Position numbers and translations under genes: made by a program. Under the pieces are notes generated by a model. It made no database searches. It worked only from the letters and a program-made list of their open reading frames with translations, and had not been told where the DNA came from. From assembly GCA_947471985.1 (NCBI GenBank), contig CANIZL010000031.1:1-58692 (forward strand): DNA of 58,692 nt, in the 5' to 3' direction. This document shows positions 1-58,692 of this stretch, in pieces. How positions within the stretch are numbered: the first letter of the stretch is position 1; each line of letters opens with the position of its first letter. The stretch is from Verrucomicrobiota bacterium (lineage in GTDB: Bacteria > Verrucomicrobiota > Verrucomicrobiia > Limisphaerales > UBA9464).

Positions 1-1239
1 CCAGGTCCAAATTTCGGGCAGCAGGATGGCGCTGGCGACCAGGATCATGGCGCCCGAGACCCACCCCATGAACTGCGGGGAGAAGTGCTGCACGACCTGA
101 AAGGCGACGAAGGGTGCCAGCACCCCGCGGATTCCCGTCATGAACGTGTGCACCGCCATGTATTCGGCCACATGGTCGGGGGGGGCGAATTTGGTCACCC
201 ACAAACCCCAAGCCACATCGCCGCCGGCATTTGAGATGCCATAGATGACCGCGGCGACGACGAGCCCCGTTTCGGAATTACTGGTGAAGAAGGTCGCGAT
301 GCCGAGCGCGAAGCCGACGTTGAGCACGATGCGCAGCCCGAAGAAATTCATGCGATCGAAGAGCCAGCCCCAGATCGGGCTGAGCACCAACCGGGCGGCG
401 TTGGGGATGACCAACGTCAGCAGGGCTATCTCAGCGGCGGTCTTGGTCAGGCCGTATCGGGGGTTGCCGAGGTATTCCACCCGCATGGGGAGCATGGCCA
501 GATTGGCGAAGCCCATGAGCATCCAGGCGATCAGGGCCTGGCGGAACCAGCGATCCGTCCGGATAAAGCGCAGGCCGGCCAGCGGATGGGTTCCGGGTTG
601 ATGGCGCAACGGCCGAGACGGAATGCGTCGCACGGCCCACGAGGCCACGGCGAGAGCAATGGCGAAGAAGGCCACCAGGATGCGGAAGCGATCGGGGAAC
701 TGCTCCACCGCGTGGGTGAGGGCGGGGTAGTGGGACTGGACCCACGGGCCGGGTTCCAGCCACTGGCCGCCAACGAATCCAAAGGCCACGGCGGCGGCGA
801 TTCGGAGCATGAAGGCCCGGGAATAGAGCCGGCCGCGTTGATCCGCCGGATAGTTGTCCTGGTAGACCTGGGTCAGCAGCGGGATGACGGCGGACGCGGA
901 GGTCAGGGCGAGCACGCAGGCGGGGGCGTAGAGCCAACCCGCCGCGCGGGGACAGACCGCGGCCGTGAGGCAGGCGACAACTCCCAGCAGCAGGAGGCGG
1001 GAGGCGGCGAGGGTGGAGGGCCAACCAAGCCGCTGGGTGAGGTGGACGGCCACCGGGGAGAGCAGCAGACCCACGCTGCCGCCACCCGCGACGAGAGCCT
1101 TGACGATGGCTCCGGCGTGAAAGTAGCGCACCGCCAGTAGCAGTAGAAAAGTGTTGCCGGCCGTCTCCAGGATGCCGGCGCAAACACAACGCCACCGCTC
1201 GTGGCGGTAGGTCAACCGCATGCGTTCGGTAGGCGACAT
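1..1239 (-). CDS. MFS-type permease (3' end outside window)
   Basis: The minus-strand frame is open from an ATG at 1239 to the window edge (413 codons, no stop), so the C-terminus is missing. The start reads MSPTERMRLTYRHERWR, a short basic cytoplasmic tail. A hydrophobic segment with a Gly-rich stretch (VAGGGSVGLLLSPVAVHL) and a basic turn (TQRLGW) follow, the usual look of the first helices of a major facilitator superfamily transporter. Close to the window edge the frame reads NAGGDVAWGLWVTKFAPP and then further hydrophobic helices, which shows that the frame holds to the end. Substrate cannot be told. The next gene (1406) is divergent. The family call rests on hydropathy and overall feel, not on a search. 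Confidence 0.72.
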   Translation of the reverse strand, partial: MSPTERMRLTYRHERWRCVCAGILETAGNTFLLLLAVRYFHAGAIVKALVAGGGSVGLLLSPVAVHLTQRLGWPSTLAASRLLLLGVVACLTAAVCPRAAGWLYAPACVLALTSASAVIPLLTQVYQDNYPADQRGRLYSRAFMLRIAAAVAFGFVGGQWLEPGPWVQSHYPALTHAVEQFPDRFRILVAFFAIALAVASWAVRRIPSRPLRHQPGTHPLAGLRFIRTDRWFRQALIAWMLMGFANLAMLPMRVEYLGNPRYGLTKTAAEIALLTLVIPNAARLVLSPIWGWLFDRMNFFGLRIVLNVGFALGIATFFTSNSETGLVVAAVIYGISNAGGDVAWGLWVTKFAPPDHVAEYMAVHTFMTGIRGVLAPFVAFQVVQHFSPQFMGWVSGAMILVASAILLPEIWTW

Positions 1240-1405
1240 TCCTCGACAGCATGGCAGGCAATTGTGCCGGTGAATAATCTGGTGCCGGTGAGGGGAGGGG
1301 GAATTCCCTGTCCGACCCGCCGGACCAAGTTTTCGTGTCCACGGCACTTTTGTTGGCTATCTGTTTTTGAACCGCCCGTTGAGTCGGGGGTCGTTGGCTA
1401 CTTGC

Positions 1406-1975
1406 ATGAATCTTTTTGTTGTCGCGCTGCTCCTCGCTGCCGGTCACGCCCTGCCTGGGTTGATGGCCCTGCTGTCGCCGGCCACCTTTGGTGGCGGTTT
1501 GCGGCGGTTTGCCCGCAATGTTCCGGTGGGGATCGGTCTCATGGTGCTCGGCACGGCTTGGTTTTTCTACAATCTCTACAGCTCGGATCTGACGGATTTT
1601 GTGGCTCTCCGGCCGTTTCTTTACGCCGCGGTGGTGCTGGTGGGTGCGGGTAACTGCCTCTTCGTACAGGATTACATCGCGGTTCGGGCGGCCGCGGTAG
1701 TGGCGCTGCTGGCGTGTGATCGCATTCTGGATATTCAGCGCTGGCACGTGTCCGCGGGTTTTGATCCGCATGGCTGGGGGCAGCCGAAGAATCTGGTGGC
1801 GCTGTGGTGTTATCTGGTAGTGGTGCTGGCCATCTGGTTTATTCACTCGCCGTTCCGACTGCGGGACGGATTGGACTGGATGGCCGCCACCCCGGCTCGG
1901 TTGCAGCGGGTGGGCGCTGGCCTCCTCGGATTTGGCGGAGTTCTGGCGGTGGTCGCCGCGATCTGGCTGCGGTAG
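1406..1975 (+). CDS. Small multi-pass membrane protein, unknown function
   Basis: This 189-residue protein starts MNLFVVALLLAAGHALPG and has about five hydrophobic segments: near residues 3-30, 45-65, 75-95, 130-148 and 170-188. It ends in a hydrophobic helix followed by a single Arg. Polar loops are short, and the loop around residues 100-128 is rich in Trp, His and Gly. An in-frame ATG 39 bases upstream (1367) is possible, but the downstream ATG gives a protein that begins directly with a membrane helix. I do not recognise the family. The DUF1844 gene follows after 43 bases in the same direction and may be co-transcribed. Confidence 0.6.
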   Translation: MNLFVVALLLAAGHALPGLMALLSPATFGGGLRRFARNVPVGIGLMVLGTAWFFYNLYSSDLTDFVALRPFLYAAVVLVGAGNCLFVQDYIAVRAAAVVALLACDRILDIQRWHVSAGFDPHGWGQPKNLVALWCYLVVVLAIWFIHSPFRLRDGLDWMAATPARLQRVGAGLLGFGGVLAVVAAIWLR

Positions 1976-2018
1976 CCCCGGCGCTGGTTGTTTTCGTGTC
2001 GTAAGTCCTGATATTTTT

Positions 2019-2174
2019 ATGGATCCCCTCGCTCCAACAAAATCAGCTGCCACCCCGGCCGCGCCGGTGGATCTAACCCAGGTGCATGGCGCCCTTATGG
2101 ATCCCCTCGCTCCAACAAAATCAGCTGCCACCCCGGCCGCGCCGGTGGATCTAACCCAGGTGCATGGCGCCCTG
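2019..2174 (+). repeat. Two-copy 78-bp tandem duplication at a gene start
   Basis: Bases 2019-2096 and 2097-2174 are the same 78-base unit; only the last base differs (T in copy 1, G in copy 2). Each copy begins with ATGGATCCC. Because 78 is 26 codons, the reading frame is kept and the encoded N-terminal 26 residues occur twice in a row. The identity at synonymous positions points to a very recent event, or to an assembly duplication. Confidence 0.95.
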
Positions 2175-2429
2175 TTTGAACAGCTGGTGGCGGGACATGG
2201 TCACATGGCCTTAATGTTTCTGGGGCGATTGGAGAACCCGCAAACCGGGCGGCACGAGGAGCCTGAGCCCTTGGGCGCGAAAATATTTATCGATCAGCTC
2301 GACATGCTGGTGACCAAGACCAAGGGCAATCTGAGCGAACGCGAGGCGGCGCTGCTGCAGCAGACCCTGGCTGCGACCCAGCTGGCGTTCGTGGAGGTGA
2401 TCAAGAACGCCGGCCCGGAGCCGGCTTAA
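2019..2429 (+). CDS. DUF1844 family protein with duplicated N-terminus
   Basis: The protein has 136 residues from the ATG at 2019, or 110 from the ATG at 2097, which starts the second copy of the duplicated segment. The C-terminal 85 residues resemble DUF1844: an early helix with FEQLVAGHGHMALMFLG, a middle helix IFIDQLDMLVTKTKGNLSE and a final helix with LQQTLAATQLAFVEVI. The function of this small, mostly helical family is unknown. The N-terminal 26 residues (MDPLAPTKSAATPAAPVDL and following) are low-complexity and Pro/Ala-rich, probably disordered, so their duplication may be tolerated. Neither ATG has a convincing Shine-Dalgarno sequence. I chose 2019 because it keeps the original upstream context. 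Convergent with the dehydrogenase gene that ends at 2484. Confidence 0.72.
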   Translation: MDPLAPTKSAATPAAPVDLTQVHGALMDPLAPTKSAATPAAPVDLTQVHGALFEQLVAGHGHMALMFLGRLENPQTGRHEEPEPLGAKIFIDQLDMLVTKTKGNLSEREAALLQQTLAATQLAFVEVIKNAGPEPA

Positions 2430-2483
2430 GGCGGGGCCGGCGTCGCGGGCCGGGCGTCAATTCAGCGCCGGGCGCGGAGTTCC

Positions 2484-5400
2484 CTATTTCTTGGGGGCCG
2501 CCAGGCTTTCCAGATAGGTCAGCAGTCCGGTGAACTCCGGCACCGTCAGACCCGCCACCAAACCTTCGGGCATCAGCGATTTCTCCTGCTTTTCCCGCTT
2601 CACGATCTGAGCCACGGGAATGATTTGTTCCTGGGCAGCGACCGTTCGGATGGTTACGGCATCCGCCGCTTCCCGAACCACAAAACCGTCCCATTCGGTG
2701 CCGTCCTTCAGCTCGAAGTGATTGGCCACGAATCCCTGCGCGATGGTTTTGTTGGGCAGGAGGATGGCCTCGGCCAATTCGCGTCGACGGTAGACGTTGG
2801 CGATGGTCCCCAGAAATGGTCCCTTCAAGGGCTCGTCGGCTCTGACCGTGTGACAGCCGGTGCAACCGACCTGATTGAAGATTTGTTCCCCGCGACTGAC
2901 GTCTCCCGACGCGCCTGCGACAGCAGTTAGGACCCGTTCGATCGGCAGCTCGCCCACCTTGGCGGCTTTCGCGTTCTCGCGGAATTGCTCCGGTTTGATT
3001 TTCAAACGGCGGATGGTTTCCTGCGCTGCCGTGGCCACTTCAGCGTTGCCGTCCTCGAGGGCGGCAACGAAGGCCGCCGCGCGGGAGGTGTCGCCCACCT
3101 GAGCGGCTGCTCGAAGGATCTGCACGCGCCGTCGCGGTTCTGCCCAGCCGACATCCAGCGACTTGCCGGCCGCGGCCCGGGCCTCCGGCGAACCCACCTT
3201 CCGGGCGGCGAGTTTGAGCAGGAAGCCTTCGGCCAGCAGCGATTCATCGCCGTTCAGGCGCGGCGCCACGTCTTCGAAGATGGCATGGACCAAATCCAGT
3301 TTGGGCGCGTTGTTGACTGCGCTCTGGGCTTTCTCTGACAGGTTGTTTTCGGTCTGGGTGCGTTTGACGCGGGGCAGGGCGGAGAGGATGGCCCGCCAGG
3401 CCTCCGCTTGATCCGTTTTGGCCAGCGCAATGACCGCTTGAGCGCGGTCTGCATCCGCCGTGCCGTCGGCCGTGGCGGTTTTGATCAGCAGCGGGATGGC
3501 CGTCGGGGGAATCGATTCCGCCTGCGCGAGTTGGGCGGCAATGGCGGGCAGCAGGCTGGGCTCCGTGGCGGCCCGCGTAATCAGTAGGTCGAGGGCGTCG
3601 CCGGCAGGAATGCGGTGCCGGGACAACTCGCGACCGATGAAGGCGGCTTCGCGGGCGTCGGCCCGATCCAGGACCGAGCGGAGCTTGGCCCCGATCGCGG
3701 CCGTTTCACTCCACGGCTCCGGCTGATATAGTGGGCCGCGCGTGTCGGGCCGGGTTCCCCACGAGTCGCCTTTCCATACCCCCTCCACAAAGTGAAGCCG
3801 GCACAACGCCGTGAGAAGACCGGTCCGACGTTCCGCGTCGGTTTCGCGGTCCAATCGTTGGATCAACGCGCTGACGACCCCGGGTTCCGCCAGGGATTGC
3901 AGAACCTGCAGCGCTCCGCGACGCAGTGTCTGGCTGGCTTCGCCGTTGTCGACCACGCTCAAGCAGGCTTCGCTGGCTTTCAGTCGGATCAAGGATTGCA
4001 CGGCTGTGTGGGCCACGATGGGATCCGAATCCGCCAGCAGACGCGTCAATTGTCGAGCGGAGGCGAGCCGTCCCCACTGCGCCACGGCAATGGCGCCTTC
4101 CTTCCGCAGGCGAGGATCGGCCGCGTCCAGCGAGCCGGCAATCATCGCGGCCTGAACCGCTGCGGGCGGCGGTTCGGTCATTTCTCCCAGGGCGCGGACG
4201 ACCCAGGGCGCAATGTCGGATTGGGCGGCCAGCTGGGTAAATTCCACCACGGGAAAGGAGGCGAAGGCCTGGGGGATGGTGTTGATCGCGGCGACCCGGG
4301 TGGCGAGAGGTTTCCGGGCGTCGCCGGCCAGACGCAGCAAGGCCGCCAGAGTCTGCAGTCGATCCTGATCGCGGGCCCGCATCTGCCGGATCAGGGCGCG
4401 CTGAGCCGCGAGTCGCCGCCGGTGGCTGGTCGATTCGAGATGTCCCACGAGTTGCGTCGGATTCAGGGTTTCATACGCCGGCAGTGCTTCGGGCTGGAAT
4501 CCGTGCGGGGTCACCTTGGCGACAAATCCGACGTCGGGTCCGACCCACGTAAACGAAGCTCCACGCCAGCTGGCGGCATAGACCGCTCCATTCGCGTCGA
4601 CGTCGAGATCCGTAACCCGCGGCAGTTTGAGAAACTCTTCCTGGGTCGCGGCAAACGTGGCTCCCTGCACCTTCAATCCATGATGGTAGATCCAGTCACG
4701 TCCCCAATCCGCGGTGAACGGCGCATTGTTCCATTGGGCCGGCCAACCGGCTTCGTCGATCCACGCCGCCCCACAACCCGAGCCGCCTCCGTAGTCCGCC
4801 AAGGGTTGGATGATCTCGTCGGGGAAGTTCTTGAAAAGGCGCGGATAGCCGTGCTGGGTGAAACCGCTGAAGTGATGCAGGCGAATGTCCCACCCGCCGC
4901 CGTCGTTGGTGTTGTCGCGCGTGAAGGCATCCAGCAAGGGACTCACCGCGGCCTCGACAATATTGCGGGTCCCGTTGGCCCAGATTTCCAAGTGGGTGCC
5001 GTCCGGTCGCAGGCGCACCACGCCGCCCCCGCGCAGTTGCAGCTTTCTTCCGTCCGTGCCCGAGGCCTCCAGGAAGCCGAAATCACCGATCGCAGCGTAA
5101 AGCCAACCGTCCACGCCCAGTTCCAAGCCGTTGGATCCGTGATCAGCCGGCCGGTCCTTGAACCCCCAGCCAATCCCGGTCACCAACGTCCTTTTTTCAT
5201 CGGCCACCCCGTCACCGTCGCGGTCGACGAACACGCTCAAATCCGGCGGATGCAGCAGGTAGAGGCGATCGTGATCCCAGACCAATCCACGGGGCGAATC
5301 CACATCCGCGACGAACGCCTTCACCTCGTCGGCCTGGCCGTCGCCATTCGTATCGCGCACCCGCAGGACGCGGCCCATATGGGGTTTGCGATCCAGCGAT

Positions 5401-5702
5401 CCATTGCCGTCGCTCGACACAAAGAGTGTGCCGTCCGGAGCGGCGGCGACGAAAACTGGATAATTCACCGCGGGTGGTGTGGCGAAAATCGTGACGTCGA
5501 ATCCCGCGGGCGCCTGCACCATTTTACGATATTCCGCGGCTTTCTCCGGGACGACGCCAGGAAGCCGTCCCAGCTCTTCGGGTGTCGGTTGGCGGTCCTG
5601 GGCGGTAAACTGTTGCGCGACGCCTGCAAAGGGCAGCAGGGCCACTAGAAGGGCCCGGCGATAGCCCAGGGTCGAGACGCGTGCTTTCAATCGGGGTGAC
5701 AT
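2484..5702 (-). CDS. PVC-type haem-binding dehydrogenase (beta-propeller, HEAT repeats, cytochrome c)
   Basis: Large exported protein of 1,072 residues. A signal peptide (MSPRLKARV, then ALLVALLPFAGVAQQ) leads into a beta-propeller region of about residues 55-430 with repeated DxDGDG-type turns (DTNGDGQADE, DRDGDGVADE). A long helical region of HEAT-like repeats occupies about residues 450-900. A C-terminal cytochrome c module carries CTGCHT near residue 946, with a probable distal Met in SLMPEGL near residue 1040. This is the architecture of the PVC-type membrane-bound dehydrogenase/haem-binding family of Planctomycetes and Verrucomicrobia, thought to oxidise sugars or related compounds in the periplasm; the substrate here is unknown. 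An ATG six codons upstream (5720) is an alternative start. The N-terminal part shares the design of the gene at 38374-40989. Confidence 0.88.
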   Translation of the reverse strand: MSPRLKARVSTLGYRRALLVALLPFAGVAQQFTAQDRQPTPEELGRLPGVVPEKAAEYRKMVQAPAGFDVTIFATPPAVNYPVFVAAAPDGTLFVSSDGNGSLDRKPHMGRVLRVRDTNGDGQADEVKAFVADVDSPRGLVWDHDRLYLLHPPDLSVFVDRDGDGVADEKRTLVTGIGWGFKDRPADHGSNGLELGVDGWLYAAIGDFGFLEASGTDGRKLQLRGGGVVRLRPDGTHLEIWANGTRNIVEAAVSPLLDAFTRDNTNDGGGWDIRLHHFSGFTQHGYPRLFKNFPDEIIQPLADYGGGSGCGAAWIDEAGWPAQWNNAPFTADWGRDWIYHHGLKVQGATFAATQEEFLKLPRVTDLDVDANGAVYAASWRGASFTWVGPDVGFVAKVTPHGFQPEALPAYETLNPTQLVGHLESTSHRRRLAAQRALIRQMRARDQDRLQTLAALLRLAGDARKPLATRVAAINTIPQAFASFPVVEFTQLAAQSDIAPWVVRALGEMTEPPPAAVQAAMIAGSLDAADPRLRKEGAIAVAQWGRLASARQLTRLLADSDPIVAHTAVQSLIRLKASEACLSVVDNGEASQTLRRGALQVLQSLAEPGVVSALIQRLDRETDAERRTGLLTALCRLHFVEGVWKGDSWGTRPDTRGPLYQPEPWSETAAIGAKLRSVLDRADAREAAFIGRELSRHRIPAGDALDLLITRAATEPSLLPAIAAQLAQAESIPPTAIPLLIKTATADGTADADRAQAVIALAKTDQAEAWRAILSALPRVKRTQTENNLSEKAQSAVNNAPKLDLVHAIFEDVAPRLNGDESLLAEGFLLKLAARKVGSPEARAAAGKSLDVGWAEPRRRVQILRAAAQVGDTSRAAAFVAALEDGNAEVATAAQETIRRLKIKPEQFRENAKAAKVGELPIERVLTAVAGASGDVSRGEQIFNQVGCTGCHTVRADEPLKGPFLGTIANVYRRRELAEAILLPNKTIAQGFVANHFELKDGTEWDGFVVREAADAVTIRTVAAQEQIIPVAQIVKREKQEKSLMPEGLVAGLTVPEFTGLLTYLESLAAPKK

Positions 5703-5830
5703 GGTTCGGCAGCATCTCATTTCCTGCGCGGGAATCCAGTTTTGGAGCGCCGAAGATAGGCTCGCGCTGCGGAGGTCTGCGGGAGCCCACCGGGATTCCG
5801 CTCTGGACGCTGAAGTGCGCGAGGCCGACG

Positions 5831-7372
5831 ATGGCGTGCGTGCAGTATGATGTGGCCATCATCGGTTCCAGTTTCGCCGGTTCACTGCTGGCCGTTCTGG
5901 CGCGGCGATTGGGTAAATCCGTGGTGCTGCTCGAACGCGGGCGGCATCCGCGTTTCGTGATCGGTGAATCCTCCACGCCGCTGGCGAATTTATTGCTGGA
6001 GGAGTTGGCTGATAAGTATGAACTCCCCTGGTTGCGACCCTTTGCGAAGTGGGGTTCGTGGCAGTCGAATTATTCGCAAATTCCGTGCGGATTGAAGCGC
6101 GGTTTCAGCTTTTACTTTCATCAACCCAACCAACTCTGGCGGCCCACCGAGACGCGGGACACGGAAATGTTGGTGGCGGCCAGTCCCCATGATGACATCG
6201 CGGATACCCACTGGTATCGGCCGGATTTTGACGCGCACTTCGTGGCGGAGGCGCAACGGGCGGGCGTTGAGTATCTCGATCAAATTGAACTTGATCCGCC
6301 GCAGGGCGGCCCGGGGCAATGGGAGTTGGCGGGCCAGCGACCCACGGAAAGCGTTGCCGTGCGAGCCCGCTTCCTCGTGGATGCTTCGGGGCCCCGGGGA
6401 TACCTGGCCCGTTCCTGGGGGTTGCCTGAAAGTGTTCCGACAGAAGCCGCCGAACCGGGGGTGGGAACGCAGGCTTTGTACACGCACTTTCGGCACGTGA
6501 ACCGCTGGCAGACCGGGCGGTCGATGGACGATGCAGCGCCGCCATTTCCACCGGATGATGCCGCCCTGCATCACGTGTTTCCGGGCGGATGGATTTGGGT
6601 TTTGCGCTTCAATAACGGGCTCGTGAGTGCCGGTTGTGCGGTGTCGGCATCGTTGGCGGAGAGCCTGCGGCTGTCGGAGGGTGCGGGGGCGTGGGCGCGG
6701 ATATTGGAGCGTTTCCCATCCGTAGCGGCGCAGTTTGCGGAAGCCTCGCCGGTGCGGGAATTTACGCACCTGCCGCGTCTGGCGTATCGATCCCGCCCGA
6801 TCACCGGGCCCGGGTGGTGTCTGCTCCCCGGTACGGCGGGGTTTATCGATCCGCTGCTCTCCACGGGTTTCGTGCAGAATCTGCTGGGATTGGAGCGACT
6901 GGCGGCCCTATGGGCGCGGGGGGAGTCGCCGGAGGACGGCAATTACGGTGCCGCCGTGGCAGCGGATTTGTCGGTCACCTCCGAGCTGATTCGTGCGTTG
7001 TACCGCGCGATGCCCGTGCCCCGCGCCTTTCGGGCTCTGAGTCGCCTCTATTTTGCTTCCGTGAGCTATGCGGAAACCGCTCGACGGCTCGGTCGGCCCG
7101 CCCTGGCTCCGGGTTTCCTGCTACGGCTTCATCCGCTATTTTCCGCGGGTTTTTCCCGGTGCGTGCAGTGGGCCGTTCCGGATTCCGTGGACGCTTTGGA
7201 GGAGCAGGTGCAGCGGGCCATTGGTGATTTCGATGTGGTCGGTTTGACTTCGGCCGAAAAGCGCAATTGGCACGGCTGTGACGCAGCCGAACTCTATGCG
7301 GCCGCTCCAAAATTGGGCGCTTCGTTCGAAGAAATTACCGCGATGTTACGCCGTTCGGGCTTCAATCAGTGA
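5831..7372 (+). CDS. FAD-dependent oxidoreductase, tryptophan-halogenase-like
   Basis: 513 residues. The N-terminus reads MACVQYDVAIIGSSFAGSLL, a Rossmann dinucleotide-binding fold in which the usual GxGxxG is GSSFAG. It continues to an acidic strand end (VVLLERG) and the GESSTP motif typical of flavin-dependent halogenases and geranylgeranyl-reductase-like enzymes. Around residues 240-265 there is GGWIWVLRFNNG, which recalls but does not match the WxWxIP signature of true halogenases. PGTAGFIDPLLSTG near residue 340 corresponds to the second FAD-contacting segment. So the family is secure but halogenation is not; hydroxylation or reduction are alternatives. A GAGG sequence (5821-5824) six bases before the ATG supports this start over longer in-frame ones. 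No other pathway genes adjoin it. Confidence 0.8.
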   Translation: MACVQYDVAIIGSSFAGSLLAVLARRLGKSVVLLERGRHPRFVIGESSTPLANLLLEELADKYELPWLRPFAKWGSWQSNYSQIPCGLKRGFSFYFHQPNQLWRPTETRDTEMLVAASPHDDIADTHWYRPDFDAHFVAEAQRAGVEYLDQIELDPPQGGPGQWELAGQRPTESVAVRARFLVDASGPRGYLARSWGLPESVPTEAAEPGVGTQALYTHFRHVNRWQTGRSMDDAAPPFPPDDAALHHVFPGGWIWVLRFNNGLVSAGCAVSASLAESLRLSEGAGAWARILERFPSVAAQFAEASPVREFTHLPRLAYRSRPITGPGWCLLPGTAGFIDPLLSTGFVQNLLGLERLAALWARGESPEDGNYGAAVAADLSVTSELIRALYRAMPVPRAFRALSRLYFASVSYAETARRLGRPALAPGFLLRLHPLFSAGFSRCVQWAVPDSVDALEEQVQRAIGDFDVVGLTSAEKRNWHGCDAAELYAAAPKLGASFEEITAMLRRSGFNQ

Positions 7373-7455
7373 CTCCCTGAGGCGTCGCCCCTTTGCCGCT
7401 GGGCGGGGCGGTCCGATGCGATCAATCCATCGGCCTCGACGAGTCAAAACCAGTT

Positions 7456-7851
7456 TCAAGATTCCTCGGCCGGCCCTCCCATCGCCCGCAGACTGCAGGC
7501 TTGGATGACGTTCAGGCCCAGGGCGGCTGCTGCCTCCAGCACGGCGGGGGATTCGGTGCCGGGATTCAGCCACAATTCGTCGCAACCACGGGCGGCAATC
7601 GCGGGAAGTAGTTCCAGGACCTTGGGGGGCGGGAGATAGACGCTGAAGCGTTGTGGGCGCCCGGGCAGGGCACTTGGATTCGGATAGCAAACGAGTCCCT
7701 CCAGAAGCACTTCTCGGGGATTGATTGGGTAAACGGTAAACCCGGCCCGTTGATAGGCCCGAACGGCCTGATTGCTGAATTTGGCCCGATCGGCGGAGGC
7801 CCCGAGTACGGCGACAGTTTTCACAAGCCCAAATCTGGCGAAACCGGCCAC
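7456..7851 (-). CDS. CoA-binding (Rossmann) domain protein
   Basis: 131 residues with the single-domain CoA-binding fold: KTVAVLGASADRAKFSNQAV at the N-terminus (phosphate-binding loop GAS), then GFTVYPINPRE, and later ELWLNPGTESPAV, GLNVIQACSL. This matches the YccU-type small CoA-binding proteins, whose role is not settled. The start is a GTG at 7851; a second GTG at 7824, just before KTVAVLGAS, is equally plausible because neither has a clear ribosome-binding site. Convergent with the flavoprotein gene, 83 bases apart. Confidence 0.8.
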   Translation of the reverse strand: MAGFARFGLVKTVAVLGASADRAKFSNQAVRAYQRAGFTVYPINPREVLLEGLVCYPNPSALPGRPQRFSVYLPPPKVLELLPAIAARGCDELWLNPGTESPAVLEAAAALGLNVIQACSLRAMGGPAEES

Positions 7852-7947
7852 CGCCGCGAGGGTTATCTCGGTTCGGCGACGGCCGGGATGTCCCAGCTAC
7901 CCGGGATCATCGAAAACGTTCATTTGAAAAATTGGGGGAAATTGCCT

Positions 7948-7976
7948 TTGACACCCCGGGGTGATGTTCTTACCCA
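7948..7976 (+). promoter_or_regulatory. Possible promoter for the tRNA-Thr/tuf cluster
   Basis: A perfect -35 hexamer TTGACA (7948-7953) is followed after 17 bases by TACCCA, a poor -10 hexamer. It lies about 118 bases before tRNA-Thr. A better-looking TAAAAT (7986-7991) has no matching -35. No gene was found in the 242 bases between 7852 and 8093, so a promoter is expected here, but the exact site is a guess. Confidence 0.3.
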
Positions 7977-8093
7977 TTCCGGCCTTAAAATACGAGTTGC
8001 CGGCGCCGGATTTCGGTCTCCGCCCGTAGTGGATGGAGTCGAAGTCTTTTTTGTCGTCAGAAATGGTGACAAAACGCAGTGTCAATCAGTGTT

Positions 8094-8169
<76 letters not shown>

Positions 8170-8244
8170 TTGTTTGAGCGAAGCGGTTGGGGCGAGCAGG
8201 CGGCGCGGGTGCAGCAACAAAGAACACGTTAACTAGCAAGTCAC

Positions 8245-9432
8245 ATGGCTAAAGAGAACTTCAATCGTACGAAGCCGCACATGAACGTGGGCACGATCGG
8301 TCACGTCGACCACGGCAAGTCCACTCTCACGGCGGCGATCGTCGCGGTCCAAAACCGCAAAGGCTTGGCGCCGATGATCGAGTACAAGGACATCACCAAG
8401 GGCGGCACCGTGCGGGATGAGACCAAGACGGTCACCATCGCGGTCTCCCACGTCGAGTACGAGAGCTCCAAGCGCCACTACGCGCACGTCGACTGTCCGG
8501 GTCACGCGGACTACGTCAAAAACATGATCACCGGTGCCGCCCAGATGGACGGCGCGATTTTGGTGGTCAGCGCCGCTGACGGCCCGATGCCCCAGACCCG
8601 TGAGCACATTCTGCTCGCGCGTCAGGTCGGCGTTCCCAGCATTGTCGTTTTCCTGAACAAAGTTGACTTGGCGGATGCGGACCTCCTCGAGCTTATCGAG
8701 ATGGAAATTCGCGATCTGCTCACCAAGTACGGCTTTCCTGGCGAGAAGACCCCCATCGTTCGGGGTTCGGCCACCGCGGCCATCGCGGGCACGCCCGAAG
8801 GCGAGAAGGCAATTGCCGATCTGCTCGAAGCGCTGGATACCTTCATTGCGGAACCCGTTCGCGAGAACGACAAGCCGTTCCTGATGTGCATCGAAGACGT
8901 GTTCACGATTGAAGGTCGTGGAACGGTCGTCACCGGTCGCGTCGAACGCGGAACCCTGTTGAAGATGTCGGAAGTCGAGATCGTCGGCTTGAAGGACACC
9001 CGCAAGACGACGGCGACGGACATTGAAATGTTCCGCAAGCTGCTCGATAGCGCCACCTCTGGTGACAATGTCGGCGTGCTCCTCCGCGGTACCACCAAGG
9101 ATGACGTCGAACGCGGCATGGTTCTGGCCAAGCCGGGCTCGATCAAGGCGCACACGAAGTTCAAGGCGGAGGTTTACGTCCTCACCAAGGACGAGGGTGG
9201 CCGTCACACTCCGTTCTTCACCAAGTATCGTCCGCAGTTCTATTTCCGCACCTCGGATGTCACCGGCACGGTGACCCTTCCTGAAGGTGTTGAAATGGTG
9301 ATGCCGGGTGATAATGTCTCGGTTGACATCGAGCTGCTCGCGCCCGTGGCGATGGAAAAAGGTCTCCGCTTCGCCATTCGCGAAGGTGGCCGTACCATCG
9401 GTGCTGGTCGTGTCGCGGATGTTTTGACCTAA
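8245..9432 (+). CDS. tuf: Translation elongation factor Tu
   Basis: 395 residues, normal length. EF-Tu carries aminoacyl-tRNA to the ribosome with GTP. The P-loop is GHVDHGKS (residues 19-26), where most EF-Tu have GHVDHGKT. The G3 motif is DCPGH, G4 is NKVD, and G5 is GSA. The switch I region is unusual: in place of the near-universal EExARGITIN the protein has [10 protein letters not shown] (residues 57-66). The Mg-coordinating Thr appears to be kept as Thr64, and the following SHVEYE aligns normally. Domains 2 and 3 look standard, with [11 protein letters not shown] and a C-terminal GRTIGAGRV. It sits between tRNA-Thr and tRNA-Trp at the head of the core cluster. Confidence 0.98.
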
Positions 9433-9448
9433 CAGTTTGCTGCCTCAA

Positions 9449-9475
9449 GGGGAGCCGGTTAGCGCCGGCTTCCCG
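9449..9475 (+). other. Hairpin between tuf and tRNA-Trp
   Basis: GGGAGCCGG (9450-9458) can pair with CCGGCTTCCC (9465-9474) with one bulged T and a six-base loop. No T-run follows, so it is more likely a processing or mRNA-stabilising structure at the tuf 3' end than a terminator. Confidence 0.4.
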
Positions 9476-9504
9476 GGTTGGATTTTGCAGAGTGGGTAGA
9501 GCAC

Positions 9505-9580
9505 AGGGCGTTAGCTCAATTGGTAGAGTAGCGGTCTCCAAAACCGTTGGTTGGGGGTTCAAGTCCCTCACGCCCTGCCA
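9505..9580 (+). tRNA. tRNA-Trp (CCA anticodon)
   Basis: 76 bases. The acceptor stem is AGGGCGT/ACGCCCT and the anticodon stem GCGGT/ACCGT (one G-T pair) with loop CTCCAAA, anticodon CCA. The T-loop is TTCAAGT, the discriminator G, and CCA is encoded at 9578-9580. tRNA-Trp between tuf and secE is the classic bacterial position. Confidence 0.97.
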
Positions 9581-9584
9581 ACCC

Positions 9585-9674
9585 GGAGGGGTGGCAGAGT
9601 GGTCTATTGCGGCGGTCTTGAAAACCGCTGTGGGGTAACTCCCACCGGGGGTTCGAATCCCTCCCCCTCCGCCA
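9585..9674 (+). tRNA. tRNA-Ser (TGA anticodon)
   Basis: 90 bases with a long variable arm, as in class II tRNAs. The acceptor stem is GGAGGGG/CCCCTCC and the anticodon stem GCGGT/ACCGC with loop CTTGAAA (anticodon TGA). The variable stem is GTGGG/CCCAC and the T-loop TTCGAAT. CCA is encoded at 9672-9674. Only four bases separate it from tRNA-Trp, and nine bases lie between its CCA and the secE ATG. Confidence 0.97.
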
Positions 9675-9683
9675 GGATTAGTT

Positions 9684-9953
9684 ATGATTCAAGAATTTTA
9701 TATTAAATTGGCGGTCGCTGCCGTGATTATCGGTGGCGGGTTCTTTTTTGCCTGGAAACAGGGCCTGATCGAACGGATGGCGATCTATTTTGGCGAGACT
9801 CGCGATGAGCTCAAGAAATGCCAATGGCCTTCCCGCCCCGAACTGGTGCAGTATACTGCCTTGATCTTTGTCGCTGTAGGAGCCCTTGGCCTCTTTACTG
9901 TGGGTGCGGATTTCATCTTGCTCAAGGTGGTGCGCAGTCTGTTGAATCTCTGA
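9684..9953 (+). CDS. secE: Preprotein translocase subunit SecE
   Basis: 89 residues. SecE clamps SecY in the protein-conducting channel. An N-terminal hydrophobic helix (about residues 8-24) is followed by the amphipathic segment with the family signature GETRDELKKCQWPSRPEL (about residues 37-55) and the main transmembrane helix (about 57-80). Two-helix SecE proteins of this size are common. The only ribosome-binding candidate, AGGA at 9674-9677, begins at the last base of the tRNA-Ser CCA end, so tRNA maturation would cut it off. Confidence 0.95.
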   Translation: MIQEFYIKLAVAAVIIGGGFFFAWKQGLIERMAIYFGETRDELKKCQWPSRPELVQYTALIFVAVGALGLFTVGADFILLKVVRSLLNL

Positions 9954-9966
9954 GCCCGCCTTATCC

Positions 9967-10515
9967 ATGAAAAGCCGTTGGTTTGCCCTCCATTGCCTCG
10001 CCGGACAGGAACAAAAGGTCCGCGACACGATTCAGCGTCGATTGAAAACCGACGAGATGGAGCCGTACATCAATGAGGTGCTCGTGCCGATGGAGAAGGT
10101 GGTCGAGGTCCGAGGTGGCAAGAAGACCGTCACAAACCGGAAGTTGCACCCGGGCTACGTCTACATCGATATCGTCCTCCTGGACGAAAATCGCCGTCCG
10201 CTGGAGAAGCCTTGGTATTTCATTAAAGACATTCAGGGTGTCATCGGCTTTGTCGGTGGCGACCGTCCCATGGAAGTTACCGAGGAGGAGATGGCGACGA
10301 TCAAAGAGAAGATCTCCGACAGCCAGGACACTGAAAAGCCTCGCGTGAATTTCGAGCTCGGTGAGACGGTCAAGATCAACGACGGACCTTTCCTCAACTT
10401 CAGCGGCGTCATTGAGGAAATCGAGGCCGACAAGGGCAAGCTCAAGGTCACCGTGGACATTTTCGGACGCAAGACACCCGTGGAACTGGAATACTGGCAG
10501 GTTGAAAAAGCCTGA
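9967..10515 (+). CDS. nusG: Transcription elongation/antitermination factor NusG
   Basis: 182 residues. The NGN domain starts RWFALHCLAGQEQKV and binds the RNA polymerase clamp. It includes the typical LFPGYV-like segment as LHPGYVYIDI and the VIGFVGG element. The KOW domain is at the C-terminus: GETVKINDGPFLNFSGVIEE and then LKVTVDIFGRKTPVELEY. The gene lies 13 bases after secE and leads into rplK, the usual order. Confidence 0.97.
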   Translation: MKSRWFALHCLAGQEQKVRDTIQRRLKTDEMEPYINEVLVPMEKVVEVRGGKKTVTNRKLHPGYVYIDIVLLDENRRPLEKPWYFIKDIQGVIGFVGGDRPMEVTEEEMATIKEKISDSQDTEKPRVNFELGETVKINDGPFLNFSGVIEEIEADKGKLKVTVDIFGRKTPVELEYWQVEKA

Positions 10516-10573
10516 AGTACTCCTTTCCCACATCCATTTCATACTGCTAGGATAATTTTCCTTTTCGATAAAT

Positions 10574-10999
10574 ATGGCGAAGAAAGTTACAGGAACCGTC
10601 AAGCTGCAGATTGCAGCCGGTCAAGCAAATCCGGCCCCGCCGGTGGGTCCGGCGCTTGGTTCGCAGGGCATCAACATCATGGCGTTCTGCAAGGAATTCA
10701 ACGCCGCGACCAAGGACAAGGCGGGTCTGGTCATTCCGGTGATCATCACCGTATACCAAGATAAGTCGTTCTCCTGCGTCTATAAGTCCCCGCCGGCAGC
10801 GGTGCTGCTCAAGAAGGCGGCGGGCGTTGCCTCGGGATCCAAGGTCCCCAACAAGGACAAGGTTGGCAAGGTCACCCGCAAGCAAGTCTTGGAGATCGTC
10901 AAGATCAAGCTGGTGGACATGAACGCCACCAACGAAGAGGCCGCTTTCCGAAGCATCTGCGGTACCGCACGTAACATGGGTATCGAGGTGGTCGGCTAA
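10574..10999 (+). CDS. rplK: 50S ribosomal protein L11
   Basis: 141 residues, the normal length. It binds the GTPase-associated region of 23S rRNA and forms the stalk base. The N-terminal domain has the signature [18 protein letters not shown] and [12 protein letters not shown]. The C-terminal RNA-binding domain has [17 protein letters not shown] and ends with [14 protein letters not shown]. The 58-base gap after nusG is AT-richer than its surroundings but shows no clear promoter. Confidence 0.98.
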
Positions 11000-11065
11000 A
11001 TCAATCAACAATCAATGCGGAAGGAGCGGCTATAAAGCGCCGTTCCGTTAACACCGCGAAAAAAC

Positions 11066-11761
11066 ATGCCCAGCAAGCGTTATAAGAAAGCCCTCGCCCT
11101 GGTGGATACCCAGAAGCTGTACCCGCTGAATGAAGCGGTTGCCCTTCTCGGGAAACTCCCCCGTGCGAAATTCTCCGAATCCATCGACATCGCCTTCCGG
11201 CTCGGCGTCGACCCCAAACAGTCGGACCAAATGGTCCGCGGAACCGTCCCGCTGCCGCACGGCAGCGGCAAGGTGGTTCGGGTCGTCGTGTTCGCCAAAC
11301 CCGGTGCTGCCGCCGAAGCCGCTCGCGCGGCCGGGGCGGAACACGTCGGATTTGATGATCTGATCAAGAAGTGCGTCGAAGGCTGGTCGGATTTCGATAT
11401 CGCCATCGCCACCCCCGAAGCGATGACCGAAGTGCGTAAATTGGGTAAGGTGCTCGGACCTCGCGGTTTGATGCCGAATCCCAAGACGGGAACCGTGACC
11501 GACGACACCGGCAAAGCGGTGAAGGAAGTCAAAGCGGGCCGGGTTGAATTCAAGATCGACAAGGCGGGTAATGTGCACGTCGCGATCGGTAAGATCGCCT
11601 TCACTGCCCAGCAAGTGGATGAGAATGCGCGGGCGGTCATTGAGGCCGTGTTTAAGAGCCGTCCTTCGAGTGCCAAGGGGATCTTTGTGCTGAGCGTTAC
11701 GCTCAGCTTGACGATGAGCCCGGGCCTGCGGTTGGATCTTCGCGAATTCGTTAACGCCTGA
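11066..11761 (+). CDS. rplA: 50S ribosomal protein L1
   Basis: 231 residues, normal length. It binds the L1 stalk of 23S rRNA and, in many bacteria, represses its own operon. Recognisable segments are the N-terminal KRYKKALALVD, FSESIDIAFRLGVDPKQSDQ, the central domain with LGPRGLMPNPKTGTVT and the C-terminal SRPSSAKGIFVLSVTLS. It sits 66 bases after rplK and 20 bases before rplJ. Confidence 0.98.
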   Translation: MPSKRYKKALALVDTQKLYPLNEAVALLGKLPRAKFSESIDIAFRLGVDPKQSDQMVRGTVPLPHGSGKVVRVVVFAKPGAAAEAARAAGAEHVGFDDLIKKCVEGWSDFDIAIATPEAMTEVRKLGKVLGPRGLMPNPKTGTVTDDTGKAVKEVKAGRVEFKIDKAGNVHVAIGKIAFTAQQVDENARAVIEAVFKSRPSSAKGIFVLSVTLSLTMSPGLRLDLREFVNA

Positions 11762-11781
11762 ACCTATCGAGGACCTGAACC

Positions 11782-12294
11782 ATGCGTGCTGAAAAGAAAT
11801 TTATCTCGGCGGAGTATGTGAGCCGCCTGAAGAACTCCCCGTTTTTCCTGGTGGTGGACTACCGCGGCCTGTCCGTCGGTCAATTCACCGAACTCCGCAA
11901 ACGACTGATCAAGGTCGGTGGCGAGGTTCATGTCGTGAAGAACACCATCTTCCGGGTGGCCGCCAAAGAGGCGGGCATCGCGGACTTGGGTGGTGCGCTC
12001 TCCGGCCAGTTGGCCATCGTGACCGGTCAGAAGGACATCGCTTCCTCGGCCAAAGTCATCAAGGCCTACCAGGCTGAATTTGAAAAGCCGAAGCTCCAGT
12101 TCGGCTATCTTGGGTCGCAAGCTTTGTCCGCCGCGGAAGTCCGTGCCATTGCGGATCTCCCTCCTCTGGCTCAGCTCCAGGGCAAAATTCTCGGATTGCT
12201 GCAGGCGCCGGCGCAGAAGCTGGCCGCCCTCATCAATACTCCCGGATCGCAATTGGCCCGGGTCATCAAGGCCCACGCCGACAAGGCGGTCTGA
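11782..12294 (+). CDS. rplJ: 50S ribosomal protein L10
   Basis: 170 residues. It links the L7/L12 stalk dimers to the ribosome. The N-terminal rRNA-binding domain shows FFLVVDYRGLSVGQFTELRK and VVKNTIFRVAA. The C-terminal helix that carries L7/L12 dimers is AQLQGKILGLLQAPAQKLAA and onward. The 20-base space after rplA leaves no room for a long L10 leader of the Escherichia coli type, so any autoregulatory structure would have to overlap rplA. Confidence 0.97.
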   Translation: MRAEKKFISAEYVSRLKNSPFFLVVDYRGLSVGQFTELRKRLIKVGGEVHVVKNTIFRVAAKEAGIADLGGALSGQLAIVTGQKDIASSAKVIKAYQAEFEKPKLQFGYLGSQALSAAEVRAIADLPPLAQLQGKILGLLQAPAQKLAALINTPGSQLARVIKAHADKAV

Positions 12295-12313
12295 GTTCCT
12301 TTCCCTTTCGCTT

Positions 12314-12378
12314 CCCCGGCGCTTCCGCCGGGGCGGCGGATATTGCAACAGTAAATCGTCGGGCCGCGGGCTGCGGCC
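12314..12378 (+). other. Two strong hairpins in the rplJ-rplL spacer
   Basis: The 135-base spacer contains CCCCGGCG-CTTC-CGCCGGGG (12314-12333) and GGCCGC-ggtct-like loop-GCGGCC (12362-12378, loop GGGCT). Neither has a T-run. Their position just before rplL suggests RNA processing or separate control of L7/L12, which is needed in several copies per ribosome. Confidence 0.5.
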
Positions 12379-12429
12379 TAATCTGGGACAGCCGTCCTTG
12401 CGACGAGACGACAAACTAATACACATACC

Positions 12430-12813
12430 ATGGCAGACATTAATAATATCGTTGAAGAGTTGAGCAAACTGACCGTGCTCGAAGCCGCTGACCTCGTGAA
12501 GAAGCTCGAGGAGAAGTGGGGCGTCACGGCGGCGGCTCCGGTTGCGGTCGCGGCGGCAGCCGTTGGCGGCGCGGCGGCTCCGGTGGAAGCGGCCAAGGAC
12601 ACGTTTGACGTGATCCTCGCGTCCCTGCCGGCCGACAAGAAGATCGGTGTCATCAAGGCGGTTCGCGAAGTCAAGGCCGGTTTGGGCCTGGCGGAAGCGA
12701 AGGCGCTGGTTGAAGGCGCTCCTAAGCCCGTGCTCGAAGGCGCGCCCAAGGCTGAAGCCGAAGCGGCCAAGAAGAAGCTCGAAGAGGCGGGTGCCAAGGT
12801 CGAGCTCAAGTAA
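12430..12813 (+). CDS. rplL: 50S ribosomal protein L7/L12
   Basis: 127 residues. This stalk protein recruits translation GTPases. The N-terminal dimerisation helices ([20 protein letters not shown]) and an Ala/Val-rich hinge (about residues 35-55) lead into the C-terminal factor-binding domain: [20 protein letters not shown], then [17 protein letters not shown]. No clear Shine-Dalgarno sequence precedes the ATG. An intrinsic terminator follows 13 bases after the stop. Confidence 0.98.
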
Positions 12814-12826
12814 TTCACTTCTCAGA

Positions 12827-12860
12827 AGCGGTTGGCGGCAATCGTCGCCAACCGCTTTTT
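12827..12860 (+). terminator. Intrinsic terminator between rplL and rpoB
   Basis: An 11-base perfect stem (AGCGGTTGGCG, 12827-12837, with CGCCAACCGCT, 12846-12856) is followed by TTTTT. In this position it would act as a partial terminator that lowers rpoBC transcription relative to ribosomal protein genes. Confidence 0.88.
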
Positions 12861-13036
12861 GGTCAATTTGACTGTTGTCAATCCGTTTTGTAACGCTAAG
12901 GTACTTGTTCGGTGACTTTTTTCAGTTCGACGAGTTCTGGCGGTTGGTGCACCAGCCGGCAGAGCTCGTCGTATTGTCTTTTCGACAAATCACGATTCCG
13001 GCATGAGCCGGTGGAATACTAGAACACGAAGTCGCA

Positions 13037-16000
13037 ATGGCAACCAAGCACTCGGAACGCATCAACTTCGGCAAGATCAAAGAGGTCATCGCCCCCCCGA
13101 ACCTCATTGAGATCCAGCTCGATTCGTATCGCGAATTCCTCCAAACGGACCTCTCGCCGTCCAAACGCAAAAACATGGGCCTTCAGGCCGTGTTTACCGA
13201 GGTCTTCCCGATTGCCAGCTACGATGGCAAAACGGTGCTGGATTTCCATAACTATGATATTCAGGACCCGAAGGTTGACTGGCTCGAGTGTTTGCGGGAA
13301 GGCATGACCTATGGGGCTCCGCTCTATGTCACCTTTCTGTTAAAAGAGGAAGCCGGTACCAAGGAGGAAAAGGTGTTCATGGGTGAGATCCCGCTCATGA
13401 CCCCGCAGGGCACGTTCGTGATCAACGGCGCGGAACGGGTGATCGTCTCGCAGTTGCACCGCTCGCCGGGTATCGCGTTCGAAAGCACCCAGCATCCCAA
13501 CGGCAAATGGCTGCACAGCTTCCGCATCATCCCGGATCGCGGTTCCTGGTACGAGGCTCAGTTTGATACTTCGGATCTGCTGTACGTCTACCTCGATCGG
13601 AAGAAACGTCGGCGCAAGTTCCTGACCACCACATTCTTCCGCGCCCTGGGCTACGGCTCCGACGCGGAGATCCTGAGCTTGTTCTATTCGATCCGCGAAT
13701 TGAACGTCAAGGAGGCGGAAAAGATGGACGAGATCCAGAATCTGGTTCTCGTCGAAGACGCTGAAGACAAGGACAAGGGCCTTGTCGTCGCTCGCGCTTT
13801 CGAGCCGCTTTCCAAAGCCGTCGTCAAACAGATTGCGGAACTCGGCACCAGCAAGATCCGGGTGGTCGATACCTCGGTGGACGATGGTATCATCATCAAG
13901 TGTCTTAAGAAGGATCCCACCAAGAACGAGGAGGAAGCCCTCAAGGATATCTATCGTCGTCTCCGGCCTGGGGATCCGCCGACGGCCGCCAACGCCCGGG
14001 CCTTGATCAAACGGCTGTTCTTCGATCCCAAGCGCTACGACCTGGGTCGCGTGGGACGCTACAAGATGAACCAGAAGCTGGGCATCGAGGACAAGGCCGA
14101 TTCCCGCATCCTTAAGCGCGAGGATCTGGTCGCGGCTACCAAGTATCTACTCAAGCTCAAGAAGGGGCAGGGGAGCCTCGATGACATTGATCATCTCGGC
14201 AGCCGCCGTATCCGGACCGTGGGCGAGTTGCTCGCCAACCAGTGCCGGGTCGGCCTGGCCCGCACGGAGCGGCTCGTCAAGGAACGCATGACGTTGTTTG
14301 ATCAGAGCCTCGACACGATGACGCCCCAGAAGCTCATCAATCCGAAGGCACTTTCTGCCGTGGTGCGCGACTTTTTCGGTCGAAGCCAGTTGAGCCAGTT
14401 CATGGATCAGATCAATCCGCTGGCGGAACTGACCCACAAGCGCCGTCTGTCCGCGCTCGGACCCGGGGGTCTCTCCCGAGACCGTGCCGGCTTTGAAGTC
14501 CGTGACGTGCATCCGTCGCACTACGGCCGTATTTGTCCGATTGAGACGCCCGAAGGTCCTAACATCGGGTTGATCGCGTCCTTGGCCACTTATGCCAAGG
14601 TTAATGATTTCGGCTTCATTGAGACGCCCTATCGGAAGGTGAAAGAAGGCCGGGTCACCGACCAGCTGGACTACCTCACCGGTGATCGGGAGGAAGGCTA
14701 CATCATCGCACAGGCTAATGCGCCCATCGATGACAAAGGCAAGTTCCTGACGGATCGTGTGCCGTGCCGTTGCAAAGGTGATTTCATCGACGTGGAGCCC
14801 GAAGGCGTCCACTACATGGACGTCTCGCCGAAGCAGCTGGTGTCGGTGGCGGCCGGTTTGATTCCGTTCTTGGAACATGACGACGCCAACCGCGCGTTGA
14901 TGGGTTCCAACATGCAACGGCAGGGTGTGCCGTTGCTGGTGACCGAGGCCCCTCTGGTGGCCACGGGTCTCGAAGAGCGTGTCGCCCGGGACTCGCGCGC
15001 GGTTATCGTCTCGGACGAGGCCGGCAAGGTGGCTTCCGTGACCGGGGATCAGATCATTGTCACGCGGGATGGGAAAATTCCGGAGACAAAGAAGAAGCTC
15101 AAACACGCTCCGGAAGACGGCGTCTGGATCTATCCGGTGCGCAAATTCATGCGCTCCAATGCCGCGACCTGCATCAACCAGAAGATTCTGGTGGCCAAGG
15201 GCGAGGTCATTAAGAAGGGACAGATCATTGCCGACGGTCCGTGTACCGATGGCGGTGAACTGGCGATCGGCCGCAATGTGCTGGTCGCGTTCATGCCGTG
15301 GAACGGTTATAACTTCGAGGATGCCATTCTGATCTCGGAAAAGATCGTCAAAGATGACATCTTTACCTCCATCCACATCGACGAGTTCGAGGTGGTGGCG
15401 CGGGACACGAAGCTGGGACCCGAGGAAATCACCCGGGATATTCCCAATCTGGGTGAAGAAGCGCTCAAAAACCTGGGTGCCGATGGCGTCATCCGCGTGG
15501 GTGCCGAGGTCAAGCCCGGCGACATTCTCGTCGGCAAGATCACGCCCAAGTCCGAGACCGAGCTGGCACCCGAAGAGCGTCTGTTGCGCGCCATTTTCGG
15601 CGAAAAAGCCGCCGATGTTAAGGATACCTCGCTCAAGGTTCCTTCAGGCACCTACGGCATCATCATGGACGTGAAGGTATCGTCCAAGATTGATGGCCAG
15701 AAGTCTCCGAAGATGCCCAAGGCACCGGAGTCCGAAGAACCGAAGGGTCCGAAGGAGGGTGACGAATCCTTCAAGGCCAAGCGTGAGGAGCTGTTGGACC
15801 AACTGACCGAAGCTCTTTCCAACATTCTGCTCGGCGAGAAGATTCCGCTCGACGTGATCAACAGCGAATCCGGTGAGATCATCTTGCCGGCCAACCGTAA
15901 GATCACCAAGACGCTGTTGAAGAAGCTCGCGACGGTGCATGACCGGGTGGAAATCGATCCGTCGCCGATTCGCAATAAGATCTTCGAAATCATCGGACAA

Positions 16001-16900
16001 TTCCGGAAGAAGTTCGAAGAACTGCAGTCACAGCAGGAGGACGAAGCGGATAAGACCGATACGGGCGACGATGTGGATAACGGCATCGTTAAACAGGTGA
16101 AGGTCTACATTGCGTCGAAGCGCAAGCTTTCGGTCGGTGACAAGATGGCCGGCCGCCACGGTAACAAGGGCGTTGTGGCCCGTATCGTGGCCGAGGCGGA
16201 CATGCCGTTCCTGGCGGACGGTACCCCGGTGGAAATCGTATTGAATCCGCTGGGTGTGCCCTCACGTATGAATGTCGGGCAATTGCTCGAGACTCACTTG
16301 GGCTGGGCGTGCCGATGCCTGGGCATCAAGATCGCGACGCCGGTCTTCGATGGCATCAAGGAAAAGGATGTCCGGGGATACCTCAAACAGGTGGTGGACG
16401 GCCACAAGAAGCGTGAAGAGGCCGTACTCATCAACGAGAACGGCAAGGCGACGCTGTTCGACGGTCGCAGTGGCGATGCCTTCGATCAGGAAGTGGTCGT
16501 CGGGTACATCTACATGCTGAAGCTGGGTCACTTGGTGGCCGATAAGATCCATGCCCGAGCCGTGGGTCCGTATTCGCTGGTCACCCAGCAACCGCTGGGC
16601 GGCAAGGCGCAGTACGGTGGTCAACGCTTCGGCGAAATGGAAGTGTGGGCGATGGAGGCCTATGGCGCCGCCTATATGCTCCAGGAGTTGCTCACCGTGA
16701 AGTCGGACGACGTCCAGGGACGTACCCGGATTTACGAAAGCATCGTGAAAGGCGACAATTCGCTGGAGGCCGGCATTCCGGAATCCTTCAACGTATTGGT
16801 CAAGGAAATGCAGTCGCTGGGACTCGACGTCAAGGTTGGCTACAGCAACCCGGCCGACGCCCCTCAACAAGTGGCCAATCCGTTGGCCGCCTTTGCCTGA
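13037..16900 (+). CDS. rpoB: DNA-directed RNA polymerase subunit beta
   Basis: 1,287 residues. It forms one jaw and much of the active centre of RNA polymerase. Conserved segments: the fork/rifampicin-pocket region [21 protein letters not shown] from residue 455 onward, [51 protein letters not shown] and the C-terminal [19 protein letters not shown]. In the pocket two positions differ from E. coli: Ile459 (E. coli Asn518) and Ala463 (E. coli Ser522). A lysine/proline-rich insertion with [20 protein letters not shown] lies near residues 890-910. The 223-base gap upstream holds the rplL terminator and no gene. Confidence 0.99.
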
Positions 16901-16940
16901 ACCCACCCCAATACCAATACTCTGCTGAAATATACGAGTT

Positions 16941-19900
16941 ATGCTGACTTCCCAGAATGCCGCCCGTGAAATGTTGGGCTTGGATAAGGTCAACCTGGTG
17001 GACCACGTTGCGATCACTGTAGCGTCGCCGGAGAATATCAAGTCGTGGTCCAAGGGTGAGGTCAAGAATCCGGAAACGATCAACTACCGCACATTCAAAC
17101 CCGAAAAGGGCGGACTCTTCTGCGAGCGCATCTTCGGTCCCGTCAAGGATTGGGAGTGTTCCTGCGGAAAGTATAAGCGCATCAAGCATCGTGGTGTGGT
17201 TTGCGATCGCTGCGGTGTTGAAGTAACGCTGGCCCGGGTGCGGCGTGAGCGGATGGGACACATCGAGCTTTCGGTGCCCGTCTCCCATATCTGGTTCTTT
17301 AAGTGCATGCCCTCCCGCATCGGGTTGATGCTGGACATGACGGCACGGAATCTGGAGCGAGTCATTTACTATGAAGATTACATGGTGATTGACGCCGGCT
17401 CGACGTCCCTGAAGCCGCTGCAATTGCTCACCGAGCACGAATATCGCGAAGCCAAGCAGACCTACGGCAACGATTCCTTCGTCGCCAAAATGGGTGCTGA
17501 AGCCGTGCGCGATGCCCTCGCCTTGGTCAACCTCGACAAAACTGTCGAGGAACTTCAGGTCGCGATGACCGAGACCAAGTCCAAGCAAAACCGCAAGAAG
17601 ATCGCCAAGCGGATCAAGCTGTTTCAGGGCTTTTCCAAGTCCAAGAGTCGTCCGGAATGGATGATCTTGATTGTGCTGCCGGTGATTCCTCCGGACTTGC
17701 GTCCGTTGGTTCCGCTGGAAGGCGGTCGTTTTGCCACTTCCGATCTCAACGATCTCTATCGCCGGGTCATCAATCGCAATAACCGGTTGAAGAACCTGCT
17801 CCAGCTCAAGACGCCGGAGGTGATCATTCGCAACGAGAAGCGGATGTTGCAGGAGGCAGTGGACGCCCTGTTTGACAACGGTCGTCATGGCCGTGCGGTC
17901 ACCGGCGCGGGTAACCGGGCGTTGAAGTCGCTTTCGGATATGCTCAAGGGCAAATCCGGGCGCTTCCGTCAGAATTTGCTGGGCAAACGCGTCGATTACT
18001 CCGGCCGCTCGGTCATTGTCATCGGTCCCGACCTCAAGCTGAACCAGTGCGGTCTGCCGAAGAAGATGGCGCTCGTTCTGTTCGAGCCGTTCATCATCCG
18101 CAAGCTCAAGGAGCGCGGTTACGTGCATACCGTCCGCTCGGCCAAGAAGATGATCGAGCGGCAGTCGGCCGAAGTCTGGGACATCCTGGAAGAGGTCACG
18201 CGCGGACATCCGGTACTCCTCAACCGTGCGCCCACGCTGCATCGGTTGTCTGTGCAGGCATTCGAGCCCGTGTTGATCGAAGGCGAAGCCATCCGGATTC
18301 ATCCGCTGGTTTGTACCGCCTACAACGCCGACTTCGACGGTGACCAGATGGCCGTCCACGTACCCCTGTCCGTGGAGGCTCAGATGGAGGCCCGCCTCTT
18401 GATGATGGCGCCGCTCAACATCTTCAGTCCGTCGAGCGGCAAGCCGATCATGACGCCCACCCAGGACATTACCCTGGGTTGCTATTACCTGACCGCCGAA
18501 CCGCGTCGTCAAAAGAAGCCCAACGAACGGCTCATGCTGTTCGGCTCCAAGAACGAGGTGCTTTTTGCCCACGCCGACGGAGCGGTGAAGACCCATGATC
18601 GCGTGCTCATGGCGAATCCGGACTTCGGCAAGAAGACTCCCTACGGCGACGCCAACTCCAAGGTGATCGAAACCACGGTTGGACGGGTGATCTTCTCCGA
18701 GATCTGGCCCTACGACCTCGGTTTTCCCAACATCGTCGTCAACAAGAGCAAGCTGGGCGATCTCATCTTCAATTGCTATAAGCACTGCGGTCACGAGCGG
18801 ACCGTGATCATGCTGGACAAGCTGAAGGAAATCGGCTTCCAGGAGGCGACTCGCGCCGGGGTGTCCATCGGTATCGATGACATGATCATCCCGGTGGAAA
18901 AGCAGAAGGAAATCAAGATCGCGCTGGATCAAATCGGCGAGGTCGAGAAGCAGCACAAGAAGGGCGTCATCACCAACGCCGAACGTTACAACAAGGTCGT
19001 CGATATCTGGACCCACTGCACGGACCAGATCGGTGCCGGCATCATGAAGACCTTGGAGTTCAACCAGGGTAAGAAGGAATACAACCCTGTCTTCTTGATG
19101 GTGGATTCCGGTGCGCGCGGTAACAAGGCCCAGGTTCGTCAGTTGGCGGGTCTCCGTGGTCTGATGGCCAAGCCAAGCGGCGAAATCATTGAGAAGCCGA
19201 TTCTCTCGAACTTCCGCGAGGGTCTGACCGTTCTGGAGTACTTCATCTCCACCCACGGTGCCCGTAAGGGTCTGGCCGATACGGCGCTAAAGACTGCCGA
19301 CTCCGGCTATATGACCCGCAAACTGGTCGATGCCGCCCAGGACGTGATTATCCGTGAGGACGATTGCTCGACCACCGGGGGCATCCTGGTTTCGGCCATC
19401 TATGAGGGTGAAGAGGCCGTGCTCAAGATCAGCGAACGGATCTTTGGACGCTACTCGTCCGAGGACGTCTATGATCCGGGTGACCTGAAGCACAAGCTGA
19501 TCGGCTCCGGCGAGGAGTTTGATGAGGTGAAGTCCAAGGTCATCGAACGCGCCGGCATCGACCGCATTCGTATTCGCTCCGCGCTGACGTGCGAAGCCAA
19601 GGCCGGTATTTGTGCCAAGTGCTACGGCCGCAGTTTGGCGACGGGTGTTCTGGTTCGTCTCGGTGAGGCGGTCGGCATTGTTGCCGCCCAATCCATCGGT
19701 GAGCCCGGAACCCAGCTCACCATGCGTACGTTCCATTCCGGTGGTGTTGCCTTCGGTCAGTTCAAACAGCCCGAAATCAAGTCCAAGAACGACGGCGTGG
19801 TCCGCTTCAACGACCTGCGCTATGTGGATTTGGGCGACGGTAACTGCATTGTCCTTAACAAGAACGGATCCGTCACGATCTCGTCTCCCGAGGGCAAAGA

Positions 19901-21086
19901 ACTGGAAAACCACAACATCGTGGTCGGTTCCATCATCTCGGTGCCGGATGGTGGCACCGTGAAGAAGGCCGATGTTTTCGTCCAGTGGGATGCGTACAAC
20001 ATCCCCGTCATCACCGAAAAAGGTGGTCGCGTGAAGTTCCTCGACATTATCGAGGGCGTCACCATGAGGCAGGAAGTCGATCAACAGACCGGCTCCGAGG
20101 ACATGGTCGTCATCGAACACAAGGAGGATCTGCACCCGACGGTGATCGTCGAAAACAAGAAGGGCGAACCCCTCGCTCAGTACTCGATTCCGGCAGGCGC
20201 GCACTTGGCGGTCAACGAGGGCGACGAGGTCGGTGCCGGTGTGTTGCTGGCCAAGACGCCTCGTAAGGCATCGAAAACGAAGGACATCACCGGTGGTCTC
20301 CCGCGTGTGGCCGAGTTGTTCGAGGCCCGTCGGCCGAAGGATGCCGCGGAAATCGCCAAGATCGATGGTATCGTCGATTTCGGATCAAGTGTCCGTGGCA
20401 AGCGCTGCTTGGTCGTCAAGGATCCGCAGACCCAGGTCGAAGAGGAACACCTCATCCCGATCGGCAAGCATCTGATCGTCTACAAGGGCGACTTCGTTAA
20501 GAAGGGCCAGCAGTTGACGGACGGTCCGATGGTGCCGCACGAGATCTTGGACATCTGTGGTGTTCAGGAACTTCAGGAGCATCTCGTCAACGAGATTCAG
20601 GAGGTCTATCGTCTCCAAGGTGTGACGATTAACGACAAGCACGTCGAAATCATCATCCGGCAGATGCTCCGCAAGGTGCGCATCACCGAGCCGGGCGATT
20701 CACTCTTCCTCTGGGGCGAACAGATCGACAAGACGACGTTCCAGGACGAGAACGATCGGGTGGAGAAGATGGGTGGCAAGCCCGCGGAAGCGGCTCCGGT
20801 GCTCTTGGGCATTACCAAGGCGTCGCTGGAAACCGAATCCTTCCTCAGTGCGGCGTCGTTCCAGGACACCACCCGGGTCCTCACCGAAGCCGCCACGATG
20901 GGCAAGGTGGACAACCTGCGCGGGTTCAAGGAAAACGTGATCATGGGGCACATCATCCCCGCGGGCACCGGCTTCTCGATCCATCGCGATATCCGGGTTA
21001 AGACGCTCGTGGAACTGCCGGCCGACGAACCGGCAACGCTGGATATTACGGGCGACGCTCCGTCGGAGAATCCGCTGCTGGGCTAA
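16941..21086 (+). CDS. rpoC: DNA-directed RNA polymerase subunit beta'
   Basis: 1,381 residues. It carries the catalytic Mg site NADFDGDQ, with Asp464, Asp466 and Asp468. The N-terminal zinc site is Cys73, Cys75, Cys88 and Cys91 (CSCGKYKR...CDRC). The second zinc site is in the [13 protein letters not shown] region. The bridge-helix/trigger region has [19 protein letters not shown], and later [20 protein letters not shown]. It follows rpoB after 40 bases and is the last gene before a strong terminator. Confidence 0.99.
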
Positions 21087-21108
21087 CCCTTGCTCGCACT
21101 GACGCTAG

Positions 21109-21145
21109 CGGGCCGCTTCGTTCCGACGAAGCGGCCCGTTCGTTT
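21109..21145 (+). terminator. Intrinsic terminator after rpoC
   Basis: CGGGCCGCTTCGT (21109-21121) pairs perfectly with ACGAAGCGGCCCG (21126-21138) around loop TCCG, followed by TTCGTTT. This marks the end of the tuf-rpoC cluster. Confidence 0.88.
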
Positions 21146-21308
21146 ATCGGCTTGAATGGGGGAGGATTTCGGTCCGCCGCGACAGTGCGCCCTGGTCTCG
21201 GGCCGGGGCATTGAACCTCCCGCGATACTTTTCGTTCCCGTCGGCCATTTCTAGGGTATATCCTGAGGTCGCACCGTTTTTCTGTTCTTACCTGCTCGGC
21301 GTTGTCAC

Positions 21309-23378
21309 ATGAATCATTGGCTTACCCCTTTAGCGTATCTGCTCGGTGGCATGACCCTGAAGTGGGTCCTGGATCTTTTCTTTCTGCGGCATGTCTACCG
21401 CGACAATGAGCATAAGCTCAATGTCCGTGAGGCAGAATTCACGACCCTCAAACATGAGCATACCCAGGCGCTGACCGACCTGAAAAACAAGCTCACGGAA
21501 CTGGACGCCACCAGTAAGGCGAAGCTCCTCGCAGAGGGGAGTTTGGCGAAAGTGAATTCCAATCTCGTCGCGCTCCGCACCCACGTGCTGCGCCTGGAAG
21601 AGGACCTTGGGGCCGCTCGCAGTCGCGAGGCCGAGTTGGTTGAACGTGTGACGGTCCGGGATGGGGAGCTGCAGGCGGCCACGGCACGCCTCGGATCGCT
21701 GGAGGGCGAACTGCGGGAACAGACGACCGGCGGGGAATCCCTGCGCCTGGAACTTGCTGAAGTAAAGGCGACCGCAGCGACGCTGGCGGATGCCGAGGCG
21801 GGCTTGCGGGTGCAACTTGCGGAGACGCAGCAGGAATCTTCCCGCCGATTGGTGCGCTTGGGCGAGTTGGAGGATGGTCTAGTGTCTCAAAGGCAGCTCC
21901 AGATCACGCTGGAGGCGGCGGTACAAAGCCGCGATGCCCAGATCGCCGACTGCCAAAGTCGGTTTGCGGCGCTGGAGGCAGAACGGGAATCGGTCGCCAC
22001 CACCCTGAAATTGACGGATCGCGAACTCGCCATCGCCCGTGCGGAAGTTCTCGCGCAGGCGCGCCGCCTCGAGGAGGCCGCACTGGGGACGTCAGGCCGC
22101 CAGGCGGAGCTCGAAGCGATGAACTCCCGGGTCACGGAATTAACCTCGGCGCGGACCGTGGGTGAGACGCAGATCAAGGAACTGGAAACCGTGGTGAATC
22201 GCTTGAAACAGCAAGTGATGGAGTTCCGCGAATCCCTGGACACCGCGGCGGCGGCGAATCGACGCCTGGCGGCCGAATTGTCCGAGGCGCGGGAGCGGTT
22301 GGCCGGATCGCAGATTTCGAAAGATGGTTTTGCCGCGACACTAAAAGCGTCCGAGGACGAGGTGGTTGGTTTGCGCAGCAAGCTTGCCGAGCAACAGATC
22401 CGTATCCAGTCCATGGAAGACGAATGTGCCGGGCTGCAGGGCCAATTGAAATCGGCCCTGTCCGAGTTCCAGATCCCCGCGGTTACTGCCCCGGCGGACA
22501 AGTTGCCCTTTCCTGATCCGGATCCGGCTTGGGTTCACCGGGTCAGTGATATTCAAGCCGAGTTGGCGGCGGTATCCGAATCGCATGCGCAGCTGGAGAC
22601 GGAGTTGATTCGGGAGCGGCAACGGAGTGCGGATTTGGAGGAGCAGTTGCGGGTGGCGGCATCGACTTCGGACGCCCGGGTGGAGACATCGGGTTCCGCC
22701 CCGGCGGTTGATCTGCTGGCTGAGATTGATGAGCTCAATCGCGAACGCAATACCCTCGCGGCGGAACTCGCGGCCTTAAAATCCCAGACGCCCTCCCAGC
22801 CGTCGGGCTCGGGTCGGAAAAAGAAGGCGCGCACAGCCGATGTTGAGCTCTTTCCGGTGGCATCCGCATCGACGGATTCGGCTGCGGAGACCGACGCTTC
22901 GTCCGAGGGTGAGGGAGTGGTGGAGTTTTCCTCCAAGTGCCCGCAGCATCTGAGCGATGTGAAGGGGATCGGTCCGGTGTTCGAGCAGCGTTTGTACGTG
23001 GCGGGTGTCGGTAGTTATTGGGAGCTGGCGCAATTGACGGATCGTACGCTGGCCGAGGTGCTGGAGTTGGACGCGCCTCAGCGGGAGAGTTTTGATTTTG
23101 CCGCCGCCCGGGCGGACGCCGCTCGACTGGCCCGGGAGACTCGAAGCGAAGGCCGCAAGTGGACCGGGGATCAGCCCGATGATTTGGAGCCTTTGGAAGG
23201 GATTGGGGCGGCGATTGAAAAGCGCCTCTATAATGCCGGCATTTGCACCTTTGCGGCGCTCGCTGCTGCTTCCGAGGAATCGCTCGCAGAGATTTGTCCG
23301 ACGGCCAAGTTCCGTGGGGCCAATTATGCCCGATGGATTGAGCAAGCCCGCCAACGTATCGCTCGCGAGGAGGATTAA
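21309..23378 (+). CDS. Membrane-anchored coiled-coil protein with two helix-hairpin-helix modules
   Basis: 689 residues. One N-terminal hydrophobic segment (about residues 4-26) is followed by a very long Ala/Glu/Leu/Arg-rich coiled coil (about 35-510) with heptad character. A Lys-rich hinge (GSGRKKKAR) comes next. Then come two related C-terminal modules: LSDVKGIGPVFEQRLYVAGV (about residue 546) and LEPLEGIGAAIEKRLYNAGI (about residue 625). The GIGxxxExRLYxAGI pattern is that of the helix-hairpin-helix domain found in predicted flap-endonuclease-like and ribosomal-protein-associated small proteins; it often binds DNA. Function is unknown. A role tethering DNA or another partner to the inner membrane is inference. 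The next gene starts three bases after the stop. Confidence 0.75.
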   Translation: MNHWLTPLAYLLGGMTLKWVLDLFFLRHVYRDNEHKLNVREAEFTTLKHEHTQALTDLKNKLTELDATSKAKLLAEGSLAKVNSNLVALRTHVLRLEEDLGAARSREAELVERVTVRDGELQAATARLGSLEGELREQTTGGESLRLELAEVKATAATLADAEAGLRVQLAETQQESSRRLVRLGELEDGLVSQRQLQITLEAAVQSRDAQIADCQSRFAALEAERESVATTLKLTDRELAIARAEVLAQARRLEEAALGTSGRQAELEAMNSRVTELTSARTVGETQIKELETVVNRLKQQVMEFRESLDTAAAANRRLAAELSEARERLAGSQISKDGFAATLKASEDEVVGLRSKLAEQQIRIQSMEDECAGLQGQLKSALSEFQIPAVTAPADKLPFPDPDPAWVHRVSDIQAELAAVSESHAQLETELIRERQRSADLEEQLRVAASTSDARVETSGSAPAVDLLAEIDELNRERNTLAAELAALKSQTPSQPSGSGRKKKARTADVELFPVASASTDSAAETDASSEGEGVVEFSSKCPQHLSDVKGIGPVFEQRLYVAGVGSYWELAQLTDRTLAEVLELDAPQRESFDFAAARADAARLARETRSEGRKWTGDQPDDLEPLEGIGAAIEKRLYNAGICTFAALAAASEESLAEICPTAKFRGANYARWIEQARQRIAREED

Positions 23379-23381
23379 ACC

Positions 23382-23900
23382 ATGTTTGAAAACGGGCGAC
23401 CCCGCTACTGGATCGATTGGTACGATCCCTGGTACCTGATTCTACCGTTGCTTCTGGCGGGTGTCCTGGCGGGTATCCGCTGGCTCCCGGCCTCGCGGCC
23501 GGCCCGCTTGGCCGTCGCCATGCCGGCCTCGCGGATGCCGGCGGCTCGAACCGTGCCGTTGCCGGTGCTGGCCCCCGCGGTTCTGGAATCGCCCATGAAC
23601 GGCAAGGGCTTCTACCAGAGCCGGATGCCGGATGCGGAAGGGCGGGCTGAACCGGGGGCGGTCGTGTGCCTGGATTATGCCCGGTTGGATTTGCGGGATC
23701 CCGATTGGCGGCTGTTGGCGCAAATGCCTGCGGATCCGGCGGGGCGATTTCATTTCAAATTGCAGAATTTTCCGCCGGGTAGCTATCGCCTTCGGGCCCG
23801 GTTGGTCACGGACACTGGATTGGGGAAGAACTCCAGTGAAGCCATGGTCACGGTCTTTGCCGACCCGGTTGCCGAACCCCGGCGACGGGCTCGACGTTAG
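23382..23900 (+). CDS. Single-pass membrane protein with a C-terminal beta domain, unknown
   Basis: 172 residues. Trp/Tyr-rich N-terminus (PRYWIDWYDPWYLI), one transmembrane helix at about residues 18-36, a Pro/Ala/Arg-rich linker (about 38-70), and a C-terminal part from about 70 to 160. There ESPMNGKGFYQSRMPDAEG, GRFHFKLQNFPPGSYRLRA suggest a small Ig-like or carboxypeptidase-regulatory-like beta fold. The protein ends PRRRARR. It almost abuts the coiled-coil gene (three bases), so the two are probably made together. I do not recognise a family. Confidence 0.6.
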   Translation: MFENGRPRYWIDWYDPWYLILPLLLAGVLAGIRWLPASRPARLAVAMPASRMPAARTVPLPVLAPAVLESPMNGKGFYQSRMPDAEGRAEPGAVVCLDYARLDLRDPDWRLLAQMPADPAGRFHFKLQNFPPGSYRLRARLVTDTGLGKNSSEAMVTVFADPVAEPRRRARR

Positions 23901-23966
23901 TAACTCGCTGTTGGGCCCCGGCACTTGGTGGGCGATCTGCCGGGGACGTAAGTCCGGCCCCGAGAT

Positions 23967-23999
23967 AAAAAACGGCGCGACCTTTTGAGTCGCGCCGTT
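23967..23999 (-). terminator. Intrinsic terminator of the dnaK-groES-groEL unit
   Basis: Read on the minus strand, ACGGCGCGAC (23998-23989) pairs with GTCGCGCCGT (23981-23972) around a seven-base loop and is followed by TTTTTT. It lies 31 bases after the groEL stop. Confidence 0.85.
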
Positions 24000-24029
24000 G
24001 CTGTGAGGGAACCGGGTTACCGGATTCGC

Positions 24030-25664
<1,635 letters not shown>

Positions 25665-25715
25665 ATTATTTGGGGATATTGAATCGAGATTGAATTGGGT
25701 TTAGCTAGACGCGGA

Positions 25716-26009
25716 TCAGGCAATGATCGCGATCAGGTCGTCGGCATTGAAGATCTTGTATTCCTTGCCGTCGATCTTGACTTCGGTGCCGCCGTATTTG
25801 GAGACGAGCACGCGATCTCCGACCTTGACTTCGAAGGCGATCACTTTGCCATCTTCATCCTTCTTGCCGGTTCCGAGCGCGCGGATCACCCCTTCGGACG
25901 GCTTTTCCTTGGCCGAATCCGGGATGATGATCCCGCCCTTTTTGACTTCCTTTTCCTCAGCCTGCTCCACGAGGACGCGATCGCCGAGGGGTTTCACATT
26001 GAGTGCCAT
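25716..26009 (-). CDS. groES: Co-chaperonin GroES (10 kDa)
   Basis: 97 residues, the lid of the GroEL chamber. It has [11 protein letters not shown]-type N-terminus ([14 protein letters not shown]), the mobile loop [18 protein letters not shown], then [17 protein letters not shown] and [13 protein letters not shown]. It lies 76 bases after dnaK, and no CIRCE element is seen in that gap. Confidence 0.98.
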
Positions 26010-26085
26010 AGTACTGAACTAGTCTCTTATTTGTTTGTTAACTGCGTGATTGCTGCCCGCCGCACGAGCGGCCGGCCAAATTCAT

Positions 26086-28032
26086 TCAGGACTTTTTGTC
26101 GTCCACGACGTCGGCGTCGAACACCGGACCGTCATCACCCTTCTTGCCACCGGCTCCACCCTGGGCGGTCTCGCCGCCGGGCGCGGCGCCAGCACCGGGT
26201 CCGCCGGCCGCGTCGCCCTGGGCACCCGCCTTGGCGTACATCTCGGTCGAGGCGGCCTGCATGGTTTCGTTGACCTTTTCCAACGAACTGCGGATGGCGG
26301 CGACATCGCTGCCCTTGAGCGCATCCTTGGCCGCCGAAACCGCGGCTTCGATTCCGGCCTTCTTGTCGCCCAGTTTGTCGCCGTTTTCCTTCAGGAATTT
26401 CTCGGTGCGATAGACCGTGTTGTCGGCCTCATTGCGCAGCTCAACTTCCTCGCGCCGCCCCTTGTCGGCTTCGGCGTTGGCTTCGGCATCCCGGCGCATC
26501 TTTTCCACCTCGTCCTTGGACAGGCCGCTGGAAGCGGTGATGACGATCTTGTGCATCTTGCCGGTGCCCAGATCCTTGGCGCTGACGTTGAGAATACCGT
26601 TCGCGTCCAGATCGAAGGTGACCTCGATCTTGGGCGTGCCGCGCGGGGCCGGCGGCAGGTCCGTGAGATCGAACTGCCCCAGCAGCTTGTTGTCGTTGAA
26701 CATGGCCCGTTCGCCTTGCCCAACGCGAATCGTGACCGCCGGCTGGTTGTCACTGTAGGTGGAGAACACTTCCGTCTTACGGGTGGGGATGGTCGTGTTC
26801 CGCTCGATCATCTTGGTGAAGACGGAGCCAGCCGTATCGATACCCAAGCTCAACGGGGTCACGTCCAGGAGGAGGACGTCCTTGACTTCACCCTTCAACA
26901 CGCCGCCTTGAATGGCGGCGCCGATGGCGACGACTTCGTCGGGGTTGACGCCTTGATGCGGCGGTTTGCTGACCAGCGCGCGGGCGGTTTCGACGACCCG
27001 GGGCATCCGGGTCATGCCACCAACGAGCACGAGTTCGTCAATCTGCTCGGCGCTCAGGCCGGCATCCTTCAAACAAGCGCGGGTCGGGACAATCGTGCGC
27101 TCAAACAGGCGGTCACACAGCTGCTCCATCTTGGCGCGGGAAAGCTTGGAGCTGATATGCTTCGGCCCGGTGGCATCCGCCGTGACGAAGGGCAGCGAAA
27201 TATCATACTGCTGCGAACTGGAGAGGGCGATTTTGGCCTTTTCCGCCTCTTCCTTGATGCGTTGCAGTGCGTCCGGCTGCTTGCGCAGGTCGATGCCCTG
27301 TTCGCGTTGAAATTCGTTGAGGATCCAATCGATGATCGCGTTGTCCCAATCGTCGCCGCCGAGATGGGTGTCGCCATTGGTGGCCTTTACTTCAAACACC
27401 CCATCGCCGATTTCGAGAACCGAGATGTCGAAGGTGCCGCCACCGAGGTCATAGACGGCGATTTTCTCGTCCTTTTTCTTGTCCAGACCGTAGGCCAGCG
27501 AGGCGGCGGTGGGCTCGTTGATGATGCGGAGCACGTCCAGCCCCGCGATCTTGCCGGCGTCCTTGGTGGCCTGGCGTTGAGAATCGTTGAAATAGGCCGG
27601 CACGGTGATGACCGCCTGGGTGATGGTTTCGCCCAAGCGGGTTTCGGCATCGGTCTTCAGCTTGGTGAGGATCATCGCGCTGATCTCAGGCGGGCTGTAA
27701 GTCTTGGTGACCCCGCCGTCCTCGACCTGAATGTGCGCATCCCCATTGGCGGCCTTCACCACCTTGTACGGCACCCGTTTGGTCTCTTCCGTAATTTCGT
27801 CAAACTTGCGCCCCATGAAGCGCTTCACCGAGTACACGGTGTTGCGGGGATTGGTCACGGCCTGGCGTTTTGCCGCCTCACCCACCACGCGCTCACCGCT
27901 CTTGGTGAAGGCGACCACGGAGGGAGTGGTTCGCTTACCTTCCGAATTCTCCAGCACCAGCGGTTCTCCGCCTTCCATCACGGCGAAGCACGAGTTGGTG
28001 GTTCCGAGGTCAATTCCGAGAATCTTGGCCAT
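26086..28032 (-). CDS. dnaK: Chaperone DnaK (Hsp70)
   Basis: 648 residues. The ATPase domain begins [19 protein letters not shown] and includes [20 protein letters not shown] and the [16 protein letters not shown] phosphate motif. Also present are [11 protein letters not shown] and the substrate domain start [17 protein letters not shown]. The C-terminal lid ends in a Gly/Ala-rich tail and [10 protein letters not shown], which departs from the common EEVKD-type end. Normal partners grpE and dnaJ are not adjacent; instead groES and groEL follow, so all three folding genes appear to form one unit. Confidence 0.99.
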
Positions 28033-28334
28033 AAATAATCAAAAGTTCGTCCCTTCACCTCTGCAATCCCCGGGCCGAACCGCCGCCGATGGCGAAGTGG
28101 CCAAAATGCCCAATAAAAGCCCAGTTTCCGCTCAGGACTCCCAGGGAAGGGAATTGGGCACCTGTGACAAGGTGTGACATGGCGCGTCACTTTTGCGGCA
28201 CACTGGGGTGCCGGGCGGGCGGGGGAGGAGGGTGCTGGACTGGGGGTTGCCCCTGCCGGGCTGCTTTCGGGTAGGAGACGAAAATGCGTTTTTTGGAAAC
28301 GGCCGGATCGGTGTAGTGTTTCTTCACTCGCTTC
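28033..28334. other. Divergent intergenic region between dnaK and the PSD1 gene
   Basis: The 302 bases must hold both promoters. I could not pick a convincing sigma-70 or heat-shock (sigma-32-like) promoter, and no CIRCE repeat is present. It does contain GTGAC (28164-28168), GTGAC (28174-28178) and inverted GTCAC (28186-28190), which could be an operator. The stretch 28201-28260 is extremely G-rich on the plus strand. No small gene seen. Confidence 0.5.
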
Positions 28335-31300
28335 ATGATCACCTGCTGGATTCGCGGTCTGCGTCGGGCGCTGGGGACTTTCGCCATCAGCGGTTTGGGA
28401 GTTTGCCTGTCGGCGGCGCCGGCACCGGACTTCAACCGCGACATCCGTCCCATCCTGTCGGACACCTGTTTTGCCTGCCACGGGCCGGATGACGGAAAAC
28501 GCAAGGCCGGATTGCGGTTGGATCTTCCGGAAAATGCCCTGAAGGGCGGAAAATCAGGCCACCCGGCGATCACTCCGGGGAAGATGGAGGCCAGCGAACT
28601 GGTGCGCCGCATCCTGTCGACCGATCCGGAGTCCGTCATGCCTCCGCCGGATTCGGGCCGCAAAATCACCCCCGCCCAGATTGAGCTGTTGCAACGCTGG
28701 GTGGCGGATGGAGGGCGCTACGCCCAGCATTGGGCGTTTGTGCCCCCGGCGCGCCCGACGCCGCCGACCGTGCAGCAGTCGCCGTGGGTGCGCTCGCCGC
28801 TGGATCAGTTCGTGTTGGCGCGACTCGAGCAGGGCGGCCTCCATCCTCGGCCGGAAGCGGACCGGGCCACCTTGCTCCGGCGTGCCTCCTTGGACCTCAC
28901 CGGCTTGCCGCCCTCCGTGGAGGAACTGGACGCTTTCCTCGCGGACCGACGTCCGGATGCCTACGAGCAGGTGGTGGAACGGCTCTTCCGCTCGCCGCAC
29001 CACGGCGAACGCCTGGCCTTGGACTGGTTGGATACGGCCCGCTACGCCGACACCCATGGCTACCATATTGATTCCGCCCGGGATATGTCGCTGTGGCGTG
29101 ATGGTGTGATTGCCGCGTTTAATGCGAATCAGCGGTTCGACGCGTTTACCCTCGAGCAGCTGGCCGGGGATCTCCTCCCGAACGCGACTCCGGAGCAACG
29201 CATTGCGAGCGGGTTCAATCGCAATCACATGATCAACTACGAAGGGGGCGCAATCCCGGAGGAGTATCACGCCGCCTACCTGCATGACCGGGTGAACACC
29301 ACCGCCACGGCTTGGCTTGGGCTGACGTTGGCGTGCGCGCAGTGCCACGATCATAAATACGATCCGATTACCCAGCGGGACTACTACCGCTTTTACGCGT
29401 TTTTTAATTCGATCGACGAGTCGGGTTTGGATGGTCGTTACGGGAATGCCAAGCCCCTGATCAAACGCCCGGAGCCGGCGAATTCGGCGGAGCTCGCACG
29501 GCGGGAGGCGGAGGTGAAGGAATTGGAAGCACAACTGGAAGGCCCGGAACTGGGGGCAGTGCAGGTACGCTGGGAGCGGGATCTGGCGGCCAGCGAGCCG
29601 ACATCGTGGCTGGCGCCCAGCCGATGGGAAGTCGCCGGGGTACGGGGGACGGAATTTGACCGCCTGGACGATGGCTCGTATTGGGCCCGGACGCCCGCAC
29701 CCGAGCAGGAAACCTATCGTGTCCGACTGACCGCGGAGCCCGGACATCGCATTACTGCCGTCCGATTGGAAGTCCTGCCCGACGACCGGTTGCCCAGTCA
29801 CGGCCCCGGGCGGTTTGAGAACGGCAATATTGGGCTGAGTGAAGTTCGTGGCGAGCGAACGGATACCCAGGAGGTCCTCCGTTGGCGCACGGCGACGGCC
29901 GATTTCAGCCAGGACGGCTATGGCATTAGTCAGGCGATCGATGGTCGGGCCGACACCGTCTGGGCGATCCTTCCGCAAGCGGGCAAGGCGCACGAGGCGG
30001 TCTTTGAGCTGGCGACGCCCTTGGGGGACGGCGGTGAATCGGCTCCGCCCTTGCAGTTGGACTTGGTGTTCGAGTCCGGCTTTCCCCGGCATCAACCTGG
30101 CCGGATTCGGGTGACGACCACGGACGCCGCCCATCCGGGCCTCAAATCTCCGCTCCCGCCCCAATTGTTGGCCTCGGCCCGCCGCCCCGTGGGCGAACGA
30201 ACGCGGGAGCAAGCGGCGGAATTGCGCGATTACTTTCGCAAGGAAGTCTCCCCGGAAGCCCGGAAACTGCGCTCGCAGATCGACGTGGCGCGCCGGCGTC
30301 GGGATGAGTATGAGCGCGACCTGCCCAGTGCGATGGTCATGGGCGAGATGGCCGCTCCGCGGGACACCTTCGTGCTGACGCGCGGGGACTACGACAAGAA
30401 GGGCGAAAAGGTGCTCCCCGGCACTCCAGCGTTCCTGCCGCCGCTGCCCGCCGGGGAGCCGGTGAACCGCCTGACGCTCGCCCGCTGGTTGGTGTCGCCC
30501 GCCAATCCCTTGACCGCCCGGGTCGTGGTCAACCGCTACTGGCAGATGTTTTTCGGCGTGGGCTTGGTGAAAACCTCGGAGAATTTCGGGTCCCAGGCCG
30601 ACTGGCCGTCGCATCCGGAATTGCTGGACTGGCTGGCGACGGAATTCGTTCGCAGTGGCTGGGATGTGCGCGCCCTGCAGCGCTGGATCGTGACCAGTGC
30701 GACGTATCGGCAGAGTTCGTCCGCGCCCCGCGCCGGTGTGATGGAGGATCCGGAGAACCGGTTGCTGTCCCGTGGCCCCCGGTTCCGTCTTCAGGCCGAG
30801 GCCGTACGGGATCTGGCGCTCCAGGTGAGCGGCTTGCTCCGTCCGCGCATTGGGGGGGGCAGTGTTTTCCCGTATCAGCCCCCGGGTTTGTGGGAGGAAT
30901 TGATGTCCCGGGGCGACAACGACGCCTTCACCGCCCAGAAATATGTCCAGGATCACGATGAGAAATTGTATCGGCGATCCATGTACACCTTCTGGAAACG
31001 TACCTCGGCGCCGGCGAATTTGACCACTTTCGATGCCCCGGATCGGCAGGTCTGCACGGTGCGCCGTCCGCGGACGAACACGCCGCTCCAGGCGTTGGCT
31101 TTGCTGAACGATCCCACGTATGTCGAGGCGGCCCGCCGCCTGGCGGGACGGATGCTGGCGGCGGACACCGATGACCGCCGGCGGATCGCCTACGCCTTTC
31201 GGTTGGCGACCGCGCGGCTGCCTACGGCGGCGGAAACCGAACTGCTGCTGCGACTTCATCAGGATCAGGTCGCCCGCTTCCGGAAGGATGAAAACGGGGC

Positions 31301-31424
31301 CCGCCGCTTGTTGTCGGTCGGCGAATCCGCCTTGGGACCGGTGACCGATCCGGTGGATCTCGCCGCCTGGACCATGGTGGCCAGCGCGATTCTGAATCTG
31401 GACGAGACGATTACCAAAGGTTGA
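28335..31424 (+). CDS. PSD1/DUF1549/DUF1553 planctomycete-type cytochrome protein
   Basis: 1,029 residues. A signal peptide ([19 protein letters not shown]) is followed by the planctomycete cytochrome c module with [15 protein letters not shown] (CxxCH at residues 45-49) and a downstream [12 protein letters not shown] Met ligand region. The DUF1549 (PSCyt2) domain starts about residue 150 ([19 protein letters not shown]) and includes [21 protein letters not shown] and [12 protein letters not shown]. The C-terminal DUF1553 (PSD1) domain has [18 protein letters not shown] and [25 protein letters not shown] central insertion of about residues 370-620 looks like a beta-rich carbohydrate-binding region. 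Such proteins are abundant in the PVC group and may act on polysaccharides, but no activity is assigned. It is coupled to the DUF1501 gene that follows. Confidence 0.92.
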
Positions 31425-31438
31425 ATTTCCCTGCGCTC

Positions 31439-32908
31439 ATGACTTCCGAATCTTTGCTCCGCACCCAGCTCACGCGACGGGCTTTTTTTGGCCGCAGCGC
31501 CACCGGTTTGGGCACCGCCGCGCTGGCTTCCCTGCTCGGACCCTCACTGCTGCAGGGGGCTGGTTCTCTGACCGCGCCGGGAGGTGGCGGGTTGCTCCCC
31601 GGGTTGCACTTTGCTCCGAAGGCCAAGCGGGTCATCTACCTGTTCCAGTCCGGGGGACCGTCGCACATCGACATGTTCGACTACAAACCCTCCCTCAAGA
31701 GCCATCATGGCGAGGAACTGCCGGCTTCGATCCGAATGGGCCAACGTCTCACGGGCATGACCAGCGGGCAGAAGTCCTTCCCTTGTGTGGCCCCGATGTT
31801 TTCCTGGAAGCAGCATGGGAAGAGTGGCGCGTGGCTGAGTGAATTGCTGCCCCACCTCGGGGGCGTGGTCGACGACGTCTGCTTCGTGAAGACGATGTGG
31901 ACCGAGGCGATCAACCATGACCCGGCTTGCACGTTCATTCAAACGGGCAGCCAGCAGGCGGGTCGGCCGGCGCTGGGCTCCTGGTTGAGTTACGGAATTG
32001 GCAGCGAAAATGCCCAGTTGCCGGCGTATGTGGTGATGATTTCCCAAGGCAGCGGCAACAAGACGGATCAGCCGTTGAGTTCACGCTACTGGGGCAGCGG
32101 ATTTCTTCCCGGACAACACCAGGGCGTACGGTTTCGTTCGCAGGGCGATCCGGTGCTCTACCTTTCGGATCCTCCGGGAGTCAGCCGGGACGCCCGGCGG
32201 TCCATGCTCGATACCGTGGGGGCATTGAATCAGCTTTCGGCCGACGCGGTCGGGGATCCCGAGATCGATGCGCGGATCGCTCAATACGAGATGGCGTTCC
32301 GCATGCAGGCGAGTGTGCCGGAACTGACGGACCTCTCCACCGAGCCGGCCCATGTCCGGGCCGCCTACGGTTTGAAGGACACTGCCACCGACGGCGGTTT
32401 CGCCCGAAACTGTCTGCTGGCCCGCCGCATGATCGAACGTGGGGTCCGCTTCGTGCAGCTCATGCACCGCGGCTGGGATCAGCACGGGGATCTCCCCAAT
32501 CAAATCCGCGGCCAGGCCCGGGATATCGACCAGCCGAGCGCCGCCCTCGTGAATGACCTGAAGCAACGAGGGTTGTTGGAGGACACCCTGGTGATCTGGG
32601 GCGGCGAGTTTGGTCGCACCGTTTATTCACAGGGCCAGTTGTCGAAGGACAACCACGGTCGGGACCATCATGGCCGCTGCTTCACCGTCTGGATGGCCGG
32701 CGGCGGGGTGAAGCCGGGCTACACGCACGGGGAGACCGATGACTTCTGCTACAACATCGTGCGGGATCCGGTGCACATCCATGACTTCAACGCCACGCTG
32801 CTGCACCTGCTCGGGCTCGACCACACCCAGCTCACCTACAAGTTTCAGGGCCGCCATTTCCGCCTGACCGACGTTCACGGCGACGTCGTGAAGGCCATCC
32901 TGGCCTGA
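31439..32908 (+). CDS. DUF1501 protein with twin-arginine signal
   Basis: 489 residues. A Tat-type signal ([14 protein letters not shown], Arg-Arg at 13-14) targets it folded across the inner membrane. The body has the DUF1501 sulfatase/alkaline-phosphatase-like fold: [72 protein letters not shown] and the final [17 protein letters not shown]1 and DUF1501 genes are paired in many Planctomycetes and Verrucomicrobia. A TTG at 31421 overlapping the preceding stop (TTGA) is an alternative start. The ATG at 31439 was chosen because the Tat signal then sits at a normal distance. Confidence 0.92.
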
Positions 32909-32914
32909 GGCGGA

Positions 32915-33568
32915 TCAGAACGCGTTTTGGTGGCGGATGTCCCGGGCTTCGTAGAGATACACCGCCTCTTCGGCGATGTTCTTGGCATGGTCGGCAATAC
33001 GCTCAAGGGCTTTGCTGACTGTCATCAGGTGCAGGGAGCGGGTGATGGTATTGGGGTTTTCTGCCATGTAGCCGGCCAGTTCCCGGTGCAGCTGTCGGTT
33101 CAGGGAATCGACTTCCTTGTCCCGGGGAATGACACTGCGCGCCCGGGCGGTTTCGCCGTTTACAAAAGCGTCGAGGGCGTCCTTGAGCATCGCCAGTGCC
33201 AACTGCGCCATGCGGGGGATGTCCACGTAGGGCTTGAGTTGGGGCTCTCCCACCAACTCCATCGCCCGACGTGAAATGGTGGTCGCCTCATCCCCGATGC
33301 GCTCGAGATCGCGGCTGATCTTCATGGCGACGGTGATCAGGCGGAGTTGTTGGGCGAGCGGCGCCTTGGTCAGGAGTCGGAGGGCATCCTCATCGATTTC
33401 CATTTCCAGGCGGTCGAGTTCGTCGTCCGCCACCGCTACGGCCTGGCAGAGGTCCGGGTCCTTCTCGATGAGGCCGCGCACGGCCTGATTCACCGCGTTT
33501 TCGGCGTGGCCGGCCATTAGTAGCAATTTCTGCTTCAGCGCCGACAGCTCGGTTTCGTAATGTGTCAT
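32915..33568 (-). CDS. phoU: Phosphate signalling/transport regulator PhoU
   Basis: 217 residues with two three-helix PhoU repeats: LSALKQKLLLMAGHAENAV and onward with the metal-binding type motif DDELDRLEMEIDE, then RISRDLERIGDEA-like KISRDLERIGDEAT. In the second half come ALERIADHAKNIAEE and a C-terminal VYLYEARDIRH. PhoU connects Pst activity to the PhoR/PhoB sensors and restrains phosphate uptake. It is the last gene of the pst operon, 111 bases after pstB, and is convergent with the DUF1501 gene, only six bases apart. Confidence 0.96.
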   Translation of the reverse strand: MTHYETELSALKQKLLLMAGHAENAVNQAVRGLIEKDPDLCQAVAVADDELDRLEMEIDEDALRLLTKAPLAQQLRLITVAMKISRDLERIGDEATTISRRAMELVGEPQLKPYVDIPRMAQLALAMLKDALDAFVNGETARARSVIPRDKEVDSLNRQLHRELAGYMAENPNTITRSLHLMTVSKALERIADHAKNIAEEAVYLYEARDIRHQNAF

Positions 33569-33679
33569 GAAAGTTCAGCAAAAGAGCCTTGATTCCACTC
33601 GCGGAAGTTCGAAAGGGATTTGGGGCGGGGTGGAGCGTCGTGTTCGTCGGATGGGTGCGGACGGTTCGCGCCGGAGGCA

Positions 33680-34450
33680 TCAACCGAAGCGACCGGTGAC
33701 ATAATCCTCGGTTTGCTTCTTGGCCGGATTGGTAAAGATCTTGTTGGTGTCGTCGAATTCCACCAGATCGCCCATGTAAAAGAAGGCGGTGTAATCGGAA
33801 ATGCGGGTCGCCTGCTGCATGTTGTGGGTGACGATGACAATCGTGTAGCGCTGCTTCAATTCGAGGATGAGTTCCTCAATCTTGGTGGTGGCGATCGGGT
33901 CCAGGGCGCTGGCAGGCTCGTCCATCAGCAGGATTTCCGGTTCGATGGCGATGGCCCGGGCGATGCAGAGGCGTTGTTGTTGCCCGCCGGAAAGCCCCAT
34001 GGCGCTCTGGTCGAGGCGGTCCTTGACCTCGTCCCAAAGTGCCGCACCCCGCAGGGATTTTTCCACGATTTCCTCCAGCCGCATCCGGTCTTTGATCCCT
34101 TGCAGCTTGAGTCCGTAGGTCACGTTGTCACGGATCGATTTGGGAAAGGGATTCGAGCGCTGGAAGACCATGCCCACCCGTTTGCGCAATTCGATGGCAT
34201 CCACGTCCGGCTTGTAGATGTCTTCCCCGCCGATCCGGCATTCGCCCGTGATGCGGACACTGTCGATCAGGTCGTTCATCCGGTTGAAGCAGCGCAGAAA
34301 GGTGGACTTACCGCAGCCGGACGGGCCAATGAAGGCGGTCACCAGGCGCTCCGGAATATCGATACTGACACCCTTCAAAGCGCGGTGGGACCCATAGAAC
34401 AACTCCAAATTGCGGGTGGAGATCAGGGACGGATTGGCGGGAGCGGACAT
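33680..34450 (-). CDS. pstB: Phosphate ABC transporter ATPase PstB
   Basis: 256 residues. Walker A is GPSGCGKST (about residues 43-51), the Q-loop is [12 protein letters not shown], the signature is [14 protein letters not shown] and Walker B is [12 protein letters not shown]. The switch His is in [24 protein letters not shown] at the N-terminus and the TMGDLVE-like end ([17 protein letters not shown]) are typical of PstB. It starts 12 bases after pstA ends. Confidence 0.98.
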
Positions 34451-34462
34451 GGAAAATGTTTT

Positions 34463-35413
34463 TTAGTGGCCGGCTTGCATGGCCCGACGGCGGCGGGCGC
34501 GGAACCAGATGCCGACGGCGTTCAGGGAAAACGTCAGCATCAGCAGCACCAGAATGGTCGAGTACAGGATGGGGGTGGTCTTGGTGATGTCCGGAGATTG
34601 GGTCGAGAGAACGTAGACAAAGTAGCCCAAGTCCATGAATTGATCGGTGGCGCGATGGGGCAGGTCGGCCATGTAATAGGCCGCGCCGGTGAACAGAATC
34701 GGAGCCACTTCCCCCGCCGCCCGGCTGATGGCCAGAATGCCGCCGGTGAGGATTCCCGGGAGGGCGTTCGGCAGGACGATCGAAATGATCGTCTGGAGTT
34801 TGGTCGCTCCCAAAGCCAGGGACGCCTCCCGCAGACCGGGGGCCAACGCCTTGAGCGACTCCTCGGTGGCCACGATCACCACCGGAAGGGTCATCACCGC
34901 CAGGGTGAGCGACGCCCAAATCAGGGCCGGCTGGCCAAAGTGAGGGCCGGATGAGTGGGTAATTTGGTCCAGGTTCCGGCCGATGAAACTGATGAAGAAT
35001 CCCAGGCCGAAAAGGCCGAACACAATGCTGGGCACACCCGCGAGATTGTTGATGGCTACCCGGATGATCCGGGTCCAGGGGGATCGGGTGGGGGCGTATT
35101 CGGTCAGGTAGATCGCCGTGGTCACGCCGACGGGGATCACGATGATCGTCATGAGGAGCACCCGCAGGGTGGTGCCGATGATCATGGAGAGCACCGCGGC
35201 GGACTCGGGCTCAAACATATCCTTCCGGGGAATCGTGGCGACAAAGCGCCAGGAAAGCCCGGGCAGGCCCCGCCAGGCGATTTGGCCCAGCAGCAGGGCC
35301 AGCAGGGCCAGCAGGATTATAGTCGCCGCCAGGGTGAGTCCGGTGCCGATGGCGGAGTGCCAGTCCACTTTGTGCCGCTGGAACCGGCCGCTTTTCGGGG
35401 TGGTGGAGCTCAT
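34463..35413 (-). CDS. pstA: Phosphate ABC transporter permease PstA
   Basis: 316 residues with about six transmembrane helices. The permease family signature is seen in SLALGATKLQTIISIVLPNALPGILTG, and NNLAGVPSIVFGLFGLGFF is the typical Pst loop. An N-terminal cytoplasmic tail (SSTTPKSGRFQRHKVDWH) precedes the first helix. The start at 35413 overlaps the pstC stop as ATGA (35410-35413), so translation is coupled to pstC. The same frame is open further upstream, but that part lies inside pstC and is not coding. Confidence 0.96.
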   Translation of the reverse strand: MSSTTPKSGRFQRHKVDWHSAIGTGLTLAATIILLALLALLLGQIAWRGLPGLSWRFVATIPRKDMFEPESAAVLSMIIGTTLRVLLMTIIVIPVGVTTAIYLTEYAPTRSPWTRIIRVAINNLAGVPSIVFGLFGLGFFISFIGRNLDQITHSSGPHFGQPALIWASLTLAVMTLPVVIVATEESLKALAPGLREASLALGATKLQTIISIVLPNALPGILTGGILAISRAAGEVAPILFTGAAYYMADLPHRATDQFMDLGYFVYVLSTQSPDITKTTPILYSTILVLLMLTFSLNAVGIWFRARRRRAMQAGH

Positions 35414-36615
35414 TGCCGGCCCTCCGATCGTCGCTTTAATCGGTTCATCACGTAGTCGCCCGCCAGGTTGGTCGCAAAAGTCACGAGGAAAAGGAGCGTG
35501 CCCAGCAGGAACAGGATGCGATAGTGCGAACCGCCGTTGACGGCTTCGGCCATTTCCGCGGCGATGGTGGCGGTAATGGTGCGGGCGGAATCCAGCAGGC
35601 TCCAAGAGGTGGTGGCGGCGTTGCCGGACACGATCAGGACGACCATCGTCTCGCCGATGCACCGACCAAAACCGAGTACCAAGGCGGCGAAGACGCCCGG
35701 TGCGGCCGCGGGGAGCACGACCTGCCAAGCGGTTTCCCACCGCGATGCCCCCAGCGCCAGGGCCGCCTGGGAGTAGCTCCGGGGCACGCTGGTCAGGGCG
35801 TCTTCGGCCAGGGAAAATATCAGCGGCACCGCGGTCAACCCGAGCGCCAACCCGGCCACCAAGGCATTCAGCGCCGAACGATCCGTGTAGCCCAGGAGAC
35901 GTTGCAGCGCCGGGGCCACGATCAACAGGGTGAACGCGCCAAGGACGACGGAGGGGATTCCCGCCAGCATTTCGATCCCCGGTTTCAGCCATTCCTTGAA
36001 CCGTGGGGCGGCGAGCTGGCTGACGTAAAGTGCGGCCGCCAACGAGAACGGGGCGGCGAAGAGCAACCCCACCAGCGTAATCTTCAGGCTGCCCACCAGC
36101 AGGGGGATCAGGTTGTACTTATGGATCGTACCCACGGGTTGCCAGACGTACTCGGGATGGTCGTAGCCCTGCCACTGGCGGGACCCGACCAGATATTTCC
36201 ATTCTGTGGTGTTGATCCGGGCATCCGGATTCTCCCGTAAGGACGCCGGGGCCTCATTCGCGGCCTCCTCCCGGATTTCGAGCAGGAGTCGGAGGGTGTC
36301 GATGTCCTTGGTGGCGAATTCCGCCGGTGTCAACTGCAGATATTCCTGCAGCCGGGCGGGTGAAGTGCGGTCCAGCTCGGCCGCGGGGATAATAGGTTGT
36401 TGGGCCGCGCTGTTGACCTGGCCCAGGAGAACGGGGATGGCTTCCCGACCGACAAAGATGAAGATCAGGAAGACGAGGGCGATGGCCGAGCAGCTCGTCA
36501 GGAAGATCAGTCGTTCAACCACCCACTCGAAGGGGCGGGCGCGGTGACCGCGGTGGATGCCCATCCAACCGGCGGATCGCCGGGATTCCGACTTCTGTGC
36601 GCTTGAAGATGTCAC
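35410..36615 (-). CDS. pstC: Phosphate ABC transporter permease PstC with enlarged periplasmic loop
   Basis: 401 residues, about 80 more than E. coli PstC (319). The first membrane helix is at about residues 35-57. A periplasmic segment of about residues 60-165 (VNSAAQQ..., LTPAEFATKDIDTLRLLLEI..., REEAANEAPASL) precedes the canonical permease part KYNLIPLLVGSLKITL. After that the family pattern is clear: GIEMLAGIPSVVLGAFTLLI, ALALGASRWETAWQVVLPAAAPGV and GFGRCIGETMVVLIVSGN. The insertion is mostly predicted helix by eye and does not resemble PstS. No pstS gene lies next to the operon, so the phosphate-binding protein must be elsewhere or replaced. Confidence 0.95.
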   Translation of the reverse strand: MTSSSAQKSESRRSAGWMGIHRGHRARPFEWVVERLIFLTSCSAIALVFLIFIFVGREAIPVLLGQVNSAAQQPIIPAAELDRTSPARLQEYLQLTPAEFATKDIDTLRLLLEIREEAANEAPASLRENPDARINTTEWKYLVGSRQWQGYDHPEYVWQPVGTIHKYNLIPLLVGSLKITLVGLLFAAPFSLAAALYVSQLAAPRFKEWLKPGIEMLAGIPSVVLGAFTLLIVAPALQRLLGYTDRSALNALVAGLALGLTAVPLIFSLAEDALTSVPRSYSQAALALGASRWETAWQVVLPAAAPGVFAALVLGFGRCIGETMVVLIVSGNAATTSWSLLDSARTITATIAAEMAEAVNGGSHYRILFLLGTLLFLVTFATNLAGDYVMNRLKRRSEGRQ

Positions 36616-37043
36616 AACGAAGAGAGCCCACGGTTCACGCCGCCCGGGAAACGCCCCGGGAGGAGCCGCCGGACGGGCGGTGGCTGGAGTCTTTACCCCG
36701 GCCGGGTGGGAGGGAGAATTGCATAAGAATTCCGTTCATGGCACAACCAAGCCGTATGCTAGCGGCCGTCGAACGACAGACGAGTGACGTTTTGGTGACG
36801 AAAGGTCACCGGAGGGCGGGAAAGGGCGGGAAAGGGCCGAAAACGGGGGGTGCTTCCGGTGTAAATTGCGGCGCGGACGGGTGGCCCTTTCTGGGCTACC
36901 GCTCAAAAAACGTTTGCCATCCCCACCGATTCACGCCTAAAAGACCCGGGATTACGCACCATTACGGTGCCCGGCCAGACTGTATCTGGTTGGAGAAATA
37001 TCATACTGAAAAACAGTTATCGCAGTTACATCCGGAGGAACAT
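36616..37043. other. Divergent region between pstC and the porin gene
   Basis: The 428 bases hold the Pho-box-like repeats (36772-36800) and, nearer the porin, an AT-richer stretch (36985-37035). The latter has a small hairpin GCACC-attac-GGTGC (36956-36969) and the direct repeat CAGTTA (37012 and 37022). The porin has an excellent ribosome-binding site GGAGGA (37034-37039). I see no pstS or other gene. An open frame runs through the region in phase with the porin but has no coding character before 37044. Confidence 0.5.
36772..36800 (-). promoter_or_regulatory. Pho-box-like triple heptamer upstream of pstC
   Basis: Read toward pstC (minus strand) there are three heptamers with four-base spacers: CGTCACC, AAAA, CGTCACT, CGTC, TGTCGTT. 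The spacing (11-base period) is that of PhoB boxes (CTGTCAT repeats), and the first spacer is A-rich as in E. coli. It lies about 157 bases before the pstC start, in the divergent region shared with the porin gene. A GTCACC in the other orientation (36805-36810) makes the site partly palindromic. Candidate only. Confidence 0.45.
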
Positions 37044-38204
37044 ATGCAGTTGAACAAATGGACTATCGCTCTCGCCGCTACCGGCGCTGTCAGCTTCGCC
37101 GCCCAGGCGGAAGAGCACCCGATCTCGAGCGCCCTCACCGGCACGACCTTGAGCGGTTACGTTGACACCTCGGCGATCTGGAATTTCGGCAGCGGCCAGC
37201 AGCAGGTCAACCGTGGCATCAACACGGGCGCGAACCGCCAGGACGGTTTCAACCTCAACGCGGTGAAAGTCGCGCTGGAGAAGCCCCTGGACGAAGGTAC
37301 CTGGAGCGCTGGCTACAAGGTCGAAACGATCCTTGGCCCTGACGCCGCCGCCCTTCCTGGTCTCCTCACCTCCCCTGGCGCTGGTGCTAATGGTGGTGTG
37401 GCGCTCAAGCAGGCCTACGTTGCGGTCCGCGCCCCCATCGGCAACGGCATCGACTTCAAGGTCGGCCAATACGACCCCATCGTTGGCTACGAAGTGTTCG
37501 ACAGCTATGCCAACCCGAACTTCTCCCGTTCGTTTGGTTATAACCTGGAACCCCTCGGCCACACCGGCATCCTGGCGTCCTACCAGTTCAACGAAGTGTT
37601 CGGCGCTTCCGCCGGCATCGCCAACGGCGGTGGCCTCGGTGGCAACGCGCTCGTCGCCAACACCGTTCCTGCCAACACGGCTGAGTCGGTCAAGAACTAC
37701 ATGTTCGGGGTCGTGGCCAAGGCGCCCGAAAGCACCGGCTGGCTCGCGGGCAGCTCCCTGTACGCTGGCGTTATCGACGGCGCCAACAATATTATTGGCC
37801 CCCTGGTCGCCAAGGATTCTGTCCTCATCTACGTCGGTGGCACGATCGCCACGCCGTGGAAGGAACTCACGGTCGGTGCCTCCTATGACACCGTCCTGAA
37901 CGCGGCCGCGGCCGGCGGCGGCTACGCCAACGCGTTCGCGGTGTACGTCTCCTACCAGATCACCGAGAAGCTCAAGCTCAACAACCGCTTCGAGTACGCC
38001 AACTCTGACGTTGGCGCGTTCAACGTCGGCAACAAGACCCACGAGAAGGTGTTCGGCGTGACCACCACGGCGGACTACGCCTTGTGGGCCAACGTCGTCA
38101 CCCGGCTCGAATTCCGTTGGGACCACGCGGCGAACGCCGGTGGTATCGGCGGCGGCCAGCGCAACGACCTCTCGGTGCTCGCGAACTTGATCTACAAGTT
38201 CTAA
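37044..38204 (+). CDS. Outer-membrane beta-barrel (porin-like, BBP2-type)
   Basis: 386 residues. A signal peptide (MQLNKWTIALAATGAVSFAAQAEE) is followed by alternating polar/hydrophobic strands typical of a beta-barrel: LSGYVDTSAIWNFGSG, FNLNAVKVALEKPLDEGTWSAGYKV, FKVGQYDPIVGYEVFDSYANP and LGHTGILASYQFNEVFGASAGI. The C-terminus RNDLSVLANLIYKF ends in Phe, as outer-membrane proteins do for BamA recognition. The design resembles the BBP2 (putative porin) family common in Verrucomicrobia. Placement opposite pstC suggests a phosphate or anion pore, which is inference. Codon use is very C-ending and the ribosome site is strong, so high expression is likely. Confidence 0.85.
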   Translation: MQLNKWTIALAATGAVSFAAQAEEHPISSALTGTTLSGYVDTSAIWNFGSGQQQVNRGINTGANRQDGFNLNAVKVALEKPLDEGTWSAGYKVETILGPDAAALPGLLTSPGAGANGGVALKQAYVAVRAPIGNGIDFKVGQYDPIVGYEVFDSYANPNFSRSFGYNLEPLGHTGILASYQFNEVFGASAGIANGGGLGGNALVANTVPANTAESVKNYMFGVVAKAPESTGWLAGSSLYAGVIDGANNIIGPLVAKDSVLIYVGGTIATPWKELTVGASYDTVLNAAAAGGGYANAFAVYVSYQITEKLKLNNRFEYANSDVGAFNVGNKTHEKVFGVTTTADYALWANVVTRLEFRWDHAANAGGIGGGQRNDLSVLANLIYKF

Positions 38205-38220
38205 GCAGCCGGAGAATCCA

Positions 38221-38254
38221 AAAAACCCCCGTCGGGCAACCGACGGGGGTTTTT
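38221..38254 (+). terminator. Strong intrinsic terminator after the porin gene
   Basis: CCCCCGTCGG (38226-38235), loop GCAA, CCGACGGGGG (38240-38249), with AAAAA before and TTTTT after. It is symmetric and could also work for the convergent gene ending at 38374. Confidence 0.93.
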
Positions 38255-38373
38255 GCGTGTGCACCCGGCCGGGCGGGATTTGGTCGGGCTCGTTCGCCTC
38301 GATCCGCATGGCCTACCGACCGTCGTCGCCGCCGGATTCCAGTGAGCAAATCCGGCGGCGCGGGAACGCCGTT

Positions 38374-40989
38374 TCAGGGCACCTTCAGCAGTTCACCTTC
38401 CGTCCACGAGTCTTCGTGTTTGGCCGTCGCGGCCCGGATCGCCCCCACCGTGGCGGCCGTCACCGGTGCCCCTTCGTGTTCCCATTCGCGCCGGATGTAG
38501 GTGAGGGCGTCGGCAATCTGTGCGTCGGTCAGGGCTTCTCCGAAGGCCGGCATCGCCAGTTCCCATTTCTGTCCTTTCACCGTCAGGGCGTCGCGGACGC
38601 CCTGCAGGACAATCCGCACCAAGCGTTGTTCCGAACCCAGGGCCCACTCCGAGTCGTGGAGGGGCGGTGCCAGACCTTCCTGGCCTTCGCCATGGGGCTG
38701 GTGACAGGCTCCGCACACGGCCGCGTACAGTTCCTTACCGCGACCGAAGCTTTCCTGCTGCGCGGGGGTCAAGGGGACCACGGGCGGCAGGGCGGCGTCA
38801 TTGTGCCCCGGCCAGGCCAGCAACGGCTCCAAGCGGGCCACCCGGCTTTGAACGGTCGCGGCGTCCTGACGTTGGAGTGCGCCCCAGCCCACCGGCTCGG
38901 CGGCAAAGCGCACCGGCTTGATGGCCACGCCGGAGGGGGCGCCTGCCTTGGTGGCGGCTGGTAGGGTGCTGATCACCCCGTCCAGCATCGCCAATTGGGT
39001 CCAATCGCCCGCCTTGCGACTGCCCGCGAGCCGCAGGAGGTGCTCCAGTCGTGGGGCGCGTCGCGCGAGGGCCGTAGCCCGCGCCAGGCCGGAGACCAAG
39101 GGGCCGTGATCGGCCTTGTCGGACGTGCAGATGGGGTCGTTGACCAGTTGATCCAGAAATTCCAATTCACGCCCGCGCAGGCCACTGATGGCGGCATCGA
39201 AGCGCAGGCGACTGGTCGGTCCCGACATGAGGATCGATTTGATCGCGGCGTCACCCTGGGGGGACTGCATTTGCCCCAACGTCAGCATCAGTTGGATCTG
39301 TTCCGATCCTTGGAACCATCCGGCCCGGCGGAACAGGAGCTGGACGGCGGCGTCCCGGTCGGAGCCGATAAAGAACGGTTCCAACAATCGCAGTCCGGCT
39401 TTCCGCACCGCCGAATCCGGATCCTGCAAAGCCAACTCCAAAATCTCCAGGTCCACCGCCTCGAGGCCATCCAGCGTCCACAGGGCGTGCAGACGACCCC
39501 GGGGCGGGGCGGTGAGATCCCGCACCACCGCCCGCAGGGGCGCCACGGCCGCGGCGTCCTTCCGCTCCACCAACATCTGTTGCGCCCGGTCGCGCCAGAA
39601 TCCGTTCGCGTCGCTGATCCGCGCCACCAGCATTGCCGTCGACGGTTTTGCCGGCAGGACCGGACGGTTCGGCGCCGCCGTACCGTGCACGATCCGATAG
39701 ATCCGCCCGCCCGTCACCGGGGCCAGTAGATTCCGCGATTCCAGCTGCTTCCGCAGGTACGACGTCAGGTAGATCCGATGCTGGATCAGGCCCCGGGCCA
39801 TATCCACAACGTACAGAGCCCCATCGGGACCGTTGGCCAGATTCACCGGCCGAAAGCGTTCATCGGTGGAGGTCAGAAACTCCGCCTCTTCATACGCGTT
39901 GCGGGCCGCGATCACTCCGTCGGTTTCCGTCAGCTTGAAACGGCGGATCAGATTCGCGCTGGGTTCGCAGGCAAAAACGTCCCCCCGGAACTCCGGCGGG
40001 AACTGGTTGCCGCGATAGACCGCCGGACCGCAGGCGGCCGTACACTTCGCCAGTCGTCCGTTGGTACTCAGGGTGCCGGGTTGATAGCCCCGGTTGACGC
40101 CTGGATTCACCCGGATGGGCCACACCCGCTGGTCGGCGATGAGTTGCACATCCGCTCCCGTGGCACCCCGCAGATAGGGATTCCGCGCGAGGTACTCACT
40201 TGGAATGAAATCGCCCCGCAGCCAGTCCGAGTTGGAGTTGTAAAACAGGCGGCCGACGTCGTCCTGGGACAATCCCCATTGCCCGCGGAGCACCGTTGGC
40301 TCGGATTTCCAAGTGCCGTCGGATTGCACCCGGTATCGGCTGCGGTGATTGGCCCCGTAAATCCAGTTGTCCAGGGCCCAGGTGGGTGAGTTGCTGGCGT
40401 GCTCCGGGTTCGCTTGGGCTCCAAGCCGCGTGGCATCGTCCTCCGTGGCGAAATCCGTCGCCACCACCGTCTGCTGATCCGCCTTGCCGTCGCCGTCGGT
40501 GTCCCGAAACCAGATCAACTTCGGGGGCACCGCCACAATGGCCCCGTCGCCATAGAGCATCAGGGAGCGCGGCATCACGAGGTGATCTGCGAATACCGTC
40601 CGCTGGTCCATTCGGCCATCTCCATCGGTGTCCGTCAGCACGGCGATGCTGCCCCGCGGTTCTCGTTCGCCGTGCCCCGCGGCGTCCGGCATGTAGGCGG
40701 TCATTTCCACCACCCACATCCGCCCCAGATGATCGAATTGGATCTGTACCGGAGTGTTGATCAGGGGTTCGGCCGCCACGAGTTCCGCCCGGAATCCCGT
40801 CGGGAGGGTGAACGTCCGGAGCTGCTCCGCCGGGGTTCGCACCGGTGCGGGCGGGATAAGTTCGGGAGGGACCACGTCTTTCTGCATCTCCCCGGCCTTG
40901 TCGCCATTTTGCGCCGCCAACCGGAGCGGATGAAGGGCGAGCAGGCCGATCGCGGTGCCGGGAACCAACCAACGTAGTACGGAGTTCAT
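38374..40989 (-). CDS. Second PVC-type haem-binding dehydrogenase
   Basis: 871 residues from the ATG at 40989, which gives a good signal peptide (MNSVLRWLVPGTAIGLLALH...). A beta-propeller domain (about residues 60-440) follows, with IQFDHLGRMWVVEMTAYMPD, DTDGDGRMDQRTVF, DTDGDGKADQQTVV and ANGPDGALYVVDMARG. Then come a HEAT-like helical region and a classical C-terminal cytochrome c: VCGACHQPHGEGQEG (CxxCH near residue 758) with AMPAFGEALTDAQIADALTYIRREW carrying the distal Met. It differs from the protein at 2484-5702 in having the more ordinary cytochrome c fold and a shorter helical part. It is probably a periplasmic dehydrogenase; the substrate is unknown. Longer in-frame starts up to 41148 lack a signal peptide. 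Confidence 0.88.
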   Translation of the reverse strand: MNSVLRWLVPGTAIGLLALHPLRLAAQNGDKAGEMQKDVVPPELIPPAPVRTPAEQLRTFTLPTGFRAELVAAEPLINTPVQIQFDHLGRMWVVEMTAYMPDAAGHGEREPRGSIAVLTDTDGDGRMDQRTVFADHLVMPRSLMLYGDGAIVAVPPKLIWFRDTDGDGKADQQTVVATDFATEDDATRLGAQANPEHASNSPTWALDNWIYGANHRSRYRVQSDGTWKSEPTVLRGQWGLSQDDVGRLFYNSNSDWLRGDFIPSEYLARNPYLRGATGADVQLIADQRVWPIRVNPGVNRGYQPGTLSTNGRLAKCTAACGPAVYRGNQFPPEFRGDVFACEPSANLIRRFKLTETDGVIAARNAYEEAEFLTSTDERFRPVNLANGPDGALYVVDMARGLIQHRIYLTSYLRKQLESRNLLAPVTGGRIYRIVHGTAAPNRPVLPAKPSTAMLVARISDANGFWRDRAQQMLVERKDAAAVAPLRAVVRDLTAPPRGRLHALWTLDGLEAVDLEILELALQDPDSAVRKAGLRLLEPFFIGSDRDAAVQLLFRRAGWFQGSEQIQLMLTLGQMQSPQGDAAIKSILMSGPTSRLRFDAAISGLRGRELEFLDQLVNDPICTSDKADHGPLVSGLARATALARRAPRLEHLLRLAGSRKAGDWTQLAMLDGVISTLPAATKAGAPSGVAIKPVRFAAEPVGWGALQRQDAATVQSRVARLEPLLAWPGHNDAALPPVVPLTPAQQESFGRGKELYAAVCGACHQPHGEGQEGLAPPLHDSEWALGSEQRLVRIVLQGVRDALTVKGQKWELAMPAFGEALTDAQIADALTYIRREWEHEGAPVTAATVGAIRAATAKHEDSWTEGELLKVP

Positions 40990-41221
40990 TATGCGAGCTT
41001 GGGATTCCTGACGCCGCGGGGCGTCCGTGCCTTCAGTTGCCGGAGCGCAGGGAATCGGCCTCCGAATTAGCTGGCAATCGCGGTCCTGCCAAAGGCCAAA
41101 AAGGGCGGACGACGCGAAAGGCCGTCCGGGGCCAGCGAGTGCCGGCATTTGGGGTGCTAAAAATATTTCACTCCCGGGTGTAACTCCCGGCCGAATTCTT
41201 CGTAGTGAGGGGTGTCAGTCT

Positions 41222-41680
41222 ATGAAACATCTACTCAATAATCTGATTCGGAGCGCGGCCATGGCCGCCCTCGTCACCAGCACCGCAACCCTGGCCTTCG
41301 CGGCGGATAAATCCGCCGACGGTAATCCCCCACCGGCGGCCGCCACGGCCCCCGCCGGCGCCGCCCGGGCCTATCCGATCCGCGGTACCGTGGGGACTGC
41401 GGATCCGGCCACGCGGACCGTTTCGCTGGCCGGAAAAAAATCCACGCGCGTTCTGCAGGTGGATGCGAACACCCAGTTGTCCCGGGATGGCAAATCGATC
41501 GCCGTCGCGGACGTGCAGGCGGGTGATTATCTGAAGGGTCTCGTCTTTAAAAACGAAGGCCACGAAACGCTGGTCAAGGCGAGCCTCGGCGAGAAGCCGG
41601 AAGCGCCCATTCGCCGGAGCCCCCGGGCGCCGCGGCCTTCGACCAAGACAGCGCTGAACGAAACCTCGCCCAGCAACTGA
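41222..41680 (+). CDS. Small exported protein, DUF5666-like
   Basis: 152 residues. A signal peptide (RSAAMAALVTSTATLAFA, cleaved about residue 28) is followed by a Pro/Ala linker. A small beta domain covers about residues 50-125: YPIRGTVGTADPATRTVSLA, RVLQVDANTQLSRDGKSIAV and ADVQAGDYLKG. This pattern resembles DUF5666-type OB-like domains, whose role is unknown. The C-terminus is basic and Ser/Pro-rich. It is flanked by its own terminator. The 232 bases upstream toward the dehydrogenase gene hold no other gene. Confidence 0.65.
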   Translation: MKHLLNNLIRSAAMAALVTSTATLAFAADKSADGNPPPAAATAPAGAARAYPIRGTVGTADPATRTVSLAGKKSTRVLQVDANTQLSRDGKSIAVADVQAGDYLKGLVFKNEGHETLVKASLGEKPEAPIRRSPRAPRPSTKTALNETSPSN

Positions 41681-41701
41681 ACCACCCCGACGTCTAAGCC
41701 C

Positions 41702-41734
41702 GCCGCCACCGGGATTCCCGCGTGGCGGCTTTTT
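41702..41734 (+). terminator. Intrinsic terminator after the small exported protein gene
   Basis: GCCGCCAC (41702-41709) pairs with GTGGCGGC (41722-41729) around a 12-base loop and is followed by TTTTT, 21 bases after the stop. Confidence 0.8.
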
Positions 41735-41905
41735 GCTGGGGTGAAACGCCGGGCACGGTGTTCGTCCGCTCCCGGCCAAGGGAGGGATCCGTTGAGCCCG
41801 CCGGACTGTGAGGGGCCGAAGGTCGACCGCATTTCTGCCGCGGCATCGCTGTGACCGAGAGGTCGCGGGAATTACCCAGCGGACCTTATCCGGCCCAGCT
41901 CCACG

Positions 41906-42676
41906 TTACGGTCCGGGCGCCTGAAAGCGCTTCAACTGATCGCGCAGCCGGGCGGCCTTCTCGTAGTCCTCGGAATCGATCGCTTCCCCCAACTGGCGTT
42001 CGAGGGTTTCGCGTTCGGACAGCGGCCGTTTCTGCCGCACGTCCTCCATCCAGCCCCGCAGCGAGGCGATCTCACCGCTGCTTTCGATGATCTCCTCGCG
42101 GCCGTTGTCGCGGAAAAACGCTTCCAGTTCCTCCAAGCCTTCCCGGATCGCCTCCAGCGCCAGATGCCACTGATTCTTCTTCAGGTACGCCGTGCCCCGG
42201 GCCCGGGTCCGCATCATCAACATCTGCGGCACGAATTGCAAAAGGCTCCAAGCCAGTTCTTCCGTGGCTGCGTAATTGGCCGTAAATTGATAGACCTGCG
42301 AATTTCGGTCGCAGTCCCGCTCCACGCCATCGTAGTCCCCCAGCTGAAACCAGCAGATGTACCGATGATGGTACTGAATGCTTTCCTGCTGCAGGCGGCC
42401 ACATTCCGCGGCGCCCAGGGTGAAATCGTCATCGCTGCCGCTGTGGGACTCCTTCCACTGCTCCATTTGATGGCGGTAGGCCTCAAACCACGATTCATGC
42501 CCCAGCGGACGCTTGCCGTCCGGCCGTCCCTGCGCGTTCATCTGCAACAGCCCAAGATCCACGCGCAACTGCAGCTTCTCGACCCCGTCACGACCCTTGA
42601 ATCGGCGCGCCACCACCTGCCCGGGAAGATAATCCCAGTCGCGCAGAAGGTGCGATATGTCGTAGCGGCTGCTCAT
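41906..42676 (-). CDS. UVR-motif (UvrB/UvrC-like) protein
   Basis: 256 residues. The C-terminus carries a UVR motif, ERQLGEAIDSEDYEKAARLRDQL (residues 225-247), the short helical hairpin that joins UvrB to UvrC and also occurs in protein-arginine-kinase activators. The rest (MSSRYDISHLLRDWDYLPGQ, LRVDLGLLQMNAQGRPDGKRP, then helices) has no nuclease or helicase motif, so this is not UvrB or UvrC. Tetratricopeptide-like helices (GTAYLKKNQWHLALEAIREG) are seen at about residues 158-180. It may be a scaffold or adaptor; function unknown. Confidence 0.72.
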   Translation of the reverse strand: MSSRYDISHLLRDWDYLPGQVVARRFKGRDGVEKLQLRVDLGLLQMNAQGRPDGKRPLGHESWFEAYRHQMEQWKESHSGSDDDFTLGAAECGRLQQESIQYHHRYICWFQLGDYDGVERDCDRNSQVYQFTANYAATEELAWSLLQFVPQMLMMRTRARGTAYLKKNQWHLALEAIREGLEELEAFFRDNGREEIIESSGEIASLRGWMEDVRQKRPLSERETLERQLGEAIDSEDYEKAARLRDQLKRFQAPGP

Positions 42677-42913
42677 CGCAAATCGAGGGAACTATGTGGT
42701 GGTTCGGTCCAGCGGTCAAAGAATGACCTGCCGACAACACTGACCGCTACTTCCCAACTCGGTGGGCTGTCAAATCAACTTGGCGCCACGAATTCCACGA
42801 ATTCGTCGCGGGGTCATCGAGTGGCCGGTATTTGTGCGGGCGCTCGGCGTCCCCGGGGTGGACGCCAACGCGTCTCCGACTAGCCTGCCGCTGCCGCCTC
42901 CCCCCAGGGGCGG

Positions 42914-43963
42914 ATGACGCCACGCACCACCCACATGAACTATATGCCCGTAGACACCGTAAAGGCCGCCCTCCGGTTCGGCCGTTACATGGGAGTCTGC
43001 CTTTTGCTCCTGGTGACACCCGGGTGTGCTCGCCCAATCCCTGCTGGGGCGGGCGGTGCCGCTGCCAAGGCCTCAGGGGAACGTCGGATTTCGTTGGAAG
43101 TCCCGGCCTTCCCGTACACCCGCCGGGTGGAAACAACCAATGGCTGGGTGGGACTGGAGGTCGCCCTGCGGAGATTCACCCCGCGAAGCGGAACCGCGCT
43201 GCCGGCCCCCAACGTCTGGTTGGTGGGCGTCACGCATTTGGGGACGTCGAATTACTACGCCCGGTTGCAGCGCTTTCTGGACGCCCAGGATCTGGTCCTC
43301 TTTGAAGGCATCGGTGCCACCAACGGACAGTTTCACGTCGCCCAGTCCGAGGGCTTCTCCCTCCAACCCGCCTTGGCCAAAGCGCTCGGACTGCGTTTTC
43401 AATTGAGCAGTGTGGACTATCAAAGGACCAATTGGGTCAACAGCGACCTCGGTCTGCGGGAGCTGCAGCGACATCTGCCCCCGGACGGTCCGAGTCCCAG
43501 TATGGATCAGGTAATGGCCGCGTTTCAGGGCGAGGGCGCCTTTGGTGTCGTGGCCCGGTGGGGCGTGGCCTTGTTGGCGGCCAGCCCCCGCTTGCAGGCG
43601 GTCTCCCGCCTGATGCTGATTGAAACCCTGTCGGGATTCGAGGGCGAGCTGCCCGATGCCGGCGCTTTCGGCATCGACACCAAGGAATTGATGCGCGTCC
43701 TCATTGGTGAGCGCAATGCGGTGGTGGTGCGGGATTTGCGCCGCGCGCTCCATCGTCGGAAACCACCCGCCAATATTGCCGTTTTCTACGGGGCCGGACA
43801 CATGCCGGACCTCGAACAGCGGCTGCGACGGGAGCTCCATCTGGTGCCGGTGGAGCACCAATGGCTTCGCGCCTTCAGTGTGAATCCCGCGCGAAGTGGC
43901 ATCAGTGCGGCCGAGGCGGAGCTGATCCGGGACTCGGTGCAGCAGGAATTAAAGAAAAAGTAA
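42914..43963 (+). CDS. TraB/GumN-like lipoprotein
   Basis: 349 residues. The N-terminal part has a lipoprotein-type signal (GVCLLLLVTPGC, Cys38). The mature domain shows the pattern of the TraB/GumN/PrgY family: WLVGVTHLGTSNYYARLQRFLDAQDLVLFEGIG, where the first His and the Glu of FEG are the presumed metal ligands. It also has ERNAVVVRDLRRALH and near the C-terminus IAVFYGAGHMPDLEQRL, with the second conserved GxxH. Members are thought to be metalloprotease-like. The start at 42914 is supported by AGGGG six bases upstream; ATGs at 42935 and 42944 are alternatives. Confidence 0.75.
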   Translation: MTPRTTHMNYMPVDTVKAALRFGRYMGVCLLLLVTPGCARPIPAGAGGAAAKASGERRISLEVPAFPYTRRVETTNGWVGLEVALRRFTPRSGTALPAPNVWLVGVTHLGTSNYYARLQRFLDAQDLVLFEGIGATNGQFHVAQSEGFSLQPALAKALGLRFQLSSVDYQRTNWVNSDLGLRELQRHLPPDGPSPSMDQVMAAFQGEGAFGVVARWGVALLAASPRLQAVSRLMLIETLSGFEGELPDAGAFGIDTKELMRVLIGERNAVVVRDLRRALHRRKPPANIAVFYGAGHMPDLEQRLRRELHLVPVEHQWLRAFSVNPARSGISAAEAELIRDSVQQELKKK

Positions 43964-44428
43964 ATACCGACGTCTTCTCCAGGGAAATCCCGGCGGCGCC
44001 GACGGCGCCGAAAAATCCCACGAAATGAGGTCGATCCTACGTCCCTCTCCCGGTGCCTCGGTATCGGTCCATCCTTTGTTTCCGGGTCTCCGATTTAATG
44101 GAACTAAGGAAAATATTTCCTGGGGATCGGGATTTGTATTCCATTAAAAGGACTTCATTTTTGTAGGTGAATTCCCGACATTTATTCGTTTTTATTGAAA
44201 CGCAACATGTTGATGCAGTAATGTTTAATGGGTTCATTAAGCGATGGTGTGAATGCGATTCGAGATCCTGAAAGTCATTCAGTTTGAAAAACAAAAAATC
44301 TGATGCTATTGGTGGGAAATTGCGACTGATAGGGTGGTCCGCAGTACAATTGGAGGGCGATATCCGGGGTTTGGTTTCCCCCTCCCAATTGCACCCATCC
44401 ATTTCAGAAGCCGACTGCATTAAGGTTT
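43964..44428. other. AT-rich promoter region of the giant gene
   Basis: The 465 bases become clearly AT-rich from about 44090 to 44330, in contrast to the GC-rich surroundings. There are several symmetric sequences: TTTAATGGAA (44094-44103) with its inverse TTCCATTAAA (44139-44148), the palindrome GGAAA-ATA-TTTCC (44108-44120), and TTAATG-GGTT-CATTAA (44225-44240). The octamer TTTAATGG occurs three times, once inverted. A direct GC-rich hairpin CGGCGCCG-A-CGGCGCCG lies near 44012-44030. No protein gene is convincing here. This is probably the regulatory region of the 4,645-residue protein gene. Confidence 0.6.
44347..44391 (+). promoter_or_regulatory. Leader hairpin before the giant gene
   Basis: CAATTGGAGGG (44347-44357) pairs with CCCTCCCAATTG (44380-44391), with one bulged C. 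The arms enclose an inner GGGG/CCCC possibility. It ends 37 bases before the ATG and, if transcribed, would lie in the 5' untranslated leader. Confidence 0.55.
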
Positions 44429-47400
44429 ATGAGGTTGAAAAGGTTTGGGTTTGGCAACGGCCTGCTTTCGGGTCTGTTGCATCGCTTCATTGGGACGCTG
44501 GTGGTCTTGTTGTCGTTGGTCGGGATTACCGGCCAAGCGCACAACCTCGACACCCGCGCCACGTCAATCCATTTCGGCAGCGATTTCCTCCAAACAATGG
44601 CCACCCGGGCCGGTTTGGGACAGCCGCTGGTGCAGGTGGGCGACAAGTTCTGGGTCGTGATCAAGACGGTCCCGGGGCCGGGCACCGAAACCGGCGTGGG
44701 TGGTTACCAAACCTTCTACGTGCCGCCGGGCGTCAAGGTGCACAGCGCGGCGTATGTCCAGCAAGTGCCGACCAGTGTCGATCCCCGTGGGTTCGTCGAG
44801 ATTTCCATGAAGGGGCAGTCCCCCATCGCCATCGGCGACGGTCCCATCGGCGCCAAAACGGACGCCAACCTGATCGGTTTGACCCTGCCGGGAGTCAACG
44901 GCTTGGGCTTCAACAACGCCCCCGTGGATGCGGCCGGCAAACACCGGGGCACCATCGCGGGTGTTTATGCGGATACCGGCATTTTCTACTCGGACGATTC
45001 GCGCACAGCCTTTTACACCTACAAGTCACCCTCTTCGGGCATCGAACCCGGCGGAACCGAGCCGTTGCTGAAAAACAATTCCGGCGACACCGTCGGTGAA
45101 TACGACGCGGCCAACGTGGTGGCCCCCGAAATTCTGGGTGTCACCACCCTTTGGGATGCGTATCAGGAGATCGGTTATGGATCCGCGGGACTGCCCGAGA
45201 TTTCCGTTGTGGACCCCGGGGACCAACGCGGCAATGCGCCGTGGGGCTTGGCCAGCGCGGTGGCCGGTCCGCAAAGCGGTTACGCGTGGGAGTTCGACTA
45301 CGCGGCCTACAAGTCCACCGTTGGTACCAAGTTGGCCAAGGTGCAGGCGGCCGTCAAAATTGGGCCGTGGAAGCGCGTCAAATATCCCGGCAGCCAGATT
45401 TCCAAGGATCAGCCCGGCCTGATCAGTGCCGCCTTGGGATATGCAGGCGTCGATGCCTCCACCTTGGGCTTGGATTTGAATGATCCGGGTACCACTTTGG
45501 AGCGGCAATCCAATGGCACGGGTGTTAATGCTATCCGGTTCGCGATTGGCCAGCTCCAGATTAACCGGCAGGAATCCTCCGCGGTTCAGATCGAAATTGT
45601 TCAGCCGATCAGCGCAACGTGCTACCGGATTTACGGGGACGCGTTTGGTGGTGACGCGGGTGGTACCAGTAACGGCAAGGACCATATCTGGCGGTATTTT
45701 GATCCCACGGTGGTCTTCCTGGAACCGTGCGTGCAGCTCCAGAAATTGGCTTCAAAGGCGGTTGTGGCACCCGGAGAATCCTTTTCGTATCAGCTCGTTT
45801 TCGCCAATAACGGCACCGTCGCGATCCCCAATGTCGTCCTGCAGGACGTGTTGCCCTCCGGTATTTCTTACGTAAGCGCCGTGCCGGCGCCGAGCACGGT
45901 GGCGTCTCAGACCCTGACGTGGAACGTCGGAACGGTGGCCCCCAACTCCCTAGTTACCATCACGCTGAATGTCAAAGCCACCGGCGTGGGAACCCTTTGC
46001 AATACGCTGACGGTCAATAGCAATGGCAACCTGCTCTCCACCGCCGACGAGTGTACCGAGGTGGTCGTCAAACCGCTCCTCGTGAAGAAGAAAACCGTGG
46101 CGCAAACGTCGGTCGCACCAGGTGCTTTGGTCGATTATACCATCACCGTCGATAATATCGGCACCGGCTCCGCCGGTGTTCCGCTGGTCGTGACGGACTA
46201 TCTTCCGGCCGGCTTTACCTATGCCAGCCTGACCAGCGCCACGCTCAATGGGGCTTCGTACACGCCCACGGTGGGTGGCACCGCCAGTCAGCCGACCTTC
46301 ACCGTCGGTCTCGGCCTTCAAGCCGGAAAACAACTGGTCATCAATTTCAAAGCCTTGGTGGGTGCCAGCGTCGCGCCCGGTACCTATTGCAATTCCGTGG
46401 AATTGGCCCACGACGGCATCCGCGAAGGTCCGGTACCGGAAGCGTGTCTTACCGTCGGCGGCGGACAGATCGGGGATACGGTTTTCCGCGATTGGAATGG
46501 CAACGGTACCCAGGATGCGGGTGACGAAGGCCTGCCCGGCGTGACGGTCACGTTGACCAAGCCGGATCTCAGCACGGTGACCGCCGTCACGGATGCGAAC
46601 GGCAAGTACCTTTTCACCGGCCTCAATGCCGGAAACTATACGGTAGCGGTGCCTTCGCCCGGCGCGAGTGGCGTGCCCACGGGCTACACGCTGACAGCGG
46701 ATCCGGATGGGGCTCCGCTAAACCTGTCCTATGCCAAGACGCTCGCCTTGAATGAGCAGTTCCTGGGCGCCGACTGGGGCTACCAACCCGGTGGTACGGG
46801 GGTGATCGGGGACCAGGTCTTCAACGACCTCAATGGTGACGGCATTTTCAATGGATTCGATGCCGGCATCAACAATGTCACGTTGAATCTCTATGAGGAC
46901 ACCAATGGCAATGGCGCCATCGATGCCGGGGATCAGCTGATCAAGACCACCACCACTAGCGGCGGCCTCTATTCCTTCACGGGCCTGGCAACCGGCTTGA
47001 ACTACATAGTCGATGCTGACGAGGGCGATGCCGACCTGACCAGCTTCTTCAGTCCCAACGCGTTCGTTACCACCACGCCCGCCCTGCGCTCGGTGCTCAA
47101 TCTCGTAGGCACGGTCAATACGGCCGATTTCGGCTATCGGGCCAACCTTCCGAGCAGCATTGGCGACACGGTGTTCAAGGACCTCAATAGCAACAATGTC
47201 TATGACTCCGGCGTCGATGAAGTGCTGCCCAACGTCACGGTCACGCTGTATCGGGACTCGAATGCGGACGGAACGGCCGATGGGCCTGCCTTGGCCACCC
47301 GGAGTTCCGACACCTCCGGACAATACCTCTTCACCGGCCTCGCTCCGGATACCTACTTGGTGACGGTGGACACTGCCGATCCCGAACTGCCGTCCGGACT

Positions 47401-50400
47401 GCTGGTGTCGATTGGGCGGTATATTGTGCCTTTGCCGTCCAATACCTCCATCCTGACGGCGGATTTCCCGTTCCGTCCGGTTTTGAGCAAGACCGGTCCC
47501 GCCACGGCGATTCCGGGCAACAACATCAGTTACGCCCTGAACGTTAATTACGACGGCAATCTGGCCCTGCAGAATGCCAAGGTCTGCGACGAGCCGCCCA
47601 CGGGTACCACGTTTGTGAGCGCCGACAACGGCGGCGTCCCGAACACCAATGTTGCGGCGGATCTGACGACGGCAGATTACACGCTGAACACGGGTACGGT
47701 CGACTGGGCCAACGGTTGGGCCGAGACCGGTGATGATGCGAATGCGGCGACGGGAAATATCTTCATCGACGAAGCCAACACGCGGTTGAGCTTCAAAACC
47801 AAGAATGATACGATCATGGAGCTCAAGCGGCGGGTCGATCTTTCTGGGGGGGTGACCTACGCCAAGTTGACCGTGGTCGTCGACAGCAACGGACTCGACA
47901 ACGCCACAACCACCAAAGTTGAAGTCGAGGCGAACAATGGCGGAGGTTGGGTTTCCTTGGGAACGTTTAAGCTCAATACCCCCACGGTCGCGTCCCTCCC
48001 GGCAACCTTCACGTATGATCTAGTCCAGGCACTGGGGACCGTGACGGCGACCACGGACATTCGCCTTCGCAACAACAGCACCACGGCCAACAAAATCATC
48101 ACCTTTACCGACTTCCGGGTGGATTACGTAAAGCCGGCTACTGCGGTTTGCTGGGATTTGGGGAGTGTTGTGGCCGGAAGTCCGTCCAGTGCAACGGAGG
48201 GCGGCACGACGACCATCCTGGGTGACGTGGATGCCGAAGTTACCGATGATGCCATGGTGGACCAGGATAATGCGACCTCCAAATTCGGAGCCGGCAATGA
48301 TCTCAAAGTCAAAGCGGATGCCAAAAAGGCCAAGCAAAGCTTGGTTCGGTGGAATCTTTCGACGGTTTCTGGGACTGTTCAATCCGTCGAAATGAAGTTC
48401 TTCCAATTGGGCAAGAATACCGGGACCGCCGCGATTCAAAAGAACACCAGCACTTGGGCGCAGGGCACCGTTACGTGGAACACTCGCCCGGGCACCACGG
48501 GGATCTCCGTGGGTACCGTTACCGGTAATACAACCAAGAACCACTATGATACCAACTCGGCGGTGGGAACGTCGATGGTCGCCATGGTTCAAGATTGGGT
48601 CACGACCTCGGGCAATAATTTCGGTATCACCTTGGTGGGTGCCTCGGGGGGTGAATTGGATTTTGCGTCAGTGGAAAAGGGCTCGGGAAATCCGATCCTG
48701 ACCGTCGTGACCGGAGGTACGGGCAATTACCGCAACGCCCTCGCCGTCTCTCCCACGGTGGCCAATGTGGGCGATACGATCACCATCACGATGTCGCTGA
48801 CCAATACGACGGCTGCTGCAGTCACATCCGTGGCCGGACCCGCGAACTTGGTGGTCAATAATCTCGGAGGTGCCGGTGCCAGCGCTACGAAACAGACCGG
48901 ACCGTCGCCTGCGGGAACCGTGACGGTCGCCGCCGGTGGTTCGCAGGTCTTCACCTACACGTATCAGGTCACTGGACCCCTGACCGCTCCGGACCAGTTG
49001 ACGTTTACCGGGACCCCCACGTCCACGGGCAGTAAGTTTATCGCCGCCACCTCCGGCGGCACCCTGATCGCCCCCGCCCTGGGCATGACGGTCAAGGTTA
49101 ACAACCCGAACTCGTTGAACGTGCTCGACAACACCGGAACGTTGGTCAGCGACGAAATCACCGTGCCCAGCAATCCAGTGCAGACGGCCTTGTCCGGGAG
49201 CATCGGGGACACGGTCTACGCCGACGTAGATGGCAGTGGCACGCAGAACGGCTCCGAAGTGGGTATTCCCAACGTCCGGGTCTTCATTGATCAGAATGCC
49301 AACGGAACGTTCGACGTGGGTGAACCCAATGATGTGACGGATGCGTTGGGTAAATACCGCATCTTTGGTCTCACTGCCGCCACCTATACGGTCATCGTCG
49401 ATACGACGACCACGCCCGCCGGCTACGTGCCGACGACGGCGACCAGTCTCTCTCGCACCTTGCCCTTGGCGAGTTCGCAGATTGACGATGCGGATTACGG
49501 TCTGCGCCCGCCGGCGCCCACGCCTTCCTCGATCGGCGATACCGTGTGGATCGACACCAATGAAAATGGCGTCGTGGATCCCGGTGAAGTGGGTATTGCC
49601 AATGTCGATGTCCGGCTGTACCGCGACACTAACAATAACAACGTCATCGACGGTGGTGACCAACTTCTCCTCACCACCAGTACCGATGCGAACGGCAATT
49701 ACGTTTTCAACGGTCTTTATATCGACAATTATATCGTCGATGTGGTCGAGACGGATCCTCAATTCCCCGGCGGCCTGGGGTTGGTGACCGGCGGCAATCC
49801 CACCATCACCTCGCCCCCGGCAAATGGGGTCCATGCGGTGGATATCACGTCCAACGGTTCGACCGTGACGATTGCGGACTTCGGATACAACTACACCGGT
49901 GTCATTGGTGACTTCGTTTGGTACGATACGAACGCCAACGGACTCCAGGACGAGACCGGATGTTCCGGCGCCCCGTGCCCGGTGCCCAATGCGACGGTTG
50001 TATTGGTTTCGGACACCAACGGCAATGGTTCGGCCGAGCCTGGTGAACCCGCTATTGCGACCTATACGACGTGCGACGGCACCGCCGAGTATCCCTGCAG
50101 CGGTGGTGCGCTCCCGGGCCAGTATCAGTTCAGCAAGCTGCCTCCGGGGAACTATGTGGTACAGGTCTCCGAACAGGAAATCCCGCTGCCCGGGCATGGC
50201 GTCACTGGCAAGATGATTCTCACCACCGGCGGTGACCGCGCGGTCGTCCTATCGCCGGGCTCCATGTCGGTGCTCACGGCCGACTTCGGTCTGGCCGCGG
50301 GCGCTCTCCTGGAAGGACATGTCTTCCATGATGTGAATCACAGCAGTTTGCTGGATGGTGGGGACATCCTTCTGCCCAATGTGACGGTCAATCTCTACTC

Positions 50401-53400
50401 GGCGACCGGCAACACGATCCTTCAGACCACGACCACCGATGCCGCGGGTGAATACCGTTTCATTGTGGCGGCCGGCGATTATCGCATTGAGTACGTCACC
50501 AACGATACGGACATCCCGCTCCCCATCCGGGCGCCCAGCGGCGAATCCACCACGCCACTGACCTATACCATGACCGCTGTGGCCGGTCAGGAGTACGGAG
50601 GATTTGATTTCGGACGCGACAATTCCGGCAGCATTGGCGATACGATCTACGCCGACCTCAATGGCGATCACTCGCAGACCGGTGGTGAACCCGGACTCCC
50701 CTCGGTGACGGTGGAACTATACAGTGATCTGAATAACAACAACACGGTGGACGGTTTGGATGCCCTGCTGGACACCCAAATCACCGACGCCTCCGGTCAC
50801 TACCTTTTTGTGGGGCTGGCGGACGGTAATTACGTCGTGAACGTCAACACGACGACGGTGCCGAGTGGCTATAATCTGTCGCCGACCGGGGTGCCTACGA
50901 CCGAATCCACCGCGGGCAGCAGCACGGCGGGCGCGACGGTCTCGGGCGGCGGCGCGACGCTGGACCGGGACTTCGGGTATCAACCCACGGCACCTACCTT
51001 TAGCGTCAGCGGCAACGTCTGGCATGACAACGGACAGGGCGGGGGCATTGCCGGCGACGGTTTCAAAAATGGCGGTGAAACGAATCTGCCCACGGTCAAG
51101 GTCACCCTCTCGGTGGACGCTGACGGCGCTGGCGGGAATCCTCCGATTCTCTACACGGTGTTCACGGATGCGAGCGGGAATTATCTGCTCAATGGCGTTC
51201 CTGGAACGGCGTTGGTGGTGATTACGGTCGATCCGACCACGCTGCCCAATGCCTCCTTTGTGCAGACCGGTGATCCGGATGCCCTTAAGGACAACCAGAA
51301 TACGTTTACGATGGCGAGTGCCAACGTGACGGGTAAGAACTTCGGCTATCGCTCGGTGCTGGCCAGTATCGCCGGAACGGTGGTCCGGAATGCCAATGGC
51401 AATGGTTTGGCTGAGCTGGGTGAGATTCCGGTGAGCGGCATTGCAGTCACCCTGCGGTATGCCGGGTTGGACGGCATCCTCAATACCGGGGATGATACCA
51501 CGACACCGGCCACGACTGATGGCTCCGGCGATTACTCGTTCACGGGATTGATCCCCGGCTTCTACGAAATCACCAAGGTGAATCCGACGGGCTATTACAG
51601 CCTGGCCGATCGCGATGGTGGAAATCCCGATAGCATCACCCTGACCATTGGTCCCGGTAATGGTGCGACCGGTGTGGGCGACAACAAGGTCGACCAGGAC
51701 TTTGAGCTGAGCATGGGACAGATCTCCGGCACGGTGTACAAGGACACGAACAACGACGACGTGGGCGACGTGGGCTTGGCGGGTGTGACGGTAACGCTGT
51801 ACACGGATCCGAACGGGGACGGGGACCCGACGGATGGTGCTGTCTATGGAGTGCCGACGACGACGGCCTTGAATGGCACATACAGTTTCAACGCGATTCC
51901 GGCGGGCACGTACGTGGTGGTGGAGACTGATCCGAGCGGTTACCTAAGCGTGGCGGACACGGACTCGACGACGGACAGTCCGTTGTTGCCGGCGGATGCG
52001 ACCAACGGCAGCGGCACGGACAACCGGATCCCGGTGAATCTGGCGGCGGGTGAGACGGATTCCGGCAATGACTTCGTGGATGAGCAATTGGGCACGATCT
52101 CGGGCACAGTGAAGCAGGACAACAACAACGACGACCTGGGCGACGCCGCGTTGGTGGGCGTGACGGTGACGTTGTATACCGACCCGAATGGGGACGGGAA
52201 CCCGGCGGACGGTGTCGTCTACGGCGTGCCGACGACGACGGATGGGACCGGCGCGTACAGCTTCAGCGGCGTGGTGCCGGGAACGTACGTGGTGGTGGAG
52301 ACGGATCCGGTTGGCTACCAGAGCGTGACGGATGGCGACTCGACGGTGGACAGCCCGTTGAACCCGGTGGATGCGACCAACGGCAGTGGCACGGACAACC
52401 GGATTCCGGTGAACTTGGCGGCGGGTGAGACCGATTCCGGGAATGACTTCGTGGACGAACAGTACGGCGCGATTTCGGGCCATGTTTTCAAAGACACGGA
52501 TAACAACAACACCGGGGACGCGCCGTTTGCGGGCGTGACGCTGACACTGCTGAACAGTGACGGCACGGTGTACGACAATAGTCCGGCCCCGGGCATCCAG
52601 TCCCTGACCCAGATCACGGATGGGACGGGGAGCTATACGTTCAACAACGTGCCGCCCGGCAGCTACCGGGTGAGCGAGACGCAGCCGGTGGGTTACGCGT
52701 CGGTGAGCGATCACGACGGCGGGAATCTGGACGTGATCGGCGACGTGAGCTTGATCGTGGTGACGGCGGGTAACACGAATGCGAACAACGACTTCGTGGA
52801 GGAACAGACGGGCATTATCTCGGGCACGGTGTATGCCGACACGAACAACGATAATGGTGGCGACGTGGGCCTGGATGGCGTGACGGTGGAACTGTTCGCC
52901 GACACGGACAACGACGGCGCCCCGAATGGAGCGGCGTTGCAAACGACGACCACGGCGGGCGGCGGTCTGTACAGCTTCAGCGGCGTGGTGCCGGGAGCGT
53001 ACGTGGTGGTGGAGACAGATCCGGTTGGCTACCAGAGCGTAGCCGACGGGGACTCGACGGTAGACAGTCCGTTGAACCCGGCGGACTTGGCCAACAATAG
53101 TGGCACGGACAACCGGATCCCGGTGAACCTGGCCACGGGTGAGACGGACTCTGGGAATGACTTTGTCGACGAACAACTCGGCTCGATTTCGGGCAAGGTC
53201 TGGGCGGACACCGACAACGACAACGTGGGCAATGTCGGCCTGGATGGCGTGACGGTGAAATTGTTTGCCGACACCGACAACAATGGGATTCCGGACGGAG
53301 CAGCATTGCAGACGACGACCACGGCCGGTGGCGGTTTGTACAGCTTCACGGGCGTGGCTCCAGGCAATTACGTGGTGGTGGAGACCGATCCGAGTGGCTA

Positions 53401-56400
53401 CCAGAGCGTGGCGGATGGGGACGCGACGACTCCGGGCGATGACCTGACCAACACGAGCCAGACAGACAACCAGATCCCGGTGGGTATCACCGCGGGCGAA
53501 TCGGACACCGGCAATGATTTCGTGGACGAGCAGACGGGCACGATCTCGGGCACGGTCTACAAGGACACGAACAATGACAATGCCGGAGACTTGGGTCTGG
53601 ATGGCGTAACGGTGGAACTGTTCGCCGATTCGGACAACAACGGCATTCCGGACGGAGCGGTGTTGCAGACGACGACTACCGCGGGTGGCGGTCTGTACAG
53701 TTTTACGGGCGTGGCTCCGGGCAATTACGTGGTGGTGGAGACCGATCTGAGTGGTTACCAGAGCGTGGCGGATGGGGACTCGACGACTCCGGGCGATGAC
53801 CTAACCAACACGAGCCAGACGGACAACCAGATCCCGGTGGGTATCACCGCGGGTGAATCGGATACCGGCAATGACTTCGTGGATGAGCAATTGTCGGGCA
53901 TCAGCGGGTTTGTCCTCGCCGATACCAACAATGACGACACGGGTGACGTGGGCATTCCCGGTGTGACGCTGACGTTGCTCAACGGCGATGGATCGGTGTA
54001 CGACAGCGACCCGGCGGTCGGGATTCAGGCGCTGACGGCGACCACTGATGGGGCCGGTTCGTATAGCTTCTCGGGCATTCCGCCGGGCAGCTACCGGGTG
54101 AGTGAAACGCAACCCGCGGGCTATTCGTCGGTCAGCGACAAGGACGGCGGGAACCTGGATGAAGTCGGCGACGTGACGGTGATCGTTCTCGTGGCGGGCG
54201 TCCCCAATAGCGGAAACAACTTCGTGGAGGAGCTCAACAGCTCGATCTCCGGCACGGTGTACAAGGACACGAATAACGACGACGCGGGTGATGTCGGCCT
54301 GGATGGCGTGACGGTGGAACTGTTCGCGGATACGGATGGCAATGGCACTCCGGACGGAGCGGCCTTGCGGACGACGACCACCGCCGGTGGCGGTCTGTAC
54401 AGCTTCAATGCGGTCCCGCCGGGAACATACGTGGTGGTGGAGACGGACCTGAGTGGGTACCAGAGCGTGGCGGATACAGATTCGACGGTGGACAGCCCGT
54501 TGAACCCGGCGGACGCGACCAATAGCAGTGGCACGGACAACCGGATTCCGGTGAACCTGGCGACGGGTGAAACGGACTCGGGCAATGACTTCGTGGATGA
54601 ACAGCTGGGCGCGATCACGGGCCATGTGTTCAAGGACACGGATAACAACAATAGCGGCGACGCGCCGCTGGTGGGTGTGACGCTGACGCTGTTGAACAGT
54701 GACGGCACGGTGTATGACGGGGACCCGGGTGCGGGCGGCGTGCAAACGGTGACGGCGACGACGGACGGAACGGGGAGCTACAGTTTCCTGAACCTGCCTC
54801 CAGGGAGCTACCGGGTGAGTGAGACGCAGCCGGTGGGCTACGCGTCGGTGAGCGATCACGACGGTGGGAACCTGGACGTGATCGGGGATGTGACCTTGAT
54901 CGTGGTGACGGCGGGTGACACGAATGCGAACAACGACTTCGTGGAAGAACAGACCGGTTCGATCTCGGGCACGGTGTACGCGGACACGGACAACAACAAC
55001 AGCGGAGACACGGCGTTGCCGGGTGTGACGCTGACGTTGTTGAACAGCGATGGCACGGCGTATGATGGGTCCCCCAACACTCCGGGATTGCAATCGGTGA
55101 CGACGACGACGGATGGATCGGGGAACTACACGTTCAGCAACCTGCCGCCGGGAAGCTATCGGGTGGGCGAGACGCAGCCGAGTGGCTACACGTCGGTGAG
55201 TGACAAGGACGGTGGCAACCTCGACCAGATTGGGGACATCACCTTGATTGCGGTAACAGCGGGCGCTGAGAACACGGGGAATAACTTCGTGGAGAAGCAG
55301 CTGGGCGGGATCTCGGGATTCGTGCTGGCGGACCTGAACAACGACGACGTGGGCGAGGCGGGTATCCCCGGTGTGACGCTGACGTTGCTCAACGGCGATG
55401 GCACGGTGTACGACAGCGATCCGGCGATTGGCGTCCAACCCTTGACCACGACGACCGATGGCACCGGGGCTTACAGCTTCACGGGCATTCCGCCGGGCAG
55501 CTACCGGGTGAGTGAGACGCAGCCCGCGGGCTACACCTCGGTGAGTGACACCGATGGCGGTAATCTGGATGTCATCGGCGACGTGTCGCCGGTGGTGCTG
55601 GCGGCCGGGGCCACGAGCAGCGGCAACAACTTCGTCGAAGAACAACCGGCTTCGATTGGCGACTACGTGTGGCTGGATGAGAACAGCAACGGGGTGCAGG
55701 ACGCGGGCGAGGCCGGGATCGGCAATGTCCGGGTGGAACTGTACGCCGCGAATGGCACGACGCTGCTGGCGACGACCTTTACCGATTCGAATGGGGGCTA
55801 CCTCTTCGTGAACGTGGCTCCAGGCAGCTATGTGGTGAAGGTGGCGACGGCGGGCACAGGCGCCCTGGCAACGGGCCTCGCAGCCAACCCGACGTATGAC
55901 TTCGACGGCATCGGCTCCGCACATACGGCGGCCGTGACGGTGTCAGCCGGCCAGGAGTTTGTGGCGGCGGACTTCGGCTACAACTGGTCGACCTCAACGG
56001 AGGTGGGCAACAACACGGGTACGGGCGCCATCGGCGACCGGCTCTGGGTGGATACCAACGGCAACGGCGTGCAGGATCCGGGTGAACCTGGGTTGGGCGG
56101 CATACCGGTGACCCTGTACTGGGACTCCGATGGCGATGGCGTGATCGACGCCGTGAAGGCGACGACGACCACGTCGGTGGACGGTGGGTACATCTTCGAC
56201 GGTCTCCCGGCCGGCATCTACACGGTGGCCGTCAACGGTGGCACCACCCCCGCAGGCTACACGCAGACGGGCGACCCGGATGCGACCGTGGACAACAAGA
56301 CCACGGCCCCCGTGGTGCTGGCGCCGGGCGACGTGTACGTCAACGCGGACTTCGGCTACCAGCCGACGGGCAACTACGCCAGCATCGGTGATTGGGTGTA

Positions 56401-58366
56401 CTTCGACGCCAATGCGAATAGCATTCAGGACGGCAGCGATTATGGCATCGCCGGCGTGACGGTGGCCTTGATCCGGGACGTCAATGGCAACGGGGTGTTT
56501 GATGCCGGGGACGGGATCATCGCCACGACGACCACGGACGCCAGTGGCGCCTACCTCTTCACGGGGGTGTCGACGACCGACGGCGTGGGCACGGACGACT
56601 ACCTGGTGTGGGTCAACGATACGGCCCACGTGCTGGGCGGCTTGACGCCGACGGTGGATGCGGACACCACCAACCCGACGACGGGCTTCGTCACGGGCTA
56701 CGGCATCAGTAAGGTGGCCAATCTGGCGGGCACGGTCCTGACGCAGGACTTTGGGTACACGGCGGCGGGCCAGACCCCGACGACGGGCCTGATCGGCGAC
56801 ACGATCTATCTGGATCAAAACGGCAATGGCCAGCAGGGTCCGGGCGAAAGTGGTCTGGAAGGCGTAACGGTGGAACTGTACGACGCGGCGGGCACGGTGC
56901 TGCTGGCGACGACGCTGACCGACGAGAACGGCCACTACTACTTCCCGGGCCTGAGCGCCGGTACGTACACGGTGAAGGTGTTAACGGTGAGCCTGCCCGG
57001 TAATGGTACGGGTCTGGTGAACACGGATGACCCGGGCGTGGCGGGCAACCCGGACACGGGCAACAGCCAGTCGACGGTGGTGCTGAGTGCCGGGGAAATC
57101 AATCTGGCGCAGGACTTCGGATACCATGCGACGGTGCCGAACACGATTGCCGGCACGGTCTGGAATGATCCGAACGCGGACGGCCTGCTGACGGAGCCGG
57201 GCGTCTACGGCGGTGTGACCGTGGTGTTGAAGGACGGGAACGGGAACATCGTGGCCACGACGGTCACGGATGGCTCGGGCAATTACGTCTTCACCGGTTT
57301 GCCGGATGGAACGTACACGGTGGACGTGACGGATGTGGCCAACGTGTTGAATGGCCTGTGGCACTCGCTGGGTACAGCGGGCTTGGATAACCACAGCCAG
57401 ACCGACGTGTACACGGTGGCCGTCAGCGGCGGCAACACGTACCCGGCGGACTTCGGATACTACGGGGCGCCGTCCGTGCTGAGCGACTTTGTCTGGAATG
57501 ACAACGGCGTGGGTGGCGGAACGGCGGCCAACGGTATCCAGGACGGTACGGAGCCCGGCATCCCGGGTGTCCAGGTGCGCCTGCTTATCACCTGGCCCGA
57601 TACAACGCAGACGCTCATTCAGACGACGACCGATGCGAGCGGGCTCTACCGCTTCGGGAACCTGCTGCTGGACGAGAATCTGACGGGTACGACGTACCGG
57701 ATCAGTGTTCCGATCCTGCCCGGGACGGCGAGCCCGACGGGTAACGGTACTCCGGAGACTGACTCAGGTGATCCGGCGGGAACGCTAGCGACGGTGCTGA
57801 AGGGCGCGACGAATCCGACGTATGACTTCGGGTTCTCCGGGCTGCCGCCGACGGCGATCCGGTTGGCGTACCTGCAAGGGTGGTCACTGAACGGCCGGGT
57901 GACGGTGGAATGGGAGACCGTGACCGAGCTGGATACGGCCGGGTTCGATCTGTACCGGTTGGGTGCCAACGGAACCTGGGTGCGGGTGAATCGGGACCTG
58001 ATCCCGGCCCTGAACCTGGAAGGAGGCGGAGTGTACCGACTACAGGACGAGGACCTGCCGATACCGTCCACGCAGAGCTACCAATTGGTGGAACTGGAGA
58101 CGACCGGAAAAGTGAACACGTATGGACCGTTTGAAGTGCGGGTCCAGGCGGCAGCCACCGGGCAGGGTGTGCGGGTGGTGAAGGGGGCCGTGGAAGTCCG
58201 CTTCCTCGGCACACCGGACGCCGAGTACGAGATCGAAGTCACCGACGACCTGCAAGCGGGACGCTGGCAGGTGGTGGGACGGGCCCGCGCGGATGCGGCG
58301 GGCGGGATGGGTTATCAGGAAACCGGGAGTGGCCCGATGCGCTTCTATCGTGCGCTGCAACGCTGA
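44429..58366 (+). CDS. Giant exported SdrD_B/DUF11 repeat protein
   Basis: 4,645 residues. A signal peptide (basic MRLKRFGFGNG, then FIGTLVVLLSLVGITGQAHN) leads into a unique N-terminal region to about residue 435 (GGYQTFYVPPGVKVHSAAYV, DHIWRYFDPTVVF). Two DUF11-like domains (about residues 437-675) follow, then three SdrD_B domains (IGDTVFRDWNGNGTQDAGD type, from residue 682). Next come a linker, a DNRLRE-like domain (about 1261-1430, LVRWNLSTVSG, FGITLVGASGG), a further DUF11-like part and seven SdrD_B domains. A tandem 11-repeat array (2432-3741) and six more SdrD_B domains follow. The C-terminal tail (LNGRVTVEWETVTELDTAGF) has no LPXTG or PEP-CTERM anchor. SdrD_B domains bind Ca through D-N-N-D loops. 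It is probably secreted or surface-located; adhesion is inference. AAGG lies just before the ATG. Confidence 0.93.
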   Translation: MRLKRFGFGNGLLSGLLHRFIGTLVVLLSLVGITGQAHNLDTRATSIHFGSDFLQTMATRAGLGQPLVQVGDKFWVVIKTVPGPGTETGVGGYQTFYVPPGVKVHSAAYVQQVPTSVDPRGFVEISMKGQSPIAIGDGPIGAKTDANLIGLTLPGVNGLGFNNAPVDAAGKHRGTIAGVYADTGIFYSDDSRTAFYTYKSPSSGIEPGGTEPLLKNNSGDTVGEYDAANVVAPEILGVTTLWDAYQEIGYGSAGLPEISVVDPGDQRGNAPWGLASAVAGPQSGYAWEFDYAAYKSTVGTKLAKVQAAVKIGPWKRVKYPGSQISKDQPGLISAALGYAGVDASTLGLDLNDPGTTLERQSNGTGVNAIRFAIGQLQINRQESSAVQIEIVQPISATCYRIYGDAFGGDAGGTSNGKDHIWRYFDPTVVFLEPCVQLQKLASKAVVAPGESFSYQLVFANNGTVAIPNVVLQDVLPSGISYVSAVPAPSTVASQTLTWNVGTVAPNSLVTITLNVKATGVGTLCNTLTVNSNGNLLSTADECTEVVVKPLLVKKKTVAQTSVAPGALVDYTITVDNIGTGSAGVPLVVTDYLPAGFTYASLTSATLNGASYTPTVGGTASQPTFTVGLGLQAGKQLVINFKALVGASVAPGTYCNSVELAHDGIREGPVPEACLTVGGGQIGDTVFRDWNGNGTQDAGDEGLPGVTVTLTKPDLSTVTAVTDANGKYLFTGLNAGNYTVAVPSPGASGVPTGYTLTADPDGAPLNLSYAKTLALNEQFLGADWGYQPGGTGVIGDQVFNDLNGDGIFNGFDAGINNVTLNLYEDTNGNGAIDAGDQLIKTTTTSGGLYSFTGLATGLNYIVDADEGDADLTSFFSPNAFVTTTPALRSVLNLVGTVNTADFGYRANLPSSIGDTVFKDLNSNNVYDSGVDEVLPNVTVTLYRDSNADGTADGPALATRSSDTSGQYLFTGLAPDTYLVTVDTADPELPSGLLVSIGRYIVPLPSNTSILTADFPFRPVLSKTGPATAIPGNNISYALNVNYDGNLALQNAKVCDEPPTGTTFVSADNGGVPNTNVAADLTTADYTLNTGTVDWANGWAETGDDANAATGNIFIDEANTRLSFKTKNDTIMELKRRVDLSGGVTYAKLTVVVDSNGLDNATTTKVEVEANNGGGWVSLGTFKLNTPTVASLPATFTYDLVQALGTVTATTDIRLRNNSTTANKIITFTDFRVDYVKPATAVCWDLGSVVAGSPSSATEGGTTTILGDVDAEVTDDAMVDQDNATSKFGAGNDLKVKADAKKAKQSLVRWNLSTVSGTVQSVEMKFFQLGKNTGTAAIQKNTSTWAQGTVTWNTRPGTTGISVGTVTGNTTKNHYDTNSAVGTSMVAMVQDWVTTSGNNFGITLVGASGGELDFASVEKGSGNPILTVVTGGTGNYRNALAVSPTVANVGDTITITMSLTNTTAAAVTSVAGPANLVVNNLGGAGASATKQTGPSPAGTVTVAAGGSQVFTYTYQVTGPLTAPDQLTFTGTPTSTGSKFIAATSGGTLIAPALGMTVKVNNPNSLNVLDNTGTLVSDEITVPSNPVQTALSGSIGDTVYADVDGSGTQNGSEVGIPNVRVFIDQNANGTFDVGEPNDVTDALGKYRIFGLTAATYTVIVDTTTTPAGYVPTTATSLSRTLPLASSQIDDADYGLRPPAPTPSSIGDTVWIDTNENGVVDPGEVGIANVDVRLYRDTNNNNVIDGGDQLLLTTSTDANGNYVFNGLYIDNYIVDVVETDPQFPGGLGLVTGGNPTITSPPANGVHAVDITSNGSTVTIADFGYNYTGVIGDFVWYDTNANGLQDETGCSGAPCPVPNATVVLVSDTNGNGSAEPGEPAIATYTTCDGTAEYPCSGGALPGQYQFSKLPPGNYVVQVSEQEIPLPGHGVTGKMILTTGGDRAVVLSPGSMSVLTADFGLAAGALLEGHVFHDVNHSSLLDGGDILLPNVTVNLYSATGNTILQTTTTDAAGEYRFIVAAGDYRIEYVTNDTDIPLPIRAPSGESTTPLTYTMTAVAGQEYGGFDFGRDNSGSIGDTIYADLNGDHSQTGGEPGLPSVTVELYSDLNNNNTVDGLDALLDTQITDASGHYLFVGLADGNYVVNVNTTTVPSGYNLSPTGVPTTESTAGSSTAGATVSGGGATLDRDFGYQPTAPTFSVSGNVWHDNGQGGGIAGDGFKNGGETNLPTVKVTLSVDADGAGGNPPILYTVFTDASGNYLLNGVPGTALVVITVDPTTLPNASFVQTGDPDALKDNQNTFTMASANVTGKNFGYRSVLASIAGTVVRNANGNGLAELGEIPVSGIAVTLRYAGLDGILNTGDDTTTPATTDGSGDYSFTGLIPGFYEITKVNPTGYYSLADRDGGNPDSITLTIGPGNGATGVGDNKVDQDFELSMGQISGTVYKDTNNDDVGDVGLAGVTVTLYTDPNGDGDPTDGAVYGVPTTTALNGTYSFNAIPAGTYVVVETDPSGYLSVADTDSTTDSPLLPADATNGSGTDNRIPVNLAAGETDSGNDFVDEQLGTISGTVKQDNNNDDLGDAALVGVTVTLYTDPNGDGNPADGVVYGVPTTTDGTGAYSFSGVVPGTYVVVETDPVGYQSVTDGDSTVDSPLNPVDATNGSGTDNRIPVNLAAGETDSGNDFVDEQYGAISGHVFKDTDNNNTGDAPFAGVTLTLLNSDGTVYDNSPAPGIQSLTQITDGTGSYTFNNVPPGSYRVSETQPVGYASVSDHDGGNLDVIGDVSLIVVTAGNTNANNDFVEEQTGIISGTVYADTNNDNGGDVGLDGVTVELFADTDNDGAPNGAALQTTTTAGGGLYSFSGVVPGAYVVVETDPVGYQSVADGDSTVDSPLNPADLANNSGTDNRIPVNLATGETDSGNDFVDEQLGSISGKVWADTDNDNVGNVGLDGVTVKLFADTDNNGIPDGAALQTTTTAGGGLYSFTGVAPGNYVVVETDPSGYQSVADGDATTPGDDLTNTSQTDNQIPVGITAGESDTGNDFVDEQTGTISGTVYKDTNNDNAGDLGLDGVTVELFADSDNNGIPDGAVLQTTTTAGGGLYSFTGVAPGNYVVVETDLSGYQSVADGDSTTPGDDLTNTSQTDNQIPVGITAGESDTGNDFVDEQLSGISGFVLADTNNDDTGDVGIPGVTLTLLNGDGSVYDSDPAVGIQALTATTDGAGSYSFSGIPPGSYRVSETQPAGYSSVSDKDGGNLDEVGDVTVIVLVAGVPNSGNNFVEELNSSISGTVYKDTNNDDAGDVGLDGVTVELFADTDGNGTPDGAALRTTTTAGGGLYSFNAVPPGTYVVVETDLSGYQSVADTDSTVDSPLNPADATNSSGTDNRIPVNLATGETDSGNDFVDEQLGAITGHVFKDTDNNNSGDAPLVGVTLTLLNSDGTVYDGDPGAGGVQTVTATTDGTGSYSFLNLPPGSYRVSETQPVGYASVSDHDGGNLDVIGDVTLIVVTAGDTNANNDFVEEQTGSISGTVYADTDNNNSGDTALPGVTLTLLNSDGTAYDGSPNTPGLQSVTTTTDGSGNYTFSNLPPGSYRVGETQPSGYTSVSDKDGGNLDQIGDITLIAVTAGAENTGNNFVEKQLGGISGFVLADLNNDDVGEAGIPGVTLTLLNGDGTVYDSDPAIGVQPLTTTTDGTGAYSFTGIPPGSYRVSETQPAGYTSVSDTDGGNLDVIGDVSPVVLAAGATSSGNNFVEEQPASIGDYVWLDENSNGVQDAGEAGIGNVRVELYAANGTTLLATTFTDSNGGYLFVNVAPGSYVVKVATAGTGALATGLAANPTYDFDGIGSAHTAAVTVSAGQEFVAADFGYNWSTSTEVGNNTGTGAIGDRLWVDTNGNGVQDPGEPGLGGIPVTLYWDSDGDGVIDAVKATTTTSVDGGYIFDGLPAGIYTVAVNGGTTPAGYTQTGDPDATVDNKTTAPVVLAPGDVYVNADFGYQPTGNYASIGDWVYFDANANSIQDGSDYGIAGVTVALIRDVNGNGVFDAGDGIIATTTTDASGAYLFTGVSTTDGVGTDDYLVWVNDTAHVLGGLTPTVDADTTNPTTGFVTGYGISKVANLAGTVLTQDFGYTAAGQTPTTGLIGDTIYLDQNGNGQQGPGESGLEGVTVELYDAAGTVLLATTLTDENGHYYFPGLSAGTYTVKVLTVSLPGNGTGLVNTDDPGVAGNPDTGNSQSTVVLSAGEINLAQDFGYHATVPNTIAGTVWNDPNADGLLTEPGVYGGVTVVLKDGNGNIVATTVTDGSGNYVFTGLPDGTYTVDVTDVANVLNGLWHSLGTAGLDNHSQTDVYTVAVSGGNTYPADFGYYGAPSVLSDFVWNDNGVGGGTAANGIQDGTEPGIPGVQVRLLITWPDTTQTLIQTTTDASGLYRFGNLLLDENLTGTTYRISVPILPGTASPTGNGTPETDSGDPAGTLATVLKGATNPTYDFGFSGLPPTAIRLAYLQGWSLNGRVTVEWETVTELDTAGFDLYRLGANGTWVRVNRDLIPALNLEGGGVYRLQDEDLPIPSTQSYQLVELETTGKVNTYGPFEVRVQAAATGQGVRVVKGAVEVRFLGTPDAEYEIEVTDDLQAGRWQVVGRARADAAGGMGYQETGSGPMRFYRALQR
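51722..55654 (+). repeat. Eleven-unit tandem coding repeat in the giant gene
   Basis: Units begin (at the Ile of ISG/ITG) at 51722, 52097, 52472, 52817, 53186, 53543, 53900, 54245, 54614, 54962 and 55310. Unit sizes are 375, 375, 345, 369, 357, 357, 345, 369, 348, 348 and 345 bases. Two protein types alternate irregularly. Type A carries YVVVETD..GYQSV and type B carries YRVSETQP.GY.SVSD.DGGNLD; the order is A A B A A A B A B B B. Long stretches are almost identical in DNA, notably the second halves of units 5 and 6 (about 53340-53530 and 53700-53890), which shows recent duplication or gene conversion. Confidence 0.95.
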
Positions 58367-58400
58367 ACCGGAAACGCAACCTCAAACAGGAACAAGCGCA

Positions 58401-58692
58401 ATGAAGACTTCGAAGAACAACGGTAAGCAGATGGGGTACGTGCTGGCTCTCGGGCTGGTGACGATGGCGGGTGTGCGGGCGGCGGATCCGGTGACGCCGT
58501 CGACGGTGGTGCAGAACTTCACGTACACGACGGCCTTTGAGGCGTCGCCGTTGGCGGCGTTGCCGACAATTGATAAGACGTGGAACATCCAGAGTTACGC
58601 CGGGCTGCCGCAGGAGTTGGTGGCGGTGAAGCTGGAGATCACGACGCAGGTGCGGTACCTGGGGACGCTGATATCGCTGGTGGAAAGCAAGG
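58401..58692 (+). CDS. Exported protein, choice-of-anchor E-like (3' end outside window)
   Basis: The ATG at 58401 lies 34 bases after the giant gene, with AGGA (58388-58391) at a good distance. The 97 visible codons give a signal peptide (MKTSKNNGKQMGYVLALGLVTMAGVRAAD) and then FEASPLAALPTIDKTWNIQS, LVAVKLEITTQVRYLGTLIS. This start, with a two-word aromatic/Pro phrase and a strand LxxVxLxITTxV, resembles the choice-of-anchor E domain seen in surface proteins. It is probably made with the giant protein. Its codon choice (many GTG, ACG, GCG) matches the repeat array rather than the 5' half of the giant gene. Confidence 0.65.
   Translation, partial: MKTSKNNGKQMGYVLALGLVTMAGVRAADPVTPSTVVQNFTYTTAFEASPLAALPTIDKTWNIQSYAGLPQELVAVKLEITTQVRYLGTLISLVESK

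Follow-up and report, generated by a model that had tools for sequence, protein, structure and literature searches.

In the window, the whole 58,692-nucleotide stretch that was analyzed, we found a giant gene whose product, judging from its sequence, is probably a fiber-like, Sec-exported stalk protein that sits at the cell surface or in the extracellular matrix. The protein closes in a C-terminal domain, which we call the RFYR tail, that also ends at least 83 other open reading frames (ORFs) of the same genome. The gene (44429-58366, + strand) is a single ORF of 4,645 codons with an ATG start and without an internal stop; at the base composition of the window, the chance of that many stop-free codons is about 5e-64. 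Its GC3 is 0.772, compared with 0.772 for rpoC and 0.756 for rpoB on the same contig, and the protein has a calculated mass of ~475 kDa and a pI of ~4.05. The original prediction of about 27 SdrD_B domains around a DNRLRE-like domain in 4,645 residues agrees with the 27 SdrD_B stretches and the CBM96 domain that Pfam gives, and with the presence of a signal peptide. Its description of a long secreted repeat protein with a possible surface role is likewise supported. The parts of the gene are listed in Table 1.

Table 1. Features of the giant gene and the gene that follows it, in window coordinates.
Feature	Coordinates	Strand	Size or basis
Giant secreted protein	44429..58366	+	4,645 aa
Sec signal peptide, residues 1-37	44429..44539	+	Sequence; rule and by eye
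Conserved N-terminal head domain, residues 38-439	44540..45745	+	Comparison with relatives
Best of three DUF11 stretches, residues 436-532	45734..46024	+	Pfam
TIGR04226-like stretch (isopeptide-forming fimbrial domain), residues 552-657	46082..46399	+	22.7 bits, below cut-off of 30
First three SdrD_B domains	46466..47377	+	Six-frame search
CBM96 / DNRLRE-like domain, residues 1270-1427	48236..48709	+	Pfam CBM96, E 1.1e-16
23 further SdrD_B domains in array	49199..57835	+	Six-frame search
FN3-like domain (TELDTAGFDLYR)	57848..58138	+	AlphaFold2 model, pLDDT about 48-80
C-terminal RFYR tail domain	58148..58363	+	At least 90 matches in own genome
Downstream partner gene, 5' part with signal peptide	58401..58692	+	Cut by contig end

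The signal peptide is apparently cleaved after ITGQA, so that the mature protein starts HNLDTR, and it is the only strongly hydrophobic stretch of the chain. The six-frame search found 26 SdrD_B domains in the giant, three before and 23 after the DNRLRE-like domain, and Pfam places three DUF11 stretches. The CBM96 score is 61.5 bits (Pfam cut-off 26), and the NCBIfam DNRLRE model matches the corresponding region of the relatives. The SdrD_B domains give a long, acidic chain and include 14 loops with the calcium-binding motif D-x-[DN]-x-[DN]-G-x-x-[DE]. Between 51708 and 55656 of the window there are internal DNA repeats, in which the SdrD_B repeats are 72-85% identical to one another, and collapse of similar repeats in the draft assembly may have influenced the copy number. 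Contig C31, which the window covers in full, belongs to an assembly of 6.38 Mb in 180 contigs that is 96% complete. The upstream gene (42914-43963, +) has a lipobox-like signal, judged by eye, and a weak TraB/GumN match below cut-off (E 0.0017). Two other proteins encoded on the contig (2484-5720 and 38374-41148, both on the - strand) have DUF7133 and cytochrome c-type matches.

Structure prediction in segments, which had been proposed as a check, yielded the FN3-like domain and the beta domain of the tail, but the model of the N-terminal head is of low confidence (mean pLDDT 64.8, pTM 0.76). The AlphaFold2 model of the FN3-like domain aligns with the FN3 domains of NCAM over 88 residues at 2.5 A (Z 8.1). 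Modeled behind the FN3-like domain, the RFYR tail forms a compact all-beta domain with pLDDT of about 85-96 from residue ~105 on. The top structural row, 9g4n_C (a GH157 chain), covers the FN3-like domain plus the tail, with Z 8.8 and an rmsd of 6.7 over 145 residues.

The N-terminal region had been called unique, and this did not hold: it is a conserved domain of ~400 residues with 14 named records in the species collection, yet a rare one, as only this genome and one other have it among 387 sampled from the phylum. The labels of those records include Verrucomicrobia, Kiritimatiellae, Lentisphaerae, Planctomycetaceae, and Hydrogenedentota, among others. In a set of 58 relatives including this genome, three have the head, with 71% identity in genome G006 and 51% in genome G011. 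Residues 38-439 have no match in Pfam at E<=1, in NCBIfam at E<=0.1, or among PDB sequences at E<=1, and the G011 head is likewise without Pfam and NCBIfam matches at those thresholds. Foldseek on the head model gave a best E of 0.23. When this weak model (pLDDT 64.8) was re-aligned, sortase-type pilins came first, with a top Z of 7.1 over 142 residues at 3.9 A.

Average column identity in 15 aligned heads is 61%. The mature protein starts HNL after A or G, and the His falls right after the apparent cleavage site in 15/15. Copper enzymes with a histidine brace (LPMO-like) have a His as their mature N-terminus. We rejected a metal-binding, LPMO-like head because no second His is invariant among the aligned heads, and the idea remains a lead only; the KDH His is replaced by Asn in loci L060 and L062 and lies outside the sequence in view for L058, and in the head model pLDDT is <50 for residues 1-4.

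The combination of head, DUF11, SdrD_B, DNRLRE/CBM96, and a variable end is also found in G006, G011, and the loci L052 and L053, and L057 has the head, DUF11, and SdrD_B with no DNRLRE/CBM96 match. By its coordinates the G006 giant is 5,475 codons, over two loci, with 29 SdrD_B stretches within its first 4,679 residues and another 5 among the last 795. The RFYR tail ends the giants of the window, G006, and (by eye) L053; a different module closes those of L052, L054, and L057, and the G011 giant ends in a C25 peptidase domain. In G011 the head is a separate overlapping ORF in a different frame, and L054 is also split; the split frames were kept separate in the analysis.

With the MSCRAMM Sdr proteins of Staphylococcus (SdrC/SdrD), the giant shares tandem SdrD_B domains, and the G011 protein can be aligned to an SdrD chain of known structure (E 7.1e-27). 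Members of the SdrD family have an SD repeat and an LPXTG anchor. In contrast, the giant has a different head, no SD run of three or more, and no LPXTG anchor; the only occurrences of LPx[TS][GA] are LPGTA at 4430 and LPPTA at 4472, and neither is followed by a hydrophobic segment. Against the SdrD model NF012181 it scores 620.9 bits (cut-off 2500), with the best stretch in the B repeats, so the giant does not clearly correspond to any well-studied adhesin whose anchoring is known. Like the giant, the proteins P0011 and P0012 on contig C76 of the same genome look exported and have SdrD_B arrays, but they have a choice-of-anchor E head and no RFYR tail (by eye). On that contig, the SdrD_B proteins at L012:5437-10317 (-) and L012:15344-19126 (+), of 1,626 and 1,260 aa, lie ~5 kb apart and are 43% identical to each other over the choice-of-anchor E head.

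Secreted adhesins of the RTX (type I) kind carry nonapeptide repeats, GGxGx[DN], and this pattern is absent from the giant. Sorting by PEP-CTERM and exosortase is treated in Haft et al. 2006 (PMC1569441). The giant has no VP[EDA][PAS] in its last 60 residues and no hydrophobic window besides the signal peptide, and no match to TIGR02595 (PEP-CTERM) is listed on contig C31 at E<=10. Its tail, unlike PEP-CTERM, is a predicted beta domain of ~70 residues with no PEP motif and no hydrophobic helix. The claim that the protein has no anchor signal stands as far as LPXTG, PEP-CTERM, and RTX signatures are concerned, but has to be qualified by the C-terminal domain that it shares with so many ORFs.

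We found no match to the last 172 residues of the giant in Pfam or NCBIfam. Within its own genome, they gave ten weak further matches, with E from 0.0025 to 0.64; the last ~65 residues account for nine of these, and the remaining one runs from residue 77 onward. Nine of the ten lie at the very end of an ORF, and the tenth (contig C115) is absent from the later set of 90. That set came from a tail profile built from 11 ends, nine of this genome and two of G006, which gave at least 90 matches in this genome at E<=0.01, the best 150 of 286 candidates having been scored. The stop codon is in view for 87 of the 90 matches listed, and the match ends within 8 residues of the stop in 79 and within 28 residues in 84, compared with ~5 expected near the stop by uniform placement. 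When the nine own-genome seeds are left out, 75 of 81 matches are C-terminal. Six matches lie away from the end (three are at least 125 residues short of the stop, and three have at least 354 residues of open frame after them), which indicates that the domain can sit inside a protein.

Sixty-five tail-bearing ORFs are complete at both ends, and 62 of these have the tail C-terminally. A crude, home-made signal-peptide rule is positive for 41 of the 62 (the giant included) versus 21 of 188 control ORFs, a contrast that is overstated because the controls are six-frame ORFs, most of which are not genes. On the 13 listed ORFs of the window, the rule gave four positives, one of them, EF-Tu, in error; several carriers that by eye appear to be exported were missed. 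Leaving the giant aside, there are 61 complete ORFs with a C-terminal tail, and 57 of them were scanned against Pfam at E<=1e-5, with four omitted for size. These 57 proteins match 59 Pfam models, some of them overlapping (e.g. three Ig models), with at most six members each; the commonest are Ig, RCC1, lamin-tail, TSP3, Calx-beta, and CotH. There is also a second giant ORF, L153 on contig C112, with ~3,915 codons in view, an open 5' end, and an RFYR-type tail (E 0.002).

For the 11 tails themselves, NCBIfam gave no match at E<=1, and the best Pfam result was a weak F5/8-type match in one member (E 0.0036). Coatomer subunits were the top PDB sequence matches of the tail (E 0.0052) and were taken as chance. 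In the last 45 residues, the top 16-residue hydropathy mean is 1.51 for 84 tails and 1.74 and 1.45 for the PEP-CTERM-like partners described below, so that hydropathy alone is a poor separator of the tail from PEP-CTERM-like ends.

Across the phylum, the tail was found at E<=0.001 in at least 56 of 145 genomes, and 89 had no match among the candidates scored. The best 40 candidates per genome were scored, which for this genome gives 39 matches, not 90; with partial scoring here and in the search of this genome, all of the tail counts are lower bounds. Nine tail loci from other genomes all end alike, eight of them with the stop in view.

Based on these results, a common beta-sandwich cap or generic ligand-binding domain with no sorting role, which would make the giant a soluble or matrix exoprotein, has in our judgment nearly an even chance of being what the tail is. 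A compact all-beta fold, the F5/8-type match in one tail of 11, and the six non-terminal matches of the 90 listed are what would be expected of such a domain. The concentration of matches at the stop, the diversity of the carriers, and the like endings in other genomes argue against it. Given that the tail closes more than 80 other ORFs, many of them exported-looking, we consider it a candidate sorting or anchoring signal, one that has no name so far.

Four exosortase matches are present in this genome, as are PEP-CTERM matches that pass the cut-off. Exosortase was found in 103 of the 145 genomes: among the matches listed, in 52 of 56 tail-positive versus 51 of 89 tail-negative genomes (Fisher p 1.7e-6, with kinship and genome size ignored and the 145 genomes assumed to be the same draw). 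Exosortase was missing from four tail-positive genomes: G082 and G153, with zero listed, and G103 and G189, which are counted as negative because they are absent from the complete list of 103 positives. Exosortase co-occurs with the tail, yet the tail is without an exosortase signature, and we rejected it as the machinery of the tail. A C25 peptidase was rejected in the same role for this genome, as none was found there; with these two considered, we found no handling machinery for the RFYR tail.

The pairing of the giant with a second exported gene, as originally predicted, is supported by the sequence: a downstream ORF with a signal peptide starts 34 bases past the stop of the giant and runs for 97 codons up to the contig end. 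Since the window is the whole of contig C31, the proposed look downstream was made in relatives instead. The window partner is 33% identical to the G006 partner over 49 residues (E 1e-7) and has no match to the G011 partner (E 0.15) or to P0011. The ends of the G006 and G011 partners match (E 7e-5); the G006 end reads VPEAGT...HRFQRAKD, and the G011 end reads VPEAST...HHRRRAAKKK. The G011 partner is over the choice-of-anchor E cut-off (28.4 vs 23.8 bits), and the G006 partner is without any model match, its PEP-CTERM-like end being judged by eye. In L052, the next ORF (12756-14126, +) has a PEP-CTERM segment, with 20.9 bits against a cut-off of 16 in NCBIfam and 19.4 against 20.7 in Pfam. This segment lies mid-ORF, with a second similar exported-type unit after it, in what is apparently a fused tandem. 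Seven loci have the 3' end of the giant in view. A PEP-CTERM-like partner is present in three of them (G006, G011, and L052), the window and L054 show only the start of a partner before they are cut, and L053 and L057 have no PEP-CTERM-like partner by the pattern used.

In G006, the downstream look also brought up a C25/PorU-type peptidase as the third gene (NF033707 E 7.1e-35, Pfam C25 E 9.4e-45), and in G011 a peptidase of this type is fused to the giant (NF033707 E 5e-46, Pfam C25 E 1.7e-63). Their scores against the PorU model, 119.9 bits (G006) and 156.9 bits (G011), are far under the cut-off of 420. The G006 peptidase itself ends in an RFYR-like tail, and it aligns with the solved PorU 6za2 (E 8.4e-7), including the GHG and Cys segments. 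PorU/C25-like genes occur in 5 of the 20 genomes searched, namely G006, G011, and three further members of the same family, G005 (L065), G001 (L067), and G008 (L068). The same search gave no C25 or PorU-like match in this 96%-complete assembly, nor did another search, in which no control was positive either; this argues against the giant being the carrier of a protease display unit with its C25-type peptidase gene beyond the contig end here. That arrangement is suggested by the single chain in G011, the neighboring gene in G006, and the segments that align with PorU; no downstream ORF of L053 or L057 was flagged in the pattern listing, however, and we think it improbable for the window.

The C-terminal sorting domain of type IX secretion (T9SS) is a terminal beta domain similar in size to the RFYR tail, and the PorU-like genes of the relatives add to the likeness. 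The T9SS model TIGR04183 matches none of the 11 tails and nothing in the last 172 residues of the giant; in the window giant it stays below the cut-off, with its best stretch inside an SdrD_B domain, and in the G006 giant it is over the cut-off (25.3 vs 23 bits), but at residues 3498-3540 within the SdrD_B array. A search for SprA was negative in all 58 relatives, this genome among them, but no control genome was positive either. Despite the PorU-type gene downstream in G006 and fused in G011, the FN3-like domain, and the terminal beta domain, it is thus very hard to believe that the giant is T9SS cargo, given the TIGR04183 and SprA results and the lack of a C25/PorU-like match in this genome.

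The giant is best read as a stalk of the Sdr/Cna-B kind, adhesive or part of a matrix, with its domains in a new combination. The chain would cross the inner membrane by Sec, calcium would stiffen the SdrD_B rod, and the head together with the CBM96 domain would hold cells, polysaccharide, or matrix. The tail would keep the giant at the envelope or mark it for passage through the outer membrane, and the downstream gene would be a PEP-CTERM-type partner handled by exosortase. We are least sure of the anchoring steps in this stalk reading. That the RFYR tail is a true sorting or anchoring signal is a tentative suggestion that we ourselves consider less likely than not, and we are just as hesitant about the broader possibility that a so far undescribed route of export or surface anchoring in Verrucomicrobiota recognizes it as its signal. 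Such a route would work alongside exosortase and serve more than 80 proteins of this genome, ranging from short enzymes to the 4,645-residue stalk.

To our knowledge, how very large proteins are transported across two membranes and held outside the cell has not been settled for this phylum. Going by titles and the beginnings of abstracts in the open literature, we found no paper describing the giant or the RFYR tail, none on SdrD with Verrucomicrobi, and none on C25 with PEP-CTERM, and the available parts of PMC1569441 and PMC12057145 describe neither the giant nor the tail. The giant by itself is one more Sdr-type stalk. In copy number, position, diversity of carriers, and patchy distribution, the RFYR tail resembles PEP-CTERM at its first recognition, as far as the available part of PMC1569441 covers it. 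The tail also offers a direct handle, as a tag of ~70 residues that can be added to or removed from a reporter.
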